Counted from the stretch's first letter, positions 1 through 64,000 are shown. The stretch is 64,000 nt of DNA from Chthoniobacteraceae bacterium (GCA_028293625.1 JAQGOL010000036.1:1-64000), one strand, 5' to 3'. The notes: generated from the letters alone by a model not told the origin. Numbers and translations: made by a program.

Positions 1-831
1 CCAAACTATTCCGAAGACTGGTTTGTTTTTACCGTCAATAACTTCGCTTCCGTCCGCCGGGCCTTCAGCATCGCCACGATACGCGCGGTAATGGCGATGC
101 TGAAAGGCGAGGGGCTGTACGCGCGCGCAGCCAGGACATTTGACGGACCAGAGTTTGCGCGAGCCCGCCTGCCAGTCGTTGAAAAAGTCGTCTCCGAGCT
201 CAATGATTGAGCCGTCGGGAAGTTCCTGATCCTCAAATTTCACGCTGCCGGTGGAGAGGTCCAGGGTCTTGCTTGTCGGCATGGATCCCGTGCGCGATCG
301 GAATTTGTGAATCAAACCGGGAAGCCACAAATGCCGCTCGTCATTGACCTGGGCGGAAACGGTGTCGCCGTGCGCGTTGTTTTCCGATGCCGCCTGAAAC
401 CGAAGCGACATGTGAGGGAATACAATCGAGCGGATCCGCTGTTTGTTTTTGTCGCCCGGCATCAGCGCGAGCAAGCGCATGCATTGGCGGAACATGGGCC
501 ATGCCTTGTCTTCCGCGAATTTCTTGATGGACTGATCCGTCTGGCCATTCCAGGTGGTGAGACCTGGTCTTTTGAGCACGATCCAAATGATGAAGACGAT
601 GCCAAGGAGCGTCTTGGCCAGCTGCGCCGCGCCGGAGACTGAGACGCGGCGAACGTGATCGCGCGCGATCGCATCGAGGGGCTCGCGGATCCACGGAGAG
701 TTGTTGATGTCGAACGGGCCGGGATAGGGCCCATCGGTCAAGATGAGGTCATCGGAGAGCGTCTCATAGATCGGGCGCCGGTCGACGGGCTCCCATGATT
801 CGCGCCAGACCTTTTCCATGAACCCATTCAT
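1..831 (-). CDS. Phage terminase large subunit, GpA-like (partial, 3' end outside window)
   Basis: The frame is open without a stop from an ATG at 831 to the window edge, so only the N-terminal 277 residues are visible. The protein would be the ATPase/nuclease motor that packages phage DNA. I see a Walker-A-like segment (SGAAQLAKT), a DE pair in QVNDERHLW that fits Walker B, and a CPGC knuckle just before the edge, an arrangement known from the lambda gpA family. The ATG overlaps the TGA of the small-subunit gene (ATGA), and the small subunit lies directly upstream, as in phage packaging operons. The assignment rests on motifs and gene order. A cryptic prophage or phage-derived island is the likely setting, since no portal or capsid gene is visible. 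Confidence 0.8.
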   Translation of the reverse strand, partial: MNGFMEKVWRESWEPVDRRPIYETLSDDLILTDGPYPGPFDINNSPWIREPLDAIARDHVRRVSVSGAAQLAKTLLGIVFIIWIVLKRPGLTTWNGQTDQSIKKFAEDKAWPMFRQCMRLLALMPGDKNKQRIRSIVFPHMSLRFQAASENNAHGDTVSAQVNDERHLWLPGLIHKFRSRTGSMPTSKTLDLSTGSVKFEDQELPDGSIIELGDDFFNDWQAGSRKLWSVKCPGCARVQPLAFQHRHYRAYRGDAEGPADGSEVIDGKNKPVFGIVW

Positions 832-1382
832 GGCTGCGGATCCTCCGCCGGCATCTCATCGGGAGCCGGAAACTGCGCGTCGATCGCATCGGCGCCGGAG
901 TAGACGCGCGTCATGATCCGATCAAGCGAAGCGCTGAAGATGACGCGGAGTTCCTCAGAAGATTTGGAGCAACACCGCTTCGGCAAGATCGCTTCGAATT
1001 CGTGTCTGAGGAACGCTATCAGCTCGCCGGCGAATCGGCGGGTCTCCGAGCCGATAATCTCATTGGGTGTAAACTCGCCGCGCTCGACGGCGAACTTCCA
1101 TTCCATGCGCCGGCATTGGATCTCGAGGCGGCGGTTTTCCAGCGCGCGCTTGTCCGTGGGCGTCTCCCCCAGCTCCGTTCCAATCGACTCGGCAAATGCT
1201 CGCCAATCCTCGACGAAGTACGAGCCGTTGCTTCGTTTGTCTGGGCAACCGGGCAGATCTCGCCAGTTGTGGATTGTTTGCCTGGAAACGCCCAGGATCT
1301 GCGCGAGCTCAACTTTGTTGGCCGCCCACCTTCGCGGGGTTTCTGCGTCTTCTGGGATCGGTTGGAGTGCGCGGGGCGCCAT
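828..1382 (-). CDS. Phage terminase small subunit-like DNA-binding protein
   Basis: A 184-aa protein with an N-terminal helix-turn-helix at about residues 22-42 (ELAQILGVSRQTIHNW), the type found in Nu1-like terminase small subunits that recognise packaging sites. The middle is a charged helical region (RRLEIQCRRMEWKFAVERGE) and the C-terminus is acidic and proline-rich. It overlaps the following terminase large-subunit gene by 4 bases, which supports translational coupling and the functional call. The HTH alone could also belong to a transcription regulator, but the partner gene makes a packaging role more likely. Length is normal for the family. Confidence 0.72.
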   Translation of the reverse strand: MAPRALQPIPEDAETPRRWAANKVELAQILGVSRQTIHNWRDLPGCPDKRSNGSYFVEDWRAFAESIGTELGETPTDKRALENRRLEIQCRRMEWKFAVERGEFTPNEIIGSETRRFAGELIAFLRHEFEAILPKRCCSKSSEELRVIFSASLDRIMTRVYSGADAIDAQFPAPDEMPAEDPQP

Positions 1383-1412
1383 GCCCGATCGGCCGTGTCA
1401 ACCCGTCCGGGG

Positions 1413-1440
1413 CTGTAAAGTGTAAAGCCGGATTTTACAC
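1413..1440. promoter_or_regulatory. Direct plus inverted repeat upstream of the terminase genes
   Basis: The heptamer TGTAAAG occurs twice head to tail (1414-1420 and 1421-1427). It overlaps a perfect 7-bp inverted repeat, GTGTAAA at 1420-1426 and TTTACAC at 1434-1440, with a 7-nt spacer. It lies about 40-60 bp upstream of the small-subunit start at 1382, where an operator or leader hairpin would sit. The rest of the 302-bp gap 1383-1684 shows no gene I can support. Function is inferred from position and symmetry only. Confidence 0.35.
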
Positions 1441-1684
1441 CGCTCGCGATTTTTGCCCTGGCTGTCGGGAACCCCACCGCTAAAACCGGGTGCCGTAGGA
1501 GACCCCTTGCCCGGGGGGTAGGGATTCGCATATTTGATACTCGTTAAATGCTGCAGACGCCGTCGCGGAAAACCTTTCAGCTTTCGTTTCTCGCTGGGAA
1601 CTGGCAGGCATTGCTTTGCATGAGCGCGAATCACGCTGATTCCACTCAGCAGCTATGCATCCGTACTCGAAAGCACATCAATAA

Positions 1685-2086
1685 ATGAAAATTCGCAGAG
1701 CCATCGAGAGAAGTTGCACGAAGCACGAGACTGCAACTGTCGAGGTTGAGTCACTTGACAAGGCGTTAGATGAATTGAACGAATTTGCTGAGCAGGCGCA
1801 GTTATTAATGTTTTATGAGAAAGATTATACGAATTACGGAATAACTGTCACGGCGCGTTCTTCTGAGGATGAGGGGACAGACAAATTCAAGTTTCGTTTG
1901 TTGATACAGGAGCGGGCTGAATGGACTAAACAGCAAGCGCTTCAATGGGTGATGAAGCACGATGAGGATGATGTATTACATGCAGACATGGAACGCGCTT
2001 TTCGGGCAATTTTTGAGCGAGAGCCCAATGGAGATGAAGTCGCAAAAGGATTGTGGGAGGCTTTATCTATAGCAGCAGTCGAGTAA
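1685..2086 (+). CDS. Hypothetical protein, 133 aa, AT-rich gene
   Basis: I do not recognise this protein. It is acidic, with no signal peptide or membrane segment. It has an N-terminal alpha/beta-looking half (EVESLDKALDELNEF, then a GITVTARSS strand region) and a helical C-terminal half (ERAFRAIFEREPNGDEVAKGLWEAL). The gene is clearly richer in A and T than the terminase genes on its left and the long operon on its right, which suggests separate acquisition. It stands alone, converging with the next gene on the minus strand only about 28 bp away. It may be a small cargo gene of the integrated element. Confidence 0.6.
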   Translation: MKIRRAIERSCTKHETATVEVESLDKALDELNEFAEQAQLLMFYEKDYTNYGITVTARSSEDEGTDKFKFRLLIQERAEWTKQQALQWVMKHDEDDVLHADMERAFRAIFEREPNGDEVAKGLWEALSIAAVE

Positions 2087-2114
2087 GTATTTTTTGCGGC
2101 ATGCTTACTAACAG

Positions 2115-2966
2115 TCAGGCCTTCTCCGAGTTCAATTCTGTAACATGTTTTTTCAATTCGACTATGTGGCGCCTTACTTCCTTAACTGCTTGAGAATTTT
2201 GGGCGTAGGTAAGCTTAAACCCTTTTTCTACCTCCGAGCGGAACCATGTTTCGTCTACTGGAATTCTAAGTTCCTTCCGAAATGCAACTATTACATCTAT
2301 TCTTAATCGAGAAAGCTCTCCAGTAAGATCGATTGTGTGCTCAAATGCGGACAACATGTCGTTCGCTTTATCTGATGATACTAGACCGTGTTCTAATGTA
2401 AGAGAGTTTTTTTTGTTTTTCGATTCTCTGTCTGATTCCAAATCTTCATCGATTAGGTAATCTATTTTACCTTTGATGGCATTGAGAGCAATATCGTGCC
2501 TCTTGATAATGTGATTCCAATGTTTGAACTTTTCGTATGAATCTTGAAATGACCTTTGTAGTTTGAATACCGATGCAAGCGTGGCTGGTGTTGCGACAAT
2601 TTGAATCTTTCCAATTGAGCCAGCCAGCTTTGGCAAGAAAGCTGCCGCATTCAGGTCGGTTTCTTCCTTTGGAAAAAGCATCACTGGTAATACAAAAATA
2701 GCTTCGGAAAAAATGTCCGAAGCATTTGCATAAATTTCTTTTCGAAGTGCCATCTCGACATCCTCACGGTGTTTCATTGTGGAAAATGCCAAGTTTTTCT
2801 TTAAAATGAGCAGTGCAACTCCGGCTGCGAGCAATGCCCCCAGGAACCCTAAGCCTCCAGTAACAATTGCAGTAAGGACAGGGCGAAAATCTTTGTCAAA
2901 ACTTAGAAACCAGTGTTGGAATTCCAATGCTATTTGCGTCAGGTTGAGCCAAGATGGAAGCGACAT
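2115..2966 (-). CDS. Hypothetical membrane-anchored protein, 283 aa
   Basis: One strong transmembrane helix is visible near the N-terminus (about residues 31-56, rich in GLGFLGALLAAGVALLIL). A long, mostly helical cytoplasmic region follows (FSTMKHREDVEMALRKEIYA onward), ending in a lysine-rich coiled-coil-like tail. No catalytic motif is evident. The start at 2966 gives a short amphipathic lead before the helix. Base composition is AT-rich, like its neighbours at 1685 and 3194, so the three probably share an origin. It could be a membrane-attached immunity or abortive-infection component, but nothing in the sequence proves that. Confidence 0.6.
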   Translation of the reverse strand: MSLPSWLNLTQIALEFQHWFLSFDKDFRPVLTAIVTGGLGFLGALLAAGVALLILKKNLAFSTMKHREDVEMALRKEIYANASDIFSEAIFVLPVMLFPKEETDLNAAAFLPKLAGSIGKIQIVATPATLASVFKLQRSFQDSYEKFKHWNHIIKRHDIALNAIKGKIDYLIDEDLESDRESKNKKNSLTLEHGLVSSDKANDMLSAFEHTIDLTGELSRLRIDVIVAFRKELRIPVDETWFRSEVEKGFKLTYAQNSQAVKEVRRHIVELKKHVTELNSEKA

Positions 2967-3193
2967 AATATTGTAATCTCACATCGTTCACGATATGAAT
3001 TCAAGCTGCTTTCGAAACGCTGTGAGGACGAAGAGTTTGCCAATTGCTTAAATTGGTAATTTGGCCTATCGTTAAGCCGTATTATATTCAATCAATTAAT
3101 ATAGCGTTTGCTGCTTTTATATCTTGGTTGTATGAGTACAGTTGATCTTTTTTCCTATTAAATGAGGGACAATTCAGGAAACGAAGTTATCTA

Positions 3194-3745
3194 TCAATTA
3201 TTGATAAATAGCCGTATTAGAGCTCCTGACTCAAGTTTGCTAATGTTATTACCCAAATCCTTTCGAATGGCGCGGAGCACAACCTCCATTGCGAGCAAAG
3301 AATTCATGGGATCTGCGGGATCGACTGCCTGAGTTCGAAAATGCTGCCACGCTATAATAACATCAGAACTGCCCCATATTATCAACTCTCTGGTAAAATC
3401 ACTGAAAGCACTCAAAATCTCTTCTTGGAGCGGAGTAGGCTGTCCAAGCTTCTCCGCGAAGAGGATTCGGAAAATCGTAGAGAGTTGGCGCTCGTAGATG
3501 GGTATCTTCTTATCGCGTAACTCCTGCCGAATTTTGGCTTGTTGTTCCAGTAATTTTCCAATAACAAGAGTTATAACTGCAATAATTACAGCCGCCATAG
3601 CTGTTACTAGAGTTTTTATTAAATCGGATTGAACAGAGTTTAGTTTGTTAATAATTCCTGCGATAAATAGGTAGGCGCCAAATCCGAGTAAGAATAATAG
3701 CGCGATGCCAAGCAGTGCCCCCTTAATGTTTGAGTTGTTATTCAT
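3194..3745 (-). CDS. Hypothetical protein with two transmembrane helices, 183 aa
   Basis: Two N-terminal membrane helices are clear: about residues 8-32 (GALLGIALLFLLGFGAYLF) and 43-64 (LIKTLVTAMAAVIIAVITLV). A cytoplasmic helical domain of about 115 residues follows (QQAKIRQELRDKKIPIYERQ, SAFSDFTRELIIWGSSDVI). Short proteins of this shape are common in mobile regions, but I do not know a function. The gene is on the minus strand upstream of the 2115-2966 membrane gene, with a 227-bp AT-rich gap between them in which I see no gene. The two may be functionally linked. Confidence 0.6.
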   Translation of the reverse strand: MNNNSNIKGALLGIALLFLLGFGAYLFIAGIINKLNSVQSDLIKTLVTAMAAVIIAVITLVIGKLLEQQAKIRQELRDKKIPIYERQLSTIFRILFAEKLGQPTPLQEEILSAFSDFTRELIIWGSSDVIIAWQHFRTQAVDPADPMNSLLAMEVVLRAIRKDLGNNISKLESGALIRLFINN

Positions 3746-4110
3746 GTGTATTTAATATTGGCATCATTGATTTTTGTATCGGTCAATGCAAATTGCATCA
3801 GAAACTGTCTTCAGTTACCAGTCTTGGCAATATAAGTGCTGATACCTGTTGAGACACGTTCAACCACTCCATTTCATGCACGCACACACCGTCCGCCAGC
3901 AACTATTTACCGTCGAATGAAGGCCGACATCCAGTCAGCAGCTTAGGCCATGCTTATGAATTATTTAACGGGCTGTTAATGAATTCAAAACCCTCGATCC
4001 CGTCACGTTTAGTGCATTCGAGTGAGCCTGAAGCGACACTTCTGCAAAATCAAACGTTGTCCCGGATTTGTCCCTGTTCTGCCACGATTGGCATCCGATG
4101 CCGATGAATA
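3746..4110. other. Gene-poor gap left of the tRNA-like fragment
   Basis: I can support no gene here. The only visible structure is a 13-bp palindrome at 4090-4102 (GGCATC, one base, GATGCC) immediately left of the tRNA-like fragment. The stretch looks like the border between the AT-rich genes and the defence island. Confidence 0.4.
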
Positions 4111-4147
4111 CAGGATTCGGACACGGGTTCGAATCCCGTACGCGCTA
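4111..4147 (+). other. tRNA- or tmRNA-like 3' fragment (candidate att scar)
   Basis: Bases 4123-4139 form a perfect T-arm: stem ACGGG, loop TTCGAAT, stem CCCGT. It is followed by a 7-base acceptor-like strand ACGCGCT and an A in the discriminator position at 4147. The lead-in TTCGGACACGGG resembles the T-arm approach of tmRNA genes. No matching 5' acceptor (AGCGCGT) lies about 75 bases upstream, so this is a 3' fragment and not an intact tRNA. Integrases often leave such a 3' end of a tRNA or ssrA gene at an element border. A minus-strand reading frame across it (GIRTRVRIL) is the usual artefact of translating tRNA DNA. Confidence 0.5.
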
Positions 4148-4538
4148 CTTGTATCTATCAGGGTTCCCGGCCGGTCGGGGGTTTGCATGACAGATGCATG
4201 ACACTCGCCCTCGAAAACGCTGATTGGCGAGCGGCTGAGCAGTTCGGACTGGTGGTGGCCCGAAAGGGCAGCAAGCAATAAATTTGGGAGCGTATTCCGT
4301 GAAGTGCTGCGAAGAGTTCTTTTGATTCGATTTGGCGGGCAACGAAGGGCTTGGTTTCTCATGGTTTACTCTATGACTTCACAACCGCTGCTCCACGCGT
4401 CCTGAGTTTGAACTGAGGACCATGATTTATACTCAACAGGTCGTCCCTTTATAATTGCGCTGGTTTGGCAGCGATGCACAATGCACCGCTATGAAGCGTT
4501 TCCCCCCTGAAATCTCGTGCCCCGGTAGGTGCCGATGA

Positions 4539-4715
4539 GTTGACCGGATTACGCGGAGTATCGCTCGTGGCGATAAACAGGTGCTCGAGAAAATCGCTCA
4601 GGAAAAACGCATGAGCATTGCTTGGGTGATCCGCGACGCCATTACGCGTTACCTGAATGAGGAAAATAAAACCAGGGCTCCCCCCGCAAATGTCCGACCG
4701 GACGTGGCCAACTAA
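4539..4715 (+). pseudogene. Ribbon-helix-helix (CopG/Arc-type) regulator without a recognisable start
   Basis: The frame reads RITRSIARGDKQVLEKIAQ and then MSIAWVIRDAITRYLNEE, the strand-helix-helix pattern of the CopG/Arc family, with the TAA at 4713-4715. It is bounded upstream by an in-frame TGA at 4536-4538, and no ATG, GTG or TTG lies between that stop and the domain. An ATG at 4535 lies one frame over, so a 1-base indel or an unusual start (ATT at 4548) is needed for expression. It ends 11 bases before the next small gene. It could be an antitoxin-like or autoregulatory DNA-binding protein. I mark it as broken with moderate confidence. Confidence 0.5.
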
Positions 4716-4726
4716 GAAAAACCGAA

Positions 4727-5017
4727 ATGAGCATTGAAAAATTCTGCAAACCGCGCCCATCGGTGTTCGCATCCGATCGTCGAGCGACGGTCCTGAGCCT
4801 CGACACGTTCCTTAAAGAGCAGGTCGATGGACCTGAATTTTTCGAAGAGGATTTTTTCACGAACGGCATCCTCCGCGCCCTTGAATCTGCAGGCGGGAAT
4901 CAGAGTGAGGCAGCCCGTCTCCTAGGAATATCGCCCCAAGCGATCAGCAAATTTTTACAACAGGATGATCGTTACAACCTAGATCGCAAAAATTACAACC
5001 AGGGTTGTAGCGCATAA
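4727..5017 (+). CDS. Small chimera: DUF499-type ATPase N-terminus joined to Fis-type HTH, 96 aa
   Basis: Residues 1-48 (FCKPRPSVFASDRRATVLSL, FFEEDFFTNGI) look like the first about 50 residues of large DUF499-type defence ATPases, which normally continue to a P-loop. Here the sequence passes directly into ALESAGGNQSEAARLLGISP, a Fis-family helix-turn-helix like the C-terminus of sigma-54 activators. The P-loop body is absent. It is therefore either an internal-deletion remnant of a larger gene or a small DNA-binding protein in its own right. It follows the broken ribbon-helix-helix ORF by 11 bases and precedes the long plus-strand operon, so a regulatory role for that operon is possible but unproven. 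Confidence 0.5.
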   Translation: MSIEKFCKPRPSVFASDRRATVLSLDTFLKEQVDGPEFFEEDFFTNGILRALESAGGNQSEAARLLGISPQAISKFLQQDDRYNLDRKNYNQGCSA

Positions 5018-5136
5018 GACCAAGGCAATTTTATCCATCCTCGCAACCTGCTTGCTTTCAATTGTTTATAGCTTTTCAGCAGGCGTGGCACGCAGCCTGC
5101 GAATAGAGCGAACGAACCATCAACGCGAACAAAACT

Positions 5137-5856
5137 TTGAACATCTTCGACCCATCCAAGTTCACGATCCCCTCCGCGAAGCCGCTGCCGGTGATACTGC
5201 TGCTGGACACCAGTTCCAGCATGTCCGGCGAAAAGATTGTCTCGCTGAACCAAGCCGCGCGGGAAATGCTCGCGACCTTCAGCAAAGACGGATCGCAAGA
5301 TCTTTTCATCACGGCTGCCGTGATAACCTTCGGTGGCGTTGCGGCTTTGCACACGCCTCCTACCGCAGCCGATCAGGTCAATTGGAAGGATCTCAACACA
5401 GATGGCGGTACGCCCATGGGGGAAGCTTTTGCCCTCGCTAAGCAGTTGATCGAGGACAAAGCGAAAATCCCATCGCGCGCGTATCGGCCCACTGTGGTTT
5501 TGGTTTCGGATGGTCAGCCAACGGATGATTGGCAGAAACCACTGCAAGCCTTCGTCAAAGAAGGACGCTCATCTAAGTGTGACCGGATGGCCATGGCTAT
5601 TGGCTCGGATGCCGACGAATCGGTTCTCTCGAACTTCATTCAAGGAACGTCCCACCCCCTGTATAGAGCAGCTAACGCTGGCCAGATCCATGAGTTCTTC
5701 CGGAGAGTCACCATGTCTGTCACCCTGCGGGCTGCTTCAAAGACCCCAAATGAGATCCCGGGGCCGATAAACCCCGCATCGGCAAAGGAAGGAACAGACA
5801 AGCAGAGTTCTGCGGAGCCAACCAATCCCGCCGGTGAGCAGGGAGGCTACTGGTAA
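5137..5856 (+). CDS. vWA-domain protein 1 (TerY-like), first gene of the 24-kb operon
   Basis: A 239-aa cytosolic von Willebrand factor A domain protein. The metal-ion-dependent adhesion site is intact: DTSSS at residues 24-28, a threonine in GGTPMGEAF, and an aspartate in VSDGQPTDD. TerY-like vWA proteins use this metal site to bind partner proteins. The start is TTG at 5137. No ATG or GTG precedes the domain in this frame before a stop, and the resulting N-terminus (NIFDPSKF) matches that of the next gene (ALFDPSKF), which supports the choice. The C-terminus carries FFRRVTMSV, also shared with the next gene, so the pair is a tandem duplication. The last 45 residues are low-complexity and polar. 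Confidence 0.88.
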   Translation: MNIFDPSKFTIPSAKPLPVILLLDTSSSMSGEKIVSLNQAAREMLATFSKDGSQDLFITAAVITFGGVAALHTPPTAADQVNWKDLNTDGGTPMGEAFALAKQLIEDKAKIPSRAYRPTVVLVSDGQPTDDWQKPLQAFVKEGRSSKCDRMAMAIGSDADESVLSNFIQGTSHPLYRAANAGQIHEFFRRVTMSVTLRAASKTPNEIPGPINPASAKEGTDKQSSAEPTNPAGEQGGYW

Positions 5857-5885
5857 CCATAAATCAGAAATCAACCCGTCCATTT

Positions 5886-6695
5886 ATGAGCAACGCCCTA
5901 TTCGATCCATCCAAGTTCACGACCAGCAAAGCGAAACCTCTGCCTTTGGTCCTGCTCCTCGATGTCAGCGCTAGCATGAGTGAGGTCGTTTCCGGTTCCT
6001 TCCATCGGACTGGCAAGACGGTTTTTCAAGATGGCAAAAACTGGGAGGTCGTTGAAGGCGGCACGACGCGGATTCAACTTTTAAATGAAGCCGTCCACAA
6101 GATGATGGTCACGTTGGCGAAAGAGGAGAGCATGGGAACGGAGTTTTTGGTTTCGATAATCACATTCGGGGATCACGCGCAGCTTCAACTCCCGCCCACT
6201 GCGGCCAGGAACGTGACTTGGACGGATTTAACCACGAATGGCGAGACTCCCCTCGGTGCCGCGGTTGCACTGGCTACGCAGTTGATCGAAGACAAGGAAA
6301 AGACCCCCTCCCGTGCTTGGCGTCCGACGGTCATTCTGGTCTCCGACGGCAAGCCGACTGACTCTTGGGAAGGTGCTCTGGCCGATTTTGTGACAGTGGG
6401 CCGTTCGTCAAAGTGCGACCGCATGGCTATGGCCATCGGCGAGGAGGCAGACGCGGACATGCTTTCGCGCTTCATCGCCGGAACAGGCCGCGAGTTGTTC
6501 CAAGCCGAGCAGGCAGAGAACATCCAGGAATTCTTTAAGCGGGTCACGATGTCGGTTGTTTCAAGAACTCTCTCCCAAACCCCCAACGTCGTTCCGAACG
6601 ACAGCGATATTCGCCTTGATGGCCCGAGCAGGAAAACCGGAGCCACTGGAGTTCCAGCCGACTCGGCTGCAGAGGAAGATGAGGGGTATTGGTGA
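5886..6695 (+). CDS. vWA-domain protein 2 (TerY-like paralogue)
   Basis: A 269-aa paralogue of the preceding gene, 29 bp downstream. Its MIDAS residues are complete: DVSAS near residue 26, a threonine in NGETPLGAA, and SDGKPTD. Compared with the first copy it has an insertion of about 30 residues just after the MIDAS loop (GSFHRTGKTVFQDGKNWEV), which may change the partner surface. Its C-terminus repeats the FFKRVTMSV signature and ends in an acidic EEDEGYW tail, similar to the GGYW end of the first copy. The shared terminal YW is notable. It probably acts as a metal-dependent scaffold for the downstream WXG/FtsK module. Confidence 0.88.
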   Translation: MSNALFDPSKFTTSKAKPLPLVLLLDVSASMSEVVSGSFHRTGKTVFQDGKNWEVVEGGTTRIQLLNEAVHKMMVTLAKEESMGTEFLVSIITFGDHAQLQLPPTAARNVTWTDLTTNGETPLGAAVALATQLIEDKEKTPSRAWRPTVILVSDGKPTDSWEGALADFVTVGRSSKCDRMAMAIGEEADADMLSRFIAGTGRELFQAEQAENIQEFFKRVTMSVVSRTLSQTPNVVPNDSDIRLDGPSRKTGATGVPADSAAEEDEGYW

Positions 6696-6732
6696 AATCA
6701 GCCAAACAGCACGAGCGCAAAAGGAGAACATC

Positions 6733-7002
6733 ATGAATCAAGCCATCGGAGACCCGGATGAACTGGATGCCTTTGCGCATTCCTTGCAGTCGTATTTGGA
6801 TCAGATTAACGAGGCGACCGGGCAGTTGAACCAGCAGTTTGGAGCCCTCGGCGAAACCTGGCAGGACGCAAAGCGCGCCCAGTTCGAGGAGCAATTCCAG
6901 GAACTGTTGAGGCAGCTTGCGGTCTTCGACTCAACCACTGCGGAACAGATTCCACATCTGCGCTCCATGGCCACAAAACTCCGAGACTACCTACAAAGCT
7001 GA
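6733..7002 (+). CDS. WXG100-like small helical protein, 89 aa
   Basis: A short, all-helical protein of the size of ESAT-6/WXG100 substrates. Two long helices flank a turn containing ALGETWQDAKRAQFEEQF, where the tryptophan at residue 43 stands in the WXG position (W-Q-D here instead of W-x-G). The ATG at 6733 has a good Shine-Dalgarno (AAGGAG at 6720-6725). The longer reading from 6556 would overlap the previous gene and adds residues that look untranslated. It lies upstream of an EssC/FtsK-like ATPase in the same operon, the classical partner of WXG proteins. It may be a secreted or structural subunit; the lack of a strict WXG motif is a caution. Confidence 0.65.
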   Translation: MNQAIGDPDELDAFAHSLQSYLDQINEATGQLNQQFGALGETWQDAKRAQFEEQFQELLRQLAVFDSTTAEQIPHLRSMATKLRDYLQS

Positions 7003-7005
7003 ACC

Positions 7006-8343
7006 ATGCCTCGAGTCTCCGTCGGACAAGTCGAGAATCTGGAAGAAACCCTGACGGCAGTGATGCGCGCCAAGGAGTCCCTCATTTCGTCTTGTGAACG
7101 ACTGGACATGCGGCTCACTGCAAAATGCGAGGAGATTGAGCGGGAAGAGCGTTCCAGCTCGGAGCTTTTGGAACGGGCAACGGCGATTGAAGTCGAAGCC
7201 GGGAAGGCGGTGGAAGCCGCCGCAGAACAGTTGCAGAGCGCGAGAGCATCTCTTGCATCAGCAAACGCGGCCTTGGGAGCCTGCGAGGCCCAGTCCGATG
7301 ACGAAGATGGCAATCCTCCTGATTGCTCCTCGGAAGAATCCGCTGTCTCGGAGGCTGAAGCGGAGGTTGAAGCTGCGGAGAGGGCTTTGAACGAGGCTAC
7401 CGAGCGCTTCGAGAAAGTCAAAGAGCAGAGAATCCGCATGGAGCAGCGCCTGGAACTCCTCCGTCAGGCGGCGCATTCCATCCAACAACACCGGGATGCC
7501 GCCCGCTCTGCGTACGGCGCAAGACTCGGAGCGGTAGATTCTCTGGCTGACCGCGCCGCTTCGCGCATCGCAAGCGCACGAAACGCCTTGGAGGAATATC
7601 TCGCTCAAAACCCAAGCACCGGCGCTTTTACTTCTTGGGTGCGGTGGACTCCGAGCGCGAACGGTGTGGTCACACCAGCACACCTTCACGAGCGGCTGAA
7701 CTTCTCGTCAGGAAACCTGCGGCTCTTCGTCGAATACCTCGCTGATCGTGATCCCGGTTTCCGTTCCAAACTCTCGAATTACCGAAAGGAACTCACCGCC
7801 TGTCGCGGTCCGGTCGAGACGCACGCCGTGCAGTTGAAAATGCGAAGAAACTTTGCCGGCGAGGTTGCCGAGCGTTTTGCCATCCATGCGCTGAAGCCTT
7901 TGGCGGCAGAAGTCGTCACCCAGAATCGGAGCGATCTGCCCGGGGGCGGGTTCACCAAAACAGACTTCATCCTAAAGAATCTGAAGGTTCCGGTTGTCTT
8001 GGGAAAAGGCAACGGAATGGCCGCCGGGGTTGGCGAGACCATTGCGGGCGAAATCAAGTGCGGCAAGGCGTCCTACATTTTTAGGGAGAAGGACCACATG
8101 GTGAAACAATCCTACGGACACCGGGATGCCGCAGCATCCATCACGATCTGCTCACGGGACATCAAGGATTTGGCCCCGCACGAAGAGGAGGAGTTGCGCG
8201 CTGCGCTGCGCGAGGCAGGATCCCCGCTTGTCGGGATGCTGCCACGGAAGGGGGACTTGGATCAGGCTTGTTGGCAGGCCATCCGTCATCTCCAAGAATC
8301 ACATCCCCCAAGAATCGACGTCTACGCTGAGGCTTTATCATGA
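7006..8343 (+). CDS. Coiled-coil protein with PD-(D/E)XK-like C-terminal domain (putative effector nuclease)
   Basis: A 445-aa protein in two parts. Residues about 8-200 are a long antiparallel coiled coil rich in E, A, R and L, interrupted by a short acidic Cys-containing loop (ACEAQSDDEDGNPPDCSSEE). The C-terminal half (about 210-440) has a pattern that fits a PD-(D/E)XK nuclease: GEVAERFAIHAL helix, TKTDFIL near residue 318, then AGEIKCGKASY near 347 giving the E-x-K, followed by a helix with MVKQSYGHRDA. The architecture recalls LXG-type effectors that carry a helical secretion or delivery region before a toxin domain. It begins 3 bases after the WXG-like gene. The nuclease call is motif-based inference. 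Confidence 0.62.
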   Translation: MPRVSVGQVENLEETLTAVMRAKESLISSCERLDMRLTAKCEEIEREERSSSELLERATAIEVEAGKAVEAAAEQLQSARASLASANAALGACEAQSDDEDGNPPDCSSEESAVSEAEAEVEAAERALNEATERFEKVKEQRIRMEQRLELLRQAAHSIQQHRDAARSAYGARLGAVDSLADRAASRIASARNALEEYLAQNPSTGAFTSWVRWTPSANGVVTPAHLHERLNFSSGNLRLFVEYLADRDPGFRSKLSNYRKELTACRGPVETHAVQLKMRRNFAGEVAERFAIHALKPLAAEVVTQNRSDLPGGGFTKTDFILKNLKVPVVLGKGNGMAAGVGETIAGEIKCGKASYIFREKDHMVKQSYGHRDAAASITICSRDIKDLAPHEEEELRAALREAGSPLVGMLPRKGDLDQACWQAIRHLQESHPPRIDVYAEALS

Positions 8344-8702
8344 TCAGTTTGGCTTTGGTACCCGCCGTTAGAGAAGACCGGGCAAGACAACTCGCCGCAA
8401 GGCTTGAGGAGGCTGTGGGTGAGGGCCGGATGGTGGAAGTCGATGAATGCTCCTCCGCATTGCTTGCTTTGGCGCTGCTCGACCCGAGAGCCGAGTTGGA
8501 GGACGAGGCGTGGTTCGAGATCAACAAGACAATCCGTCAAGCCATCCCCGACTATGCGGCTCCCTACCTACTCGATCCGTCAATATGCGCTCGGCTTGCT
8601 GAGGTCCTCCGTCGTGAACAAGCTTCCGTCCTGCTTGATCTCATTCAATCCGCCGCAGATTCCGGTTCTTTGCTGCTACAACTCCCCTGTGACGTGGAAT
8701 GA
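8340..8702 (+). CDS. Small helical protein of unknown function, 120 aa
   Basis: A soluble acidic helical protein without recognised family motifs (EDRARQLAARLEEAVGEG, ALLALALLDPRAELEDEAW). The ATG overlaps the TGA of the coiled-coil/nuclease gene, and its own stop overlaps the start of the next gene, so it is an integral part of the operon. Its position between a putative effector and the FtsK-like ATPase would suit a chaperone, adaptor or immunity protein, but that is inference from order only. Confidence 0.6.
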   Translation: MISLALVPAVREDRARQLAARLEEAVGEGRMVEVDECSSALLALALLDPRAELEDEAWFEINKTIRQAIPDYAAPYLLDPSICARLAEVLRREQASVLLDLIQSAADSGSLLLQLPCDVE

Positions 8703-8926
8703 ATGAGTTCCATGAAATCGCCGCGGTCGTCGTCTCGGAGGGGAATCGAATGCAGGAAATGGTTCAGGACCAGTTCGGTGCCTCGATTGTCGCGGACGTT
8801 TTCGAGCCGCTGACTGCGGAGGCTCAAAGCTTGGCGTCCGTGAGCGAGGAAGTAGAGACTTCCCTTCTGGTGGTGGATCAAATTGTCGAGGAAGCGCGCG
8901 CACTCGGAGGAATCGAGCCCCAATGA
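8699..8926 (+). CDS. Small helical protein of unknown function, 75 aa
   Basis: A 75-aa acidic helical protein (FHEIAAVVVSEGNRMQEMVQ, then EEVETSLLVVDQIVEEARAL). It is coupled by 4-base overlaps to the genes on both sides. Length and helix-turn-helix-hairpin appearance resemble WXG-type or small coiled-coil subunits, but no WXG tryptophan is present. No function is assigned. Confidence 0.58.
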   Translation: MNEFHEIAAVVVSEGNRMQEMVQDQFGASIVADVFEPLTAEAQSLASVSEEVETSLLVVDQIVEEARALGGIEPQ

Positions 8927-11900
8927 ACCACGCCACACAACCCGCTCGACGGTCCATCATCGAGCGACTTTCATCCGCCGTTGAGGAATTGGACTCAGTC
9001 GCCTCGCGGCGTGCAGCCAGATTGCAGGCGGTCCGTGATGACGTTGTGTGTTTCGACCGCTCGCAGAAGGGCCACCACGCCGAGATCCTGCGAACCCGTC
9101 CGGAAGTCCTGAGACTGAGGGATGAGCGGGAGCGATTTCTCAAACAGCTCGCCTTGATCCCGGGAGGGACGGAAAGCCGTGACGGCCTCTCCAGAAGGCG
9201 TGCCGACTGTGAGCGGCGTATCGCCGCGCTGACGCAGTCGCGGTCGAATCTTTCATCGGAGCACGATGAGCTGAACCGGGCATCAGCAGATACGAAAACC
9301 TTGCTCGACGGGCTCAAGCACCAGCACCGCGATGTCAAAGCTCAGATCGGGAATCGCAATCTCATCGTCCATATCGTGAAATGGATTTTGGGTGACGCCG
9401 AGGCGGCGCAGCGGGATGCCTTGGAGGCCGAGATAAGCACTGCCGGCACCCGCCAAAAGGACCTCTCCAAGGCGCTCGAAGTCGCTGCGCAGAAAATCGC
9501 AGTTCTCGAAAAAGAGATCAAGGGCATCGAGAGGGACCTGGGGCCGCTGGAAATGCAGGTTCAGAACATCGACGCGGCCCTGACGTGCAAAGCGGCTTTG
9601 GATGCCATCAATACGCAAATCTCGCAGGCCGAGACTGCGGAGAAGACGCGGGTGAAAAGCGAGTTGGCCGGCCTGCAAGAGAAGAGACATGCTTTCGTAG
9701 CCCAAGCGAAACAGAGTGAGGATCAAGTAAGTCGGGAGTTCAGCGAGCAGTGGCGACACGCTTCGGAGCAGTTGGACGAAATCTGCAAGAGAATCCGCGC
9801 CAAACAACCGCGGTTCGACGAAATGGATCCCTCCACCTTGGCGCCGGACGGAGTCGCGCCCGATGCTCTCGTGGTTGGCAGGCTCCGGATTTGTTTGGAG
9901 GAGTGGTCGGGCTCAGTCCCGTTGCTTACCTCGTTCCCCTTTGCGAAAGCGTTGGTTTTGGAAGCCGGGCTGCCTGAAAGCGTGTCTTTTGTTGAAAGCC
10001 TGTTGCTGCGCTTGACCACTGCGCTGCCGTGCGGCGGCATCCGCATTCTTGCCTGCGATCCGAGGCACTTGGGCCAATCCTTGGGCTCGCTCCGACCGCT
10101 GCTGCAAACGGGTCCTTTCCCGCAGGGTAGGGTTTTGACGCGGGCCGATGAAATCGAGGGGGCATTACGCGCCGAGGCGGACGAACTGGAGGAGATTCTT
10201 CAGACGAGATTCAAAGAACCCGGGATGAAATGGGCACGATACAACCGTGAGCACCCGGATACTCCGCTGGTTTACCGGCTCTTGGTCATGTTCGATGTGC
10301 CTGACCAATTGAGCGAGAAGAGCCTTCACTACCTTGGGCGTCTCATCGAGCACGGCCCTCGATGCGGAGTGCTGCCCGTGTTGACCCTCCAGAAGGAGAT
10401 CCGCGATCATCGGCGTTTCGCTCAGTTCCGGGAGGCCTCAGATCCCTTTCTGGCGAGCAAGGATGTTTTAGCAACTTCACGGCCGCAGGGAATCAGATGC
10501 CTTTCGATCGAGGAGCGCGCGGAGCCCATGCCTCCGCGGCACGAGTTCGAAGCGCTTCTGGCGTGTATCTCGAATCGCTACGAGCAAATCGGCTTCCGCA
10601 CGAAACCCATAGCCGACCTGTGGGATCACCCAATGTGGTCTGAAGCAAGCACCGACGGCCTCAAGGCGACTATCGGGTGGCAGGCTGACGGCAGGCCGGT
10701 TTACTACGAGATCGGAGGAGTGGGCACGGAGCATCACACCCTGCTCGCAGGGCGTTCGGGCACGGGGAAATCGAACTTGCTACACGTCCTAATTCACAGC
10801 CTGTGCCACCGATACAGCCCTGAGCAGCTATCGGTCTTCCTTCTGGACTACAAACAGGGAACGGAACTGGCGGCCTACGCACATCCTCCGCTTCCTCACG
10901 CCGCTTTGGTGGCAACGGAGAGTGACCCCGAATACGGTGTCACCGTCCTGCAGCACCTCGCCGACGAGATCGAGCGGCGCTCGGCAGAGTTCAAGATGCT
11001 CGGCGTTCGGGAATTCGCGGAGTGCCGCAAGCGCTCCGGATCGACTTTCCCCCGATGGCTTCTGATCGTTGACGAATTTCAGGTGCTCTTTGCCGAAGGT
11101 CGCCAGGTTGCCGAGGCAGCGGAGAGGCTGTTGACGAAGCTGTTGCGGCAAGGTCGCGCGTACGGGATCCACGTTCTGTTGTCCACCCAGACCCTGAAAG
11201 GGATCCAAGCCCAATCCATGAGCCAACTCGGCAGCCAGATCGGCATGCGAATCTGCTTGGCCTGTGGCGAAGAAGATTCGGCAGCCATCCTTTCCGCAAA
11301 CAACTGGGCGGCGGCGAAGCTGAAGAGTCCACCGGAGGCATTGATCAACAACGCTAGCGGTTCCAAGGAGGCAAACATCTTATTCCGGGTGCCGAGGGCG
11401 GATGACGCCTCTCGGGAGCATCACATAACCTCTATGCGGGTCCTCGCCGCTCAAAGTAATGTCCGGACCGAAACCAAGATCTTTGATGGTTCACACCTTC
11501 CACCAATGCCATCGGGGGCAGAGTGGTCGAAATGTTTCGCACTTCCTGCCTCGGGTCCATCGTTGCTTCTTGGTCGCCGACTCGACTACGAGGCCGGAGC
11601 AGGGCGTTGCGCCTTGGTTCAACGACCGGGAGGCAACTTGTTGGTCGTTGGGCCTGACGCCGTCATTCGTGAAGGGCTGCTGGAGGCAGTGGTGCGCAGC
11701 TTCGCTGCCCAGTTCAAAAACAGCAGGCTGCTCTGGTTCCATGCCCGATCCCAGCCAGCACCTGCTATTGAAAGGTTGCGCTGCTACGGGATTGAAGCTG
11801 AGTTGTTACCAGACAGTTGGACGGGGGACTTTCCGACCTCGTCGAACGAGAGTTCGCCTACTCCGCAGCTTTTGGTGATCGACGGGTTGGATTACGCCAA

Positions 11901-12243
11901 GAATTTTCATTCAGGAGTCGGACTCTCCCCGAAAGCCACTTCCACCAACCTCAAGAAATCTCTTGAAGAGGGACCGCTTCACCAGTCCTGGACGGTAGCT
12001 CTTGCGGATAGTTGGCAGCGTATTTCATCGCACGGCAAAGACTTGCTCCCGCACTTTCAATACCGGGCCGGCTTTGGTCTGAATGAGGATCACGCTGGAG
12101 CCTTTGCCTCCGGAGGATTTGAAAAGCTGAAAGGGGCGGACCTTCCCCACCGGGCGTTCTTTGTGGATCAACACCTGAACCTGCGTTTCTGGTTCCGACC
12201 ATTTGCTCCCAGTGCGACAACAGCGGAGGAAAAATATGGGTAA
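8923..12243 (+). CDS. EssC/FtsK-like ATPase with N-terminal coiled coil, 1106 aa
   Basis: A large FtsK/HerA-superfamily motor. Residues about 20-300 form a long coiled coil. A first ATPase-like domain (about 330-520) lacks a P-loop. The central domain is active-looking: Walker A GRSGTGKS near 609, Walker B LLIVDEFQVLF near 713 and a sensor-like LLSTQTLKG. A third ATPase-like domain (about 850-1090) keeps the LLVIDGLDYA strand but no GKT/S. The degenerate-active-degenerate order recalls the tandem ATPase domains of EssC in type VII secretion, but no transmembrane helix or FHA domain is visible. In this operon it probably drives movement of a WXG-like protein, an effector or DNA. Confidence 0.82.
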   Translation: MNHATQPARRSIIERLSSAVEELDSVASRRAARLQAVRDDVVCFDRSQKGHHAEILRTRPEVLRLRDERERFLKQLALIPGGTESRDGLSRRRADCERRIAALTQSRSNLSSEHDELNRASADTKTLLDGLKHQHRDVKAQIGNRNLIVHIVKWILGDAEAAQRDALEAEISTAGTRQKDLSKALEVAAQKIAVLEKEIKGIERDLGPLEMQVQNIDAALTCKAALDAINTQISQAETAEKTRVKSELAGLQEKRHAFVAQAKQSEDQVSREFSEQWRHASEQLDEICKRIRAKQPRFDEMDPSTLAPDGVAPDALVVGRLRICLEEWSGSVPLLTSFPFAKALVLEAGLPESVSFVESLLLRLTTALPCGGIRILACDPRHLGQSLGSLRPLLQTGPFPQGRVLTRADEIEGALRAEADELEEILQTRFKEPGMKWARYNREHPDTPLVYRLLVMFDVPDQLSEKSLHYLGRLIEHGPRCGVLPVLTLQKEIRDHRRFAQFREASDPFLASKDVLATSRPQGIRCLSIEERAEPMPPRHEFEALLACISNRYEQIGFRTKPIADLWDHPMWSEASTDGLKATIGWQADGRPVYYEIGGVGTEHHTLLAGRSGTGKSNLLHVLIHSLCHRYSPEQLSVFLLDYKQGTELAAYAHPPLPHAALVATESDPEYGVTVLQHLADEIERRSAEFKMLGVREFAECRKRSGSTFPRWLLIVDEFQVLFAEGRQVAEAAERLLTKLLRQGRAYGIHVLLSTQTLKGIQAQSMSQLGSQIGMRICLACGEEDSAAILSANNWAAAKLKSPPEALINNASGSKEANILFRVPRADDASREHHITSMRVLAAQSNVRTETKIFDGSHLPPMPSGAEWSKCFALPASGPSLLLGRRLDYEAGAGRCALVQRPGGNLLVVGPDAVIREGLLEAVVRSFAAQFKNSRLLWFHARSQPAPAIERLRCYGIEAELLPDSWTGDFPTSSNESSPTPQLLVIDGLDYAKNFHSGVGLSPKATSTNLKKSLEEGPLHQSWTVALADSWQRISSHGKDLLPHFQYRAGFGLNEDHAGAFASGGFEKLKGADLPHRAFFVDQHLNLRFWFRPFAPSATTAEEKYG

Positions 12244-12715
12244 AGAACATCTACTTTGGATTGTCTGCGACGTTTCCGGCAGCATGTCGGAGGGCGGTAA
12301 GCACCTGCTGGCGCGTGGTGTGGCAAGAATGTCGGAGCAATATTGCCGCCTCGGATACGGGTGCGCGGAGCTGAAGCTGGTCGCGTGGAGCAAGGAGGCG
12401 CGGGTGGCCGATTGGCTGCCGGACCAGGAATTTCCGCCGGAGATGCTGGTGTGCGAAGGCGCGGCAAGTGCGAAGGCGCTGGTGGGTCTTCTCGGAGAGC
12501 AGCCTCATGGCAAGGTATTACTCATCACGGATGGCTTTTGGCCGGATAATGACGCGAGGACATTGAAGCGCTGGAAAGAACGCCTGCTGCCGGACACGCT
12601 CCGCGTCATCAAGGCTGGCTCGGATGCCAGCCCGCGGCTGAAAGGCGCGGAAGTGTTTTCCGCCGAAGAATTGTGGGCCGCGCTCGACGGCTGGCTGGAA
12701 GGAGGCGCAGCATGA
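12236..12715 (+). CDS. TerY-like vWA protein (TerY-P triad member)
   Basis: A 159-aa vWA domain protein with the MIDAS loop DVSGSMSE at about residues 12-19 and a second metal-site strand LLITDGFWPDN. The usual threonine element is not obvious (SAKALVG lies in that region), so the metal site may be altered. The ATG at 12236 follows GGAGGA at 12225-12230 and overlaps the stop of the FtsK-like gene. The next two genes encode a PP2C phosphatase and a kinase with a zinc ribbon; that trio is the TerY-P triad known from tellurite-resistance-related conflict systems. Its role there is thought to be a phosphorylation-controlled scaffold. Confidence 0.82.
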   Translation: MGKEHLLWIVCDVSGSMSEGGKHLLARGVARMSEQYCRLGYGCAELKLVAWSKEARVADWLPDQEFPPEMLVCEGAASAKALVGLLGEQPHGKVLLITDGFWPDNDARTLKRWKERLLPDTLRVIKAGSDASPRLKGAEVFSAEELWAALDGWLEGGAA

Positions 12716-13425
12716 TTGTCTGGAAGAGCTTCGGAGCGAGCGTCATCGGCCCCGGCCACGTCGCGACAGGCCAGCCGAACCAGGATGCCTGGGCGGCAAT
12801 CCATCGTCTTTGGGGCGATGGCATCGTTGTTTCCGATGGTGTCGGCTCGCGGCCGTTTTCCCAATTCGGAAGCCGCGCCGCCTGTCTCGCGGTGCCGAGC
12901 GCCGTCCGCGCTTGCCTCGGGGGAACCCGATCGCGCAGCGCACTGGGGCAGCGAATCGTATCCCACTGGCTTTCCCTCATTGCCCCGCTCGAGCCTCGCG
13001 ATTGCGCCGCCACCTGTATGTTCGCGTTTCGCGTGGGCGGTGCGGTTCAGTTCGGAATGCTGGGCGACGGCCTCGCCGCCGTGGTAAAAACCGATGGCTC
13101 GGTCGTCTCGTTGTCCGAAGACAAGACGGAAGGTTTTTCCAACGTCACTGCCGCGCTTTCGCCAAACGTGACCGAGAAGGACTGGCGCTGGATGGCCTTT
13201 CGCGAGGAGGATTGCGGGGCCATTATCCTCTGCACCGATGGCGTCTCTGATGACCTGAAAGACGCCGATGGCTTCGTCCGGGAATTCGTCGGCGCGCATC
13301 GCGAGCTTGCCGTGGTGTCGGCGGCCCGCCACGCCCACGAGATGCTCGAAAGATGGCCGGCGCCCAGCCACCAGGACGACAAGACTATTGCCTGCCTTGT
13401 GCGGGAGGAGGTGGCGGATGAGTAA
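12712..13425 (+). CDS. PP2C-family protein phosphatase (TerY-P triad)
   Basis: A 237-aa metal-dependent serine/threonine phosphatase. Family motifs occur in order: NQDAW near residue 23, VSDGVGS near 41, FGMLGDG near 118, CTDGVSDD near 177 and the final HQDDKT. The metal-binding aspartates are all present, so it should be catalytically competent. It has no membrane segment or extra domain. The ATG at 12712 overlaps the TGA of the TerY-like gene, and its stop overlaps the kinase start by 8 bases. It would reverse phosphorylation by the adjacent kinase. Confidence 0.88.
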   Translation: MIVWKSFGASVIGPGHVATGQPNQDAWAAIHRLWGDGIVVSDGVGSRPFSQFGSRAACLAVPSAVRACLGGTRSRSALGQRIVSHWLSLIAPLEPRDCAATCMFAFRVGGAVQFGMLGDGLAAVVKTDGSVVSLSEDKTEGFSNVTAALSPNVTEKDWRWMAFREEDCGAIILCTDGVSDDLKDADGFVREFVGAHRELAVVSAARHAHEMLERWPAPSHQDDKTIACLVREEVADE

Positions 13426-14779
13426 TCGCGAAAACTCGGTTTACCAGGCCAGGTATCCCGCACCGAGACCGCTCGCCGATGAATACGGCAACTTTCATTA
13501 TCCGGCCGATGAGCTCGCCCGCGGGGGACAGGGCGTGGTCTTCCGGACCGGGGATGCCGACCTGGCGATCAAGCAGCCGCTCAATGCCTCCGGCAACCCG
13601 GATAAGAACGCCAATCTGCGCGACCGCTTCCGGAATATCCGCCTCCTGCCATTGCCGCCCCGCATACCCATTTCCCTACCTCTCGCCATCCTACGCGACG
13701 AACCGGGCTACGTGATGTGCCTCTTGAACGGCATGCAGCCATTCAGCGTTTTCGACTGGAATGGCCAAACTGCAACTGAGTTCGGCCAGGAAACTCTACC
13801 GCAATGGCTGGCGAAGATTCCGGACCGGGACATCGCCCTGCAGCTGCTCCATTACGCCCAAACGGGTTCGACCCGGCGCCGCCTCTTCGCGCTCTCGAGA
13901 TGCGCCGCCATCCTGGCCCGCCTTCACAGCGTTGGATTGGTCTATGGCGACATTTCACACAACAACATCTTCGTCGGCGATCCCTCTTCACGCGAAGTCT
14001 GGCTGATCGATGCGGACAACCTCCGCTTTGAAATGAGCGAAGGCGGGAGCGCAGTCTATACGCCGGCCTACGGCGCACCGGAAATCGTGCAGGGACGCGA
14101 TTGCTCCCGCCCGCGCACCGATTGCTGGGCGTTTGCCGTCCTGGCTTTCCGGACACTCTCACTCTGTCACCCATTCATCGGGAAAAGAGTGCTGGAACCT
14201 GATAGCGACGAAGGTGGCTGGGATGCCGAACCGACCGCCAGCGGTGCCCCCGCCGACCTAGACGAGCAGGCCCACGCCGGCTATCTGCCGTTTGTTGATG
14301 ACGAGAACGACAATTCGAATGTTGCCGTCTCCGCATGCCTATCCCGTGAACTGGTGGCAACGCCCGCATTGCGCCGGCTCTTCCAGGAGACTTTTGGCGA
14401 GGGAAGGGCACAGCCGCATCGCCGCCCGGCGATGGCGTTCTGGGCCCTGGAATTGGCCCGGGCCTGCGACCAATCAATTCCCTGCCCCAACTGCAGGATG
14501 AGCTATTTCGCTGACAGCCACGAAGCGTGTCCGTATTGCGGCACATCGCGTCCGGCATTCGCCTGGGCAAAAACCGATCGGTGGAAGGTTCTGATTCCCG
14601 CCGCAGCCAGGGAATTCGCCCTGCCGCACCGGATGTTCCACCCGTTCTCCTTCGAGCGTCACGATGATGCGAGCTACGAGGCGGTCATGGACTTCGCCCG
14701 GAAGACCGCATGGCCTGTGCGGGGCACGGCCAGGTTTCCGGATCGTTTGACCTTTCACTTCGAGGAGGCAGCACAATGA
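13418..14779 (+). CDS. Serine/threonine protein kinase with C-terminal zinc ribbon (TerY-P triad)
   Basis: A 453-aa kinase. The glycine loop is GGQGVVF (residues 36-42) and the ATP-binding lysine lies in LAIKQP. The catalytic loop reads VYGDISHNNIFV near 176-187, keeping the D and N of HxDxxxxN with Tyr-Gly in place of His-Arg. The DFG position reads IDADN near 197, and APEI closes the activation segment. A zinc ribbon CPNC...CPYC lies at about 355-373, the layout reported for TerY-P kinases. The ATG at 13418 is chosen because upstream residues overlap the PP2C gene out of frame. It probably phosphorylates operon partners such as the vWA proteins or the helicase. Confidence 0.87.
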   Translation: MSNRENSVYQARYPAPRPLADEYGNFHYPADELARGGQGVVFRTGDADLAIKQPLNASGNPDKNANLRDRFRNIRLLPLPPRIPISLPLAILRDEPGYVMCLLNGMQPFSVFDWNGQTATEFGQETLPQWLAKIPDRDIALQLLHYAQTGSTRRRLFALSRCAAILARLHSVGLVYGDISHNNIFVGDPSSREVWLIDADNLRFEMSEGGSAVYTPAYGAPEIVQGRDCSRPRTDCWAFAVLAFRTLSLCHPFIGKRVLEPDSDEGGWDAEPTASGAPADLDEQAHAGYLPFVDDENDNSNVAVSACLSRELVATPALRRLFQETFGEGRAQPHRRPAMAFWALELARACDQSIPCPNCRMSYFADSHEACPYCGTSRPAFAWAKTDRWKVLIPAAAREFALPHRMFHPFSFERHDDASYEAVMDFARKTAWPVRGTARFPDRLTFHFEEAAQ

Positions 14780-17700
14780 ATCTCCAGGATATCCCTGCCC
14801 GCATCCTGACCGTCCGCGTCAAGGCGGCTGACAAAGCGCTGCAAGCGCAGCCCGTTTTCTCCGTGGACGGCAGCGCGACTCACCAAGACGAATTCGAAAT
14901 CCGGCTCAAGGATTCCGTTATCCGCGTCAAACCTGTGGTGAATGCCGACATTCGCCGGCTCCACTCCGAGCTCGCCAGCGGCCGAACCATCCTCGCACAA
15001 CTCGCCAATCTCGCCGCTGATGGGAGCATTGAACTTCAGGTCGCCTTTTTCGCCGGCGAACTTTTGGACATGGGTGATGTCCAGGTCGGCGTGGATGAGT
15101 ACGTGGAAAAAGGGATGGCCAGGATGGAAGGGGGTAAGGGCAAAATCAAAGCCGGCCGCCTTTACGCGAAACTGGAGCAGCTTTGCTGCTTCCACCATGG
15201 CGGCAACGCGTTTTTCTTCCTCACCGCCGGCCCGGCGATTGACGGCGCGGTGAAGCCTGAACCAGCGCCGGATGAGGAAGTGAGCGAGGTGCCCGAGGCG
15301 AGCAATGGCGCGGAAGATGGGGCGGACTTGGAATCGGCCGGCGAGCCCGATGAGGTGCGGGATGCCCTGCAAGCGCCAAAACCCGAGCCCACTCGCAAGA
15401 ACTCGTTCTGCGTCACCGGTGACGGCATCCGCTTCGTCGTCACCGCGACCGCCATTCCAGATGGCGAGTCGATCTTCACCATCACGAGGCTGACCAAGCT
15501 CAGAGACGAGCCGGATCGCGCCTTGCGTCTCGCCAAGGGGAAGCTGCGATTCGTCGACTGGACGCAGACGGGAAAGATTCAAGTTCAGACCAGGGCGCAG
15601 ATGACCGCGCTGACCAAGGATGAAAGCAGCTATTTGAAGAAATGGGACGAATTCGGCGACCTCGAGGGCGAGTTCATGCTCAAACGTGCTCGGGAAATCG
15701 GCGCACTGCGGTATGGCCACGTGAGCTCGAATCGCGACGGGACCGTTTCAATCCGCATTGCGGAGGCGTCAGATTTCGCGTTGAACGCCCTGGCAAAGGG
15801 CGAAATTGGGGAAGTGGAGGCCGTCAATGATTCACCGGAATATCTCAAGAATCCGGAATTGACGTTCGCGGAGTTTATCAGCCGTATCGAGCAAGTTGCA
15901 GCCGACGAGAAATTGCCGGGAAAGCATAAAAAAGAGCGAAAGGACGAGAATTCCTACCTCAAGGTTTCCAGCTTCGATGCGGCTTCGAGGTCGCTGACGA
16001 TCAAGACGGAAGATCTTCCTCCCTCCGGAACGCTCATTCGTTCCTTGTCAGGCGAAATTGCGCAAATCAAGCGCCGGATCGCTGCCCGCAAGGCAATTCT
16101 CACTGGCCGCGACGCCAATGGGCAGCTTGGACCTTTGATCGAGGAAAAAGGCAGGATTACGCGAATCCGTCCGCCGCAAAAGATCCCGCCGCTCTCGGCC
16201 TTCGTTCGAGACAAGATCTTTCGGCAGCGGCCGACTCCCAGGCAGGAGGAGGCGATCGAAGTCGCGCTGAACACGCCTGACATTGCGCTCATCCAGGGTC
16301 CGCCCGGCACCGGCAAGACCACGGTGATCGCCGCCATTCTCGAGCGCCTTAATGAGTTGACGGTCAAGGGCGGCGCGAGCCTCAAAGGCCGGATTCTCCT
16401 TACCGGCTTCCAGCATGACGCGGTGGAGAACATGATTGACCGCATCTCGCTCAACGGCATTCCGGTTCCCAAGATCGGAAAACGCTCGGGCGCCGAGGAA
16501 GACGACTTTAATGTCTTTGAAAGGAAGATGGAAGAATGGTGCGGCAAGCTCGCCGCGGAACTCGGCGCGAAAAATCCGCAGATCGCCGAGATCAAGCAGG
16601 AAATGGAAATGAAGAACCTGTGCCTGCAATATCTTCAGGCGCCGACGCGGACGCTGGCGGCGAATCTCGCGAAAGGAATCGCCGGCCTCGGCAGTGCCAT
16701 TCTGGGTGAAGAGCTCTCACGCCGCGCTGCCAATCTCGCGAAAAGGCTTTCGCTCGAGGAAAGCCTCAACGCCGGCTCCGATTCGCCATTGGATGCGGTG
16801 CGGCGTTTGCGTATCCGACCGGAGAGCTTTGCCGATGACGGGCCGGACCGGGTGGCCGACGCGCTGGACGATTTGAAAGATCTCCTCGAGGAAAACGAAC
16901 GCGACCTGCTCGACCAGGCCAGCCTCTGGTGCAAGGAGGACGGCATTCCGCCTTTCCTGAACAGCCTGGCCGCGCTGAAAAAGAAACTCCTTATCCTTTT
17001 CACGGCTCCGCCCGTGTTCCGCGTGGAAAAGCAAAATGACGAAGTCATCGCGCTGGCTAGCGAAGCCGTTAAGAGAATCAAGGTGGCAGGATTCTCCGCC
17101 AAGGATGCGAAATCCGCCGCGCTGGCCGAATTTCTAGATGAGCTCGAAAGCAATCCATACGGGATGATCGACGCGGTTTCGGATTACAGTTACGCCTTCG
17201 CCGCCACCTGCCAGCAGAGCGTCAACCGGCAGATGCAGAAGAAAAAGGGATTCACGGGAGACAACCCCGGCGAGAGCATGGATTACGATTACGTCATCGT
17301 GGATGAGGCGGCCCGCGTCTCGCCCCGCGACCTGATGATTGCCATGGCGCAGGGCAAACGAATCATCCTTGTAGGCGACCACCGGCAGCTGCCGCATATC
17401 GTGGACGAAGATGTGATCGAGAAACTCTCCGAGGAAGAAGATAATCAATTACTCGCGCTCGAAAACGAGGTGGAGCGTGATGAAAAAAAGTGGGTGAATA
17501 TCAGCCTCTTTGAGTACCTGTTCACCACGCGCCTGCCGATGTTGGAAAAGCAGGATAGCTTCCCCCGCCGTGTCACCCTCGACACCCAATACCGCATGCA
17601 TCCGCTTTTGGGGGAATTCGTCAGCCGCAATTTTTATGAGCGCTTCGATGCGTCAGAAAGATTCCGCTCTGGAAAGCCGGTGAGCGATTTCGCGCACGCC

Positions 17701-18615
17701 CTACCCGGCACGGATGGTAAGCCCGCCGTCTGGCTGGAAGTTCCGGTCGCGAAAGGCCGTCACCATTCGAGCGGACATAGCTGGACGCGCCCGGCTGAGG
17801 CCATCGCCGTCGCTCAGCAGCTAAAGACGTGGATGAACTCCGCGGGAGGCCTCTGCAGTTCCCCGGCATTCTCAAAGGAGGACTTCGCCGATCTCTCTTC
17901 GCTGGCGGCTGGTTTGAAGAAGCCAGGCCGCAAGTTTGACGCTTGGCTTGCGGAGCAACTTTCCGATCGGACACAGACCGCGCTGGCCACGTATGAGGGG
18001 CAAAGCTCCGAGGGGCCGGCGCTCATCGACACGCTGACGCAAGACCTGAATAATCTCCTCAAGCGCTCCTCGATTTACTCCCCGGAACGTTTTGACGGCA
18101 TCGCCCTGCGCCCTGCGGTCCAATCACTCCTTTCGCAGGCTCCTTCAGAAGGCACTCTCGACCGCCTCCACCGCCTGCTAATCGAGGACGCTTACCCAGT
18201 GCAACTCAGAAGGCATCCACTCTCCTTCGCGGTGATTTCCTTCTACAAGGCGCAGGCCGAACTCATCAGGGCGAAGCTCGGCAGAATCACGGAGGACGAC
18301 GACAAGCTTCGCGTCGGCACCGTGGACTCGTTTCAAGGCATGGAGTTCGATGTCGTCTTTCTCTCCATGGTCAGGACCTTGCCGACGGGCTGGGAACCGG
18401 ACGACAGCGACCGCGTAAAGCAAGCCAGGCGAATGTTCGGCCACCTCTGCCTGTACAATCGCCTGAATGTATCGATGAGCCGCCAGAAAAAGCTGCTGGT
18501 TTTGGCAGGTGATTCGGGACTGCTGCAGAGTGACCTCGCGGCAGAGTTCATCCCCGGATTAGTGGATTTCTTCCAGCTCTGTCAGACGGAAGGGAGGGTA
18601 TTGCCATGTCAGTGA
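14776..18615 (+). CDS. SF1 DNA2/UPF1-like helicase, 1279 aa
   Basis: A large superfamily-1 helicase. Motifs in order: Q-like FRQRPTPRQEEAIEVAL, Walker A GPPGTGKTT near residue 508, the DEAA box VIVDEAARVSP near 840, VGDHRQLPHIV (motif III), DTQYRMHPLLG near 936, VDSFQGMEFDVVFLS near 1186 and NVSMSRQKKLLVLAGD (motif VI). About 480 residues before the helicase core are of unknown fold and contain an acidic Pro/Glu-rich linker near 155-205. An ATGA overlap joins it to the kinase gene, and its end overlaps the next gene by 10 bases. It would unwind or translocate on nucleic acid within the same complex as the McrB/McrC-like proteins. Confidence 0.88.
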   Translation: MNLQDIPARILTVRVKAADKALQAQPVFSVDGSATHQDEFEIRLKDSVIRVKPVVNADIRRLHSELASGRTILAQLANLAADGSIELQVAFFAGELLDMGDVQVGVDEYVEKGMARMEGGKGKIKAGRLYAKLEQLCCFHHGGNAFFFLTAGPAIDGAVKPEPAPDEEVSEVPEASNGAEDGADLESAGEPDEVRDALQAPKPEPTRKNSFCVTGDGIRFVVTATAIPDGESIFTITRLTKLRDEPDRALRLAKGKLRFVDWTQTGKIQVQTRAQMTALTKDESSYLKKWDEFGDLEGEFMLKRAREIGALRYGHVSSNRDGTVSIRIAEASDFALNALAKGEIGEVEAVNDSPEYLKNPELTFAEFISRIEQVAADEKLPGKHKKERKDENSYLKVSSFDAASRSLTIKTEDLPPSGTLIRSLSGEIAQIKRRIAARKAILTGRDANGQLGPLIEEKGRITRIRPPQKIPPLSAFVRDKIFRQRPTPRQEEAIEVALNTPDIALIQGPPGTGKTTVIAAILERLNELTVKGGASLKGRILLTGFQHDAVENMIDRISLNGIPVPKIGKRSGAEEDDFNVFERKMEEWCGKLAAELGAKNPQIAEIKQEMEMKNLCLQYLQAPTRTLAANLAKGIAGLGSAILGEELSRRAANLAKRLSLEESLNAGSDSPLDAVRRLRIRPESFADDGPDRVADALDDLKDLLEENERDLLDQASLWCKEDGIPPFLNSLAALKKKLLILFTAPPVFRVEKQNDEVIALASEAVKRIKVAGFSAKDAKSAALAEFLDELESNPYGMIDAVSDYSYAFAATCQQSVNRQMQKKKGFTGDNPGESMDYDYVIVDEAARVSPRDLMIAMAQGKRIILVGDHRQLPHIVDEDVIEKLSEEEDNQLLALENEVERDEKKWVNISLFEYLFTTRLPMLEKQDSFPRRVTLDTQYRMHPLLGEFVSRNFYERFDASERFRSGKPVSDFAHALPGTDGKPAVWLEVPVAKGRHHSSGHSWTRPAEAIAVAQQLKTWMNSAGGLCSSPAFSKEDFADLSSLAAGLKKPGRKFDAWLAEQLSDRTQTALATYEGQSSEGPALIDTLTQDLNNLLKRSSIYSPERFDGIALRPAVQSLLSQAPSEGTLDRLHRLLIEDAYPVQLRRHPLSFAVISFYKAQAELIRAKLGRITEDDDKLRVGTVDSFQGMEFDVVFLSMVRTLPTGWEPDDSDRVKQARRMFGHLCLYNRLNVSMSRQKKLLVLAGDSGLLQSDLAAEFIPGLVDFFQLCQTEGRVLPCQ

Positions 18616-20567
18616 CAGTCCTGGATTACGGCAGGCCAAATCCTTTTGGTGAGACCATTGGCCGGCCGCGCAATCTTGCCTGGCCGGTAAATGCCTATCG
18701 GGTCACGCTGCCGAAAGCATCGGATGGCGACGACGGGCTGAACGCCTTCGAACGTGTCATCTTGAAACTCCTTGATGCCGTCGGCGCGCTGGACGCCGGT
18801 GCGCTGGCGGATGAAACCCGGATCCCGATAGATCTGGTCAAAGGCATTCTTCTGCGCTTGCGGGACAAGTCATTGATTGACGAGCGCAATGTCATCATCC
18901 AGCCGAAGCGCGAGGACCGCGAAAGCAAGGAGGAGAAAGTGCCGGTGTTTGCCACGGCGCTCTTGTACCGCGAACTCGTCACCGGAAGGATTCTTCCTTT
19001 CCTGCATTTCTTGGACGAGAATCCATTGCGAAAGCGCGAGGAGGAGCGGTTCATCAAAACACTCAGGGCGGATAGTGAAAATGCGGCGCCTCCCCCGGTG
19101 CCCCGCGATGTCATCGGCGCCTTGCGGGCCATGAAGAGGTGGTCGGAGGCGCGGGGGAGCAGCGAGAAGTTTCCTGCCGTCGAAAAAATCACAATCGCTC
19201 AGCAGCCGGAGCGGCATCATCTCGACTGCCCCATCGCCATCCCAAAGAGCGAAAGCGAGTTTCGCATCGCCGATCCATTCGGGAACGGATTCTCGCTCAT
19301 ACTCGAAAGCGCGTTCGAGCGATTGCTCGAGCAGGATGGGAAGCTGGCCGGGTGGCTGCGCGAGTGGAAACAATCATTGCGCGATCCACGTCCTCCAAAA
19401 CGTGACGACCCAGATGAACGGCCGAAAGAACCGTTCGACACCGACGCCAATCAGCAGCGTTTCCCGAAGCTTGTCGCCAATCTGCGCAAGCCGAAGAACG
19501 CGGCGTTTCGCTCGATTTCCACGATCTACGCCTCTCTCGAATGGGCCCTGTTTTACGCCTGCCGGCGTCTTCCATTTGAGGGCGCGATCGCGAAGCTCCA
19601 ATTTGCCGCGCAGTCCGAACAGCCGGAGCTGATTGGGAACGCGGCGCATCACCTGGGGCTGACACCACCAGAGCGCAAGTTCAATCCGCTTCTGGAAAAG
19701 AAGCTTCAGGATTTTAGAAATGGGGAGGCAGAACTGCAGACCCTTCTTTCCATCGCGATTCTACAGGCGGAGAATGACTGGGCACATCCCTTGCACCGCA
19801 TCGCCTCCACGCACCCCGATCTCCTTATTCGTCTGTCCAACATCAAGAAGAGCCGCGACGAGAAGAGACACGGCCAGGGCAAAGCCGACGCGGCGGATCT
19901 GGAATTGGCCGACGACGCTTTTATGCGCGAGATTGTACATGCGCTTTTGCCGGAAATCAGCTTTTCGGATACACCCGCTGCCGGACCGGATCAGGATGCC
20001 CGCGCCGATTCTCTTTTGGAGGCTCGCGATAGCATCCAGGGCGAATTTGGCTTCCGGTCCTTCAATCTCCTCGGTGCAAACCTGCAGGATCGCCTGATCT
20101 GCGCGGAGAGATTCTGGATGTCCTGCGTGGATGGTGACGACGCGCTCGTTTTCGCCCGTGATCTCTACGCCGCCGTCCAGTCAGCATTTGCGAAGCATCT
20201 GGCCGGAAAATTGCCACCAGATGTTCACGACTCTGAGCTCGCCAACGTGGCGGCAAGGAAGGCGGCAGACGCCGGTCTTGGCGGGACATGGCCGGTACGC
20301 CTGCGCACCGTGAAGATTTCCTTTATCCGCCAAAGCATGCAGGGAGCGGATCAGTCGCTCGGTGCCTGTACGATTGCATTTCTTCTCATCGCGAATGGCG
20401 AAACCTTGCGCGCGGTCGCGAATTCTCAGCCGACTTTCATCGATGATGTCGACATCATCCTCACCCGGAGTGGCCACGGAAATGAACCGCTTCCGCTACC
20501 AAAAGCGGACATCGCAAAGCTTCGCAAAGCGTCTTACACAACCATAAAAACACTTTTTGAGGCCTAA
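18606..20567 (+). CDS. Winged-helix protein with possible HEPN-like segment, 653 aa
   Basis: Unrecognised as a whole. Residues about 45-100 read as a winged helix-turn-helix (FERVILKLLDAVGALDAGAL, IDLVKGILLRLRDKSLIDE). A long helical C-terminal half contains KKSRDEKRHGQG near residue 414, a basic R/H cluster reminiscent of HEPN-type RNase or HEPN-like signatures, but the match is short. The gene sits between the helicase and the McrB-like ATPase, overlapping the first and 3 bases from the second, so a DNA- or RNA-binding adaptor in the same complex is a reasonable inference. No membrane segment is visible. Confidence 0.6.
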   Translation: MSVTVLDYGRPNPFGETIGRPRNLAWPVNAYRVTLPKASDGDDGLNAFERVILKLLDAVGALDAGALADETRIPIDLVKGILLRLRDKSLIDERNVIIQPKREDRESKEEKVPVFATALLYRELVTGRILPFLHFLDENPLRKREEERFIKTLRADSENAAPPPVPRDVIGALRAMKRWSEARGSSEKFPAVEKITIAQQPERHHLDCPIAIPKSESEFRIADPFGNGFSLILESAFERLLEQDGKLAGWLREWKQSLRDPRPPKRDDPDERPKEPFDTDANQQRFPKLVANLRKPKNAAFRSISTIYASLEWALFYACRRLPFEGAIAKLQFAAQSEQPELIGNAAHHLGLTPPERKFNPLLEKKLQDFRNGEAELQTLLSIAILQAENDWAHPLHRIASTHPDLLIRLSNIKKSRDEKRHGQGKADAADLELADDAFMREIVHALLPEISFSDTPAAGPDQDARADSLLEARDSIQGEFGFRSFNLLGANLQDRLICAERFWMSCVDGDDALVFARDLYAAVQSAFAKHLAGKLPPDVHDSELANVAARKAADAGLGGTWPVRLRTVKISFIRQSMQGADQSLGACTIAFLLIANGETLRAVANSQPTFIDDVDIILTRSGHGNEPLPLPKADIAKLRKASYTTIKTLFEA

Positions 20568-20570
20568 AAT

Positions 20571-23447
20571 ATGGGACTTTTCGGAAAATCAGAAGATGAG
20601 CTGAAACAGATTGCCGCCGCCATGGATAAGCGGCAGACCGACTTTGACAACCGCGAGAGCGATATCAAAAGCGGTGAAATCAATCTTGCCCACCAACGTG
20701 ATCTGCTTGCGACGGACAAGGCCAAATTCGACACCGAGCGCGTCGACCACACCGGGGAGTTCAAACGTAGCGCCGAAAGTATTGCCGCTGCGAATGCCGA
20801 TCTGGAAAAGCGCCGCTCCGAAATTGTGCTGATGGAGGCCGGGGCCAAGGCAAACTTTGCTGACGCTCAGCGTGAGGCGTTCAAAGAGGTCGTCGAGGCG
20901 CGGCAAACTAAACTTGATGCACGCCAGTGCGATTTGGACGCGCTGGCTGCTGATGTTGCAAAAAGGCTGGAAGCCCTTCATGCCAAGGAAGGCGATCTCG
21001 CCAAGCGGGAACTCGCCGTAACCGAACGCGAGCAGAAAGCCGATGCCGGATACGCCGATAAAGCCCGGGCACTCGCGGACGAGGCAGCCCGCCAGCATCG
21101 GGCCAACCTGGCGGAGTCCGAACGACTGGAAAAGCTGGCGGCCCAATTCTCAATCGATCACCAGGCATTGGCGGAGAAGAAAGGCGAACTCACCCATCGG
21201 GAACGGGCCGTCATCCTGGCCGAACAATCGCGCGACCAGGGCTTCGTCGACGAGCGCGCCGCCCTCAACGCCGAATTCCGCGACAAGCGCGCCAGGATGG
21301 AGGCAGAAATTGCGAGCACCCGCGAGCAGAAGCTCTCCGCATTGGAGGACGAGATGGCGAAATTGAAAGCCGGGCGCCTGGAGAATGTTTCTCAAGCCGA
21401 GCAATCCGAGCGGGACCGTATCCGCGCGGAAATCGCCAAGGAGCGCGAGGCTTGGATCAGGCAGCAGGAAGACACCCGCAGGCAACTGGAGACCGAACGC
21501 ACCGAGCTTGAAAAGCAGAAGGGAGCGGTGTCCAGTTTGCAGAACGAATTCCAGGTCCGCACGGACGGGCTGGAGGCCGCCGAACGGATCCTCGAACGCA
21601 AAGAGCAGCGTTTGGAGCGGCGATGGAAGAAGCGCGACGACGAACTCAACGAGGAAGTCGAGTCGCAGTTGGCGGAGCGCCGCAAAACGCTCGAAGATAA
21701 AAATGCCCGCCTGGAAGGTGAGCTCGCCGATTTACGCGAATACCTCGGACGTCGCGAGAAGCGCCTTGGAGCCTTCGAGCATTTGGAGCAGCAGCTCCAA
21801 GGTAAGGATCCCGACCAATTCATCGACGAAATTAGAAGCAAGAGAGAGGAAGTCATGCGCCTCAAAGAAGAATCTGCCACTCTTCGCACGGAGGAGATGC
21901 GTGTGCTCGAACTGCAGGTACGGAATCAGAAAACGCGGGCGGACCAACTCGCGCAGCAAATTGCTTCCAACGAAGCCGACCTTGCGGAGGTTTCTGAGCT
22001 TCGCCGCAAGAACAAGCAGTTGACAGAAGACAGCGCAGCGAATTCCCGATTTGCGGAAAACTGCAAAGCAGAAACGGAGAGGCTGACGGCCGAACTCAAT
22101 CGCCTTCGCGCCGCCTACGAGCGTCCCGCCGAGGTGGAGGCCCGCTACAAGGAAATCGAGATGCCGCACATCAAGGCGGACAAGGTAAAGCCGCCGAAGA
22201 AAGCCGAAATGGATGAGCTTGCCTGGCTCACGGGTGTCGCCAGCGCCTGCGACAGCTACGGGCTGCATTTCAACCCGCGCATCCTGAAGGCGTTCCATAC
22301 CGCGCTCAAGACCGCCGAGTGGTCGCCGCTCACCGTTCTCGCCGGCGTGTCCGGCACCGGCAAATCCGAATTGCCCCGGCTCTATTCGCACTTTGGCGGG
22401 CTCCACTTCGAGCCCTTGTCTGTTCAGCCGAACTGGGATTCCCAAGAATCCATGCTCGGCTTTTTCAATTCGATCGACAACAAGTTCGACGCCCAGCCAA
22501 TTCTGCGGTTCCTCGCCCAAAGCCAGAAAAAGTGGGCTGCGAGCACCGATGCCAGCGAGGGCTATCCGGGGCTGGATGACGCCGTCTGCCTCGTCCTGCT
22601 CGACGAGATGAACATGGCTCACCCCGAACTCTACTTTGCCGAATTTCTGAGCAAGCTCGAGCTGCGGCGCGGCATGAAAGGCGCCGAGGTCCCGTCCCTG
22701 TCGGTGAAGATCGGCGCCGGCCTGCCACAGTACCAGCTTCCGCTCGGCCGCAATGTCCTTTGGACGGGGACGATGAATCAGGACGAAACAACCAAAGCGC
22801 TTTCCGACAAGGTGCTCGACCGATCGATTGTCATTCACTTTCCGCGGCCGACCGCACTCAAACGGCGCCTGAAGCTTACACCGCTTGATGGAAAAAACCG
22901 AGGACCTCTCTTGCACAAAAGCTCATGGCAAAGCTGGCTGACACAAGGCAGTTCCTTCTCCGAAGATGATATCGAGCCGTTCAAAACTTTCATCGAGGAA
23001 ACGAACGCCGCTCTCGCCATCGTCGGCCGCGCCATCGGACACCGTGTCTGGCAGTCCGTCGAATATTATATGGCGAACTATCCCGATGTCGGCGCCGCAC
23101 AAAAGTCCCAAGACAAAGGCGCACTAGCGAAAGCACTCCATACCGCCTTTGAAGACCAACTTGTCCAGAAGGTCATGCCAAAATTGCGCGGCATCGATAC
23201 CATCGGTAAGAGCAGAAAGGATTGCCTCGATAAAATCCTCGCGCAAATCAATAACGGCATCAGCGGCAATCGTTTTAATCTCGCTGACGACTTCAACCTA
23301 GCTTGCGAACTCGGCTACGGTCAGTTCATTTGGCAGTCGGCAAACTACCTGAGTGAACCCGCGGCTGTTTCAGTCCACGAGACAGTTTCGATGCCGAATT
23401 CTGGCCAGGAATCCTCGGCCGAAACAGCGCCGGAAACTTCGGCCTGA
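20571..23447 (+). CDS. Coiled-coil AAA+ ATPase, McrB-like, 958 aa
   Basis: Residues about 5-530 are an almost unbroken coiled coil (E/K/R/A/Q-rich heptads). The C-terminal third is a McrB-type AAA+ module: Walker A AGVSGTGKSELPRLY near 592, Walker B VLLDEMNMAHPELYFAEF near 677, and the sensor strand LWTGTMNQDETTKALSDKVLDRS. The DEMN-type Walker B and TMN sensor are typical of McrB/MoxR-related nucleases' motors. The following gene encodes a DUF2357/McrC-like protein, the expected partner. The long rod could place the ATPase ring far from its partner or oligomerise it. Confidence 0.85.
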   Translation: MGLFGKSEDELKQIAAAMDKRQTDFDNRESDIKSGEINLAHQRDLLATDKAKFDTERVDHTGEFKRSAESIAAANADLEKRRSEIVLMEAGAKANFADAQREAFKEVVEARQTKLDARQCDLDALAADVAKRLEALHAKEGDLAKRELAVTEREQKADAGYADKARALADEAARQHRANLAESERLEKLAAQFSIDHQALAEKKGELTHRERAVILAEQSRDQGFVDERAALNAEFRDKRARMEAEIASTREQKLSALEDEMAKLKAGRLENVSQAEQSERDRIRAEIAKEREAWIRQQEDTRRQLETERTELEKQKGAVSSLQNEFQVRTDGLEAAERILERKEQRLERRWKKRDDELNEEVESQLAERRKTLEDKNARLEGELADLREYLGRREKRLGAFEHLEQQLQGKDPDQFIDEIRSKREEVMRLKEESATLRTEEMRVLELQVRNQKTRADQLAQQIASNEADLAEVSELRRKNKQLTEDSAANSRFAENCKAETERLTAELNRLRAAYERPAEVEARYKEIEMPHIKADKVKPPKKAEMDELAWLTGVASACDSYGLHFNPRILKAFHTALKTAEWSPLTVLAGVSGTGKSELPRLYSHFGGLHFEPLSVQPNWDSQESMLGFFNSIDNKFDAQPILRFLAQSQKKWAASTDASEGYPGLDDAVCLVLLDEMNMAHPELYFAEFLSKLELRRGMKGAEVPSLSVKIGAGLPQYQLPLGRNVLWTGTMNQDETTKALSDKVLDRSIVIHFPRPTALKRRLKLTPLDGKNRGPLLHKSSWQSWLTQGSSFSEDDIEPFKTFIEETNAALAIVGRAIGHRVWQSVEYYMANYPDVGAAQKSQDKGALAKALHTAFEDQLVQKVMPKLRGIDTIGKSRKDCLDKILAQINNGISGNRFNLADDFNLACELGYGQFIWQSANYLSEPAAVSVHETVSMPNSGQESSAETAPETSA

Positions 23448-23450
23448 TCC

Positions 23451-26400
23451 ATGTCTGTTAACCTTTCCCGGAACCCGCCTCCTTCCGCGATTGAGGAAGT
23501 CTACGCCGCTCTCGCCGCTAATGGCCCAGATGCCGGACGCATTCGAAGCGTCGTCTCCCTGCGTCACTGGTTTCATGAACTGGGTGAATTCGACCAGTTG
23601 ACCGGCGAATTGATGCCGATGTCGCTCACAACAGTCTGTGAACGCATTCTGGTATCGCAGTCAGATCTGGAGGCGAGCTGTAAGGATCGGCTGCAGAAGG
23701 TGCTCGATCACGTTCGCGAGCCTCTTCTTGGACTGATTAAGCGTCCCGTAGGGAAACTGATACGGGAGCAGGCCATGCTTCCTGTGCGTTCTGCTCGTGA
23801 ACTGGATTCCTCCAGCTTCATGGCCTTGAGCCGCCGTCCTGGGCGGACGATCCGGGAGAAGCTTGCAGGCAAGCCCTATCTCCAAGCGATCCGCCGCAGC
23901 CCCACCTTGGACACTATCGAGAACCGCCTCATGAAAGCCCTCTGTCGGCGATTGACCGAGCTTCTCCAGCTCAGGCAGAAGTGCTTTCGGAACGCCGAGC
24001 CCTCGGAAAGTCTCGAGTTGCTGCAGGTTCTCGACTCTTGGTTCCATGGCTCAGACGCTGTGGGGATTGGCCCGTGGACCAACCTTCCACCCAACAACAC
24101 ACTCCTTCAGCATCGAAGCTATCGACGGCTCTGGAAGGGTTGGCGCTGGCTTCAGGCTATCAACGAAGATTTTCAACGCGACTACCGCCAGCACGAAGAC
24201 CAATGGGCGGAGATTCTCTTCTGGACCCTACTGACCCGGCTTCGCGAATTACCGAACGTCCGGATCGCGGAACAACCGGTTTTTCCAGATTACGATCACT
24301 TCAGAATCGACCCAGGAATGGGAAATAGGAGCGGCGCTTACTCGTTGCCCGGATGCATCGTCAGCTCTCCATCGAAGGCCGAACTGAAGCCATTTCGCCT
24401 GCGCTTGTCCCGGAGCGGTCGTGTTGAAATGGTCTTTGACGGGATAGAAGACGATACTCTAGCGAGCTTCGGATTTGACGAAACTGGAACCGTAAGGGCG
24501 AAGATTAGAGGAGAAGTATTTACGGTTCCGCTAAGCCCCCATGGAGCGGCAGTCATCGCGTCGAAAGTTGTGCCTGCATCACTGCCACAGAGGGCGAGGG
24601 TTTCCGAAGCCTCTCCGTCAAGCCACACCGTTGTCGATTTGGCTTTCATAAGGCCGAGGTTCGGTAACGACCATAGTGAGGGGATGTTCCGCTCGCGGCT
24701 GCTATGGCAGCTGTGGCAGGTGCCCGATCGCCCCGTTCATGAACTAGACTTGGGGACGCAAAACGCCCTGGCTCTGCATCAGTATGCTACAACGGTGAGC
24801 ATATTCGATCTTCTCAGTTCGGTACGGCCAGAGGCAATTTCAGCTGGAACGCTCAGCCGGGCCGCACGGCACTTCAGTCAAAAGATCCTTGACGCTCTTC
24901 AAACCGAATCACTGACGTACCTTGTCCCCGACGCGGTCGACGACTTCAGTTTAGAGATTCTGAGAACTAACTTGAATGCCCGTTTCCCTAAAGCGGAGCC
25001 ATTGCCCCGCAGTATTGCGGCGGCAATGACGTGGCAATCATCAGGCGACTTTATTAGGCACCGAATAAGGGATGGCGCTCACGTCCTTGTAATCGATGCA
25101 GTGGCAGGTATTTTTTCCGCTACACCGCTAATTGCTAGATACAAGCAGCAACTTGCGAAATTGGTGCCAGAGACTCGAGGAATCTACTGGGAACGTTGTC
25201 CGACAGTCAGCGGTCACGCCAATTTTTCCTCTACCGGAATGGCTGTCAATGCACTGAGGAATGGCGGGTGTTTCTTTTCAGAGCCGTTGGGAAACCTGTG
25301 CGGGCTACAGGGAGTCATCGACGAGAGGGACCGAGTTAGTTGGCTCGGCACCGATGAGTCATGGTTTTCACCAACGGTTGGGCTGGTCGACCGTTATAGA
25401 GAATCACGAAAACCAGCAAGCAATGCGTGGGACGACTTGTCTCATGGCTTGGAACCTTTTTTTCGTGAAATCTCCATAAATACGAAGGTATTCCTTCTTG
25501 CCATTGGTGACACAGACCCAGATTTTGTCGGTCTGCCGCCAAGAGAGTTGATCGAAGGGCACCGGGTCGAGTGGGTGATGCCTCCACGCCAACTCACGCG
25601 CGGTGGCCAGATTCTCCGAAAGTGGCAAACTGCAGCGGGTGGCTTCCCGCTGTGGCAAGACAACCTGCCAGAATTGAGCGTTCGTATTTTGGTGAACGGT
25701 AGCTCTAAGCTATTTCATCTGGTGAAAGATATCCCTCCGGTGTCCCCCAAGAGAGGCGTACCCGTGTCTATCCCAATCAAAGACACATTCGATCTCGAAG
25801 CCGGGCACCCCGACTATGACTTCCCTTTGCTGAAGGGAGCCGAAGGAAGCAAACTGCGCTATAAGGCTAAGTTGAAGTCGCCGGCATTTCCGCTGCGTCA
25901 GAACACGCCCTGCAAGTTGTTCTTGACCTTCACTTATGGTGAAGACAACCCGTACGAACTGTGTTTTCAACCTCTCCGTCCAGAAGAAGCAGGATTCCAA
26001 AGCGTAAAAGTAGAGTGGCAGGAATCATTCAAATCCATTCCATGGGAGCTACTAGTGCCCAAATTTCCCCCTCGCAACACGTGGGCGGATTTAAAGAGTT
26101 TCAGAACAGGGAAGGATAAGTCTATTGACTTACTAGCTGAGCTTCAGCGGACACTGGATCTAAATCCCCTAGTGAAGGCTCTCGACTCCTTCTACAAGGC
26201 AAACACGGACCCATTACCGTATCCAGAACGTTCCTGCGGAGAGATCAAGTCCACAAACTGGGATCGTGGCTTCTGCTTCGTGCGGACTCAGTCAGGTGAT
26301 ATATTCTGCCATATTAAAAGTTTTTGCGAAGAAGTGGATCCCGATGAGATGAAGGTGGGGCAGCTCCTCTTCTTCGACATAAGGGAATCAAATGGGAAAG

Positions 26401-27380
26401 TGAGTTGCGCGAATACTGCATTCAGTTCAGAGATGCCGCTTTACTTGGAGCAAGGGCTTCGGAAACGCTATCTTGACGAGGCGGCATACAAAGCGACAAA
26501 CGAAGCCCGTAAAATCGAGGCAATCCTGAAATCACGTCGAAACGCGATGAATATAGCGTGGAACCACGGTCACCATCTTTGCGAGCTTGATGCTCCCCCT
26601 GACCTGCGAAACGCCATTCATACATTTACGAGCCAATGTCTCGATCTGATTTCCATAAAACGTAAAAACTCGAGCAGTCAAACGCTTGAAGAGTCACTGT
26701 CCCGCCTCGAAGACGCGGCGTTCTATTCGCTTTGTTCTTTGAGTGCTGACACGCCTGACGATGTGTTTGAAAGAGTGCGAGAAATGCAGGATCATGAGGT
26801 CAGGAGAAATTGGCTTCCAATCGGACTTCTCATTGGTGACGCTTCCCAAGAACGACAAAAGCGTCTTTATCAGTACTGCGTCAATAGCGCGGCTGAAGGC
26901 GACAAAATTTGGATGCAAATAGTGGGAGTTGCCCTTTGGCGGGCTAAAAACTTAGCTACTGAGTTGCCTTTCGAAATCGTAGAGATGCTAGCTAAACAGC
27001 TTTGCAACATGCTTGCTAGGGAGCCGGTTATTCGTCAGAACTATGAAACGAAGCTATCTTTCGTATCGCCATATATTGTATGCCTGCTCGAGCTGTGTCT
27101 CGGGTTGCTGCGTAGTCGTGAGGCGACTAGCACTGAGGTGAAAAGAGTTCTCGCCGTAGGCAGCCCCCTCGCCAGACGTCTGGAAAAAATAGTAGAAGAC
27201 ATCGACAGGCAGATCCTCGGCTCCGGACTTTCGATGAATAGTCGAGTTTCTTTTCAGTTGGAGGAACCAAAACCAAAAGGTGTAAGAAGCCATGATTTAC
27301 TCTACGCTCTTCAAGCTTTTCTTACGGGAGAGTTTGGCGCAATCGCAATATCGGTAACTAGCGTTGATGACAATGGATAA
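23451..27380 (+). CDS. DUF2357/McrC-like protein with an internal cold-shock domain, 1309 aa
   Basis: Residues about 90-330 match the DUF2357 pattern (PVRSARELDSSSFMALSRRP, LDTIENRLMKALCRRL, then a helical region and QPVFPDYDHF), a family associated with McrB-like ATPases. A middle region of about 550 residues is unassigned. Near residues 929-985 there is a cold-shock/OB-fold motif (INWDRGFCFV-like, here STNWDRGFCFVRTQSGDIFC, then HIKSF), a nucleic-acid-binding element unusual in this family. The C-terminal 300 residues are helical. It starts 3 bases after the McrB-like gene and overlaps the CARF-nuclease gene, so the three are likely co-translated. I could not assign a complete nuclease active site with certainty. 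Confidence 0.75.
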   Translation: MSVNLSRNPPPSAIEEVYAALAANGPDAGRIRSVVSLRHWFHELGEFDQLTGELMPMSLTTVCERILVSQSDLEASCKDRLQKVLDHVREPLLGLIKRPVGKLIREQAMLPVRSARELDSSSFMALSRRPGRTIREKLAGKPYLQAIRRSPTLDTIENRLMKALCRRLTELLQLRQKCFRNAEPSESLELLQVLDSWFHGSDAVGIGPWTNLPPNNTLLQHRSYRRLWKGWRWLQAINEDFQRDYRQHEDQWAEILFWTLLTRLRELPNVRIAEQPVFPDYDHFRIDPGMGNRSGAYSLPGCIVSSPSKAELKPFRLRLSRSGRVEMVFDGIEDDTLASFGFDETGTVRAKIRGEVFTVPLSPHGAAVIASKVVPASLPQRARVSEASPSSHTVVDLAFIRPRFGNDHSEGMFRSRLLWQLWQVPDRPVHELDLGTQNALALHQYATTVSIFDLLSSVRPEAISAGTLSRAARHFSQKILDALQTESLTYLVPDAVDDFSLEILRTNLNARFPKAEPLPRSIAAAMTWQSSGDFIRHRIRDGAHVLVIDAVAGIFSATPLIARYKQQLAKLVPETRGIYWERCPTVSGHANFSSTGMAVNALRNGGCFFSEPLGNLCGLQGVIDERDRVSWLGTDESWFSPTVGLVDRYRESRKPASNAWDDLSHGLEPFFREISINTKVFLLAIGDTDPDFVGLPPRELIEGHRVEWVMPPRQLTRGGQILRKWQTAAGGFPLWQDNLPELSVRILVNGSSKLFHLVKDIPPVSPKRGVPVSIPIKDTFDLEAGHPDYDFPLLKGAEGSKLRYKAKLKSPAFPLRQNTPCKLFLTFTYGEDNPYELCFQPLRPEEAGFQSVKVEWQESFKSIPWELLVPKFPPRNTWADLKSFRTGKDKSIDLLAELQRTLDLNPLVKALDSFYKANTDPLPYPERSCGEIKSTNWDRGFCFVRTQSGDIFCHIKSFCEEVDPDEMKVGQLLFFDIRESNGKVSCANTAFSSEMPLYLEQGLRKRYLDEAAYKATNEARKIEAILKSRRNAMNIAWNHGHHLCELDAPPDLRNAIHTFTSQCLDLISIKRKNSSSQTLEESLSRLEDAAFYSLCSLSADTPDDVFERVREMQDHEVRRNWLPIGLLIGDASQERQKRLYQYCVNSAAEGDKIWMQIVGVALWRAKNLATELPFEIVEMLAKQLCNMLAREPVIRQNYETKLSFVSPYIVCLLELCLGLLRSREATSTEVKRVLAVGSPLARRLEKIVEDIDRQILGSGLSMNSRVSFQLEEPKPKGVRSHDLLYALQAFLTGEFGAIAISVTSVDDNG

Positions 27381-29169
27381 ACAAACGACGTTACACGATG
27401 GCATCAGCCAAAGTAAATTCCTCCTCACATGGTATGGAATTACGGACCTGCGATCCGCATTGGGACTTGATCCAGGAGGGGGACCGGTTTTAGGGGCGCT
27501 CAAAAATGGCGAGTTCACCGAAGTAATGATTTTGGCCTATACGGATCCGTCCAAAATCGGCCCAGAGTCTGACGACGATCAGAGAAAATGGAATCGGTGG
27601 TTGGGCAGCTCCCCTATCGAACGGGAATTGCTGGATCGTCCCCGGGAATTTAAGCTTGTCGACACTTTCTCGAATACGCCGGCTGCGCACCAATTATACA
27701 AGAAATGGCTCAGATCCAAGCTTAGTGAGTTGAGCGTATCCGCAAACGTCCGCTTGTGCGTGAAGGAATTGGCTGCATTAAACGATTCGAAGGGTATTTA
27801 CGATGCGGTCGTTCAGGCCATGGATCTTGTTCTGTCGGATCCTGGGGAAAAGCGTATTACCTTTTTCCTAAGTCCAGGTACTCCCGTAATGGCATTTACA
27901 TGGGCATTCGTGGCTCTCGCCAGTCCTGAGATCGATATCCAAATTCTGTCTAGTTCCGATCCACGGAAGCCGCCTGTTCCGGTGAGCCTTCCCTACGACT
28001 TGATGGCGCCATCTAATCGGCGTGTGAGGGCGGCGGCTGAAGGCGATCTGAGAGAATTTGATGTCGTCTTTCATCTTTTTGGTGAGCAGCGCATGGCGCC
28101 GTTGCTCGGGGTTCTCCAGTTTCCGGCCAAGCGGCATGTATTTGTCACGAGCGACCAGCATTCGTCTGAAATAATGCAGCAGTTTATGCCCCCAGGGGCT
28201 TGGAGTGAACTCCGAGTCAGTCCCTTTGACCCGATGAGTGCAAAGGTCCAGATCCTCAAAGAGGTGGCAGGATTGCCCCAGCAGTCCAGAGTTGGCTTCA
28301 ACTTGACCGGAGGAACGAAGCTTATGTTTGCCGGGGCCATTGCCGCCTGCCGGAAGATCGGCGGTGTTCCATTTTACTTTGAAACTCGCGAACATAGTCT
28401 CATTTTTCTCCACGATTTTAAGTCGATGCCGGTTCGCGCCATTGAGAATCTGGAGCTGTTTTTTCAGGCTAACGGCTTTGCGATCGCAAGGAAGGGTGTA
28501 TGGCAAGACAACCCGCTTCGCCAACAGCGTTCCGATCTGACGCGTAAGCTTTGGAAGGAGCGGAAGGTGATTGCAAAGACCTACCGGCAGCTTTCCGACT
28601 ATGTTCAGGATGAGGTGCCGCGTCCGTTTCTCATTCAGCAGAAGTACTGGGACCGGAACGTGGAGGCAGTTATCGAGATTGGCTTGGAGCAGTCTGGGCG
28701 CGCACACGTATCCCTATGCGGTAAAACGTATTCATTTGATCAATGCCCCGATTTTGCCCGCTATTTGGCAGGAGGATGGTTGGAAGAATACGTGTATCTC
28801 ACCCTCGAGCCGTTACTGCACTGTGGAGTGATCCGCGATTTGCGCGTCGGGCTCGAGGTCACATGGGATGGTCCTACTGGGGCAATCGACGGCCCGATCC
28901 AAGAGTTCGACGTAGTCTTTACCGACGGCCAAAGACTCTTTATCGTCGAATGTAAGGCAGGCGCGGTCACGGGTGACCAAGTTCTCAAGCTGCAACAATG
29001 TGTCAGAAGTTATGGTGGCATTGACGCGCGGGGAATTATGGCTTGCGCATTTGAGCCACGCTCACCGCTCACCCGGAAGCGCGTGGAGAATGCTAACAAT
29101 ATTTCGGGTTTCTACGGGTGGGACATTGCCAATCATTTGCCGAATCACATCTCTTCTAAGCCGTCGTAG
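27367..29169 (+). CDS. Double-CARF PD-(D/E)XK nuclease (Card1/Can2 and DUF1887-like)
   Basis: About 600 aa. An RtcR-like CARF region spans about residues 30-200 (DQRKWNRWLGSS, FFLSPGTPVMAFTW). A second CARF region of DUF1887 type spans about 215-365 with the hallmark FNLTGGTKLMFAGA near 310. The C-terminal domain (about 470-595) has EEYVYLTLEPLL, then EFDVVFTDGQRLFIVECKAG, matching the D and E-x-K of a PD-(D/E)XK nuclease. Such proteins are ligand-gated DNases/RNases in type III CRISPR systems. Here no Cas10, CRISPR array or cyclase is visible, so the ligand source is unknown. Starts at 27364 (TTG), 27367 (ATG) and 27373 (ATG) are possible; all overlap the preceding gene. Confidence 0.83.
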   Translation: MTMDKQTTLHDGISQSKFLLTWYGITDLRSALGLDPGGGPVLGALKNGEFTEVMILAYTDPSKIGPESDDDQRKWNRWLGSSPIERELLDRPREFKLVDTFSNTPAAHQLYKKWLRSKLSELSVSANVRLCVKELAALNDSKGIYDAVVQAMDLVLSDPGEKRITFFLSPGTPVMAFTWAFVALASPEIDIQILSSSDPRKPPVPVSLPYDLMAPSNRRVRAAAEGDLREFDVVFHLFGEQRMAPLLGVLQFPAKRHVFVTSDQHSSEIMQQFMPPGAWSELRVSPFDPMSAKVQILKEVAGLPQQSRVGFNLTGGTKLMFAGAIAACRKIGGVPFYFETREHSLIFLHDFKSMPVRAIENLELFFQANGFAIARKGVWQDNPLRQQRSDLTRKLWKERKVIAKTYRQLSDYVQDEVPRPFLIQQKYWDRNVEAVIEIGLEQSGRAHVSLCGKTYSFDQCPDFARYLAGGWLEEYVYLTLEPLLHCGVIRDLRVGLEVTWDGPTGAIDGPIQEFDVVFTDGQRLFIVECKAGAVTGDQVLKLQQCVRSYGGIDARGIMACAFEPRSPLTRKRVENANNISGFYGWDIANHLPNHISSKPS

Positions 29170-29357
29170 CTTTTGTGCATATCCGGTGGCGTCGAGGGCC
29201 ACGAACACCCGGGTGGCGCCCTCCGCAGCAATCACCGCGGGACTTCCATTGATTGTGGGTGGACCGATCTGAAATTGGACGAGATTGACCGGTTCGAAAG
29301 TGGATGGTGCAAGGGCCTCTTTTGCCAAATTATTCTTGTAACGCGCTATGCTTTTCC

Positions 29358-29378
29358 GTAAGCGGTGCGCCGAGCACC
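29358..29378 (+). repeat. IS66 inverted repeat, left end
   Basis: GTAAGCGGTGCGCCGAGCACC, which matches the right-end repeat in 16 of 21 positions when read inward. It directly follows the target duplication GCTTTTCC at 29350-29357. Confidence 0.88.
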
Positions 29379-29434
29379 TCTTGACAGCAGGCGTTTGAAG
29401 ATCGGGGTCGGCGGCGGCGGCGAAGTGCCGCAGG

Positions 29435-31019
29435 TCAAGCCGCGAGCGCGGACGGAGTCTTGGATTGGGCCTGGGCTTTGGCCCATGCTTCGGGAGTCAC
29501 GTCCTTGATCTGCCAGTTGGTCAGCGAGGGCAATCGGCTGAGCACGTCGCGCAGATACGCATGGGGATCGATGCCCCGTCGCCGGCAGCACTCCACGATC
29601 GTGTAGATGATGGCGCTGCGCTCGCCGGCCTCGGCATCGCCAATGAACAACCAATTCTTTTTTCCAACAGCCGTCGGGCGAATCGAGTTCTCGGCGATGT
29701 TATTATCGATCTCGACGAGCCCATCGTTGAGGTAGACGTACAGGGACTTCCATTGACCCAGCGCATAGCCGATCGCCTTTGCCATGCGGCTTTTGGGCAG
29801 GTATCGCTTTTTCTCGTTCAAGGAGTTGAAGAGTAGTCCCAAGCGGTCGAGCACCGGCCTACTTCGCCAGGTTCGCGCGGCCTGTCGACCTTGTGGTCCG
29901 GTGCCCGATTCTCTTAACTCCTTTTCCACCGCATAAAGTTGCTGGATTTGCCGCAGGATCCAGGCGGCCATTTGCGGTGCCTCGTCGAGGGCCTCGAAAA
30001 AGTAACGCCGCACGTGAGCCATGCATCCAGCCAGTGTGATCCGCGAGCCGCGGATCTCGGCAAAGCAATCATACACTGAATATCCATCGCATTGGATCGT
30101 GCCAATGAAGTCAACCGGGACAATGGCTTCCAGACAAGCCGTGGAACGTCCAGGATCCCAAGTAAAAAGGACATCTCCAAAGGGCCGGCTGCAAACCCAC
30201 ATGTAACCCTTCTTGGTTTTTCCATTTCCAGGCACAAGGTATTGACTGCCCGTTTCGTCGATCTGGAGATATCCAGGCTTCATGATCCCTTTGCGGATCT
30301 CTTCATAGATGGGCTTTAGCCAATCCGCGGCCAACTCCATCCAGCGAGCCATGGTCTGGCGCGGCAACCAAACTCCATAGCGGCTCTCGAAGATATACTC
30401 CTGCCGATAGAGTGGCAGGTGATAGACGAATTTGTTGACCACGATTTCCGTCATCAGGCCCGGAGTGACGATGCTTCGATCCTGCAAGCTCGGGGGCAGA
30501 TCCCCGACTATAGGCACCGCATCGACTTCGCTACGTTTGACGTATTTGGGACGCACGATCCGGCGCTTGAAAAAGCGGCCCGGAGTAAAGTCGAGTAACT
30601 CGGTGACTTCCTCGCCGATCCGGCGCCACGCTTGCGGACAGGCCTTCACCGCCGCCGGTTCGATCACTTCTTCAAGGATGGGCAAGTGATCGGGCACCCG
30701 TGGTCCACGTTCGCTCCGGCGGTGGGAAGCGGAGGCTTTCTTGTCAGGCACTAAGAAGAAGCGCCTTACTGGCTTCCGGGCCTGATTCTTTTCCCTGGGC
30801 GGGTCCTTCCTCAGGATTACTCTGCAATAAAAAGAGCAGTTGGTTTTTGTCGATCTGCTCGCTTTTGGCGCCAAAGACCTGCCGCAGAAGCGCATCAACT
30901 TTCTGCCGCAAAATCGTGTTCTCGCACACGAGCCGCTCCATCTCCGCGCTGAGATGGACTATCTTATTCTCTTTAGCTTGTAACTCTTTGAGGACTTCAT
31001 CCTCGCGCGAATCGTTCAT
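29435..31019 (-). pseudogene. tnpC: IS66 transposase TnpC, split by a frameshift
   Basis: The N-terminal part (31019 down to a stop at 30744) has the leucine-rich coiled coil and VFGAKSEQIDKNQLLFLLQ, typical of TnpC. The rest reads in another frame (29435-30898) and contains the zinc-finger-like and DDE catalytic region (QIDETGSQYLVPG, IQCDGYSVYD, NNIAENSIRPTAVGKKNWLF). The two frames switch near 30790-30800, where the sequence passes from GPAQGK to NQARKP. The joined length (about 528 codons) is normal for TnpC, so a single-base indel or a sequencing error explains the break. Programmed frameshifting is not usual for this gene. Confidence 0.85.
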
Positions 31020-31121
31020 TATCGGCAGAGCAAATTGGATATGAAATAGGCCCTGCTCAAGCCAAGTATAAACGATATAATTGGACTGGTTTTTTGTATC
31101 TTTTAGCTTCCAGGAGAGGGC

Positions 31122-31478
31122 TTACTCTTCACGCTCATACCAGGGCCGCATCTTGGCGCCGCGCAGATCGATCCCATCGGTGAGCATCGCCAGCGCCTCG
31201 GGTGCCAGCTTGAGTTTGACCCCCTCTATCTGCCCCGGCTTTGGCCATGAGAACGTCCCCTTTTCGAGCCGTTTTATCAGAACCCACAAGCCAGTTCCGT
31301 CAAAGTAAAGGATCTTGATCCGGGTATGTGCGCGGTTGCTAAAAAGAAACAGCGCACCTTGCCGGGGATCTTCTCCCAAGCGCTCGCTGGCCAGCGCATA
31401 AAGTCCGCTGAAGCTTTTGCGCATATCGCAAGGTTCCACCGCAACAAAAATCTTCAGGCTGCCGGCAAAACTTAGCAT
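31122..31478 (-). CDS. tnpB: IS66 accessory protein TnpB (Orf2)
   Basis: A 118-aa protein with the conserved TnpB pattern VAVEPCDMRKSFSGLYALA, then GALFLFSNRAHTRIKILYFD and GLWVLIKRLEKGTFSWP. It is needed for IS66 transposition together with TnpA and TnpC, though its exact role is not established. Its start overlaps the end of tnpA by 7 bases, as is usual in these elements. Length is complete. Confidence 0.93.
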   Translation of the reverse strand: MLSFAGSLKIFVAVEPCDMRKSFSGLYALASERLGEDPRQGALFLFSNRAHTRIKILYFDGTGLWVLIKRLEKGTFSWPKPGQIEGVKLKLAPEALAMLTDGIDLRGAKMRPWYEREE

Positions 31479-31921
31479 GGGCGGCGGCGGGGCTCTTTTG
31501 TTAAAGCGATCAGCTCGGCGGCGAGCGCAAGCTGGCTTGGCGACTCTATTTGAAGGCGCGCGCCACCTGGCAGTTCCACCGTGAGGCCCGCCTGCATTGG
31601 CTCACGAAAGGGCAGCGCCGGGTCCGTGTTTTCCAGCGACGCTTCCAAGAGATGGACGGGAAAGCGGCTTGCACGACCTTCGGGCAATCTGTCTGCGGCA
31701 GACGAGCCGGAATCGCATTTTTTCGCGCGGGTTTTGCGCCGGCTTTGCCGCCAATAAACAAAGGTCGTGTAGCGAACCCCCACCAGGCGCGCGAACCGCG
31801 CGCCGCTCAGGCCGCTTTTTTCATATTCATCAAGCAGCGCTTCGCGCCGCTCTTTGGAGACGATTACGCGGCCTCGCGAATCGGTCTCCAAAAGCCCTTC
31901 GTCGTTTTTTGTAGATGTCAT
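31472..31921 (-). CDS. tnpA: IS66 accessory protein TnpA (Orf1)
   Basis: A 149-aa DNA-binding accessory protein of IS66. The N-terminal half has an HTH of the form SKERREALLDEYEKSGLSGA, FARLVGVRYTTFVYWRQ. The C-terminal half (GLTVELPGGARLQIESPSQL) is the conserved strand region of the family. It is the first gene of the transposase operon, 61 bases inside the right end. Confidence 0.88.
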   Translation of the reverse strand: MTSTKNDEGLLETDSRGRVIVSKERREALLDEYEKSGLSGARFARLVGVRYTTFVYWRQSRRKTRAKKCDSGSSAADRLPEGRASRFPVHLLEASLENTDPALPFREPMQAGLTVELPGGARLQIESPSQLALAAELIALTKEPRRRPC

Positions 31922-31961
31922 AGGCCACCAGCCTCTGACATCTACGAGATTCTCCGCTAGC

Positions 31962-31982
31962 GGTGCTCGGTGTGACGCTTAC
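31962..31982 (-). repeat. IS66 inverted repeat, right end
   Basis: Read inward on the minus strand it begins GTAAGCGTCACACCGAGCACC, with the shared cores GTAAGCG and CCGAGCACC. The second copy of the target duplication follows at 31983-31990. Confidence 0.88.
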
Positions 31983-32520
31983 GCTTTTCCGTGGTAACGG
32001 GAGCGTGATAGAACTGGATTAAAGAGTGGCGGGTGGCTCGTGGGACACAGCGAATGCCGGGACCCACAAAGCGGCTCGGTCAAAAGCGCGCGTTGAATGA
32101 GGCGCTTCGCTTTTTGCCGCGCAGGAAAGCCGGAGGCCAGCTACCTTCCGCATACGCTTTGAAGTAACGTTGTCCCGTGCGGCGCCACAGCTCACTTGGT
32201 TTCCTTTCCCCTGTGGCTTTCGAAAAACAATCCCTCAATAACTAACGATTTCGTGTCCGCATTATCGGCTCGACATCACTGCCCAGGCTGCGCCGCTTTT
32301 AAGACAATCGCAAAAATAGCACCTCAGAGCGGCAAAGGCCACGCTCATGAAGCTTGCCGTATACGAGCGCTCCGTGTGCAAAAGGAGCAGGGAATGTGCT
32401 TGCAGTGATTCGGGCACATTACCGCTTTTCTGCCTGCGTAGACGTTTACACAACAGTCGATTAACTCTTTCACCCGTACCGGGTGACAAAGACATATGGC
32501 TTAGATACAAAAGCCGCTGC
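31983..32520. other. Intergenic stretch between IS66 and the GHKL gene
   Basis: No gene of its own is supported. A perfect hairpin lies at 32471-32485 (CACCCG, TAC, CGGGTG), 35 bp before the GHKL start, a possible operator or leader structure. Short minus-strand frames at 32030-32210 look coding-like only in small pieces and have no start, so I do not call them genes. Confidence 0.4.
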
Positions 32521-33162
32521 ATGTCATCAACTCCCCCCGTTTTGCGCCCTCCGTCCGAACCGTCGCCGGCGACCTTCCTCAAATCCCTGCTCGCCAGTCG
32601 CGCGGCGGAGGTTCTGGGGATTGCTGCGGCCGGAGGCACGACGCATCGCGAGGTTGCTGTAATAAGCGAACATCTAGGCGCGGATTATCATGGGCGATTT
32701 TTGATCGAGCTCCTGCAAAATGCGAACGATCAGGCCGGGGCACACGGCGCCACCGTGACGATCATCCGCGAGCTCGGCCTCCTCGTCGTGGCAAACGAAG
32801 GTGAACCCCTCAATACGAGCGGCGTTCGCTCGCTCACATCGCTGGGCATGAGTGCGAAAGATCCGAACGAGCTGATCGGCAACAAGGGCATTGGCTTCAA
32901 AGCCGTGTATGAAGTCACACGCTCGCCGGAGATTTACAGCGCTCCGAGCCGGCTCGAATCATTTCGGGCAGGGGGTGGTTTCGCGTTTCGGCTCAGCATG
33001 GACGTCTTTGCTGGGCCGGAAGGCGAGGCGCGGTTGAAGGCTCTTACTTCTGACGCGCGAGAAAGTAAGCCGAGGCTGCACGCGATCTCGATGAAACAGC
33101 GGGAACCTCCCTCCCGGCCGAGATTCGCAAAGCCGCGCCGTTCAAATTCCCGATCGCGCTGA
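32521..33162 (+). CDS. GHKL ATPase domain (sacsin/Hsp90-like), N-terminal fragment before a frameshift
   Basis: The first about 190 residues hold a GHKL ATP-binding fold: RFLIELLQNANDQAG (motif N with the catalytic Glu/Asn), ANEGEPLNTSGVRSL, then GNKGIGFKAVYEV (the G1/G2 glycine box). The ATG at 32521 is preferred; residues encoded from an upstream ATG at 32347 are cysteine- and arginine-rich and look non-coding. After about 33066-33100 the frame goes out of register and ends in a low-quality tail (PRRSNSRSR). The conserved continuation resumes in the -1 frame. With the next entry it makes one gene of about 1830 codons. Confidence 0.8.
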   Translation: MSSTPPVLRPPSEPSPATFLKSLLASRAAEVLGIAAAGGTTHREVAVISEHLGADYHGRFLIELLQNANDQAGAHGATVTIIRELGLLVVANEGEPLNTSGVRSLTSLGMSAKDPNELIGNKGIGFKAVYEVTRSPEIYSAPSRLESFRAGGGFAFRLSMDVFAGPEGEARLKALTSDARESKPRLHAISMKQREPPSRPRFAKPRRSNSRSR

Positions 33163-33173
33163 CGCATGCGGAA

Positions 33174-36100
33174 GTGAGTGCCAGATTCGCTGCGATTAAC
33201 GGCCTTCCCGACGATGCTCAGACGCTCGTTATCCTGCCACTGGACGTTGCCGGAAAATCGAGCGTTGTGGATCGCGCGGTCGACGAATTGCTTGAGGAGG
33301 GCGGCGTAATGATTCTCTTCCTGCCAGGCATTGAGCGGCTCCGGGTGATCGATCGAACCCGGGGTCACACGACGGTCATTTCCAAGCGCCGCTGTGATTT
33401 GCCGACCAGCCATTCAGACGTCCGGCATAGAATCATTGATATTACCGTGGAGCGCGGCGAAGCGACATTCACCAGCACGGACTGGCACATTGCGGAGAGC
33501 GTGTATGGGGGCGCCGAGCATCCCGCGCAGGCCGCAGCACTGAACGCGGCGGCAAAAGATCTGCCGGGCTCGCGTTATGATGATGTGGAGCACGTTCCGG
33601 TGGCTGTGGCGCTGCGCCAGCTGAATTTGGACGCGAAGTTCATCTTGCCCGAACCGCACGGCCGCGTCTGCATCGGCCTTCCGACAGTGGACCTGACAGG
33701 CACGCCAGCATGGATTCATTCACATTTCTTCGGCAGCATCTCGCGTAAAGGCGTGGATTTTGCGGATTGCAAATTCAACAGCCTGCTTTTCGCCGAGGTA
33801 CTCCGCCTCCACGGGCTACTGATCGGGAGGCTGCGGGCCAGCGATAAGATTGCGGATCGCCGTCTGGCGACGCTCGCCTTTGACTGCCGAGCCGGGCTGG
33901 CACTGGCCGATGCCTTGTTGGCCGAAGGAGGGCAGGCGCACGCTAAAATCGTATTGCTCGACGACCAACAGACATTCGCCCATGCCGAGAACGTGCTCAT
34001 CGTGCGTCCCGACGATCTGTGCCTCGTCAGCAAGATCGCAAGCGCCTCCGCTGGAAAATCCGACAGGCCTGCGTTACCCGACGAATTACTCGCGCGAAAT
34101 GCAAACGAGCTTCTTCGTCGGCTCAGCGCAACCGCTGGTGCGCCGCCAGATGAAGCGCAAACAATGCTCATTCGGCACACGAATGGGACATCATTGGTCG
34201 AACGGGCCGCGACCGCATTCCGCGATGTAGGCACTGAGTTTTGGGAACCTTTCCTCAGCTATTGCGTGGCACTTGATCCGGGGTTGGGACGGCTCCGCAG
34301 TTTGAAAGTAATCCCTGTGGCTAATGCGCGCACGGCCTCCGCAGAAGAAGGCGTCTTCCTGCCTCCGGTGCATGGTGAGCCGGAGCCGCCGGAGGGCGAG
34401 GACGACGAGGAAGAACTTCACGGCACCCTGCCACTGGCGGTGGAAGAGCGGCTTAACCTCGTGGATGTACGATGCCTGCGCGTCCGGCGCCCGGTTGGGC
34501 GCAAGCTTACGGAACTCGGCGAGCGACTTTCGCCTACAGCCTCGGTCGGGTTGCTCCGTCGTCCGAGACTCGATGAGCTCGTGAACAGCGCGATCATTCC
34601 TGCACTCAATATGCTGGATGCGACAGAGACTGATCTCGCGACGGGGTTGCGCCTCCTGAAACTCGTCGACGAATTAATGGGCCGGATGAAGGAAAAATCC
34701 CGCAAGCGCGTCTCGGTCGACAAGCTCAAGGCGCCCGCGCTTTCAGCCACGCCGCCTGGCTGGAGATGGGTTCCAGCTGAGCAGTGCTATTTCGGCGAGG
34801 GCTGGCTGAATGAACGGTGCGAGAACCAACTCCGCCAACTTTATGGCGAGCGCGACGGCGCCATGCTCATCGGGTGGAAAGTGATAGCCCTAATCTTTGA
34901 AAATGCCGATCGCGAGGAATGGCGCAGGATTTTCGAAACCGCGGGAGTTCACCCCCGTCCTCGCATTCTCTCTATGTCAAGGAAACGCTTTGCTTTGCCT
35001 TTCCAAGCGACGCGGGGCCATCTTTACGTTCCCGAGCAAGCGCAATGTCCGATCGATGACGCGCAACCATTCTGGAGGCCGTATCTGGAGCACTGCCGAC
35101 AACGAGGCACAGCGGTGCAGAGTAATCAGTTCTACGGCTTCGATCGCGTAACATGGATCGACGGCCTCGATGAGGAGCATGCTCTGCTTGTTGTGGAGAT
35201 GATCCTGCGGGAACCTGCACATTATGAACATAATCTGACTTGCATGCTTGGTCGCGATGGCACTGCACACGATTGCACCACACCGCCAAGCCTGTGGGTT
35301 CATGCGTTGCGCACGCAAGATTGGGCCGTCATCCCTACCGCGGACGCCTTTCATCAGCCTTCGGAATGCTGGATCCTGCGAGGTTCACACGGGGCATCCC
35401 GACAGCGGCGTTTCGATTTGCTCCAATGCGTCAAGCAGGATTGCCTGAATGCGGCACGTATTCTTACTGCGCTCGGCGTGGAAGAACTGGAGCGGCCTTC
35501 TGTCGATGCAATTCTGAGGGAATTGGGGCGGCTTGCCCACCGCGCGAATAACGACATGGAAGGACGCACCCGGCAGGTGGAGCGGCTCGTGGAAGACCTT
35601 TACGGACGGCTGCAGGACATCGTTGGCGAGCCGGACGGCACGCCCGTCTCGTTGACCGGTAGCGTCACGCTTCTGCCACTGCTGAAGGAGGGCCGTGTCG
35701 TCGGTGTTCCACTGAGCGCGATCACGGACGCCTATTGCCACGACGATCCAAACCGTGCCGAATTCGTACCTGGAATCATGTCGCGCCTACGCTGGCCGAT
35801 TAGCACGCGAGCTGCCACGGCACGCTTCGCGCGCTGGCTGCGAGCATGGCTCGGGGAGACCGCCGTGCTTCTTACCAGTGAGGCCGGAGTAGAGACGGGC
35901 TTCGTTCCGGCTGGGGACCCAGTGCCGCTCCTGGACTGGCTGCGGAACGAATTTTCCGCGCATCAACAAGTGCTCACTGATCTCGGCTGTCTCATCGCCT
36001 ACATGGGGTCGCGTGTTACAGAACCGGGGAAGGAGCAGTTCCGCACCTATTGGGCGCGATTTGAGAGGGCGATGCTCACGTTCGGACGATTCGCTCAGAC

Positions 36101-38003
36101 GGGGACGCGCGTGTTCATAGACAGACGAGCACATGGCCAGGTGGACATTCACGCGCTCGCGGGCCTCAGTGCTACGGATTTGCTCGGCGAGACGTGGCGA
36201 CTTGTCGCAAAGGATCACGAAGATGTGTGGCGGCTCTACTGTATGGCGCTCGCGAAGGGCAATCATTACGCTGCGGAGTTCCTCCGGCAGAAGTCGATCA
36301 CCGACAAAGAACGCGAGGATGTTGAGGCGGCGATGGGCGTTGCCGCAAGCGAGCGGCTGGATCGTTTAAAGGCTGCGGTGTGGGCGTTTCGCAGAGCGCA
36401 ACTTGCGGAGACGCAGGACGACTTTCTCGCCGGTTGGAATGCCAACGCCGAAAACGCGGCATGTCTCGCCAGGTGGCTTGGCGCGCCGTTCACGCTGGCA
36501 CTGCTCAGCACTGTGCTTACCGAAGTGTCGGACGACGTCGCCTTTGCGCAGTTGATCCGTGAGCTGGCAATCGACGTAGATGAGTGGCAGCAGTGCCGCG
36601 AAGCACTATTTCAGCCGCGCCACCGCTTCCAGTCTGCAATCCGGCTTTGGGTGGACACACGCCGGCAAGTGGCTGCAATTTTGCAGGCATCGTTCGCGAG
36701 GAGGTCTGGCACAGATCTCGACGAGGCACGCACGATGATCGAGTGTTTTGCCTCGATTGATGTGCCATTACAGCTTGCGGAGGCGCCGACAGAGTTTCCA
36801 GCGATTCGATCGGCGGTGATTGATGAGGCGGAGCGTCTGGAGATGAAGGGTTCGGCACGCTCAACCGATGTTATGCACAACCGATTGCAAGCGCTTCGCG
36901 ATGCAGCCACGGCTTGGCCGGGGGAGTTAAAAGCGGGAAAAGAGGCGCCGGATCGTGATGTGCGCGAGTTCCGCGAGAACACGGAAGCAGTGCGATCGCG
37001 GGAAGCGGGGGAACGCTTCGCACTTTATATTGAAGTCGCGCGTCATATCGCGCAGGCGCTTAGCGAGCCGCTCGACCCGGCAGCGCTCGCGGAGAGTGGA
37101 AATCTACCGAAGCTGACCCATGGCTATTGGGCGAACCGCTTTTCCATGGTGCCGGTTTTTCAAAACGAACTGCGCAAAGCTGCTCCGCTGACACTGGCAC
37201 GGATGATAGAACGAGATGCCTTCCGCGGCGATAACACGCCCACGGATTTGCGTGCGCTCTTTCCTGAGATTGCGAGCTCTGGGCCGGGCATAATCGCCAA
37301 GCCGCCGCGCCGAATCGCGCTCGCAGGTCGCGAGATGGATGAAGCTGAGCTTGAGCGGGAAATTGCGCTCGGCAGCGCGGGCTCGATCGGTGCAGCGCTG
37401 ATTGCCGCAGCAGCGGCGCAGGATGTGGGGCAGCTCTTCCTGGATGGTGAGCGTCCAGAAATCCCGGCAACTGCGCGTCGCGAGTCGGGCCGCAGCAATG
37501 GCGGAGGGCGTCGATCCGATGCGGAATCGGATGCGGATAAGCTTCTAAATGGCGAGCTGGGAGAGATGTTTATCTTCGAGTGGCTTCGAGCGCGCGGGTT
37601 CGCAGACTTCGATCCTGAATGGTGGCTTTCCACAAACCGCCGCCGATACACTGGCTTCACTGACGGAGACAACTTTGCGGGCTGCGACTTCATCCTCGAT
37701 GATCCTGAAAACCGCCTGCCGCATCGACCGGGACGCGAGCGCTGCCTCGTCGAAGTAAAATCCACTGCCGGAGATGGACTCGGCACGTTCAAAATAAGCG
37801 AAGGCGAGTGGCAGCGCGCGACGGAGGCGCACTTCTCATTGAACGAGGAATACCTCATCGTCCGCGTCGCTTTCGTACGCACAGCGAAACCGCGGATAGT
37901 CGATATTCTGCGCGATCCCTACGCGCTGATGACGCAGTCCAAACTGCGGTTCGTGGGCGGGGATTTCACAGCGCTAGCATCAGCGAAACAAGCCCCTTTA
38001 TGA
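33174..38003 (+). CDS. GHKL-ATPase protein, main body with C-terminal DUF3883 domain (frameshifted from 32521)
   Basis: The frame is open from 33069, and the first start is the GTG at 33174, but homologous-looking sequence (PAEIRKAAPFKFPIALTHAE) is already present before it. This is therefore the continuation of the GHKL gene, not an independent gene. The 1609 visible residues are a long helical middle region followed by a DUF3883 domain near 1450-1600 (GELGEMFIFEWLRARGF, then CLVEVKSTAGDGLGTFKIS), a PD-(D/E)XK-related fold with the E-x-K in VEVKST. GHKL-DUF3883 proteins are known in defence islands. The break could be a real mutation or an assembly error. Confidence 0.8.
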   Translation: MSARFAAINGLPDDAQTLVILPLDVAGKSSVVDRAVDELLEEGGVMILFLPGIERLRVIDRTRGHTTVISKRRCDLPTSHSDVRHRIIDITVERGEATFTSTDWHIAESVYGGAEHPAQAAALNAAAKDLPGSRYDDVEHVPVAVALRQLNLDAKFILPEPHGRVCIGLPTVDLTGTPAWIHSHFFGSISRKGVDFADCKFNSLLFAEVLRLHGLLIGRLRASDKIADRRLATLAFDCRAGLALADALLAEGGQAHAKIVLLDDQQTFAHAENVLIVRPDDLCLVSKIASASAGKSDRPALPDELLARNANELLRRLSATAGAPPDEAQTMLIRHTNGTSLVERAATAFRDVGTEFWEPFLSYCVALDPGLGRLRSLKVIPVANARTASAEEGVFLPPVHGEPEPPEGEDDEEELHGTLPLAVEERLNLVDVRCLRVRRPVGRKLTELGERLSPTASVGLLRRPRLDELVNSAIIPALNMLDATETDLATGLRLLKLVDELMGRMKEKSRKRVSVDKLKAPALSATPPGWRWVPAEQCYFGEGWLNERCENQLRQLYGERDGAMLIGWKVIALIFENADREEWRRIFETAGVHPRPRILSMSRKRFALPFQATRGHLYVPEQAQCPIDDAQPFWRPYLEHCRQRGTAVQSNQFYGFDRVTWIDGLDEEHALLVVEMILREPAHYEHNLTCMLGRDGTAHDCTTPPSLWVHALRTQDWAVIPTADAFHQPSECWILRGSHGASRQRRFDLLQCVKQDCLNAARILTALGVEELERPSVDAILRELGRLAHRANNDMEGRTRQVERLVEDLYGRLQDIVGEPDGTPVSLTGSVTLLPLLKEGRVVGVPLSAITDAYCHDDPNRAEFVPGIMSRLRWPISTRAATARFARWLRAWLGETAVLLTSEAGVETGFVPAGDPVPLLDWLRNEFSAHQQVLTDLGCLIAYMGSRVTEPGKEQFRTYWARFERAMLTFGRFAQTGTRVFIDRRAHGQVDIHALAGLSATDLLGETWRLVAKDHEDVWRLYCMALAKGNHYAAEFLRQKSITDKEREDVEAAMGVAASERLDRLKAAVWAFRRAQLAETQDDFLAGWNANAENAACLARWLGAPFTLALLSTVLTEVSDDVAFAQLIRELAIDVDEWQQCREALFQPRHRFQSAIRLWVDTRRQVAAILQASFARRSGTDLDEARTMIECFASIDVPLQLAEAPTEFPAIRSAVIDEAERLEMKGSARSTDVMHNRLQALRDAATAWPGELKAGKEAPDRDVREFRENTEAVRSREAGERFALYIEVARHIAQALSEPLDPAALAESGNLPKLTHGYWANRFSMVPVFQNELRKAAPLTLARMIERDAFRGDNTPTDLRALFPEIASSGPGIIAKPPRRIALAGREMDEAELEREIALGSAGSIGAALIAAAAAQDVGQLFLDGERPEIPATARRESGRSNGGGRRSDAESDADKLLNGELGEMFIFEWLRARGFADFDPEWWLSTNRRRYTGFTDGDNFAGCDFILDDPENRLPHRPGRERCLVEVKSTAGDGLGTFKISEGEWQRATEAHFSLNEEYLIVRVAFVRTAKPRIVDILRDPYALMTQSKLRFVGGDFTALASAKQAPL

Positions 38004-38079
38004 AGCTATTTGATCGCGAGGAAAGACTACATGGCGGTTCCTTCCAATAAGGCTCGATTTTCGGGGCACTCCTGATTAC

Positions 38080-38154
38080 AGGAACTGGTTCCTATGAGAA
38101 GCGGCGCTTGTTTTTATTTTAACTAATTCTTCAAAGCCTTTGGTAGTCAAAGGC
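38080..38154 (+). promoter_or_regulatory. Two short hairpins between the GHKL gene and the next gene
   Basis: The 155-bp gap holds two perfect inverted repeats. AGGAAC/GTTCCT lies at 38080-38093. GCCTTTG/CAAAGGC lies at 38136-38154 and ends 4 bp before the ATG at 38159. Between them is a T-rich run (38109-38120). This could be a weak terminator plus a new leader, so the two genes may not share all transcripts. The evidence is only symmetry and position. Confidence 0.35.
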
Positions 38155-38158
38155 CTGA

Positions 38159-41035
38159 ATGATAACCACCGACATCGCGCTATCGGACGCGAGGCGGCCC
38201 CCTCTGAATTTTCGACCACCCCCGGACTCTATGCCGTTTACAAACCAACTTGCCGACCATCTCCTCCAAACTGCACCTGAACATACCGATTGGTCCCTTG
38301 TTGAGTCACCCAATGCCGCTGGTTGCTTCGATGATCTCATGGAGTGGGCAACCGAGTTCCCCATCCGAAAATGGGAAGTTGAAAGCGGAATGCGGAAGCT
38401 AAGGTCCCGGCTGGGATTGGTACTGCTGTGGCTGGAGAGTGAAACGGCACGGCGCAAAGCGAGTGATGGCACACTTTGGCCGATATTGAGCAACCGGAAA
38501 ATTGTTCCTTGGAATCGCGAGATTTACTCCCATCTGTTCGACTCATCGGGCAACCCCACCCAGGAACACCGGGATCTCCTGCGCACCGCTGCTGAAGTAT
38601 ACTCCCTGCGTCGCACCTTCAACGTGGATGAAGGCCAGCAGTGGTACCGATTGATCTATCTCCAGTTCGGCTTCACCCACGACGATGCTTCTCGAAGCCT
38701 CGCGCAGTGGCTGACGAGTCCTAACCTGCCCGTCAGCGTTAAAAAATTACTTGAGGCTAAAGATGCCGGCGCCGAAGCTTTCAAACATCTCTGGAGTTCG
38801 CTTCGGATGTTCCGTCTCAATAACTTGAATCAAGCAACACTGGAGAGCCGGCTCCGTGCAAATCCTTGGGTTTTGCCGGAATGGAGCGAATCGCTTATCA
38901 GATCGGCCAAGAAAAGCGACGCGCCGGCGCTCAACACTGAGGATTTGGAAGCTAACGAATCATCATTTTTTACGTCTCCCCAGCTTACCTGGTCAGAATC
39001 GCAAGCTCCGCGTTTTTCGACGCGGCTTTGCAATCTAGAACAATTAGACCTGCACCTGCCATGTTATCAGCTCAAGGCTCGTGATACGGTTCTCGCTCAA
39101 CTCATCCGCCAACCAGACGGGACTTACTACAACGCCAATTTCGAGGCTATTTCGCTGCCGCTCCAGCCAGGGGTGGCATTGTCGCTGGTGGGCGATGACG
39201 AACAAATTATCGCACACCACGAAGCTATCTTGTGGGATCAAAATGAGGAGATAACCCTTTATTCGCCTCGGAGTGGCACCCGCATCCCACCACGCGTTCG
39301 ACTGCGCGAGGGAATGGAAATCATGCTCATCAGTAGCAGCGACGTGACTCTCCAACCTTCGCCCGCTGAGTCAGTCGATTTGCCGCTTGGCTACCAGCTT
39401 CATCGCATCGCTCGTGGCTGGGAAGGGCAATTGGAAGCGCTCCTCGATGGGGTTGACGTGGTTTGGACAAGCACAATCGGATCCGCTCCAAAGTCAGACC
39501 AGCCACCTGTGACCGCGATGTTTACCCGCACGCTCGATTTGACATCCGTGGAGCGTGGCAAGGATGAGCGTTCCTGGCGCCTCCCTCTTAACGTCCGGAT
39601 ACCAATGGGTTGGGCTTTTAACAGTCTGCGCTGGCGTCGGGCAAACGGCGAACTCATCCAGTTTTCCGCGCTGCCCGATGCGCTTGATTTGACCGAAGCG
39701 GATGCGGTCAGACCCGTGACCCTGAATGTTCGCATAACCAACGGCACACGATTTAGAACCGAAGTGATCCGGGTGCCTGTGCCTTTCGTGGCGGCACTCA
39801 AGTGGTCCCAAAATGGCACGGTTTATCATCAGCAACAGAACCGCAAGCTGCTTCTCGGAGATGCTGGTCGTCACACTTGGAGCTTCAGCTTGCCGGCCAT
39901 CGGCGGCCAGCCACGGGACCCGAGGCTATGCAGTCTGTCAGAAGGTTATTTTCTACTCAGGCGGCTTAAAACGCGCCCTTCGGCCCTGCCGGATCTTGGG
40001 GGTTATGGGGCTCCCCTCAATATTCTTGATGATCCCTATATCAAACCGACTCCCATTATGCAGGTCTCTCCCTGTGTTCTGGATGATGGCATCATCGGCA
40101 GCGTTACGTATATGCCCGAGGAAGGCGGCATTTACATCAAGTCGAAGATGATGCGAGCCGGTCCACAACACCGGCTCCTTATCTGGCATTCCGTGGGAAA
40201 AGATAGCTCCACGATAAATGAAATTGCCATCAATTTCCTGCTGGCAAAAGAGGACGGGTGGCTTTGGAAACATGGAGCGGACTTGTCCATCTTAGCTGTG
40301 GCGTTGGAGTTTCGCGGTGTGCGATTAGGCTCCTGGTTTTCGCATCAGAGCTGGTCGAGAAGTTTGACCCAGATGCCGCCTGGTGAACCTGGTAGAACGG
40401 CCGTTATGTTGCGTGCATGGAAAGCGCCTGTGCTGCAGGAAGAAGGAGACCATCTGCGCAACGTAACAATATGGTTGAAAACACATTGGGCAGCGGTGCT
40501 GCCCGTGTGGATGGATTCCAATGCCCGAACGGGGCCGGGCAACCGGTTATGGGAGATGCCGTCCATCAACGATCACTGGCGCGCGACCGTGAGCGATTTG
40601 CTTATCCGCGCGTTGCCGATGCCGGATGGTCCGAGCGCAAAGGCACTGGTGGAAGCCATCGCGCCGGAGAAATCCCCGCTCGAAGCTCTGGGCATCGCAC
40701 TCTTCAAAATGGTCGAGTACTGTCCCATTCTCGCGGCCCGGGTTACTCGTGTTTACCTCAACAGCATGATCGCACCCGCCTCTCGCCCACGATTCTTCGA
40801 TCAAGTCCTCAGCGTGTTAGGCATGAATGATCCATCTAAATGGGATCAACGGGCCACGGAGTTGGCCATGGTGCATGGCAACCGCGACGGGCATTGGTTG
40901 GAGCAAACGGTCCCCCGTCTGGCTTCCCTTGATCGAAATCCCATCACCGAAATCTCTCATGCGTATCGAGTGCTTTCAAATTCACCCGAATACCGCGCTT
41001 ATGTCCTTGGCCGTTTTCTGAGCGAGATCCGCTAA
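38159..41035 (+). CDS. Large protein of unknown family, 958 aa (possible DruH-like component)
   Basis: I do not recognise a named domain. The N-terminal 230 residues include LRRTFNVDEGQQWYRLIYLQ and FGFTHDDASRSLAQWL, then a helical stretch ending in RANPWVLPEW. The middle (about 300-650) is beta-rich with many short strands. It stands 25 bases before a giant DUF1998 helicase gene and is co-directional. In Druantia type III, as I recall, a large uncharacterised protein (DruH) pairs with the DruE helicase, so this could be its counterpart; I cannot test the homology here. A second ATG at 38231 would remove 24 weakly coding-like residues and may be the true start. Confidence 0.6.
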   Translation: MITTDIALSDARRPPLNFRPPPDSMPFTNQLADHLLQTAPEHTDWSLVESPNAAGCFDDLMEWATEFPIRKWEVESGMRKLRSRLGLVLLWLESETARRKASDGTLWPILSNRKIVPWNREIYSHLFDSSGNPTQEHRDLLRTAAEVYSLRRTFNVDEGQQWYRLIYLQFGFTHDDASRSLAQWLTSPNLPVSVKKLLEAKDAGAEAFKHLWSSLRMFRLNNLNQATLESRLRANPWVLPEWSESLIRSAKKSDAPALNTEDLEANESSFFTSPQLTWSESQAPRFSTRLCNLEQLDLHLPCYQLKARDTVLAQLIRQPDGTYYNANFEAISLPLQPGVALSLVGDDEQIIAHHEAILWDQNEEITLYSPRSGTRIPPRVRLREGMEIMLISSSDVTLQPSPAESVDLPLGYQLHRIARGWEGQLEALLDGVDVVWTSTIGSAPKSDQPPVTAMFTRTLDLTSVERGKDERSWRLPLNVRIPMGWAFNSLRWRRANGELIQFSALPDALDLTEADAVRPVTLNVRITNGTRFRTEVIRVPVPFVAALKWSQNGTVYHQQQNRKLLLGDAGRHTWSFSLPAIGGQPRDPRLCSLSEGYFLLRRLKTRPSALPDLGGYGAPLNILDDPYIKPTPIMQVSPCVLDDGIIGSVTYMPEEGGIYIKSKMMRAGPQHRLLIWHSVGKDSSTINEIAINFLLAKEDGWLWKHGADLSILAVALEFRGVRLGSWFSHQSWSRSLTQMPPGEPGRTAVMLRAWKAPVLQEEGDHLRNVTIWLKTHWAAVLPVWMDSNARTGPGNRLWEMPSINDHWRATVSDLLIRALPMPDGPSAKALVEAIAPEKSPLEALGIALFKMVEYCPILAARVTRVYLNSMIAPASRPRFFDQVLSVLGMNDPSKWDQRATELAMVHGNRDGHWLEQTVPRLASLDRNPITEISHAYRVLSNSPEYRAYVLGRFLSEIR

Positions 41036-41060
41036 CCCCTTAACTCTCCCCTTCTTTCCC

Positions 41061-44000
41061 GTGAGCCAGCTAAACACCCTTGCCTTAAGAGACGCGTTAA
41101 TCACCCGCGTTACCGATTTTGCCCTGGACGATCATTTTGTTTCTGATCCCGCGCTGTCCGATGCTTTGAAACAACTCTGGTCCGGCCCACCCGAAACCGG
41201 CGGGTTAGGCAGTGACTTATGGGTCGAAGGAGCGTTTCCTTCCACGCCAGCCGACGAAACGATGCAAGCATTGATGGCTCGCAAGCTAGTGAATAAGACA
41301 TTGGCGGAGCAGTTGGATAGGACAGGGGCTTTTCCATTCACACAGATTCCCTATCGCCATCAGCTCGAAAGTATCGAGGCCGCCGCTTCCCGTAACTACG
41401 CCGGAGGGGGACGCCCGGCTATTGTGGTGATGGCGGGCACAGGCGCGGGTAAGACGGAAAGTTTTCTGATTCCCATGCTCAATGAGCTATGGGAAGCTCC
41501 CAAGGAAGCCGGGGGCGGAATCAGCGCATTGATTCTCTATCCGATGAATGCGTTGGTGAACGATCAGGTGGGCCGACTTGATCAATGGTTGAAAGATCAG
41601 ACAAACCTTAGCTTTTTCCATTTCACCAGCGAAACCCCGGAGAATGCAAAAGTTGCGAACGACCGCAAGCTGCCCCTCGCGACGCCGGCGCGGTTCCGCA
41701 CACGCCAACAGGCCCGCGGATGCGAGGACGCAGGAGGCAAGCCGATTGCGGCCGGTCCTAACCCCGACATCCTGGTAACGAACTACTCCATGCTGGAGTA
41801 CATGCTCTGCCGGCCCCAAGACAACGTCTTCTTCGGCCGGAACCTCCGGGTCGTCGTCCTTGATGAAGCCCACATCTACAGCGGCAATCTGGCAGCGGAG
41901 ATTACCTTGCTGCTTCGTCGCGTCATGATCCGGTGCGGGCGCAACCCCGAAGAAGTCCTCTGTATCGCCACGTCAGCAACCATCGGCGGGAAGGAGGAGG
42001 AATTGAAATCCTTTGCGGCCCGGCTTTTCAGCAAGCCGGAAGCACTCGTGCGCGTCATTAACGGCAAACCCTACCGGCCCGTTATCGCGGCACGGGAGTT
42101 GCCCCTTCCGCTCCCCGGCACGCTTATCGAGGCTTTAACTCAGACCCCGTTTCCCACTGACGATACCCTGGGCATTAGCGGTGGGCATCAGAAATTTAGC
42201 ACCGCCTCCGAGGAAAGTTGGCAGCAGTGGATACTTGCATTGAAAGCGTTATCTCCTGATGGCATCCCTGAACGTGCCGCTGCGGGGCTCGCCGAAAATC
42301 GGTTTGCCGCGCCGCTCTTATGCGAGGCGCTCAGCGAATCGGGCGCAATTGCAGCTCTGCAAAACCTTCTCTGGAACGGCGGAAAGCCCAAGCGCCTGCC
42401 GTTGCAGGAACTCTGCGAACACCTCTTCGGCCGTTCCGATGCCGCCGCCATCGATGTTACCCGTCAGTTGCTCCAAGCGGGCGCTATCGCCCGGAGCAAA
42501 CCGGGAACTCTCCCGCTCATTCCCAATCGCGTTCACTATCTACTCCGCGGCCCGGAAGGGATACTGATTACGTTTAGTGCGCAACCCGCGCAAGCGATGG
42601 CCTCGATTGGCATGGATCGGCAAATCTTTAGCGCCGGCGCCGACCCGAGCCGCCTTGGCTCCGATCCGGAGCATCCGTTAACATTATTTCGCTGCAATCA
42701 GTCGGGTTGGTGGGGCGTGGCAGGCAAAGCATCTAATGGGACGCTTGAGCCCGTGCCAACCTCAGTGGTGCTTTACGGGCAAAATGAAGAAAAAGAATTC
42801 GACCCCGAAAACCCGGATACCGCTCAATCGAGCCAGATCCGTTTTTACTCGCTTGAGCCCATTCGCGATTCTCCAGTCGTTACATTCGATCCTGCTACTG
42901 GAAAGGAAGGCGCCAGCGGCTCGGTTCATCTTTGGCCAGTGGATGTTTGCCCGAAGAGTAAAACACCGCTCGCCCCCGAAACTGTCGGCTGGTTTTCGGC
43001 TCGCGCCCGTTTGCAATTGAGCGTAGTAGCGGAAACCGCTCTCGCGGCGATGCCGGAATACCCCGATGACAGCAAAGGATGGAAGCCTGCGGGGGGCCGG
43101 CGGTTGCTGGTCTTTTCAGACAGCCGTGCGGAGGCGGCGCGGCTTGGCCCTAGACTGACTCGCCAGCATGAAATGCAGGTGTTCCGCGCCGCGCTGATCG
43201 AGCAATTATCGGACAAGGACAGAGCGGAAATGGACTTGGCAGCGTTGCGCGAAGACATTGCTTATTTTACGGAGCAGATCGCCACAGCCCCACCCTTAAG
43301 AAGGCCGCGGTTGGAAATGGCTCGGCAAGAGGCCGAGAACACGCTCAGGCGAACGGAGGCGGGAGGCACGATCGCTGACTGGGTGTCAAAGTTAAAAGAA
43401 TCCACCATCGTCCCGGAAATCTTCGACGCGACCGAAGGCAAGAAGCATGAGCCAGGCATAGACAAGGCCTATGATGCCTGGACCCGGAACAGGAACACCA
43501 TATTTAATTCGCTCGATAAATTGCTTGGCCGCGAGATGGCTCGCCGTCCCGTATGGCCCAATCCCTCTCTAGAAACCCTCGGTCTGGTTGAAGTTGTCTA
43601 CCCGGGTATTGAGAAAACCCCCGTGCCCTTGGAAATCCTCGGCATATTACCTCCCGACACCGCAGCAAAGCTCGAAGCCGTGTGGCTGGACTATTTGGCC
43701 GCGTTGTTAGATGCGGTGCGCAGTCAGGGAGCCATTTCCCTTGGCGATGAAACGTCCGATCACGACTATCAGTATGGCAATAATCTACTGGGCAAACTTT
43801 TCTCGGCTCGGGAGTCTTACCGGCGAAACCTCATTCCGCTGATCGGCACAGAGTTCAAGGGCAGCAAAGCGTCCCGGCGAAATGCCTTTACTCGGAACGT
43901 GCTTCTGACAGTGGGTGTGCCCGAAAGCGAGGTGGAGGAATTCGGACGCCGCCTCATGCAAGCTGCTTTCGACGCGCTGGTCAAAGCTGCGGAGACGAAG

Positions 44001-46685
44001 AGCGTGGAATGGCTCAGGCTCACTCCGAGCCACCCGACCCATGGTGATGCCGCAGTTCCCGCGCTTCAGATTGCTTTCCACAAATTGGGGCTTCGCTGCC
44101 CGATCGCGCTCTATCGCTGTGAGAATACCGGCCAGGTTTGGCCGCGGACGGTTGCCGGGCTTTATCCCGGAGCCTCAGAGCCTTCCCTGGTAGCAGTGGA
44201 ACATGAAGCTGTGGATAAAGATCCACGGCTCAAACGCCGCCGATATGAACTGAGCGAATGGATCGGCTTTCGACAAGGCTTGTGGGCCGAGGAACATAGC
44301 GCCCAGTTGTCGCCGCAGGAAAATGCCCGGCTTCAAAATCTGTTCCGGGAGGGAAGGCGCAATATTCTAAGCAGCACCACCACGCTGGAGCTTGGTATTG
44401 ACATCGGCGGCCTAAGCGCAGTGCTGCTCGGTAATCTACCACCCGGAAAAGCTAATTATCTCCAACGGGCTGGCCGTGCGGGCCGCCGCGCGGATGGGAC
44501 CTCGGCCGTTCTCGGTTTCGCCCGCCCGACGGCCTATGAGCGTGAGGTCTTCCTGGACTTCCGGCGTTACCTTGATCGGGAGTTGAGGCGTCCGACTATT
44601 TTTCTGGACCGTGCGCCACTGGTGAGACGCCACGCCCATGCTTGGCTGCTCGGTGAGTTCTTTCAAACTCATCTCGCTGCAAGGGATGCGACGGGCGCCA
44701 TGGATGCATATGGCAAAATGGGCCCATTCACCGGCTTGTCGCTGCCCGACCCCTGGAAACCGAGTCGACCCAAGCCGCAGCTCAACCCGCCGAATTCGAA
44801 CCCGCTCTCCACGCAGTTCCTGACGTACCTGGATAAGCTAGTGACCCATCCGACGGCAGTGATGATCGCCACTTTGAGGCGGCTCTGGGAAGGGTGTGCG
44901 AACGTTACTGCCGCGGATAGTGACTGGAAGGCAAACATTACCGCTGTACGCGAGGAATTTGCCGAAGGGATCAAAACGTGGATGAAAACCGTCGACGAGC
45001 TCGCCGAGGCTTGGTCGGAGATTGATTCAAATTCACAAGCGCCACAGGCCCGCGCCCAGGCTAATGCGATTGTTTACCAATTAATGACCCTGCATCGACT
45101 CACGGTCATCGAGTCGCTGGCGGATTCGAGAGTATTGCCGCGCTATGGTTTCCCGATCGGCTTGAGCCGCCTGCGAGTCCAGGTTCCCGATGGTTCGACG
45201 CGCACACGCGAGGAAGATCAGTTCCGCCTCCAGCGCGACAGTATGATGGCGATGCGGGAGTACACTCCCGGCTCACAACTCCTGGTCGGAGGCATGGTCA
45301 TCACCTCGCGAGGCTTGCTCAAGCACTGGACCGGCGCGGTCATGCAAAATCAGTCGTGGGGATTGCGGGGCCAGTTTGTGCGAAGCGGCAGCGGCCTCTT
45401 CAGTTATAGCCTGGACGGGATTCTCCCTCAGTTGCCTGAGAAGCAGAGCAGCAGCCGGGAGGAACGGGGAGAATTCTTGTTGCCAAAGCATGGGTTTACC
45501 ACCGCCGCCTGGGATCCCCCCCGGCTTGGAAGTGACTTTGAGCGGGTCGGCAAACTCGAAGTTTTCACTCTGGCTTTTGACGACTGGTCCAAATGCGACA
45601 CGGCCCAACGCGACTTTGGCGGATTGCTAGGCGCCTCGGCTCAGTATCGCAACGCCGGAGAACTGCTCCTGATGAACTTTGGTGCGGAAGCGCGCGGTTT
45701 TGCCATCTGTCAAAAGTGCGGTTACGCGGAAAGCGAATGGAAACCGGCGGGCAAGGGACAACTTGATCTACCAAACCGTTTTGAATGGCATGCACCCCTC
45801 AATGCCACAAAGCTTACCGCCCGCTGTTGGGCCGACGGGGAAGCCCCCGTTTGGCGCAACCATCATCTCGCGGCCAAGCAAAGCACCCACCTGCTTCAAA
45901 TTGATTTTGCCGGGCTCGGCCAACCGCTCGACTTTAACCTGCTTTTCACTCTGGGCCAAGCGCTTCGGCTTACCGCTGCGCAGACTCTGGAGATTGATGA
46001 GCGTGAACTCAGCGCTCTTAATCCAGCAGCCGACTCCCTAACCGGCACTCCTCGCTATGTGATTCTCTACGATTCGCTGGCGGGAGGTTCGGGGCACCTG
46101 GCTGAGCTTTCCCACGCCGAACATCCTGAACGGGCATTGGAGTGGATAAAACGCACCATCCAACTTCTCACATTAGAAGGCAACATGCCTGACACGGTCC
46201 GGCACCGCGAACTCATCCGCCGTTTGCTCACTTCTGCCTGCGACGATTCGCGGTTGGTACCTGAACGCGCTCGCGCACTGCTTTCAGATGCGATGGTAGG
46301 AAGACCACTTGGCAGGATCATCACGGCGAGTGCGCGCGGAATACCGAACAGTGATTGGAACTTGGAAAAGCTTCAAACCGAGACGCCGCCGGACCAATTC
46401 GATATGTACATTCAGCCAAAGCTGATCACTGGAATTGAAGGGGGACTTTACGCGTTCGAGCGCTGGGATCGCTCCCCCACCAACGACCCGCCGCCTGCAA
46501 ATACGATCGTAGTATTGCGGGATGGTCATGGCGTCACAAGCATCGGCAAGTGGCAACTTTCCCGATATACCCAGCCGCTTCGCCCACATCGACTGACATT
46601 GCGTAGGCAGCCCAAAAACCTCGTGCTCGAATTGAGTGACGACGAGTTTGCTCAATTACGCGTAGTCGCCGTCTGTCGCTTGTAA
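41061..46685 (+). CDS. Giant DEAD/DEAH helicase with DUF1998 domain, DruE/DrmA-like, 1874 aa
   Basis: Superfamily-2 helicase motifs are clear: Walker A MAGTGAGKTESF near 123, DEAH box VVLDEAHIYSG near 266, SATIGG (motif III), and the C-terminal helicase lobe with TTLELGIDIGGL and YLQRAGRAGRRADG near 1113-1150. A DUF1998 region follows near 1600-1720 (CQKCGY, ILYDSLAGGSGHLAEL). This domain pair is the signature of DruE and of DISARM-type helicases. Start is GTG at 41061. No PLD-type DrmC or methyltransferase is nearby, so DISARM is less likely than a Druantia-like system. It should translocate on invading DNA. Confidence 0.8.
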   Translation: MSQLNTLALRDALITRVTDFALDDHFVSDPALSDALKQLWSGPPETGGLGSDLWVEGAFPSTPADETMQALMARKLVNKTLAEQLDRTGAFPFTQIPYRHQLESIEAAASRNYAGGGRPAIVVMAGTGAGKTESFLIPMLNELWEAPKEAGGGISALILYPMNALVNDQVGRLDQWLKDQTNLSFFHFTSETPENAKVANDRKLPLATPARFRTRQQARGCEDAGGKPIAAGPNPDILVTNYSMLEYMLCRPQDNVFFGRNLRVVVLDEAHIYSGNLAAEITLLLRRVMIRCGRNPEEVLCIATSATIGGKEEELKSFAARLFSKPEALVRVINGKPYRPVIAARELPLPLPGTLIEALTQTPFPTDDTLGISGGHQKFSTASEESWQQWILALKALSPDGIPERAAAGLAENRFAAPLLCEALSESGAIAALQNLLWNGGKPKRLPLQELCEHLFGRSDAAAIDVTRQLLQAGAIARSKPGTLPLIPNRVHYLLRGPEGILITFSAQPAQAMASIGMDRQIFSAGADPSRLGSDPEHPLTLFRCNQSGWWGVAGKASNGTLEPVPTSVVLYGQNEEKEFDPENPDTAQSSQIRFYSLEPIRDSPVVTFDPATGKEGASGSVHLWPVDVCPKSKTPLAPETVGWFSARARLQLSVVAETALAAMPEYPDDSKGWKPAGGRRLLVFSDSRAEAARLGPRLTRQHEMQVFRAALIEQLSDKDRAEMDLAALREDIAYFTEQIATAPPLRRPRLEMARQEAENTLRRTEAGGTIADWVSKLKESTIVPEIFDATEGKKHEPGIDKAYDAWTRNRNTIFNSLDKLLGREMARRPVWPNPSLETLGLVEVVYPGIEKTPVPLEILGILPPDTAAKLEAVWLDYLAALLDAVRSQGAISLGDETSDHDYQYGNNLLGKLFSARESYRRNLIPLIGTEFKGSKASRRNAFTRNVLLTVGVPESEVEEFGRRLMQAAFDALVKAAETKSVEWLRLTPSHPTHGDAAVPALQIAFHKLGLRCPIALYRCENTGQVWPRTVAGLYPGASEPSLVAVEHEAVDKDPRLKRRRYELSEWIGFRQGLWAEEHSAQLSPQENARLQNLFREGRRNILSSTTTLELGIDIGGLSAVLLGNLPPGKANYLQRAGRAGRRADGTSAVLGFARPTAYEREVFLDFRRYLDRELRRPTIFLDRAPLVRRHAHAWLLGEFFQTHLAARDATGAMDAYGKMGPFTGLSLPDPWKPSRPKPQLNPPNSNPLSTQFLTYLDKLVTHPTAVMIATLRRLWEGCANVTAADSDWKANITAVREEFAEGIKTWMKTVDELAEAWSEIDSNSQAPQARAQANAIVYQLMTLHRLTVIESLADSRVLPRYGFPIGLSRLRVQVPDGSTRTREEDQFRLQRDSMMAMREYTPGSQLLVGGMVITSRGLLKHWTGAVMQNQSWGLRGQFVRSGSGLFSYSLDGILPQLPEKQSSSREERGEFLLPKHGFTTAAWDPPRLGSDFERVGKLEVFTLAFDDWSKCDTAQRDFGGLLGASAQYRNAGELLLMNFGAEARGFAICQKCGYAESEWKPAGKGQLDLPNRFEWHAPLNATKLTARCWADGEAPVWRNHHLAAKQSTHLLQIDFAGLGQPLDFNLLFTLGQALRLTAAQTLEIDERELSALNPAADSLTGTPRYVILYDSLAGGSGHLAELSHAEHPERALEWIKRTIQLLTLEGNMPDTVRHRELIRRLLTSACDDSRLVPERARALLSDAMVGRPLGRIITASARGIPNSDWNLEKLQTETPPDQFDMYIQPKLITGIEGGLYAFERWDRSPTNDPPPANTIVVLRDGHGVTSIGKWQLSRYTQPLRPHRLTLRRQPKNLVLELSDDEFAQLRVVAVCRL

Positions 46686-46704
46686 TCCTTGCCCCTGCTT
46701 TTTC

Positions 46705-48384
46705 ATGGCCCGTCTGATTCCCCACGCCGACCCGTCCCACATCACACTGGAGCCCGAACGCCAAGTCGCGGAACGACTTTGCGCCCAGCTCCCCAAAAAC
46801 GCCTTCGTCTTCCACAGTTATCCATGGCTTCGCCCCGAGCGTGATCTCGACCGGCGCAATGCTCCAACAATTCTTCGAGAGGGTGAAGCCGACTTTGTTG
46901 TCGTCCACCCGCGCTATGGCATCGCCATCGTAGAGGTCAAAGGAGGGTACATGCGCTACAATCCGGTCAATCTGCAATGGGACAGAGCCGGCGGCACCCA
47001 CGACGTAACAGATCCTTTTGCCCAAGCCTCAAAAAATATGCGAGCGATCGAGGGGCAAATCAAACAGCGTTCCTTTGGCAGCTATCCCCAATTGCCGTTC
47101 TCACGAGTGCGTTGTGTCGTATTTCCCAACTGCGATTACTCGGGAACAATGCCTCCTGGAGCGCATGAAACGATCTTGGTAGGTGCATCCGATCTCGCCC
47201 GACTTGGAGAGAAAATCGAAGACCTCTTCAAACTTCAGCCCTTCGTGCCCAGCATCGGATTGAGTCCGACGAGTTTGGACGGCATCGTCCGCGCCCTTAC
47301 ATCTACTTTTCAACTAATTCCGGCACTGTGGAGCGAGCTTGAAGAGCAGGAAAAACGCTTATTCCGCTTCACCGAGGCACAAACCAATATTCTCTTGGTG
47401 CTCCAAGCTCATACTCGCGCGACAATTCAAGGGGTGGCCGGGTCGGGTAAAACTGTGCTGGCCGTGACGAAAGCCCGGCAATTTGCCGATGAAGGCAAGC
47501 GTGTCCTGTTTGTTTGCTTCAATGAAATGCTTGCAGAATGGGTGCGCTCACAACTACCTGCTCAGTATCACGCCGCTATTACTGTCCGAAATTACCACAA
47601 GCTTTGCAGCGAATGGGTGAAGGCCGCCGGTCTGAAATGGCCCACGGCCATTGACGAGACCTCTTTTTTCAAAGAAGACGCTCCAAAATTACTCGAAGAA
47701 GCAATTGATCGGCTTCCCGACAAATGTTTTGACGCAGTGGTTGTGGATGAAGGGCAGGATTTCATTCCGGAATGGTGGGATACCCTTGAGCTCATCAATC
47801 GGCAGCCCACAGAAGGGCCGCTCTACATCTTCTTCGATCCTGATCAACAAATTTTCCAGTCCACTGCCCCTGCGATGCCTGATCTAGGCCGCCCTTTTCT
47901 TCTCCCTGTCAATTGCAGAAACACGGAGAGAATTGCCAGTCAGTGCGGCGCAATTCTCGGTAAAAAAATCCCCGTGAATTGTGGGACTCCGGAGGGGCGT
48001 CTACCCAAGTCTGTTGTGGCCCCGACTCCTGCGCAGCAAATCCAGGAAGTCGAAAGGCAAATAAAAGAGTGGATGACCCCTGGCACGGGCTTGAAGGCCA
48101 ACCAAATCGCCATCGTGACATGCGGAAATGTACAAAAATCTTCACTTGGCGGCCTTAAGAGCATTGCTGGAATACCGTTAACGACTGATTTAGGCGAATG
48201 GCAACGTGGCCGCGCTGTGCTTCTTACCAGTCTTTACCGATTCAAAGGCCTTGAGGCTGACGCTCTTATACTCGCCGATGTGGTCGCTCCGAATCTGGAG
48301 TCATCGACGGCACCGTTTCGGCCGCAGCACTTCTATGTGGCCTGCTCCAGGGCCAAGCACTTGCTGACCATTTTGTTATTATAA
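46705..48384 (+). CDS. NERD nuclease-like domain plus UvrD-like SF1 helicase, 559 aa
   Basis: Residues about 15-165 are a NERD-type nuclease-related domain: ERQVAERLCAQLP, EADFVVVHPRYGIAIVEVKG (D and E-x-K of a PD-(D/E)XK-like fold). The helicase part follows: Walker A GVAGSGKTVLA near 244, Walker B VVDEGQDF near 347, LPVNCRNTERIA, then LTSLYRFKGLEADALIL near 507 and FYVACSRAKHLL. It is shorter than full UvrD, as is usual for NERD helicases. It follows the DUF1998 helicase by 19 bases and is the last gene before a strong terminator. A DNA-cleaving or DNA-repair-like role in the same system is likely. Confidence 0.85.
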   Translation: MARLIPHADPSHITLEPERQVAERLCAQLPKNAFVFHSYPWLRPERDLDRRNAPTILREGEADFVVVHPRYGIAIVEVKGGYMRYNPVNLQWDRAGGTHDVTDPFAQASKNMRAIEGQIKQRSFGSYPQLPFSRVRCVVFPNCDYSGTMPPGAHETILVGASDLARLGEKIEDLFKLQPFVPSIGLSPTSLDGIVRALTSTFQLIPALWSELEEQEKRLFRFTEAQTNILLVLQAHTRATIQGVAGSGKTVLAVTKARQFADEGKRVLFVCFNEMLAEWVRSQLPAQYHAAITVRNYHKLCSEWVKAAGLKWPTAIDETSFFKEDAPKLLEEAIDRLPDKCFDAVVVDEGQDFIPEWWDTLELINRQPTEGPLYIFFDPDQQIFQSTAPAMPDLGRPFLLPVNCRNTERIASQCGAILGKKIPVNCGTPEGRLPKSVVAPTPAQQIQEVERQIKEWMTPGTGLKANQIAIVTCGNVQKSSLGGLKSIAGIPLTTDLGEWQRGRAVLLTSLYRFKGLEADALILADVVAPNLESSTAPFRPQHFYVACSRAKHLLTILLL

Positions 48385-48444
48385 AAATCACTAAATTACG
48401 TAAGCGCCTGAGCTAACACATTGCTCAAGGTTGGCGACCGCATT

Positions 48445-48475
48445 GCGCTCACCGGCTCCGGTGCGTGCTTTTTTT
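48445..48475 (+). terminator. Rho-independent terminator after the NERD helicase gene
   Basis: A GC-rich hairpin of about 10-11 pairs (core CACCGG-CT-CCGGTG at 48450-48463, one mismatch lower in the stem) is followed by seven T at 48469-48475. It closes the 32521-48384 gene group. The gap 48385-48690 contains no other feature that I can support. Confidence 0.72.
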
Positions 48476-48690
48476 GCGCTTCAGCGTGCGTTCTGCCGCT
48501 CAGAGCGGATTGCAGTTAGGTGCTGCCCAGTAGCCAGCATTTTCGAAGCGCTCTTTTACATCCGATGGAAGAACTGCGTTTATAGCTTTCACGATCGCAT
48601 TGTGGAGCCTTCGGCGGGTGCGTGCGCCAGCGGAGCTCCCTGGAATTTTTGGGACCCCCTTTCTGCAGGAATAAGGAACCGGACCAAAAA

Positions 48691-48754
48691 ACGCTCAGCC
48701 GGAGGTGCTATTCGCTGCTTCGATTATTTGCGCCATCAAGTCGTCTCCAAGCGC
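48691..48754 (-). repeat. 64-bp duplicated segment, copy 1 (3' end of the CHAT gene)
   Basis: This segment covers the last about 19 codons and the stop of the CHAT/STAND/TPR gene. An almost identical copy (one mismatch) lies at 55471-55534, beyond the caspase-like and hydrolase genes. Sequence outside the 64 bp is unrelated on both sides. Confidence 0.9.
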
Positions 48755-51700
48755 CTCTCTTCCCATCGCACCAAGGGGTTCACGCGCCGCCGGGGACGAG
48801 CTCGCGAAGAGACGGGCGAAATCGTTTGAGGCTATCCCTGCAGAGTGCGCGTCATTTTTTCGGGAGAAGATGCCGAGCGCCTTAAGATAGTGCCGCCCCG
48901 CTTGAAGGTAATCACCGCGCTCTCTGGCCAGATGACCCAACTGCCCGTAGCTGATTGCCGCGCCGTGTTCGTTGCCCTGCTTTTCTTTGATGGCGAGGGA
49001 TTTGAGATACCAGCGCTCTGCGGCGTCAAAATCGCGCTGCTCCTGGGCAATGATGCCCAACTGATGGTAGCTAATTGCCGCGCCGTATTCGTCACCATGG
49101 TTTTCTGTAATAGCGAGGGATTTTAGATACCAGCGCTCTGCGGCGCCGAAATCACGTTGCTCCTCTGCGATCATGCCCAATTGATGATAAGTGCTTGCCG
49201 CGTCGTGTTCGTTGCCCTGCTTTTCTTTTATAGCGAGGGCTTTGAGATACCAGCGCTCCGCGGCGCCGAAATCACGTTGCTCCTCTGCGATCATGCCCAA
49301 TTGATGGTAGGTGCTTGCCGCGTCGTGTTCGTTACCCTGCTTTTCAAAAATGGCGAGGGCTTTGAGATACCAGCGCTCCGCGGCGCCAAAATCGCGCTGC
49401 TCCTCTGCGATCATGCCCAACTGATGGTAGTTCATTGCCGCGTTGTGTTCGTTGCCGTACTTTTCAAAAATGGCGAGGGATTTGAAATACCAGCGCTCCG
49501 CGGCGCCAAGGTCGTGCTGCAGCAGTGCAATGCTGCCCAACTGAAGGTAGCTGCTTGCAGCACCGTGTTCGTTGCCGTGCTTTTCAAAAATGGCGAGGGC
49601 TTTGAGATACCGGCATTCCCCGGCGCCAAGGTCGTGCTGCAGCAGTGCAATGCTGCCCAAGTGATGGTAGCTGATTGCAACAGCGTGTTCGTTGCCGTGC
49701 TTTTCAAAAATGGCGAGGGCTTTGAGATACCGGCATTCCGCGGTGCCAAGGTCGTGTTGCAGCAGTGCAATGCTGCCCAACTGAAGATAGCTGCTTGCCG
49801 CACTGTGTTCGTTGCCGTGCTTTTCAAAAATGGCGAGAGCTTTGAGATACCGGCATTCCGCGGCGCCAAGGTCGTGCTGCTCCTGTGCAATCATGCCCAA
49901 GTGATGGTAAGCGCCAGCTTCGCCTTCCGGATTGTTCGTCTGCCGCCCGTTTTCAGCAAGCCGGTCAAACAATGCGGCAGCCTCCCGCCAGTTCCGCGTG
50001 TTCTGCGCGTAAATCGCAAGCGATTGAGTGAGCGCGGCGGTGTCATTTGCTATTCCATGCGCCATCGCCAAATCAAGCGCCCGATAAAAATTGGTGTGAT
50101 GGAATGCAAAGATCCCCCGCTGCTCGTGGAGTTCTTTGGGAGCCACGGCATTCGCGAGACTTCCCATTACATCCACAAAAGCGCGCTCCCATAACCCCGC
50201 AACCGTTTCCGCGGAAAGCGCCTCCTCTTTTTGCGCGCCGGGCGTGGTGGCGCGCAGGGAACTCGTAAAGAGCGGGTGCAGGCTGAAGATGTTATGTCCA
50301 AGGCCGCTCAAAAATCCGGCCCGGACCAGCCGTGCTATTACCGCCTCCATTTTGGCGGGTTCATAACCAGGAATCCCACGATTGCCCATGGCATGCAGGT
50401 AATTGAGGTCCACATACCGCTCATGCAAGCCAAGAGGAATCAGATAGGGCTTTTCCTGCGGCCCAAACGATGCCAGCGCCACTTCCAGGGACGCCAGAAG
50501 CCGGGCGTGCGCCGGATCGGCGGTTGGGGTCAGAAACCGGGGCAGATGCTCTTTCCATTGGGCTCGCAAGGAGGCGCTCGATTGGCCAGAAAGCTGGGCA
50601 AGCACGGCGCGCACCAGCACCGGATGCCCTCCCAGGTCGCTCAATAGTTTACGCAGCTCGGTGTCCTCGCGATCGGCTGGAAGATCCAGGATTTCGAGCA
50701 CCTGCGCGGCATACTCCCAGAGTTCCTCGCCCTGCAACCCGGCCAGAGCGACACGCCGGCAATCTTCAGGCGGCAGCCATGGTTCATCGCTTCGGCTGGT
50801 GATGAGCACCCTGGTTTTTCCGCCGCGCAAAGCCCTCAAGAAGTCACCGAGCCGCTGGGCATCGGCCGCAGACAAACAGCCGCTGACATGATCGGGCTCA
50901 AATCCGCGGGCGCTCTCAAAATTATCCCACACCAGCAGCAGCGGTTGCTCCCGGAGCGCCTCAATGAGCGCGGTAAAATGGGTTGCCTGATCGTCGCCAT
51001 CAAACTGCGGGCCAAAGAGGCTGTGTCCGATCTCATTGAAGACAAACGAGGCGCTGCGGATGTCATCAAAGGAAAACCACAGCGGCTCCCGTTCCAGCCC
51101 GCCCGTGTCGCGCAGCCATTGGAGGAACTGCCGGGCCAGAGTCGTCTTTCCGATGCCGCCTAAACCGTGCACCAGGATTGATGCCGCGGGTTTTCGCATC
51201 GCGCGTTCAATGGCGTGAATGGCCGAGTCGCGTCCAATAAAACTGAGCGCCTCGGGCACGAGCGCTTGCGCGGGCAGCGGCACGGTGTCCGCCTGGGCCG
51301 GGCGGGCGCCGGAAAACTTCAGATCAAAATCCTCGCTCTGCTGGTAAACCACGGGCAGCAGCCAGTCCTGGAGGCTGACGTCGCGATTCCATGCGCTGCG
51401 CGAGCCTTGCTCAAACATCCGCAGCCGGCCTTCGCGCGCGGCTTCAAGCAGATTGCCGCTCCTAAAGAGACGCCGGTAAAAGGCGGGCAGAAACTCCCGG
51501 GCGCCGGTGACTGTCAGATTGTAGGCCATCGCGAGCACGCCGCGAAAACCCGCATGGACAAGCCCGCCGGCCACCGACGCAAACGCGCTGCCTTCAGCCG
51601 CATTGGCATCGAGCTGCGCTGAGCGGCACGCATTGAGCACGACAAAGGGAATCGCGCACCCCTTTAGCAACGTGGCCAGGCGGCTGGCGGTCACATCATC

Positions 51701-52483
51701 AGCGCTGCCGTCCTTTTTTTCAAAAAGCAGCCGGCCTTCATTTCCCTTGAAGTAGTTGGGAACCGCAGCTGGCTCATTCTGTTCGTAACCGCCGTGTCCA
51801 TCAAAATGCAGGATGTGATAGTGCCCTGGGTTATCATCCAGATGCCGCCTCAGGTTCTCAAGGGTCGGGGGCCGCAATGCGTGGACCGCGACGGGCAGTT
51901 TTTCGCGTCCGATTAGTTCCACAAGCGGCCGTGAAATGGAGCGGTAATCAACATCATCCTCGCCATAGGGCCGCGCCGTGATGAGCAGGATATGAATGCA
52001 ATCGGTTGGGAGCTCGGGTAAATCGGGTGGATCGGGCACTTCGCGGCTAAGCCTGCGCTGGATGCGCGCCCGATGTCCCAGAAAACCGAGCGGCGGAAAA
52101 TGGAGCGCTTCCCACGGCCACGCGAGGAAATGCGGATCATCGCAGGAAATCATCAGATCGAGTACCGCATCGGCCCTTTGAGGAATCCAGGCGCCGGCTT
52201 CGAGGTTGTTAAAGAGCGCATTAAAAGCCGCCGTGCCCCAGGCTTTGAGCGCCTCTTCAATGAACTTGGCCCGTGCGATATTCGGCTCAAAGGGATAGTT
52301 TAGAAACTGCTCCAGATACCAGCGAAGCTGGGTCATGAGCTTCTCATCGCCGGCATTGGGCACAGGCCACTCGTAGGGAGAAGGCACCGCCGCGGGCTGG
52401 GCTAAACGCTGTTTTTCGTAGTTCTGCACCACAAACTGCGCGGGCGAGCTTCCGGAGACCTGCGAAATGCCAAGACGCGCCAT
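48695..52483 (-). CDS. CHAT protease - STAND NTPase - TPR protein, 1262 aa
   Basis: Three parts. Residues about 60-400 are a CHAT caspase-like protease with the His in HFDGHGG near 229 and the Cys in VLNACRSAQ near 283. Residues about 410-800 are an NB-ARC/STAND-like ATPase with Walker A GLGGIGKTTLA near 443 and LLLVWDNFE as Walker B. Residues about 850-1180 are TPR repeats of exactly 40 residues (EKHGNEHAAASYLQLGSIA-like units). This is the plan of an NLR-like sensor: TPRs detect a ligand, the NTPase switches, and the protease acts. It is divergent from the caspase-like gene. The minus-strand start at 52483 fits a promoter found just upstream. Confidence 0.88.
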   Translation of the reverse strand: MARLGISQVSGSSPAQFVVQNYEKQRLAQPAAVPSPYEWPVPNAGDEKLMTQLRWYLEQFLNYPFEPNIARAKFIEEALKAWGTAAFNALFNNLEAGAWIPQRADAVLDLMISCDDPHFLAWPWEALHFPPLGFLGHRARIQRRLSREVPDPPDLPELPTDCIHILLITARPYGEDDVDYRSISRPLVELIGREKLPVAVHALRPPTLENLRRHLDDNPGHYHILHFDGHGGYEQNEPAAVPNYFKGNEGRLLFEKKDGSADDVTASRLATLLKGCAIPFVVLNACRSAQLDANAAEGSAFASVAGGLVHAGFRGVLAMAYNLTVTGAREFLPAFYRRLFRSGNLLEAAREGRLRMFEQGSRSAWNRDVSLQDWLLPVVYQQSEDFDLKFSGARPAQADTVPLPAQALVPEALSFIGRDSAIHAIERAMRKPAASILVHGLGGIGKTTLARQFLQWLRDTGGLEREPLWFSFDDIRSASFVFNEIGHSLFGPQFDGDDQATHFTALIEALREQPLLLVWDNFESARGFEPDHVSGCLSAADAQRLGDFLRALRGGKTRVLITSRSDEPWLPPEDCRRVALAGLQGEELWEYAAQVLEILDLPADREDTELRKLLSDLGGHPVLVRAVLAQLSGQSSASLRAQWKEHLPRFLTPTADPAHARLLASLEVALASFGPQEKPYLIPLGLHERYVDLNYLHAMGNRGIPGYEPAKMEAVIARLVRAGFLSGLGHNIFSLHPLFTSSLRATTPGAQKEEALSAETVAGLWERAFVDVMGSLANAVAPKELHEQRGIFAFHHTNFYRALDLAMAHGIANDTAALTQSLAIYAQNTRNWREAAALFDRLAENGRQTNNPEGEAGAYHHLGMIAQEQHDLGAAECRYLKALAIFEKHGNEHSAASSYLQLGSIALLQHDLGTAECRYLKALAIFEKHGNEHAVAISYHHLGSIALLQHDLGAGECRYLKALAIFEKHGNEHGAASSYLQLGSIALLQHDLGAAERWYFKSLAIFEKYGNEHNAAMNYHQLGMIAEEQRDFGAAERWYLKALAIFEKQGNEHDAASTYHQLGMIAEEQRDFGAAERWYLKALAIKEKQGNEHDAASTYHQLGMIAEEQRDFGAAERWYLKSLAITENHGDEYGAAISYHQLGIIAQEQRDFDAAERWYLKSLAIKEKQGNEHGAAISYGQLGHLARERGDYLQAGRHYLKALGIFSRKNDAHSAGIASNDFARLFASSSPAAREPLGAMGREALGDDLMAQIIEAANSTSG
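48961..49920 (-). repeat. Eight tandem 120-bp repeats encoding TPR units
   Basis: Phase-aligned units of exactly 120 bp begin near 48961, 49081, 49201, 49321, 49441, 49561, 49681 and 49801, with a degenerate partial unit at 48901-48960. Each encodes one 40-residue TPR. Adjacent units differ by only a few bases, so copies arose by recent duplication or are homogenised by recombination. Confidence 0.92.
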
Positions 52484-52488
52484 CTTTC

Positions 52489-52517
52489 ATATTATGGGGT
52501 CATATTGATACTATCAA
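52489..52517 (-). promoter_or_regulatory. Predicted sigma-70-like promoter of the CHAT gene overlapping a palindrome
   Basis: On the minus strand a -35 box TTGATA (52512-52517) and a -10 box TAATAT (52489-52494) are separated by 17 bp. The expected transcript start falls at about 52482-52484, at the ATG (52483), which predicts a leaderless or nearly leaderless mRNA. The -35 box is half of a 13-bp perfect palindrome, TTGATA-C-TATCAA (52505-52517), which could be an operator shared with the divergent gene at 52706. Confidence 0.55.
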
Positions 52518-52705
52518 GCTAAAAGCAAAAATACCTATTTTTGTTTATTTTCTGTAGGCATAATCGCAAGCTCTCGCCGAGCACTTCCGATGAAACTAGC
52601 GCCGCCCAAACCGCACTACACAGCAGATACCTGAGTTGAAAGGCGTCTCTCAGACTTTGAGTGAAGTTTACCCCGGAATGTGCCGGCTCCCTCTGCAAAC
52701 CAACC

Positions 52706-54439
52706 ATGGCAACTAAAGCGGCAGTCGTTATAGGAGTGAATAAAACGGGCGGACTGCCCGTGCTTCGCGGTGCGGTCGCGGGAGCTATCAGCTTTGCCCA
52801 GTGGGCGGAAACGAATGGATTCGACGTCCAGCTTCTTACCGACGAAACCGGGCCCGTCACCATCGATGCGATCAGTACGGCCATCACAAAGCTCGTGGAG
52901 GCGCGCACTTACTCCCAGCTCATCGTCCATTTTTCCGGTCACGGGCTGCTCCGGGGCACCTTCGAGCTTTGGATGCTTTCAGGGGCTCCGGAGAAGTCCG
53001 GCGAGGCGGTCAACGTGCCACTTTCCATCGATTATGCGCGTAATGTCGGCATTCCGCACGTGATCTTTATTTCGGATGCCTGCCGCTCGCTGCCTACGAC
53101 GATTTTGCTGAACGCGGTGGCGGGAAACGCAATTTTTCCGGTTAAATCCCCCACCCCCCGGCCTCGCCCGCAGGTGGATGAGTTTTATGCCACGCTTCTG
53201 GGCGACTCTGCCTTTGAGGCACCTGCCGCAGACCGGGCAGCCGAAAACTATAAGGCTGTGTTCACCGACTGCCTGCTCAAGGGCCTTACCGATACCGGGG
53301 AAGACGCCACGGAGATTCGGCGCGAACCGAAACCGCTCTGTCATGTCATTTCCTCTTGGAAACTTAAAGACTACCTGGAGCGTACAGTTCCGGAAGCTGC
53401 GGCAGCCATTTCCAGCTCCATCGAGCAGGTCCCGGATATCCGGGTCGAATCGCGTCTGCCCAACTGCTTTGTGGATTTTCCACAAAGACCGGTTGTGGCA
53501 GGCTTTCGGGGGTGGGCTTCCGAGGAGAGCTCCCACGGCAGCGTGAGTAGGGAGAACCCTACCAATAGGAACCCTTTGTCCGATGACGATCAGCTGCAAA
53601 GGTTCTTTGCCGCGTTTGTGGGCCGGCCCAAGATCATTGCGGGGCTGGTGTTGGTTAGCGAGGCCAATAACCGGTGGAGTTTTGAAACCGGCGTGGGCTT
53701 TACCGTAGTCGGTGCCAAAGTAACCAAAGCAGCCGCCACCGGCTTGACCGTGGACGTGTTTGAGGAAAATGGCGCCGCCCAGATCCGTGTGCATCCATTA
53801 CCGAATTTACAGCGAGGTGCCTCCATTTTTATTCAGTTTGATTCCGGGAACTGCTCGATACTGGCCATCCTCCCAGAATTTATCGGGACGGTGGTGGTCG
53901 AGAAAGGACGGGTCATTAGCGTCACCTATGTGCCTTCGGGGAATTCCGCGCGCTACCCCGGCTATGCGGAACACCAGGAGGCGATCAAACTGCGTCATGC
54001 CGTAATCGCCACGGCGGCCCGCTTCGGAGCCTTCCGCATTGAACCCGGGATGGCCGCGCGTTCAGCCAATTATTTACGCGCCCTCAAAGCATTCGACCCC
54101 ACGCTGTGCCTCTACGCTGCCTATGCGTTCGCGCAGATTGGGGCACGCGAAGAGATTGTTTCCGTCTACGAATATATGGCACTCGAACTCGAACCCATCC
54201 TGTTCGATGTCGCCCTGCTGGCCGGCAGATTATCCTCGGAAAGCCCAGACCGGCACCGGCTCGCCCCCTTCTGTCCGATGCTGAATCAGGGCTGGGCGCT
54301 GTTGGGGCCGGCTGAAGAATTTCTTCCGCCGAGCGTGCGCGCCGCGCGCCCGTCCCTGCTTCCTGGTCTGTGGACCACCTTCGGTCCCGAGGGTGCGGAT
54401 CCATTGCTCGAAGCTCTCTCCCAACACTCACTCCCATGA
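52706..54439 (+). CDS. Caspase-like (peptidase C14) protein, 577 aa
   Basis: The N-terminal about 250 residues form a caspase-like fold: strand AAVVIGVNKTG, the catalytic His in IVHFSGHGLL near 74 and the catalytic Cys in FISDACRS near 121. The remaining residues (about 285-577) are a beta-rich region and a helical C-terminus with no motif I recognise. The ATG at 52706 is chosen because it begins exactly at the first strand of the fold; an upstream in-frame ATG adds 15 residues. The stop overlaps the start of the hydrolase gene (ATGA), so the two are coupled. Caspase-like proteases in such clusters usually act as effectors of abortive responses. Confidence 0.83.
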   Translation: MATKAAVVIGVNKTGGLPVLRGAVAGAISFAQWAETNGFDVQLLTDETGPVTIDAISTAITKLVEARTYSQLIVHFSGHGLLRGTFELWMLSGAPEKSGEAVNVPLSIDYARNVGIPHVIFISDACRSLPTTILLNAVAGNAIFPVKSPTPRPRPQVDEFYATLLGDSAFEAPAADRAAENYKAVFTDCLLKGLTDTGEDATEIRREPKPLCHVISSWKLKDYLERTVPEAAAAISSSIEQVPDIRVESRLPNCFVDFPQRPVVAGFRGWASEESSHGSVSRENPTNRNPLSDDDQLQRFFAAFVGRPKIIAGLVLVSEANNRWSFETGVGFTVVGAKVTKAAATGLTVDVFEENGAAQIRVHPLPNLQRGASIFIQFDSGNCSILAILPEFIGTVVVEKGRVISVTYVPSGNSARYPGYAEHQEAIKLRHAVIATAARFGAFRIEPGMAARSANYLRALKAFDPTLCLYAAYAFAQIGAREEIVSVYEYMALELEPILFDVALLAGRLSSESPDRHRLAPFCPMLNQGWALLGPAEEFLPPSVRAARPSLLPGLWTTFGPEGADPLLEALSQHSLP

Positions 54440-55305
54440 AGCTTCTCTATATCCACGGCCGCTCGCAGGAAGGCAAAGATCCCGTTAAACTTCAGGAAGA
54501 ATGGGAAGCCGCTTTTGGAAAGGGGCTGCGCAATGCCGGCCTTGAACGTCCGCAGATTGTCGAAGTGGCCTTCCCGTTTTACGGGGACAAACTGGATGAG
54601 CTTGTCAGAGAACTCGCTCAACCTCTCATGGCCGAAGTCGCTGCCAGGGGCGGCACCGGCGCCACCACAAAGGAAATGGAATTCCGGTATGAGTTCTATA
54701 GTGAACTCGCAGCCGGCGCCGGCATTTCCGATGCCCAAATTCAGGCTCAGCTCGGCCCGGAACCTGTGGAAAGAGGGCCGCTGAATTGGCGGTGGGTGCA
54801 TGCCCTTCTTAAAGGCCTCGACCGCACCCCGTTTGGCTCCAACGCGGTCGATAAATTTACTCACGATGTCTATGTCTATCTCACCAAATCGGCGGTGAGC
54901 CGCGCCATCGATAAGATCGTAGCCGATAAACTCACTGCCGGCCGTTGGGTCGTGGTGGCTCATTCCCTGGGAACGATTGTCGCTTATAACGTGTTACGCG
55001 CCATCAAACCCGAGCAGAACATTGAGGTTGTCCAACTGGTTACCGTGGGTTCGCCCTTGGGTGTCCGCGCGGTTCGGGAGCGGCTGGAAAGTCCGCTTTC
55101 AATGCCAGGCTGCACGAAAAGCTGGTACAACGCCTACGACAAGAACGATGTGGTGTCGCTCTACCCGCTCGACGCCCATAATTTCAACATAACGCCGCCG
55201 ATTGAAAACAACGGCATCATCGACAACACGACGGACAATCAGCACGGCATATCAGGCTATCTCGACGACGCTAACGTCGCCCGTAAGATTGCCCAGGCAT
55301 TTTAG
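54436..55305 (+). CDS. Alpha/beta-hydrolase (lipase/esterase-like), 289 aa
   Basis: The protein starts LLYIHGRSQEGKD, the oxyanion strand-turn of alpha/beta hydrolases. The nucleophile elbow is VVVAHSLGTIVAYN near 173-186 (GxSxG type, here A-H-S-L-G). A likely acid and the final His lie near the C-terminus (DKNDVVSLYPLDAHNF, DNQHGISGYL). No signal peptide is present, so it acts inside the cell. Coupling with the caspase-like gene suggests a protease-activated or co-acting lipase or esterase. Other hydrolase substrates cannot be excluded. Confidence 0.82.
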   Translation: MKLLYIHGRSQEGKDPVKLQEEWEAAFGKGLRNAGLERPQIVEVAFPFYGDKLDELVRELAQPLMAEVAARGGTGATTKEMEFRYEFYSELAAGAGISDAQIQAQLGPEPVERGPLNWRWVHALLKGLDRTPFGSNAVDKFTHDVYVYLTKSAVSRAIDKIVADKLTAGRWVVVAHSLGTIVAYNVLRAIKPEQNIEVVQLVTVGSPLGVRAVRERLESPLSMPGCTKSWYNAYDKNDVVSLYPLDAHNFNITPPIENNGIIDNTTDNQHGISGYLDDANVARKIAQAF

Positions 55306-55470
55306 ATGGTGCGCGCCCCGGCGGAATTGAACGTGAATTGATTGTGGCTGACAACGTTTTAGCAGCCTGATCACGGGATTCAGCCGACGTCGAAGAGTGG
55401 AGTTTTACGCCAATGGGGCCGTTCCGTGAGACGCATCGCCGTAAGTTATCCGTTTTTCCCTCCCTGTTGA
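55306..55470. other. Non-coding gap after the hydrolase gene
   Basis: No gene or terminator with a clear T-run is seen. It leads into the duplicated 64-bp segment and the remnant at 55475-55570. Confidence 0.4.
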
Positions 55471-55534
55471 ACGCTCAGCCGGAGGTGCTATTCTCTGCTT
55501 CGATTATTTGCGCCATCAAGTCGTCTCCAAGCGC
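55471..55534 (-). repeat. 64-bp duplicated segment, copy 2
   Basis: Identical to 48691-48754 except for one base (G to T at about 55494). It encodes the C-terminal residues of the CHAT protein in the minus sense, with one Ala to Glu change. Confidence 0.9.
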
Positions 55535-55570
55535 AACGGCCGTGCGCCTTTCCTCGAAGGCTTTGAGTGG
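55475..55570 (-). pseudogene. C-terminal remnant of a second CHAT/TPR-type gene
   Basis: The minus-strand frame is open for 31 codons after a TAG and ends KAFEERRTAVALGDDLMAQI and IEAENSTSG, then stop. The tail from ALGDDL onward equals the CHAT protein end, but the preceding residues differ. It therefore looks like the tail of a related gene whose body has been lost, or a recombination scar. It has no start codon. The stretch from 55571 to 55744 shows no gene. Confidence 0.55.
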
Positions 55571-55744
55571 CTAAATCGCCGGCTCGAACGGCCTTCTGCG
55601 ATCACGGCAAGCTGACTCCCGCTCAGATGGAAACCCCGGATTGGCCGGCAGTCCCGACTACGGGACGCTGAGTAATTGGACCCGGGCACGCCCCAGGACC
55701 GACCATCGACTTGCCTCATTCTGTGAGACGAGCCAGCGGATTGC

Positions 55745-56362
55745 TCAACGCGCTTGAGGGTCCCGATGCGTGAAATCGACATGGTCAACTTCATGCGGTG
55801 CAATGGCCTGATTGATTGCCGCGCGAAAATGCGTAAATGTCCGGCGCTTTGATTCCTCCTCGGCGAGTTGACTCCAGCTACCCCAGGGCGGCGTGAGCGA
55901 AGCGTCGGAATAAACAAGGAGGCGCCGCGCTTTGTCTCCCGTAAAGGCTAGGGGCCGCGTGGCGACTGCGATTTTCGCTCCAACGATCTCCACCCAGCGG
56001 TCGGAAAGGAGCGCCATTCCTTCTTGAATTTGCATTGATGAAGGAGCGCTTTTCCGATCGAAATCCCACCGTTGATACATCGGTCCGCCCATGGGTCCGA
56101 CCGATCCGGTTGTCGGCTTACTGCTAAAATAGAAGTCCTTGTCGGGAACTCCTTCCGCCAAGTGTCCGCACCCGTTGTTGTGCGCCCAAGCTAGCGTCGC
56201 CTTCCAGCGTTCTCGTTTACTCGCATCGTTGCTGGAAGTCCATCCAGCGAGGATCAGCGGCGTGGGCGGAGTGGTCGGCGTGCAGGGCTGGAACCGGGCA
56301 TAGTCGCTCAATGTTTTGAATACCTCCTGCCAAAGCATCGGGTTTGGGCATATGCGTTCCAT
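55745..56362 (-). CDS. Hypothetical protein, 205 aa
   Basis: I do not recognise it. It is soluble, with many aromatic and proline residues (QPCTPTTPPTPLILAGWTSS, DRWVEIVGAKIAVATRP) and no membrane segment or signal peptide. It lies alone between the CHAT-related remnant and the BREX genes, on the BREX strand but 224 bases beyond the end of brxL. The size and the loss of gene order around it make it a candidate passenger gene of the rearranged segment. Confidence 0.5.
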   Translation of the reverse strand: MERICPNPMLWQEVFKTLSDYARFQPCTPTTPPTPLILAGWTSSNDASKRERWKATLAWAHNNGCGHLAEGVPDKDFYFSSKPTTGSVGPMGGPMYQRWDFDRKSAPSSMQIQEGMALLSDRWVEIVGAKIAVATRPLAFTGDKARRLLVYSDASLTPPWGSWSQLAEEESKRRTFTHFRAAINQAIAPHEVDHVDFTHRDPQAR

Positions 56363-56586
56363 GATCAGAGCGTTGGAAATCTAACTTACTATCAAAGACG
56401 AGCCTTAAGCCAAAGCGTTTCCCCGCGCATCGGCTCGCGGCATTTGACGAGAACTATAGCGTAATAATATAGCCACTTTCATTGCACTGTAGTCGGCCGG
56501 GGCCTGACCCGAAAACCGGCTTAACAAGGGGTCCATCCTAACGGCCAACCCGTTAACCAGTTGGCTTTCAACAAAGCCGCTCAGCC

Positions 56587-58686
56587 TTACTTGGACGTCC
56601 GGAAAATATTGACGTTCGTTTCCAGGCAGGGGCGGAGATCCAAGTTACTTGCGCCGATTTGGAGCCAGGAGTCAGGACATTGGTATATGTCCAAGCCTCG
56701 ACCAATCTGGATGTGCCAGCCGGTGTCGGTACGCAACTCCCGCTCGTGGAGTTTCTGATCAAAGCGGTAGACCAGCTCCACCCCCACATCGGCCAAACTT
56801 TCCTTCAACTCATCGAGTTTCTTGGAGGTTTCTTCACGTTGGAGTTCCTGCTCGAAACCGGTCACAAGTTCGATGCTTTTTATCGTACCCGTCTGCACAA
56901 CCAATTCACAGATTTGAAGGAAGTTACGCACCTGATGTTCACGACGTATATATGGGTCCTCAACAACTAGTTTCTTCGCGCCAACCAAGTAGGCGCCGAA
57001 AATGGATTGGTATGAAAAGCCGACGGCACTGTAGCGAATTGTGAAGCGCTGCTCAGTAAGGGGCGGAGCGGAATCAGAACTGAATAAATTTGACGGCACA
57101 ATTGTCCGGTCAGCCGGTAATGAGGACGAAGCAGCGGTATTAGCAGAAACTGCTTTGAGCGGTGTGGAATGAGCGGGCAGAACGACCGCAGACTCTTGCG
57201 TACATCTCACGCTTCGCGGGTTCAAAGTGGCGTCTATGCCCTTTGATTCGGGGCAATGGACCTCCACTCGTTCGCCTGCGTTGTTGAGGTAGGAAAGATG
57301 AATTTCAGCGAATTCATCATCACTTTTGCGCTTGTTGAGCTGCTCCTTTACCCGTCGGCGGCCCTCAATGGCGTAGGCGAGGTATTCCTCCAGCTCACCA
57401 TCGCTACACTCACCATCGGGATGGAACAGTTTGATGAAAGCGGAGACCGTCTTATACACTGCGGTCTCATCTCGTCCCTGGAACCCGGGCCCGAGCCGAA
57501 CTCGCTTCTTCACGGCCGTGACGTGGTTCTTGTGCTTGAAGAGATGATGGAACGCCTCGGCCAAATAATCGGTGATGAAGCCGTACTCGTCAGTAAGCAG
57601 GTTGTCCGCGTTGGATGGGATTTCCCAGCCGGGCACAAAGGTGTGCATCCGGTGGATGACCGCGAGATCGAATTCGGGCGGCAGCGGCTTGAAAAGGTCG
57701 TGCTTTGAGGAGCGCACGACTTCGGCGATCGAGTCATCGATATTCCCGATAAAGACCAAGCTAGCGGGAACAATCACCTCGATGCCGAGGTTGAATCGCC
57801 CATTTGCCATGTAATCCTTGAGGATCTGTATAGTCCCAGGATCTTTGACCCGAATGCCGGCGACTTCGTCGAACGCGATGGTATCCCAGTAGCCGATGAT
57901 TCCGGTCTGCCGACGCATCTTGTTGTAAAAGAGCGTAGCAGTGGTGGTCTGGCCGCCGCTGATGAGCGTTGAGTAGGGCGTGAACTCAGCAAAGGTGTAG
58001 GACTTGCCGGTGCCCCTGGGGCCGAGCTCCACGAAATTGTAATTCGGCTCCACCACCGGTGCCAGGCGCGCAAAGTAGTGCATCTTTTGGCGCTCAGTGA
58101 GCTTATCAGCTTCAAGACCAATAGAGCGCAGGAGCAGCGTCTTCCACTCTTCGAGCGTGAATGCACTCCGCCCCTCCACGAATTGGTTGAAGTCAAACCG
58201 CGAGACCTGGATTGGGCGCAGTTCCTCAATGTGGAAGGTGTAATCGTCGTCCTCGATTGGGTTGTAGCCCACCACGACCTCACACCAGAGCCCACCCTCA
58301 AGCAACCGCTTGTTCTCGCGGTAATGCCGCTCGTTGATCGCGATCCGCTTACTGCCAAAGTTCTCCATCTCCGCCCAGTGGCGTTTCTCTTTCTCGTGAT
58401 GGGTGACCCGGATTTTATCAATGAACTTATGGCTGCCCTTCTGCTGCACCATCGATTGCGCCGCGTTGGACTCATTTGGCCGCACGAAATTACCTTGAAG
58501 GGTTTCATTCACGGCAATCATTCCCGACTCGATTTCATCCACGTCGTCCGTTGCGCAGTAACGCGCGAGCAGGAACTCCAAGACGAAGGTAGGAGCGTTG
58601 GTCCCCTTTTTAACGCGTTGAACGAGGTCTTTGCGCACCACGCGCCCGGGGAAAATCTTGTTCAGTTTTTCGCTGAGTGAATTCAT
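56587..58686 (-). CDS. brxL: BrxL, BREX AAA+ ATPase with C-terminal MIT_C-like domain, 699 aa
   Basis: The N-terminal half carries a BrxL-specific region (LARYCATDDVDEIESGMIAV, NEHHYRENKRLLE-like segment) and a central AAA+ module: Walker A ELGPRGTGKSYTF near 225 and Walker B WDTIAFDEVAGI near 270. The C-terminus (from about 540) has GAKKLVVEDPYIRREHQ and YRFDQKLHERELRTDTGW, IGRGLDIYQ, a PLD-like MIT_C-type domain known in many BrxL proteins. BrxL is required for phage exclusion by BREX type I. It starts 9 bases after pglZ ends and is the last gene of the operon as seen here. Confidence 0.9.
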   Translation of the reverse strand: MNSLSEKLNKIFPGRVVRKDLVQRVKKGTNAPTFVLEFLLARYCATDDVDEIESGMIAVNETLQGNFVRPNESNAAQSMVQQKGSHKFIDKIRVTHHEKEKRHWAEMENFGSKRIAINERHYRENKRLLEGGLWCEVVVGYNPIEDDDYTFHIEELRPIQVSRFDFNQFVEGRSAFTLEEWKTLLLRSIGLEADKLTERQKMHYFARLAPVVEPNYNFVELGPRGTGKSYTFAEFTPYSTLISGGQTTTATLFYNKMRRQTGIIGYWDTIAFDEVAGIRVKDPGTIQILKDYMANGRFNLGIEVIVPASLVFIGNIDDSIAEVVRSSKHDLFKPLPPEFDLAVIHRMHTFVPGWEIPSNADNLLTDEYGFITDYLAEAFHHLFKHKNHVTAVKKRVRLGPGFQGRDETAVYKTVSAFIKLFHPDGECSDGELEEYLAYAIEGRRRVKEQLNKRKSDDEFAEIHLSYLNNAGERVEVHCPESKGIDATLNPRSVRCTQESAVVLPAHSTPLKAVSANTAASSSLPADRTIVPSNLFSSDSAPPLTEQRFTIRYSAVGFSYQSIFGAYLVGAKKLVVEDPYIRREHQVRNFLQICELVVQTGTIKSIELVTGFEQELQREETSKKLDELKESLADVGVELVYRFDQKLHERELRTDTGWHIQIGRGLDIYQCPDSWLQIGASNLDLRPCLETNVNIFRTSK

Positions 58687-58695
58687 GGGAGATTT

Positions 58696-61224
58696 CTAGT
58701 GGTGAAATTCGGTAACCAGTTTAACGGAAGCGTACTTCCAGCCGGTGATCGCATCCTTGGCTTCGATGGTGAGGTCGCCAGTAAAGTCTTCCTGGACACG
58801 AACAGGAATTTTGACCGCCTTGCCCCGCTCCAGGCAGATCTCACCGGTAGTGGGATCTACAAGTGCGCTTGCAGCAGGGGATGCCACGACCACACCCTTT
58901 TTATCGAATCCCTGGAGAAGTAGGCGAACGCTGGAGGGCCCAAAGAAATCCGCTGCGGGATAGGAGAGTTCCAAACTTGGAACTAGAGCCGTGATCGTGC
59001 CAGTAGCGGCTCCGCGGTAGGTCAGCGTCAGATGCGCTTTGTCGGCACCCTTCGACTGAATGGCCGGCTTCAACTCCACCTCGATGACCGGCAGCAAGTT
59101 TTCCTGCGGTGAAATTCCGCCGTGGAAGTAGGTCACGCCGGTCGTGTAAGTAGCAAGGCCCCTGGGTGTAGCGAAGGTGGGAAGCTCACTCCGGATACCC
59201 ACGGCTCGGGATTCCGCAAAGAAGCTGGAAGCATCCCCAGCGCCAGCCCCCAGCAGACAGCGATCCTTGGACATAGGCCACTGGCCACTCGGTTTGCTGA
59301 CTGCGTTACCCGCGCTACTGCTGGGCATCCAGCAAAAGCCATGATCGGTTGCGATCACGGCGTAATCAAACCCCTCGTCTGCGAGTCGGTTCACCGCAGT
59401 CTGGATTTTCCTCAGGATGTCCGGGAGAAGGCGTAAAAAATACGAGGGGTTATTTTCTCCAAGTGAGTCGATATCTGTGCTCTTGACCGCAAGAAACCGA
59501 ATGGTTTCCGGATTTGGCCCAAGCTTGCCGGCCGCCGCGTTTTCAAGGTCAATGACCCGACACCGGTCCACCCCGATATACTTGCAAAGCGCGTCGCCTC
59601 GAGCTTTCGCGTTGTCGAGCTGGACCCCAGCGACTACGGGCACCACTTTCCCCAGGCTTTCGATCACTTCAAAGCTCTTTGACGCTCCCGGTAAGAGCGC
59701 TGCCATTCCCACCACCGTCACTCCGGGCAATTGTCCGCACATGATGCGCGAGCTGGCCTTGTGTCGCACTGACAAAGCCGCTTCCAACGGCATCGCAAGG
59801 TCATGCCGCAGGGCGTCTATCCAGAAGTAAGCCACCCGCTTGCCCGCCTTCCAGAGCGGTTCCACGACATGCTCGAAAATATCCGTGGCCCGACCATACC
59901 CCTGCGCAGGCCAACCCTCGGATGTCACGGCATCCTGAAAATGCCGGGCCAGTTTGTCGGCAGCAGAGCTGTACGCATCGCGCGCCTTGTTGAGCACCGA
60001 TTTGAGTGGGCCTTCCACCGGCGCGATCTCCGCCGACACATGTTCCATCGAGCGGTGGAGTGTATCTATCTTCGTGAACATGCTGGCATAAACCTCGATC
60101 CAGTCGTCGAGTTTGCGCTTTTGAGCGAGCAAAGGCGTCACGTCGCCGACATTGATCAGGAGTCGCAGAGCCAGTTCGCCTAGGCGCCATTCGGCAGCGC
60201 GGGCGGCGTCGCGTTGCGTCCAGAAAGAGCTTTGCCGCTTGTTGGCGATCACCTTGGCGTCCTCAAATTTCCCGTCTTTCACCAAGCCGGAAAAGCGTCG
60301 CAGAAAACTGCGTTCCTCAAAAGAAAAGGTATCCAGTTCGCCAAAGTCCTCAATCCCGGCGCATGCGCTTTCCAAGCCCAATTCTTTGGAAATGCGCTCG
60401 GCGGCTTCCTCATAAGCTGCTTGGCTGCCCATGTTATCGCGGAGCGCATGACAAAGAGATTTAACAAAGGGCTGGTACGCTTTTACGGCGTGCGGGACGG
60501 TGCTGAGCCCAGCGGGAAGTGCAGCCGGTAAATCCGAGGCAAACTCCGAGAACAGCAGGTAACGCCAGAGCGTTGCCTGGAGATAATCAGCCTCGCCCTT
60601 TTGTCCGTCCAAGTGAAGGCCCAGAATTTTAGCCACGAGATCCTTGAAGTCTTTGATCCAGTGGGAGGAATTTCGAAGCTTTTTAAGGAGCAACTCGTCA
60701 GCACCCAGAAACTTGAGCATGATTTCGCGAGGCCCTTCGGCTTGGAGCAAAATCTGTAACACCACCGACTCTGCGCCCCCGCTGCGCAGCCCATTGATAA
60801 TGCCAAAGGAAGGAGCGTCACCGTCCGCAAATAGTTCTTCAATCTTTCCCGCCTGTTCCGGCAGGAACTGAAGGCAGAGGGCCCGATAACTGTCACCCGC
60901 GCCATCCGGGAATTTCAAACCGCTGAGCGCGAATGGCTGGAAGGGATCGGCGAGCAACTCATGATCTTCCAACGGCTGTTTTCGGGGGATGAATAAAACT
61001 AAGGCGCTCTTGCCGCTCTGATCCTCGCCTACCCGGTTGAGTTCCTCGAAAGCGCGCTCTCGGCTCTCCATGATGTCGGCTCCGCAATCGAGGACTACGG
61101 TCCCATCGCCGGCCAGTCCGGCCGTGACATCGGCGTATCGGCTGTCCGGATCATGAATTACCAAAATGCGGCTATTCTTCAGCCGCTGGCGGAAATGCGT
61201 TTCTAGGAATGCTTCAAATTTCAT
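58696..61224 (-). CDS. pglZ: PglZ, BREX alkaline-phosphatase-superfamily protein, 842 aa
   Basis: Begins MKFEAFLETHFRQRLKNSR and continues ILVIHDPDSRYADV, the usual PglZ N-terminus. An upstream frame extension to 61356 reads as non-coding. The phosphatase-like core has the metal-site segment YFWIDALRHDLAMPLE near 535 and VIATDHGFCWMP near 665. PglZ is the shared component of all BREX types; its biochemical role is still debated. It lies between the extra gene at 61372 and brxL, in the type I order. Length is typical. Confidence 0.92.
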   Translation of the reverse strand: MKFEAFLETHFRQRLKNSRILVIHDPDSRYADVTAGLAGDGTVVLDCGADIMESRERAFEELNRVGEDQSGKSALVLFIPRKQPLEDHELLADPFQPFALSGLKFPDGAGDSYRALCLQFLPEQAGKIEELFADGDAPSFGIINGLRSGGAESVVLQILLQAEGPREIMLKFLGADELLLKKLRNSSHWIKDFKDLVAKILGLHLDGQKGEADYLQATLWRYLLFSEFASDLPAALPAGLSTVPHAVKAYQPFVKSLCHALRDNMGSQAAYEEAAERISKELGLESACAGIEDFGELDTFSFEERSFLRRFSGLVKDGKFEDAKVIANKRQSSFWTQRDAARAAEWRLGELALRLLINVGDVTPLLAQKRKLDDWIEVYASMFTKIDTLHRSMEHVSAEIAPVEGPLKSVLNKARDAYSSAADKLARHFQDAVTSEGWPAQGYGRATDIFEHVVEPLWKAGKRVAYFWIDALRHDLAMPLEAALSVRHKASSRIMCGQLPGVTVVGMAALLPGASKSFEVIESLGKVVPVVAGVQLDNAKARGDALCKYIGVDRCRVIDLENAAAGKLGPNPETIRFLAVKSTDIDSLGENNPSYFLRLLPDILRKIQTAVNRLADEGFDYAVIATDHGFCWMPSSSAGNAVSKPSGQWPMSKDRCLLGAGAGDASSFFAESRAVGIRSELPTFATPRGLATYTTGVTYFHGGISPQENLLPVIEVELKPAIQSKGADKAHLTLTYRGAATGTITALVPSLELSYPAADFFGPSSVRLLLQGFDKKGVVVASPAASALVDPTTGEICLERGKAVKIPVRVQEDFTGDLTIEAKDAITGWKYASVKLVTEFHH

Positions 61225-61371
61225 GGGGCAAGATGTCTTGTGCGTTTGTGATCTCGCTTGGTTTTTCAGACGATTCACCCGATGCGACTGATCACCCCGA
61301 CCGTCGCCGAATTTCCGGTAGTCGGACCACATCGGTTCGGGATCACAGTTCGGCAAGTTTCCATCCGGGGA

Positions 61372-62145
61372 TTATGCCGTCCAGTCTGTCGCCTTGCCAA
61401 GCAGCAGCGTGATCGGTCGCTCGCACCGCTCACCGTTCCACTGGCCCGCGACAAACGGCAGGAAACCCGGAATTTCCCAGAGCGCGCCGTCGTGGGACAC
61501 AGCGCCTGGATGAGCGAGCACGAGGGCGTTGACGAATTCAGCGAACACTGCGCGGTTGGTCTCAATCTGCTTGGCGTTCATGACGCGCTCTACGCCATCA
61601 TTCTCGTCTTCGAATCGATGCGTGAGATTTTGGGGGATAAGTTCATGCACGACAAACACAGCCCAGTCTGCGCTTTCTTTTTCCGCATCCATCAAGGCTC
61701 CTGCGACACTGTAGAATAGCTGGTAATTCAAGGCCCCCACAGTTTGAGTCACTTCGCGCGATCCAAAGAGCAAACTGCCGAGATTCGCGATGCGCTCCGG
61801 CACCTTCGATCTCGGTTTTGTGGCTGCAAGCAACGCTTGAGCGACGCTTCGGCCCCTGGACCCAAATGGCTCATCGGCCTTCGCCTCGACATGGACGACG
61901 ACTCGGCTTCCATTTGACGAGCCTGTCAGGATCAAGTCGGCGTTTCGGGTTTTACCTAGGAAGTTGTTCAGTGGTACTTCTTTTTCTCCCCAGGCGGCCT
62001 CGATCACCATTGAAGCCGTCACGGGATGGGATTTGAGGAGACGTCTAAAATTGGGCGGGATGATGGGACCTCCTGCGGATGGGAACCAGCGCTTTGCCAG
62101 CTCCTTTGCGCTCTTTCCGTCACGCCAATGGTAAGCTTTTCCCAA
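61372..62145 (-). CDS. Extra BREX-locus protein, possible nuclease-like fold, 257 aa
   Basis: Not a core BREX gene. It contains TRNADLILTGSSNGSRVVVHVEAKADEP near residue 68-95, with D and E-x-K spacing that would suit a PD-(D/E)XK-like fold, then a helical region. It lies between pglX and pglZ. The first usable start is TTG at 62145. The frame stays open and coding-like upstream of it (EWSVEWGP) up to the pglX stop, in the same frame as pglX, with no ATG or GTG. Either an unusual start is used or expression depends on coupling to pglX. Confidence 0.65.
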   Translation of the reverse strand: MGKAYHWRDGKSAKELAKRWFPSAGGPIIPPNFRRLLKSHPVTASMVIEAAWGEKEVPLNNFLGKTRNADLILTGSSNGSRVVVHVEAKADEPFGSRGRSVAQALLAATKPRSKVPERIANLGSLLFGSREVTQTVGALNYQLFYSVAGALMDAEKESADWAVFVVHELIPQNLTHRFEDENDGVERVMNAKQIETNRAVFAEFVNALVLAHPGAVSHDGALWEIPGFLPFVAGQWNGERCERPITLLLGKATDWTA

Positions 62146-62229
62146 CGGTCCCCACTCTACGGACCATTCTGCGACTGATTCGACTTTAAAGGCGCATCGC
62201 CTGAGCGTGGGGTGGATTGATTTATGGAA

Positions 62230-64000
62230 TCATGCATCTGGAGGTGCCTCTTTCGTTGCTGACTTTTTCGCCCGCTTCACCTTCGGTTTAGGCACTTCGA
62301 TTTTGCAAAGGTCTTGGAGGCCGTGGGCGATGGCCAGGGAGCGGTCGGTCTCGCATTTTTTGCGCACCCGGTCTGGCCAGAGCGTAAGTGTTAGATGCGC
62401 CCAGTCGTAGGTGCCTCGGTCGAGGTCTTTCCAAGTGGCTTCGAGGAGCTTTTGCCACTTGGGCAGGCGGAAAAGTTTCCAAAGTGGGCTGGCGGTGATT
62501 TGCACGCCGTCGTTCAAATTCGGCTTCCATCGGGGTGCCCACTGGGCGAGTTCGTCGCGGAGGGCGTGGAGTTCGGTGCGGAGGATCTCAGCTTCTTCGA
62601 GCTGTTTCCTATCTTTGGCGCCGCTCTCCTGGGCGGCTTCCATTGCGCGGAGGCGGACGATGGCGTTTTCCACGTCGCTTAGCTTCGGCTCCACGAAGTC
62701 CTGGAGGCACTTGAAGAGTGTATCGGGCGTGAGGCGGTGGTAGTAAACCCAGAGAGTATAGCTGCCGCTGGCGGTGGAGAGCGGCCAGTAAATGGGGGCT
62801 TGGCGGCGGCTCTTGGAGTAGCGTTTCAGGTGGTCGGCGAAGAAGCCGGCGGGTTTGCGGAGCCATTCGCGCAGGGACTTCACACCGAGCAAGGTGCAGG
62901 CTTCGTCGGCGATGGCTTCGGCGTGGCCGGGAAAAAGCACGGCGAGGACTTCGCGCACGCGGCGTTCGATGTCTTCCGGGTGGGCCGGATCATCCACGAG
63001 GAGGCCGGGCCAGGTGATGCGCATGGGATAGCTAGCGGGCACGTCGCTAGGCGCGGCAGGGATGCCGGCGGAGTTTTGTAGCATGCCGGGCGGGCTGACG
63101 GGGATCGGGGCAAAGGGGGTGGGCGCGGGCGGGGCGGAAAGTTCGCCGGTGGCGTAGCGGATATCCCAGCGGCCGAAGGCGCAGCCTAGGGCGTAGGCCA
63201 GCAGGTCGGCGGCGAGCGCTGGAGCGTCGGCCGTGGGGGCTTCCTCTTCCTCATCTTCGCCGGCTTCAGCCTCGCCAGTGGCTGCCGGGGCGAGGGTGGA
63301 GGTCAAAGCGGCGCGGTCCGCGACGTCGAGGCCATAGAGGTTAAAGGCGAGGTCGTCGATTTCTGCTTGGATGGCGGCGACGGTTTCCTCGCTCGTGCGC
63401 ACGCGGGTGACCCATGCTGAGGTGCGTTCGGCTAGCGTTGCACCGTCAGACGTGGCGAGAAGCGCCGGCAGTTCAAAAGCGTGCGAAAGCGGGTCGGCTG
63501 TTCCGATTTCCCGCTTTGTGCGCCATGCGGTCACTGCATGCCTACCAAGAGTTAGCTCTCCCGTGAGTATTTCGGGGACGGGTAAAGCTCGGACTACGTT
63601 AGTGACGAACTCTGGGTGTCCGCTACGACCCAGTGACACCTTCAGCAAAAAATCCACGGTCTTTGAGGCAAAGAGGCCGAGGAACTGAGGAATTTGCTCT
63701 TGAGGTATAAGCGCAGCATAAGTGCGTGCGCTGAAGAAATAATTGGTCGGCAAAAATGAGGGGCTGAAAGCATGGGTACGTAATGGCCACGCAATGGCGG
63801 GCGAGCGGTAGTCATTTTCATCATGCAGAATCCAACCTGTATTCCCACCAAGATAAGGGAACTTGGCATTGATGTAGGCTCTGAGTTGAGTAAAGCCATT
63901 TTCTGCGAGCACCACTGCCGGGTAACTGAAATAGAAGGGGCTGAAATTCCCGCCGTTGGCATAGTTTCCCCACATGCTGTCCCGACCGACTCTCTGTGGA
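62230..64000 (-). CDS. pglX: PglX, BREX adenine-specific DNA methyltransferase (partial, 5' end outside window)
   Basis: The C-terminal 590 codons are present and the frame runs off the window (VGRDSMWGNYANGGNFSPFY near the edge). This matches the downstream part of PglX, after the methyltransferase core: the GGNFSPFY block, FSARTYAALIP, and a C-terminal target-recognition-like region (about residues 230-450 of the visible part). The catalytic NPPY motif would lie outside the window. An acidic insert (EAEAGEDEEEEAPTADAP) is seen within it. The gene sits where pglX is expected in BREX type I; brxA, brxB and brxC would be outside. Confidence 0.85.
   Translation of the reverse strand, partial: PQRVGRDSMWGNYANGGNFSPFYFSYPAVVLAENGFTQLRAYINAKFPYLGGNTGWILHDENDYRSPAIAWPLRTHAFSPSFLPTNYFFSARTYAALIPQEQIPQFLGLFASKTVDFLLKVSLGRSGHPEFVTNVVRALPVPEILTGELTLGRHAVTAWRTKREIGTADPLSHAFELPALLATSDGATLAERTSAWVTRVRTSEETVAAIQAEIDDLAFNLYGLDVADRAALTSTLAPAATGEAEAGEDEEEEAPTADAPALAADLLAYALGCAFGRWDIRYATGELSAPPAPTPFAPIPVSPPGMLQNSAGIPAAPSDVPASYPMRITWPGLLVDDPAHPEDIERRVREVLAVLFPGHAEAIADEACTLLGVKSLREWLRKPAGFFADHLKRYSKSRRQAPIYWPLSTASGSYTLWVYYHRLTPDTLFKCLQDFVEPKLSDVENAIVRLRAMEAAQESGAKDRKQLEEAEILRTELHALRDELAQWAPRWKPNLNDGVQITASPLWKLFRLPKWQKLLEATWKDLDRGTYDWAHLTLTLWPDRVRKKCETDRSLAIAHGLQDLCKIEVPKPKVKRAKKSATKEAPPDA

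What the first reader, a model, noticed from the sequence alone, without database searches (positions are those of the whole stretch)
27367..29169. Double-CARF nuclease with no visible cyclic-oligonucleotide source
The protein has an RtcR-like CARF half, a DUF1887 CARF half with the NLTGGTKLM hallmark, and a PD-(D/E)XK domain, as in Card1/Can2. Those enzymes normally respond to cyclic oligoadenylates made by Cas10 or other cyclases. None lies in the window, so the ligand or its source is unknown, or another operon protein makes it.
Basis: partly seen in the sequence, partly recalled or inferred. Interest (0 to 1): 0.85.

Follow-up and report, generated by a model that had tools for sequence, protein, structure and literature searches.

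The report
CARF nuclease of a CoCoNuT operon
This gene encodes a signal-activated nuclease that belongs to an already described bacterial antivirus operon (an extended Type III-A CoCoNuT); the host genome shows no Cas10, type III CRISPR or SMODS cyclase to make its signal, so what switches it on remains open and testable.

Summary
Window 27367-29169 encodes an intact 600-aa protein with two CARF domains and a Card1/Can2-type PD-(D/E)XK nuclease. It is the last gene of a 24-kb operon. That operon is an extended Type III-A CoCoNuT, a predicted system described in 2024 (PMC11090510), which reports a 2xCARF-D-ExK protein in such operons. The protein itself is therefore not new. I found 34 further genomic loci with the same protein beside CoCoNuT genes, across many phyla.

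What I add. (1) The own genome (96.4% complete) has no Cas10-palm2, RAMP or SMODS match. At least 22 of 34 searched CoCoNuT-bearing genomes lack both RAMP and SMODS. (2) In 30 homologues both CARF signature loops and the nuclease residues are invariant. CARF2 keeps the lysine that binds cA4 in Can2; CARF1 has an invariant proline there. (3) In the window and its PVC-superphylum relatives the gene sits 3' of cnuCD, not behind the ATPase gene; I found no mention of this order in the paper passages read.

Most likely it is a CoCoNuT effector with one asymmetric intramolecular CARF pocket. Its ligand may be an RNA end made by the operon's own HEPN RNase (CnuE) or a cyclic nucleotide from an unrecognised enzyme. 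I found no experimental test. Interest is moderate.

The parts
27367..29169 (+). 2xCARF-PD-(D/E)XK nuclease, 600 aa; ATG overlaps the end of cnuCD by 14 bases
27412..28008 (+). CARF1 (residues 16-214), RtcR_PspF2-like; invariant TWYG-TD (21-27) and SPGTPVMAF (169-177)
28057..28419 (+). CARF2 (residues 231-351), DUF1887/Can2-like; invariant NLTGGTK (312-318) and PFY (335-337)
28753..29049 (+). Card1/Can2-type nuclease domain (residues 463-561); E473, E513, D515, E528-C-K530 invariant in 30 homologues
5137..5856 (+). VWA protein (first of two at the 5' end)
5886..6695 (+). TerY-like VWA protein
6733..6999 (+). WXG100-like small protein
   Evidence: (Pfam WXG100 on the Caballeronia homologue)
7006..8343 (+). 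coiled-coil protein of the EssC-type extension
8923..12243 (+). FtsK/EssC-like ATPase
12236..12715 (+). second, shorter VWA (VWA2); its start overlaps the ATPase gene end, so no CARF gene lies at the usual position
12712..13425 (+). PP2C phosphatase
13418..14779 (+). Ser/Thr kinase with a C-terminal CxxC...CxxC zinc-ribbon-like motif (ORF opens at 13268; likely start 13418)
14710..18615 (+). CnuH: SF1 helicase
18606..20567 (+). CnuE: HEPN RNase candidate, R417-xxxx-H422
20571..23447 (+). CnuB: coiled coil plus McrB-like GTPase (Walker A GVSGTGKS, GTMNQDE)
23451..27380 (+). CnuCD: DUF2357 (McrC N-terminal) protein with a cold-shock-like domain

Best explanation
The protein is the ligand-gated nuclease effector of an extended (EssC-type) Type III-A CoCoNuT operon. 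Its two unlike CARF domains pair within one chain to form a single asymmetric pocket, as in Can1. Ligand binding switches on the Can2/Card1-type nuclease domain, which would cut DNA and/or RNA non-specifically and stop or kill the infected cell. The ligand does not come from Cas10 or a SMODS CD-NTase. The most likely source is the operon itself: the HEPN RNase CnuE, once the CoCoNuT recognises viral or aberrant RNA, leaves 2',3'-cyclic-phosphate RNA ends that the CARF pocket senses. Shown here: the domain composition, intact motifs, operon context and the absence of the searched cyclase families. Inferred: intramolecular pairing, ligand gating, ligand identity and physiological role. My split on the ligand is about 0.35 for RNA ends, 0.35 for a cyclic oligonucleotide from an unrecognised enzyme, and 0.3 for protein-partner gating or something else.
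For: Operon context: the window holds every gene of the EssC-type cassette found on the Caballeronia plasmid, as described in PMC11090510. 34 of 36 genome loci with the CARF protein, plus plasmids, lie beside genes of the same cassette, in Pseudomonadota, Verrucomicrobiota, Planctomycetota, Lentisphaerota, Spirochaetota, Cloacimonadota and others. Ligand source: no Cas10-palm2, RAMP or SMODS match in the own genome. Among 34 searched CoCoNuT-bearing genomes, RAMPs occur in 2 and SMODS above cut-off in 11, so 23 lack both (22 if one sub-threshold SMODS match counts). Pocket: the signature loops of both CARFs are invariant in 30 homologues. K318, Y337 and S262 align with the cA4-binding Lys99, Tyr118 and Thr42 of Can2, while CARF1 has invariant P173 at the lysine position. 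Can1 is a precedent for a two-CARF pocket with a lysine (Lys90) in one half and Thr384 in the equivalent place of the other. RNA-end idea: CnuE keeps RxxxxH in all 28 readable homologues, and CARF1 is closest to RtcR_PspF2-type CARFs.
Against: No ligand, binding or cleavage has been shown. CARF2 retains canonical cA4-contacting residues, which favours a cyclic oligoadenylate over an RNA end. The RNA-end ligand is not settled even for RtcR: PMC9650030 calls its signal unknown, although oligoadenylates did not activate it. The SMODS and Cas10 profiles do not cover every possible cyclase (for example mCpol), the DncV-like search was uninformative because no control rang, and the assembly is 96.4% complete. 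Chain pairing was not tested, because a monomer model cannot show a functional dimer or a bound ligand.
Confidence: 0.55

Rival explanations
1. The protein binds a cyclic oligoadenylate (for example cA4) made by an unrecognised enzyme in the genome or operon, and acts exactly like Can1/Can2.
For: CARF2 keeps S262, K318 and Y337, matching the Can2 contacts Thr42, Lys99 and Tyr118. The fold matches cA4-bound Can2, Z 23.0.
Against: No Cas10, RAMP or SMODS in the own genome; at least 22 of 34 CoCoNuT-bearing genomes searched lack both RAMP and SMODS. None of the operon proteins I examined matched a nucleotidyl-cyclase family in Pfam or PADLOC.
Confidence: 0.3
2. The nuclease is an orphan that opportunistically uses second messengers from CRISPR or CBASS systems elsewhere in the host when these are present.
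For: 12 of 36 searched genomes carry SMODS above cut-off and 3 carry RAMPs.
Against: The gene is tied to one cassette across phyla and its motifs are invariant even in genomes without either source. The own genome has neither.
Confidence: 0.1
3. The CARF domains no longer gate by ligand; the nuclease is controlled by a protein partner or by the TerY-P kinase/phosphatase.
For: A kinase, a phosphatase and VWA proteins sit in the same operon. RtcR CARF is reported to bind the proteins RtcA and RtcB (PMC9650030). The orphan VC1899 is not regulated by cA4 and its site is unsuited to it (PMC7969007).
Against: Both pocket loops are fully invariant across very distant homologues, which points to a small ligand or nucleic acid.
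Confidence: 0.15

Closest known systems
Extended Type III-A CoCoNuT, EssC subtype, with 2xCARF-D-ExK protein (Bell, Makarova, Koonin 2024, PMC11090510)
   Same: Same gene set: VWA, WXG100, coiled coil, EssC-like ATPase, VWA2, PP2C, kinase with zinc ribbon, CnuH, CnuE (HEPN), CnuB, CnuCD, and the 2xCARF nuclease.
   Different: The CARF gene is at the 3' end after cnuCD instead of between the ATPase and VWA2 genes. The relatives with this order and 51-55% identity are a Verrucomicrobiales and a Planctomycetaceae genome (clade support 100/100). Two VWA genes stand at the 5' end.
Can2 / Card1 (DUF1887), PDB 7bdv, 6wxw, 8q3z
   Same: CARF2 plus nuclease domain, residues 231-596; catalytic E-D-ExK and most core cA4-contact positions.
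   Different: An extra N-terminal CARF domain; no type III CRISPR in the genome; Can2 is a homodimer with one CARF per chain.
Can1 (Thermus, PDB 6sce)
   Same: Two unlike CARF domains in one chain; the strand-4 lysine present in only one of them.
   Different: Can1 has a second, inactive nuclease-like domain and carries its lysine in CARF1; here it is in CARF2. Can1 is tied to type III CRISPR.
RtcR and RtcR_PspF2 (CARF-AAA-HTH regulators)
   Same: CARF1 resembles the RtcR_PspF2 CARF model.
   Different: No AAA+ or HTH domain; not a transcription factor.

Membership tests
Extended Type III-A CoCoNuT | CnuB McrB-like GTPase plus CnuC DUF2357 protein | tested here: met
   DUF2357 28.9 bits against cut-off 23.3; CnuB homologous to plasmid CnuB with Walker A GVSGTGKS in the sequence
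Extended Type III-A CoCoNuT | CnuH SF1 helicase and CnuE with HEPN RxxxxH | tested here: met
   AAA_11/AAA_12 in CnuH; RxxxxH in 28 of 28 readable CnuE
Extended Type III-A CoCoNuT | TerY-P triad (VWA, PP2C, kinase with zinc ribbon) with duplicated VWA flanking an ATPase | tested here: met
Extended Type III-A CoCoNuT | Cold-shock domains (typically two) in CnuC of CARF-bearing subtypes | tested here: inconclusive
   one weak CSD hit, E 0.0016, below the Pfam cut-off
Extended Type III-A CoCoNuT | 2xCARF-D-ExK protein in the operon | tested here: met
   but at the 3' end, not in the 5' extension
Can2/Card1 | DUF1887-type CARF plus PD-(D/E)XK nuclease with intact catalytic residues | tested here: met
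Can2/Card1 | Single CARF domain per chain | tested here: not met
   two CARF domains, residues 16-214 and 231-351
Can2/Card1 | Association with type III CRISPR (Cas10) | tested here: not met
   no Cas10 palm2 or RAMP in the own genome
Can2/Card1 | Activation by cA4 | not testable with these tools
   needs biochemistry
Can1 | Two CARFs and two nuclease-fold domains in one chain | tested here: not met
   only one nuclease domain in 600 aa
RtcR | CARF-AAA+-HTH architecture | tested here: not met
   Pfam scan shows only Card1_endonuc

The most novel reading that the evidence does not exclude
A CARF nuclease activated not by a synthesised cyclic oligonucleotide but by damaged RNA itself: 2',3'-cyclic-phosphate ends made by the operon's own HEPN RNase would fill an asymmetric pocket (CARF1 without lysine, CARF2 with lysine) and turn RNA cleavage into a second wave of DNA/RNA cleavage, with no cyclase at all.
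Probability: 0.3. Interest if true: 0.75.

Novelty: new member of a known kind. Interest (0 to 1): 0.4.

Why it matters
The ligands of CARF proteins outside type III CRISPR are mostly unknown. This family is widespread, has invariant pocket motifs, and mostly lives in genomes without the usual signal makers. It is therefore a good test case for whether CARF domains can read RNA damage directly, which would link CoCoNuT RNA cleavage to a suicide nuclease.

Tried and rejected
Rejected: (1) decayed gene or pocket: motifs and catalytic residues are invariant, and the nearby IS66 copy lies behind the gene. (2) Type III CRISPR elsewhere in the genome: no Cas10 palm2 and no RAMP. Many weak Cas10-palm2 hits in other genomes cover mainly profile positions 50-133 and look like GGDEF cyclases, so I counted RAMPs instead. 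(3) SMODS cyclase in the genome: none. (4) Mokosh: the helicase matches MkoA models, but the surrounding genes are CoCoNuT genes. Led nowhere: viral-contig scans and the phage collection gave no homologue; the DncV-like search rang in no control; RtcR and RtcB are present in the own genome but in only 7 and 16 of 36 genomes, so they are not a fixed partner. The CARF classification paper (PMC7498327) is not held. The CoCoNuT supplements could not be read, so I cannot exclude that the 3' gene order is listed there.

Full report
The frame 27367-29169 on the + strand encodes 600 aa without a stop. PADLOC's CARF_PDDEXK model PDLC01882 covers it end to end at E 2.1e-203, and an RtcR_PspF2 CARF model matches residues 95-214. 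Pfam Card1_endonuc matches residues 463-561 above its cut-off. The two halves scanned apart give RtcR_PspF2 for CARF1 and DUF1887-type families for CARF2. An AlphaFold2 model (mean pLDDT 81, 30-row alignment) matches Can2 with cA4 over 231-596 at Z 23.0, Can1 over 16-599 at Z 16.2, and the Csm6 CARF domain over 14-212 at Z 15.2.

The setting identifies the system. In plasmids of Caballeronia, Phytobacter and Raoultella, 38-41% identical proteins lie in one cassette: VWA, an ATPase, CARF nuclease, small VWA, PP2C, kinase, helicase, unknown, 'ParA', DUF2357. tblastn with those proteins finds the genes of the Caballeronia (EssC-type) cassette in the window between 5137 and 29169, in order, except that the CARF gene is last. 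This is the extended Type III-A CoCoNuT of Bell, Makarova and Koonin 2024, whose text describes a protein with two CARF domains fused to a D-ExK nuclease in two of three extended subtypes, one with an EssC-like and one with a SpoVK-like ATPase (PMC11090510). The window is the EssC subtype.

A scan of 84,980 genomes gave 36 loci; 34 of them carry CoCoNuT genes near the CARF gene within the DNA held. The two exceptions are a deletion form in a Deltaproteobacterium MAG (L044) and a CARF1-only protein in Campylobacter (L045).

Gene order. In nearly all loci the CARF gene follows the ATPase gene. In the window and in L010 (Verrucomicrobiales) and L011 (Planctomycetaceae) it follows cnuCD; L017 (Arcobacter, short contig) may be a fourth case. 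In the window the ATPase end (12243) overlaps the VWA2 start (12236), so nothing is left at the usual place; contigs of the genomes of L010 and L011 likewise show ATPase followed by VWA2 with no CARF hit between. A tree of 30 CARF proteins puts window, L010 and L011 in one clade with 100/100 support, with L017 elsewhere. The passages of the CoCoNuT paper that I read describe this nuclease only in the 5' extension; I could not read its supplements.

Ligand source. The own assembly (6.83 Mb, 96.4% complete) has no match to the Cas10 palm2, RAMP or SMODS families; the controls rang in known genomes. Of the 34 CoCoNuT-bearing genomes searched (own included, L020 not held, L044 and L045 set aside), RAMPs occur in 2 (G388, G413) and SMODS above cut-off in 11, which include those 2. 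So 23 lack both, or 22 if the sub-threshold SMODS hit in G404 counts. This is by whole-genome search, not by neighbourhood. The DncV-like search was uninformative. Rare enzymes such as mCpol were not searched.

Pocket. In 30 homologues from several phyla, CARF1 has invariant T21-W22-Y23-G24, T26-D27 and S169-P-G-T-P-V-M-A-F177; CARF2 has invariant H236, F238, G239, Q241-R242, S262, N312-L-T-G-G-T-K318, M320 and P335-F-Y337; the nuclease has invariant E473, E513, D515 and E528-C-K530. By the alignment to Can2, S262, K318 and Y337 correspond to Thr42, Lys99 and Tyr118, three of the four contacts shared by Can1 and Can2 (PMC7969007); the fourth, Ser19, is G239. CARF1 has P173 where the lysine should be. 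Makarova 2014 noted that RtcR-family CARFs mostly lack this positive residue and may bind other ligands (PMC4012209). Can1 also has the lysine in one half only (PMC6981274). Conservation this strict across phyla argues against a dead or unused pocket. Pocket geometry itself was not examined.

Mechanism. CnuE keeps the HEPN RxxxxH motif in all 28 readable homologues. HEPN RNases leave 2',3'-cyclic phosphate ends, and the CoCoNuT authors already suggested that such ends could be read by the RtcR-like CARFs associated with CoCoNuTs, in a feedback loop. I extend this to the nuclease: CnuE would create the signal and the CARF nuclease would respond. This is inference. A cyclic oligonucleotide from an unrecognised enzyme is about as likely, because CARF2 keeps cA4-type contacts. 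The RtcR signal itself is not settled: PMC9650030 found oligoadenylates inactive and called the ligand unknown.

Verdict. This is an ordinary member of a recently described predicted system for which I found no experimental test, with a small rearrangement in gene order and a well-defined open question about its ligand.

Noticed in passing
window 29435-31960: An IS66 transposase (29435-30898, minus strand) with neighbouring small ORFs lies directly behind the CARF gene and separates the CoCoNuT operon from the next defence cluster.
   Followed up: no
window 32347-48384: A second + strand defence cluster: sacsin/Tiamat(TmtA)-like proteins (32347-33162, 33174-38003), an unknown 958-aa protein (38159-41035), a DruE3-like helicase (41061-46685) and a NERD-helicase protein (46705-48384). 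The CoCoNuT paper mentions Druantia III near CoCoNuTs.
   Followed up: partly
window 48695-61356: A CHAT-NACHT-TPR protein (48695-52483, minus), a divergent caspase-like protein (52661-54439), and BrxL (56587-58686) with a PglZ-domain protein (58696-61356): BREX-like and caspase-type defence genes.
   Followed up: partly
L045 10004-10549: A 181-aa stand-alone relative of CARF1 in Campylobacter jejuni, on the same contig as a type III CRISPR locus with Cas10 and an RT-Cas1 fusion; three other genes lie between. It could be a remnant or a separate CARF1 protein.
   Followed up: partly
L044 10013-11035: A deletion form in a Deltaproteobacterium MAG in which the strand-4 motifs of CARF1 and CARF2 are joined (SPGTPVMAF-NLTGGTKLM) and the nuclease is cut short; pseudogene or misassembly.
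   Followed up: no
G000:C20:9951-14311: The own genome carries rtcB and, 2.5 kb away on the other strand, a full-length RtcR; RtcR was found in only 4 of 93 genomes of the class sampled, own included.
   Followed up: partly
L037 17660-19547: cnuE in Acetobacter persici looks frameshifted.
   Followed up: no
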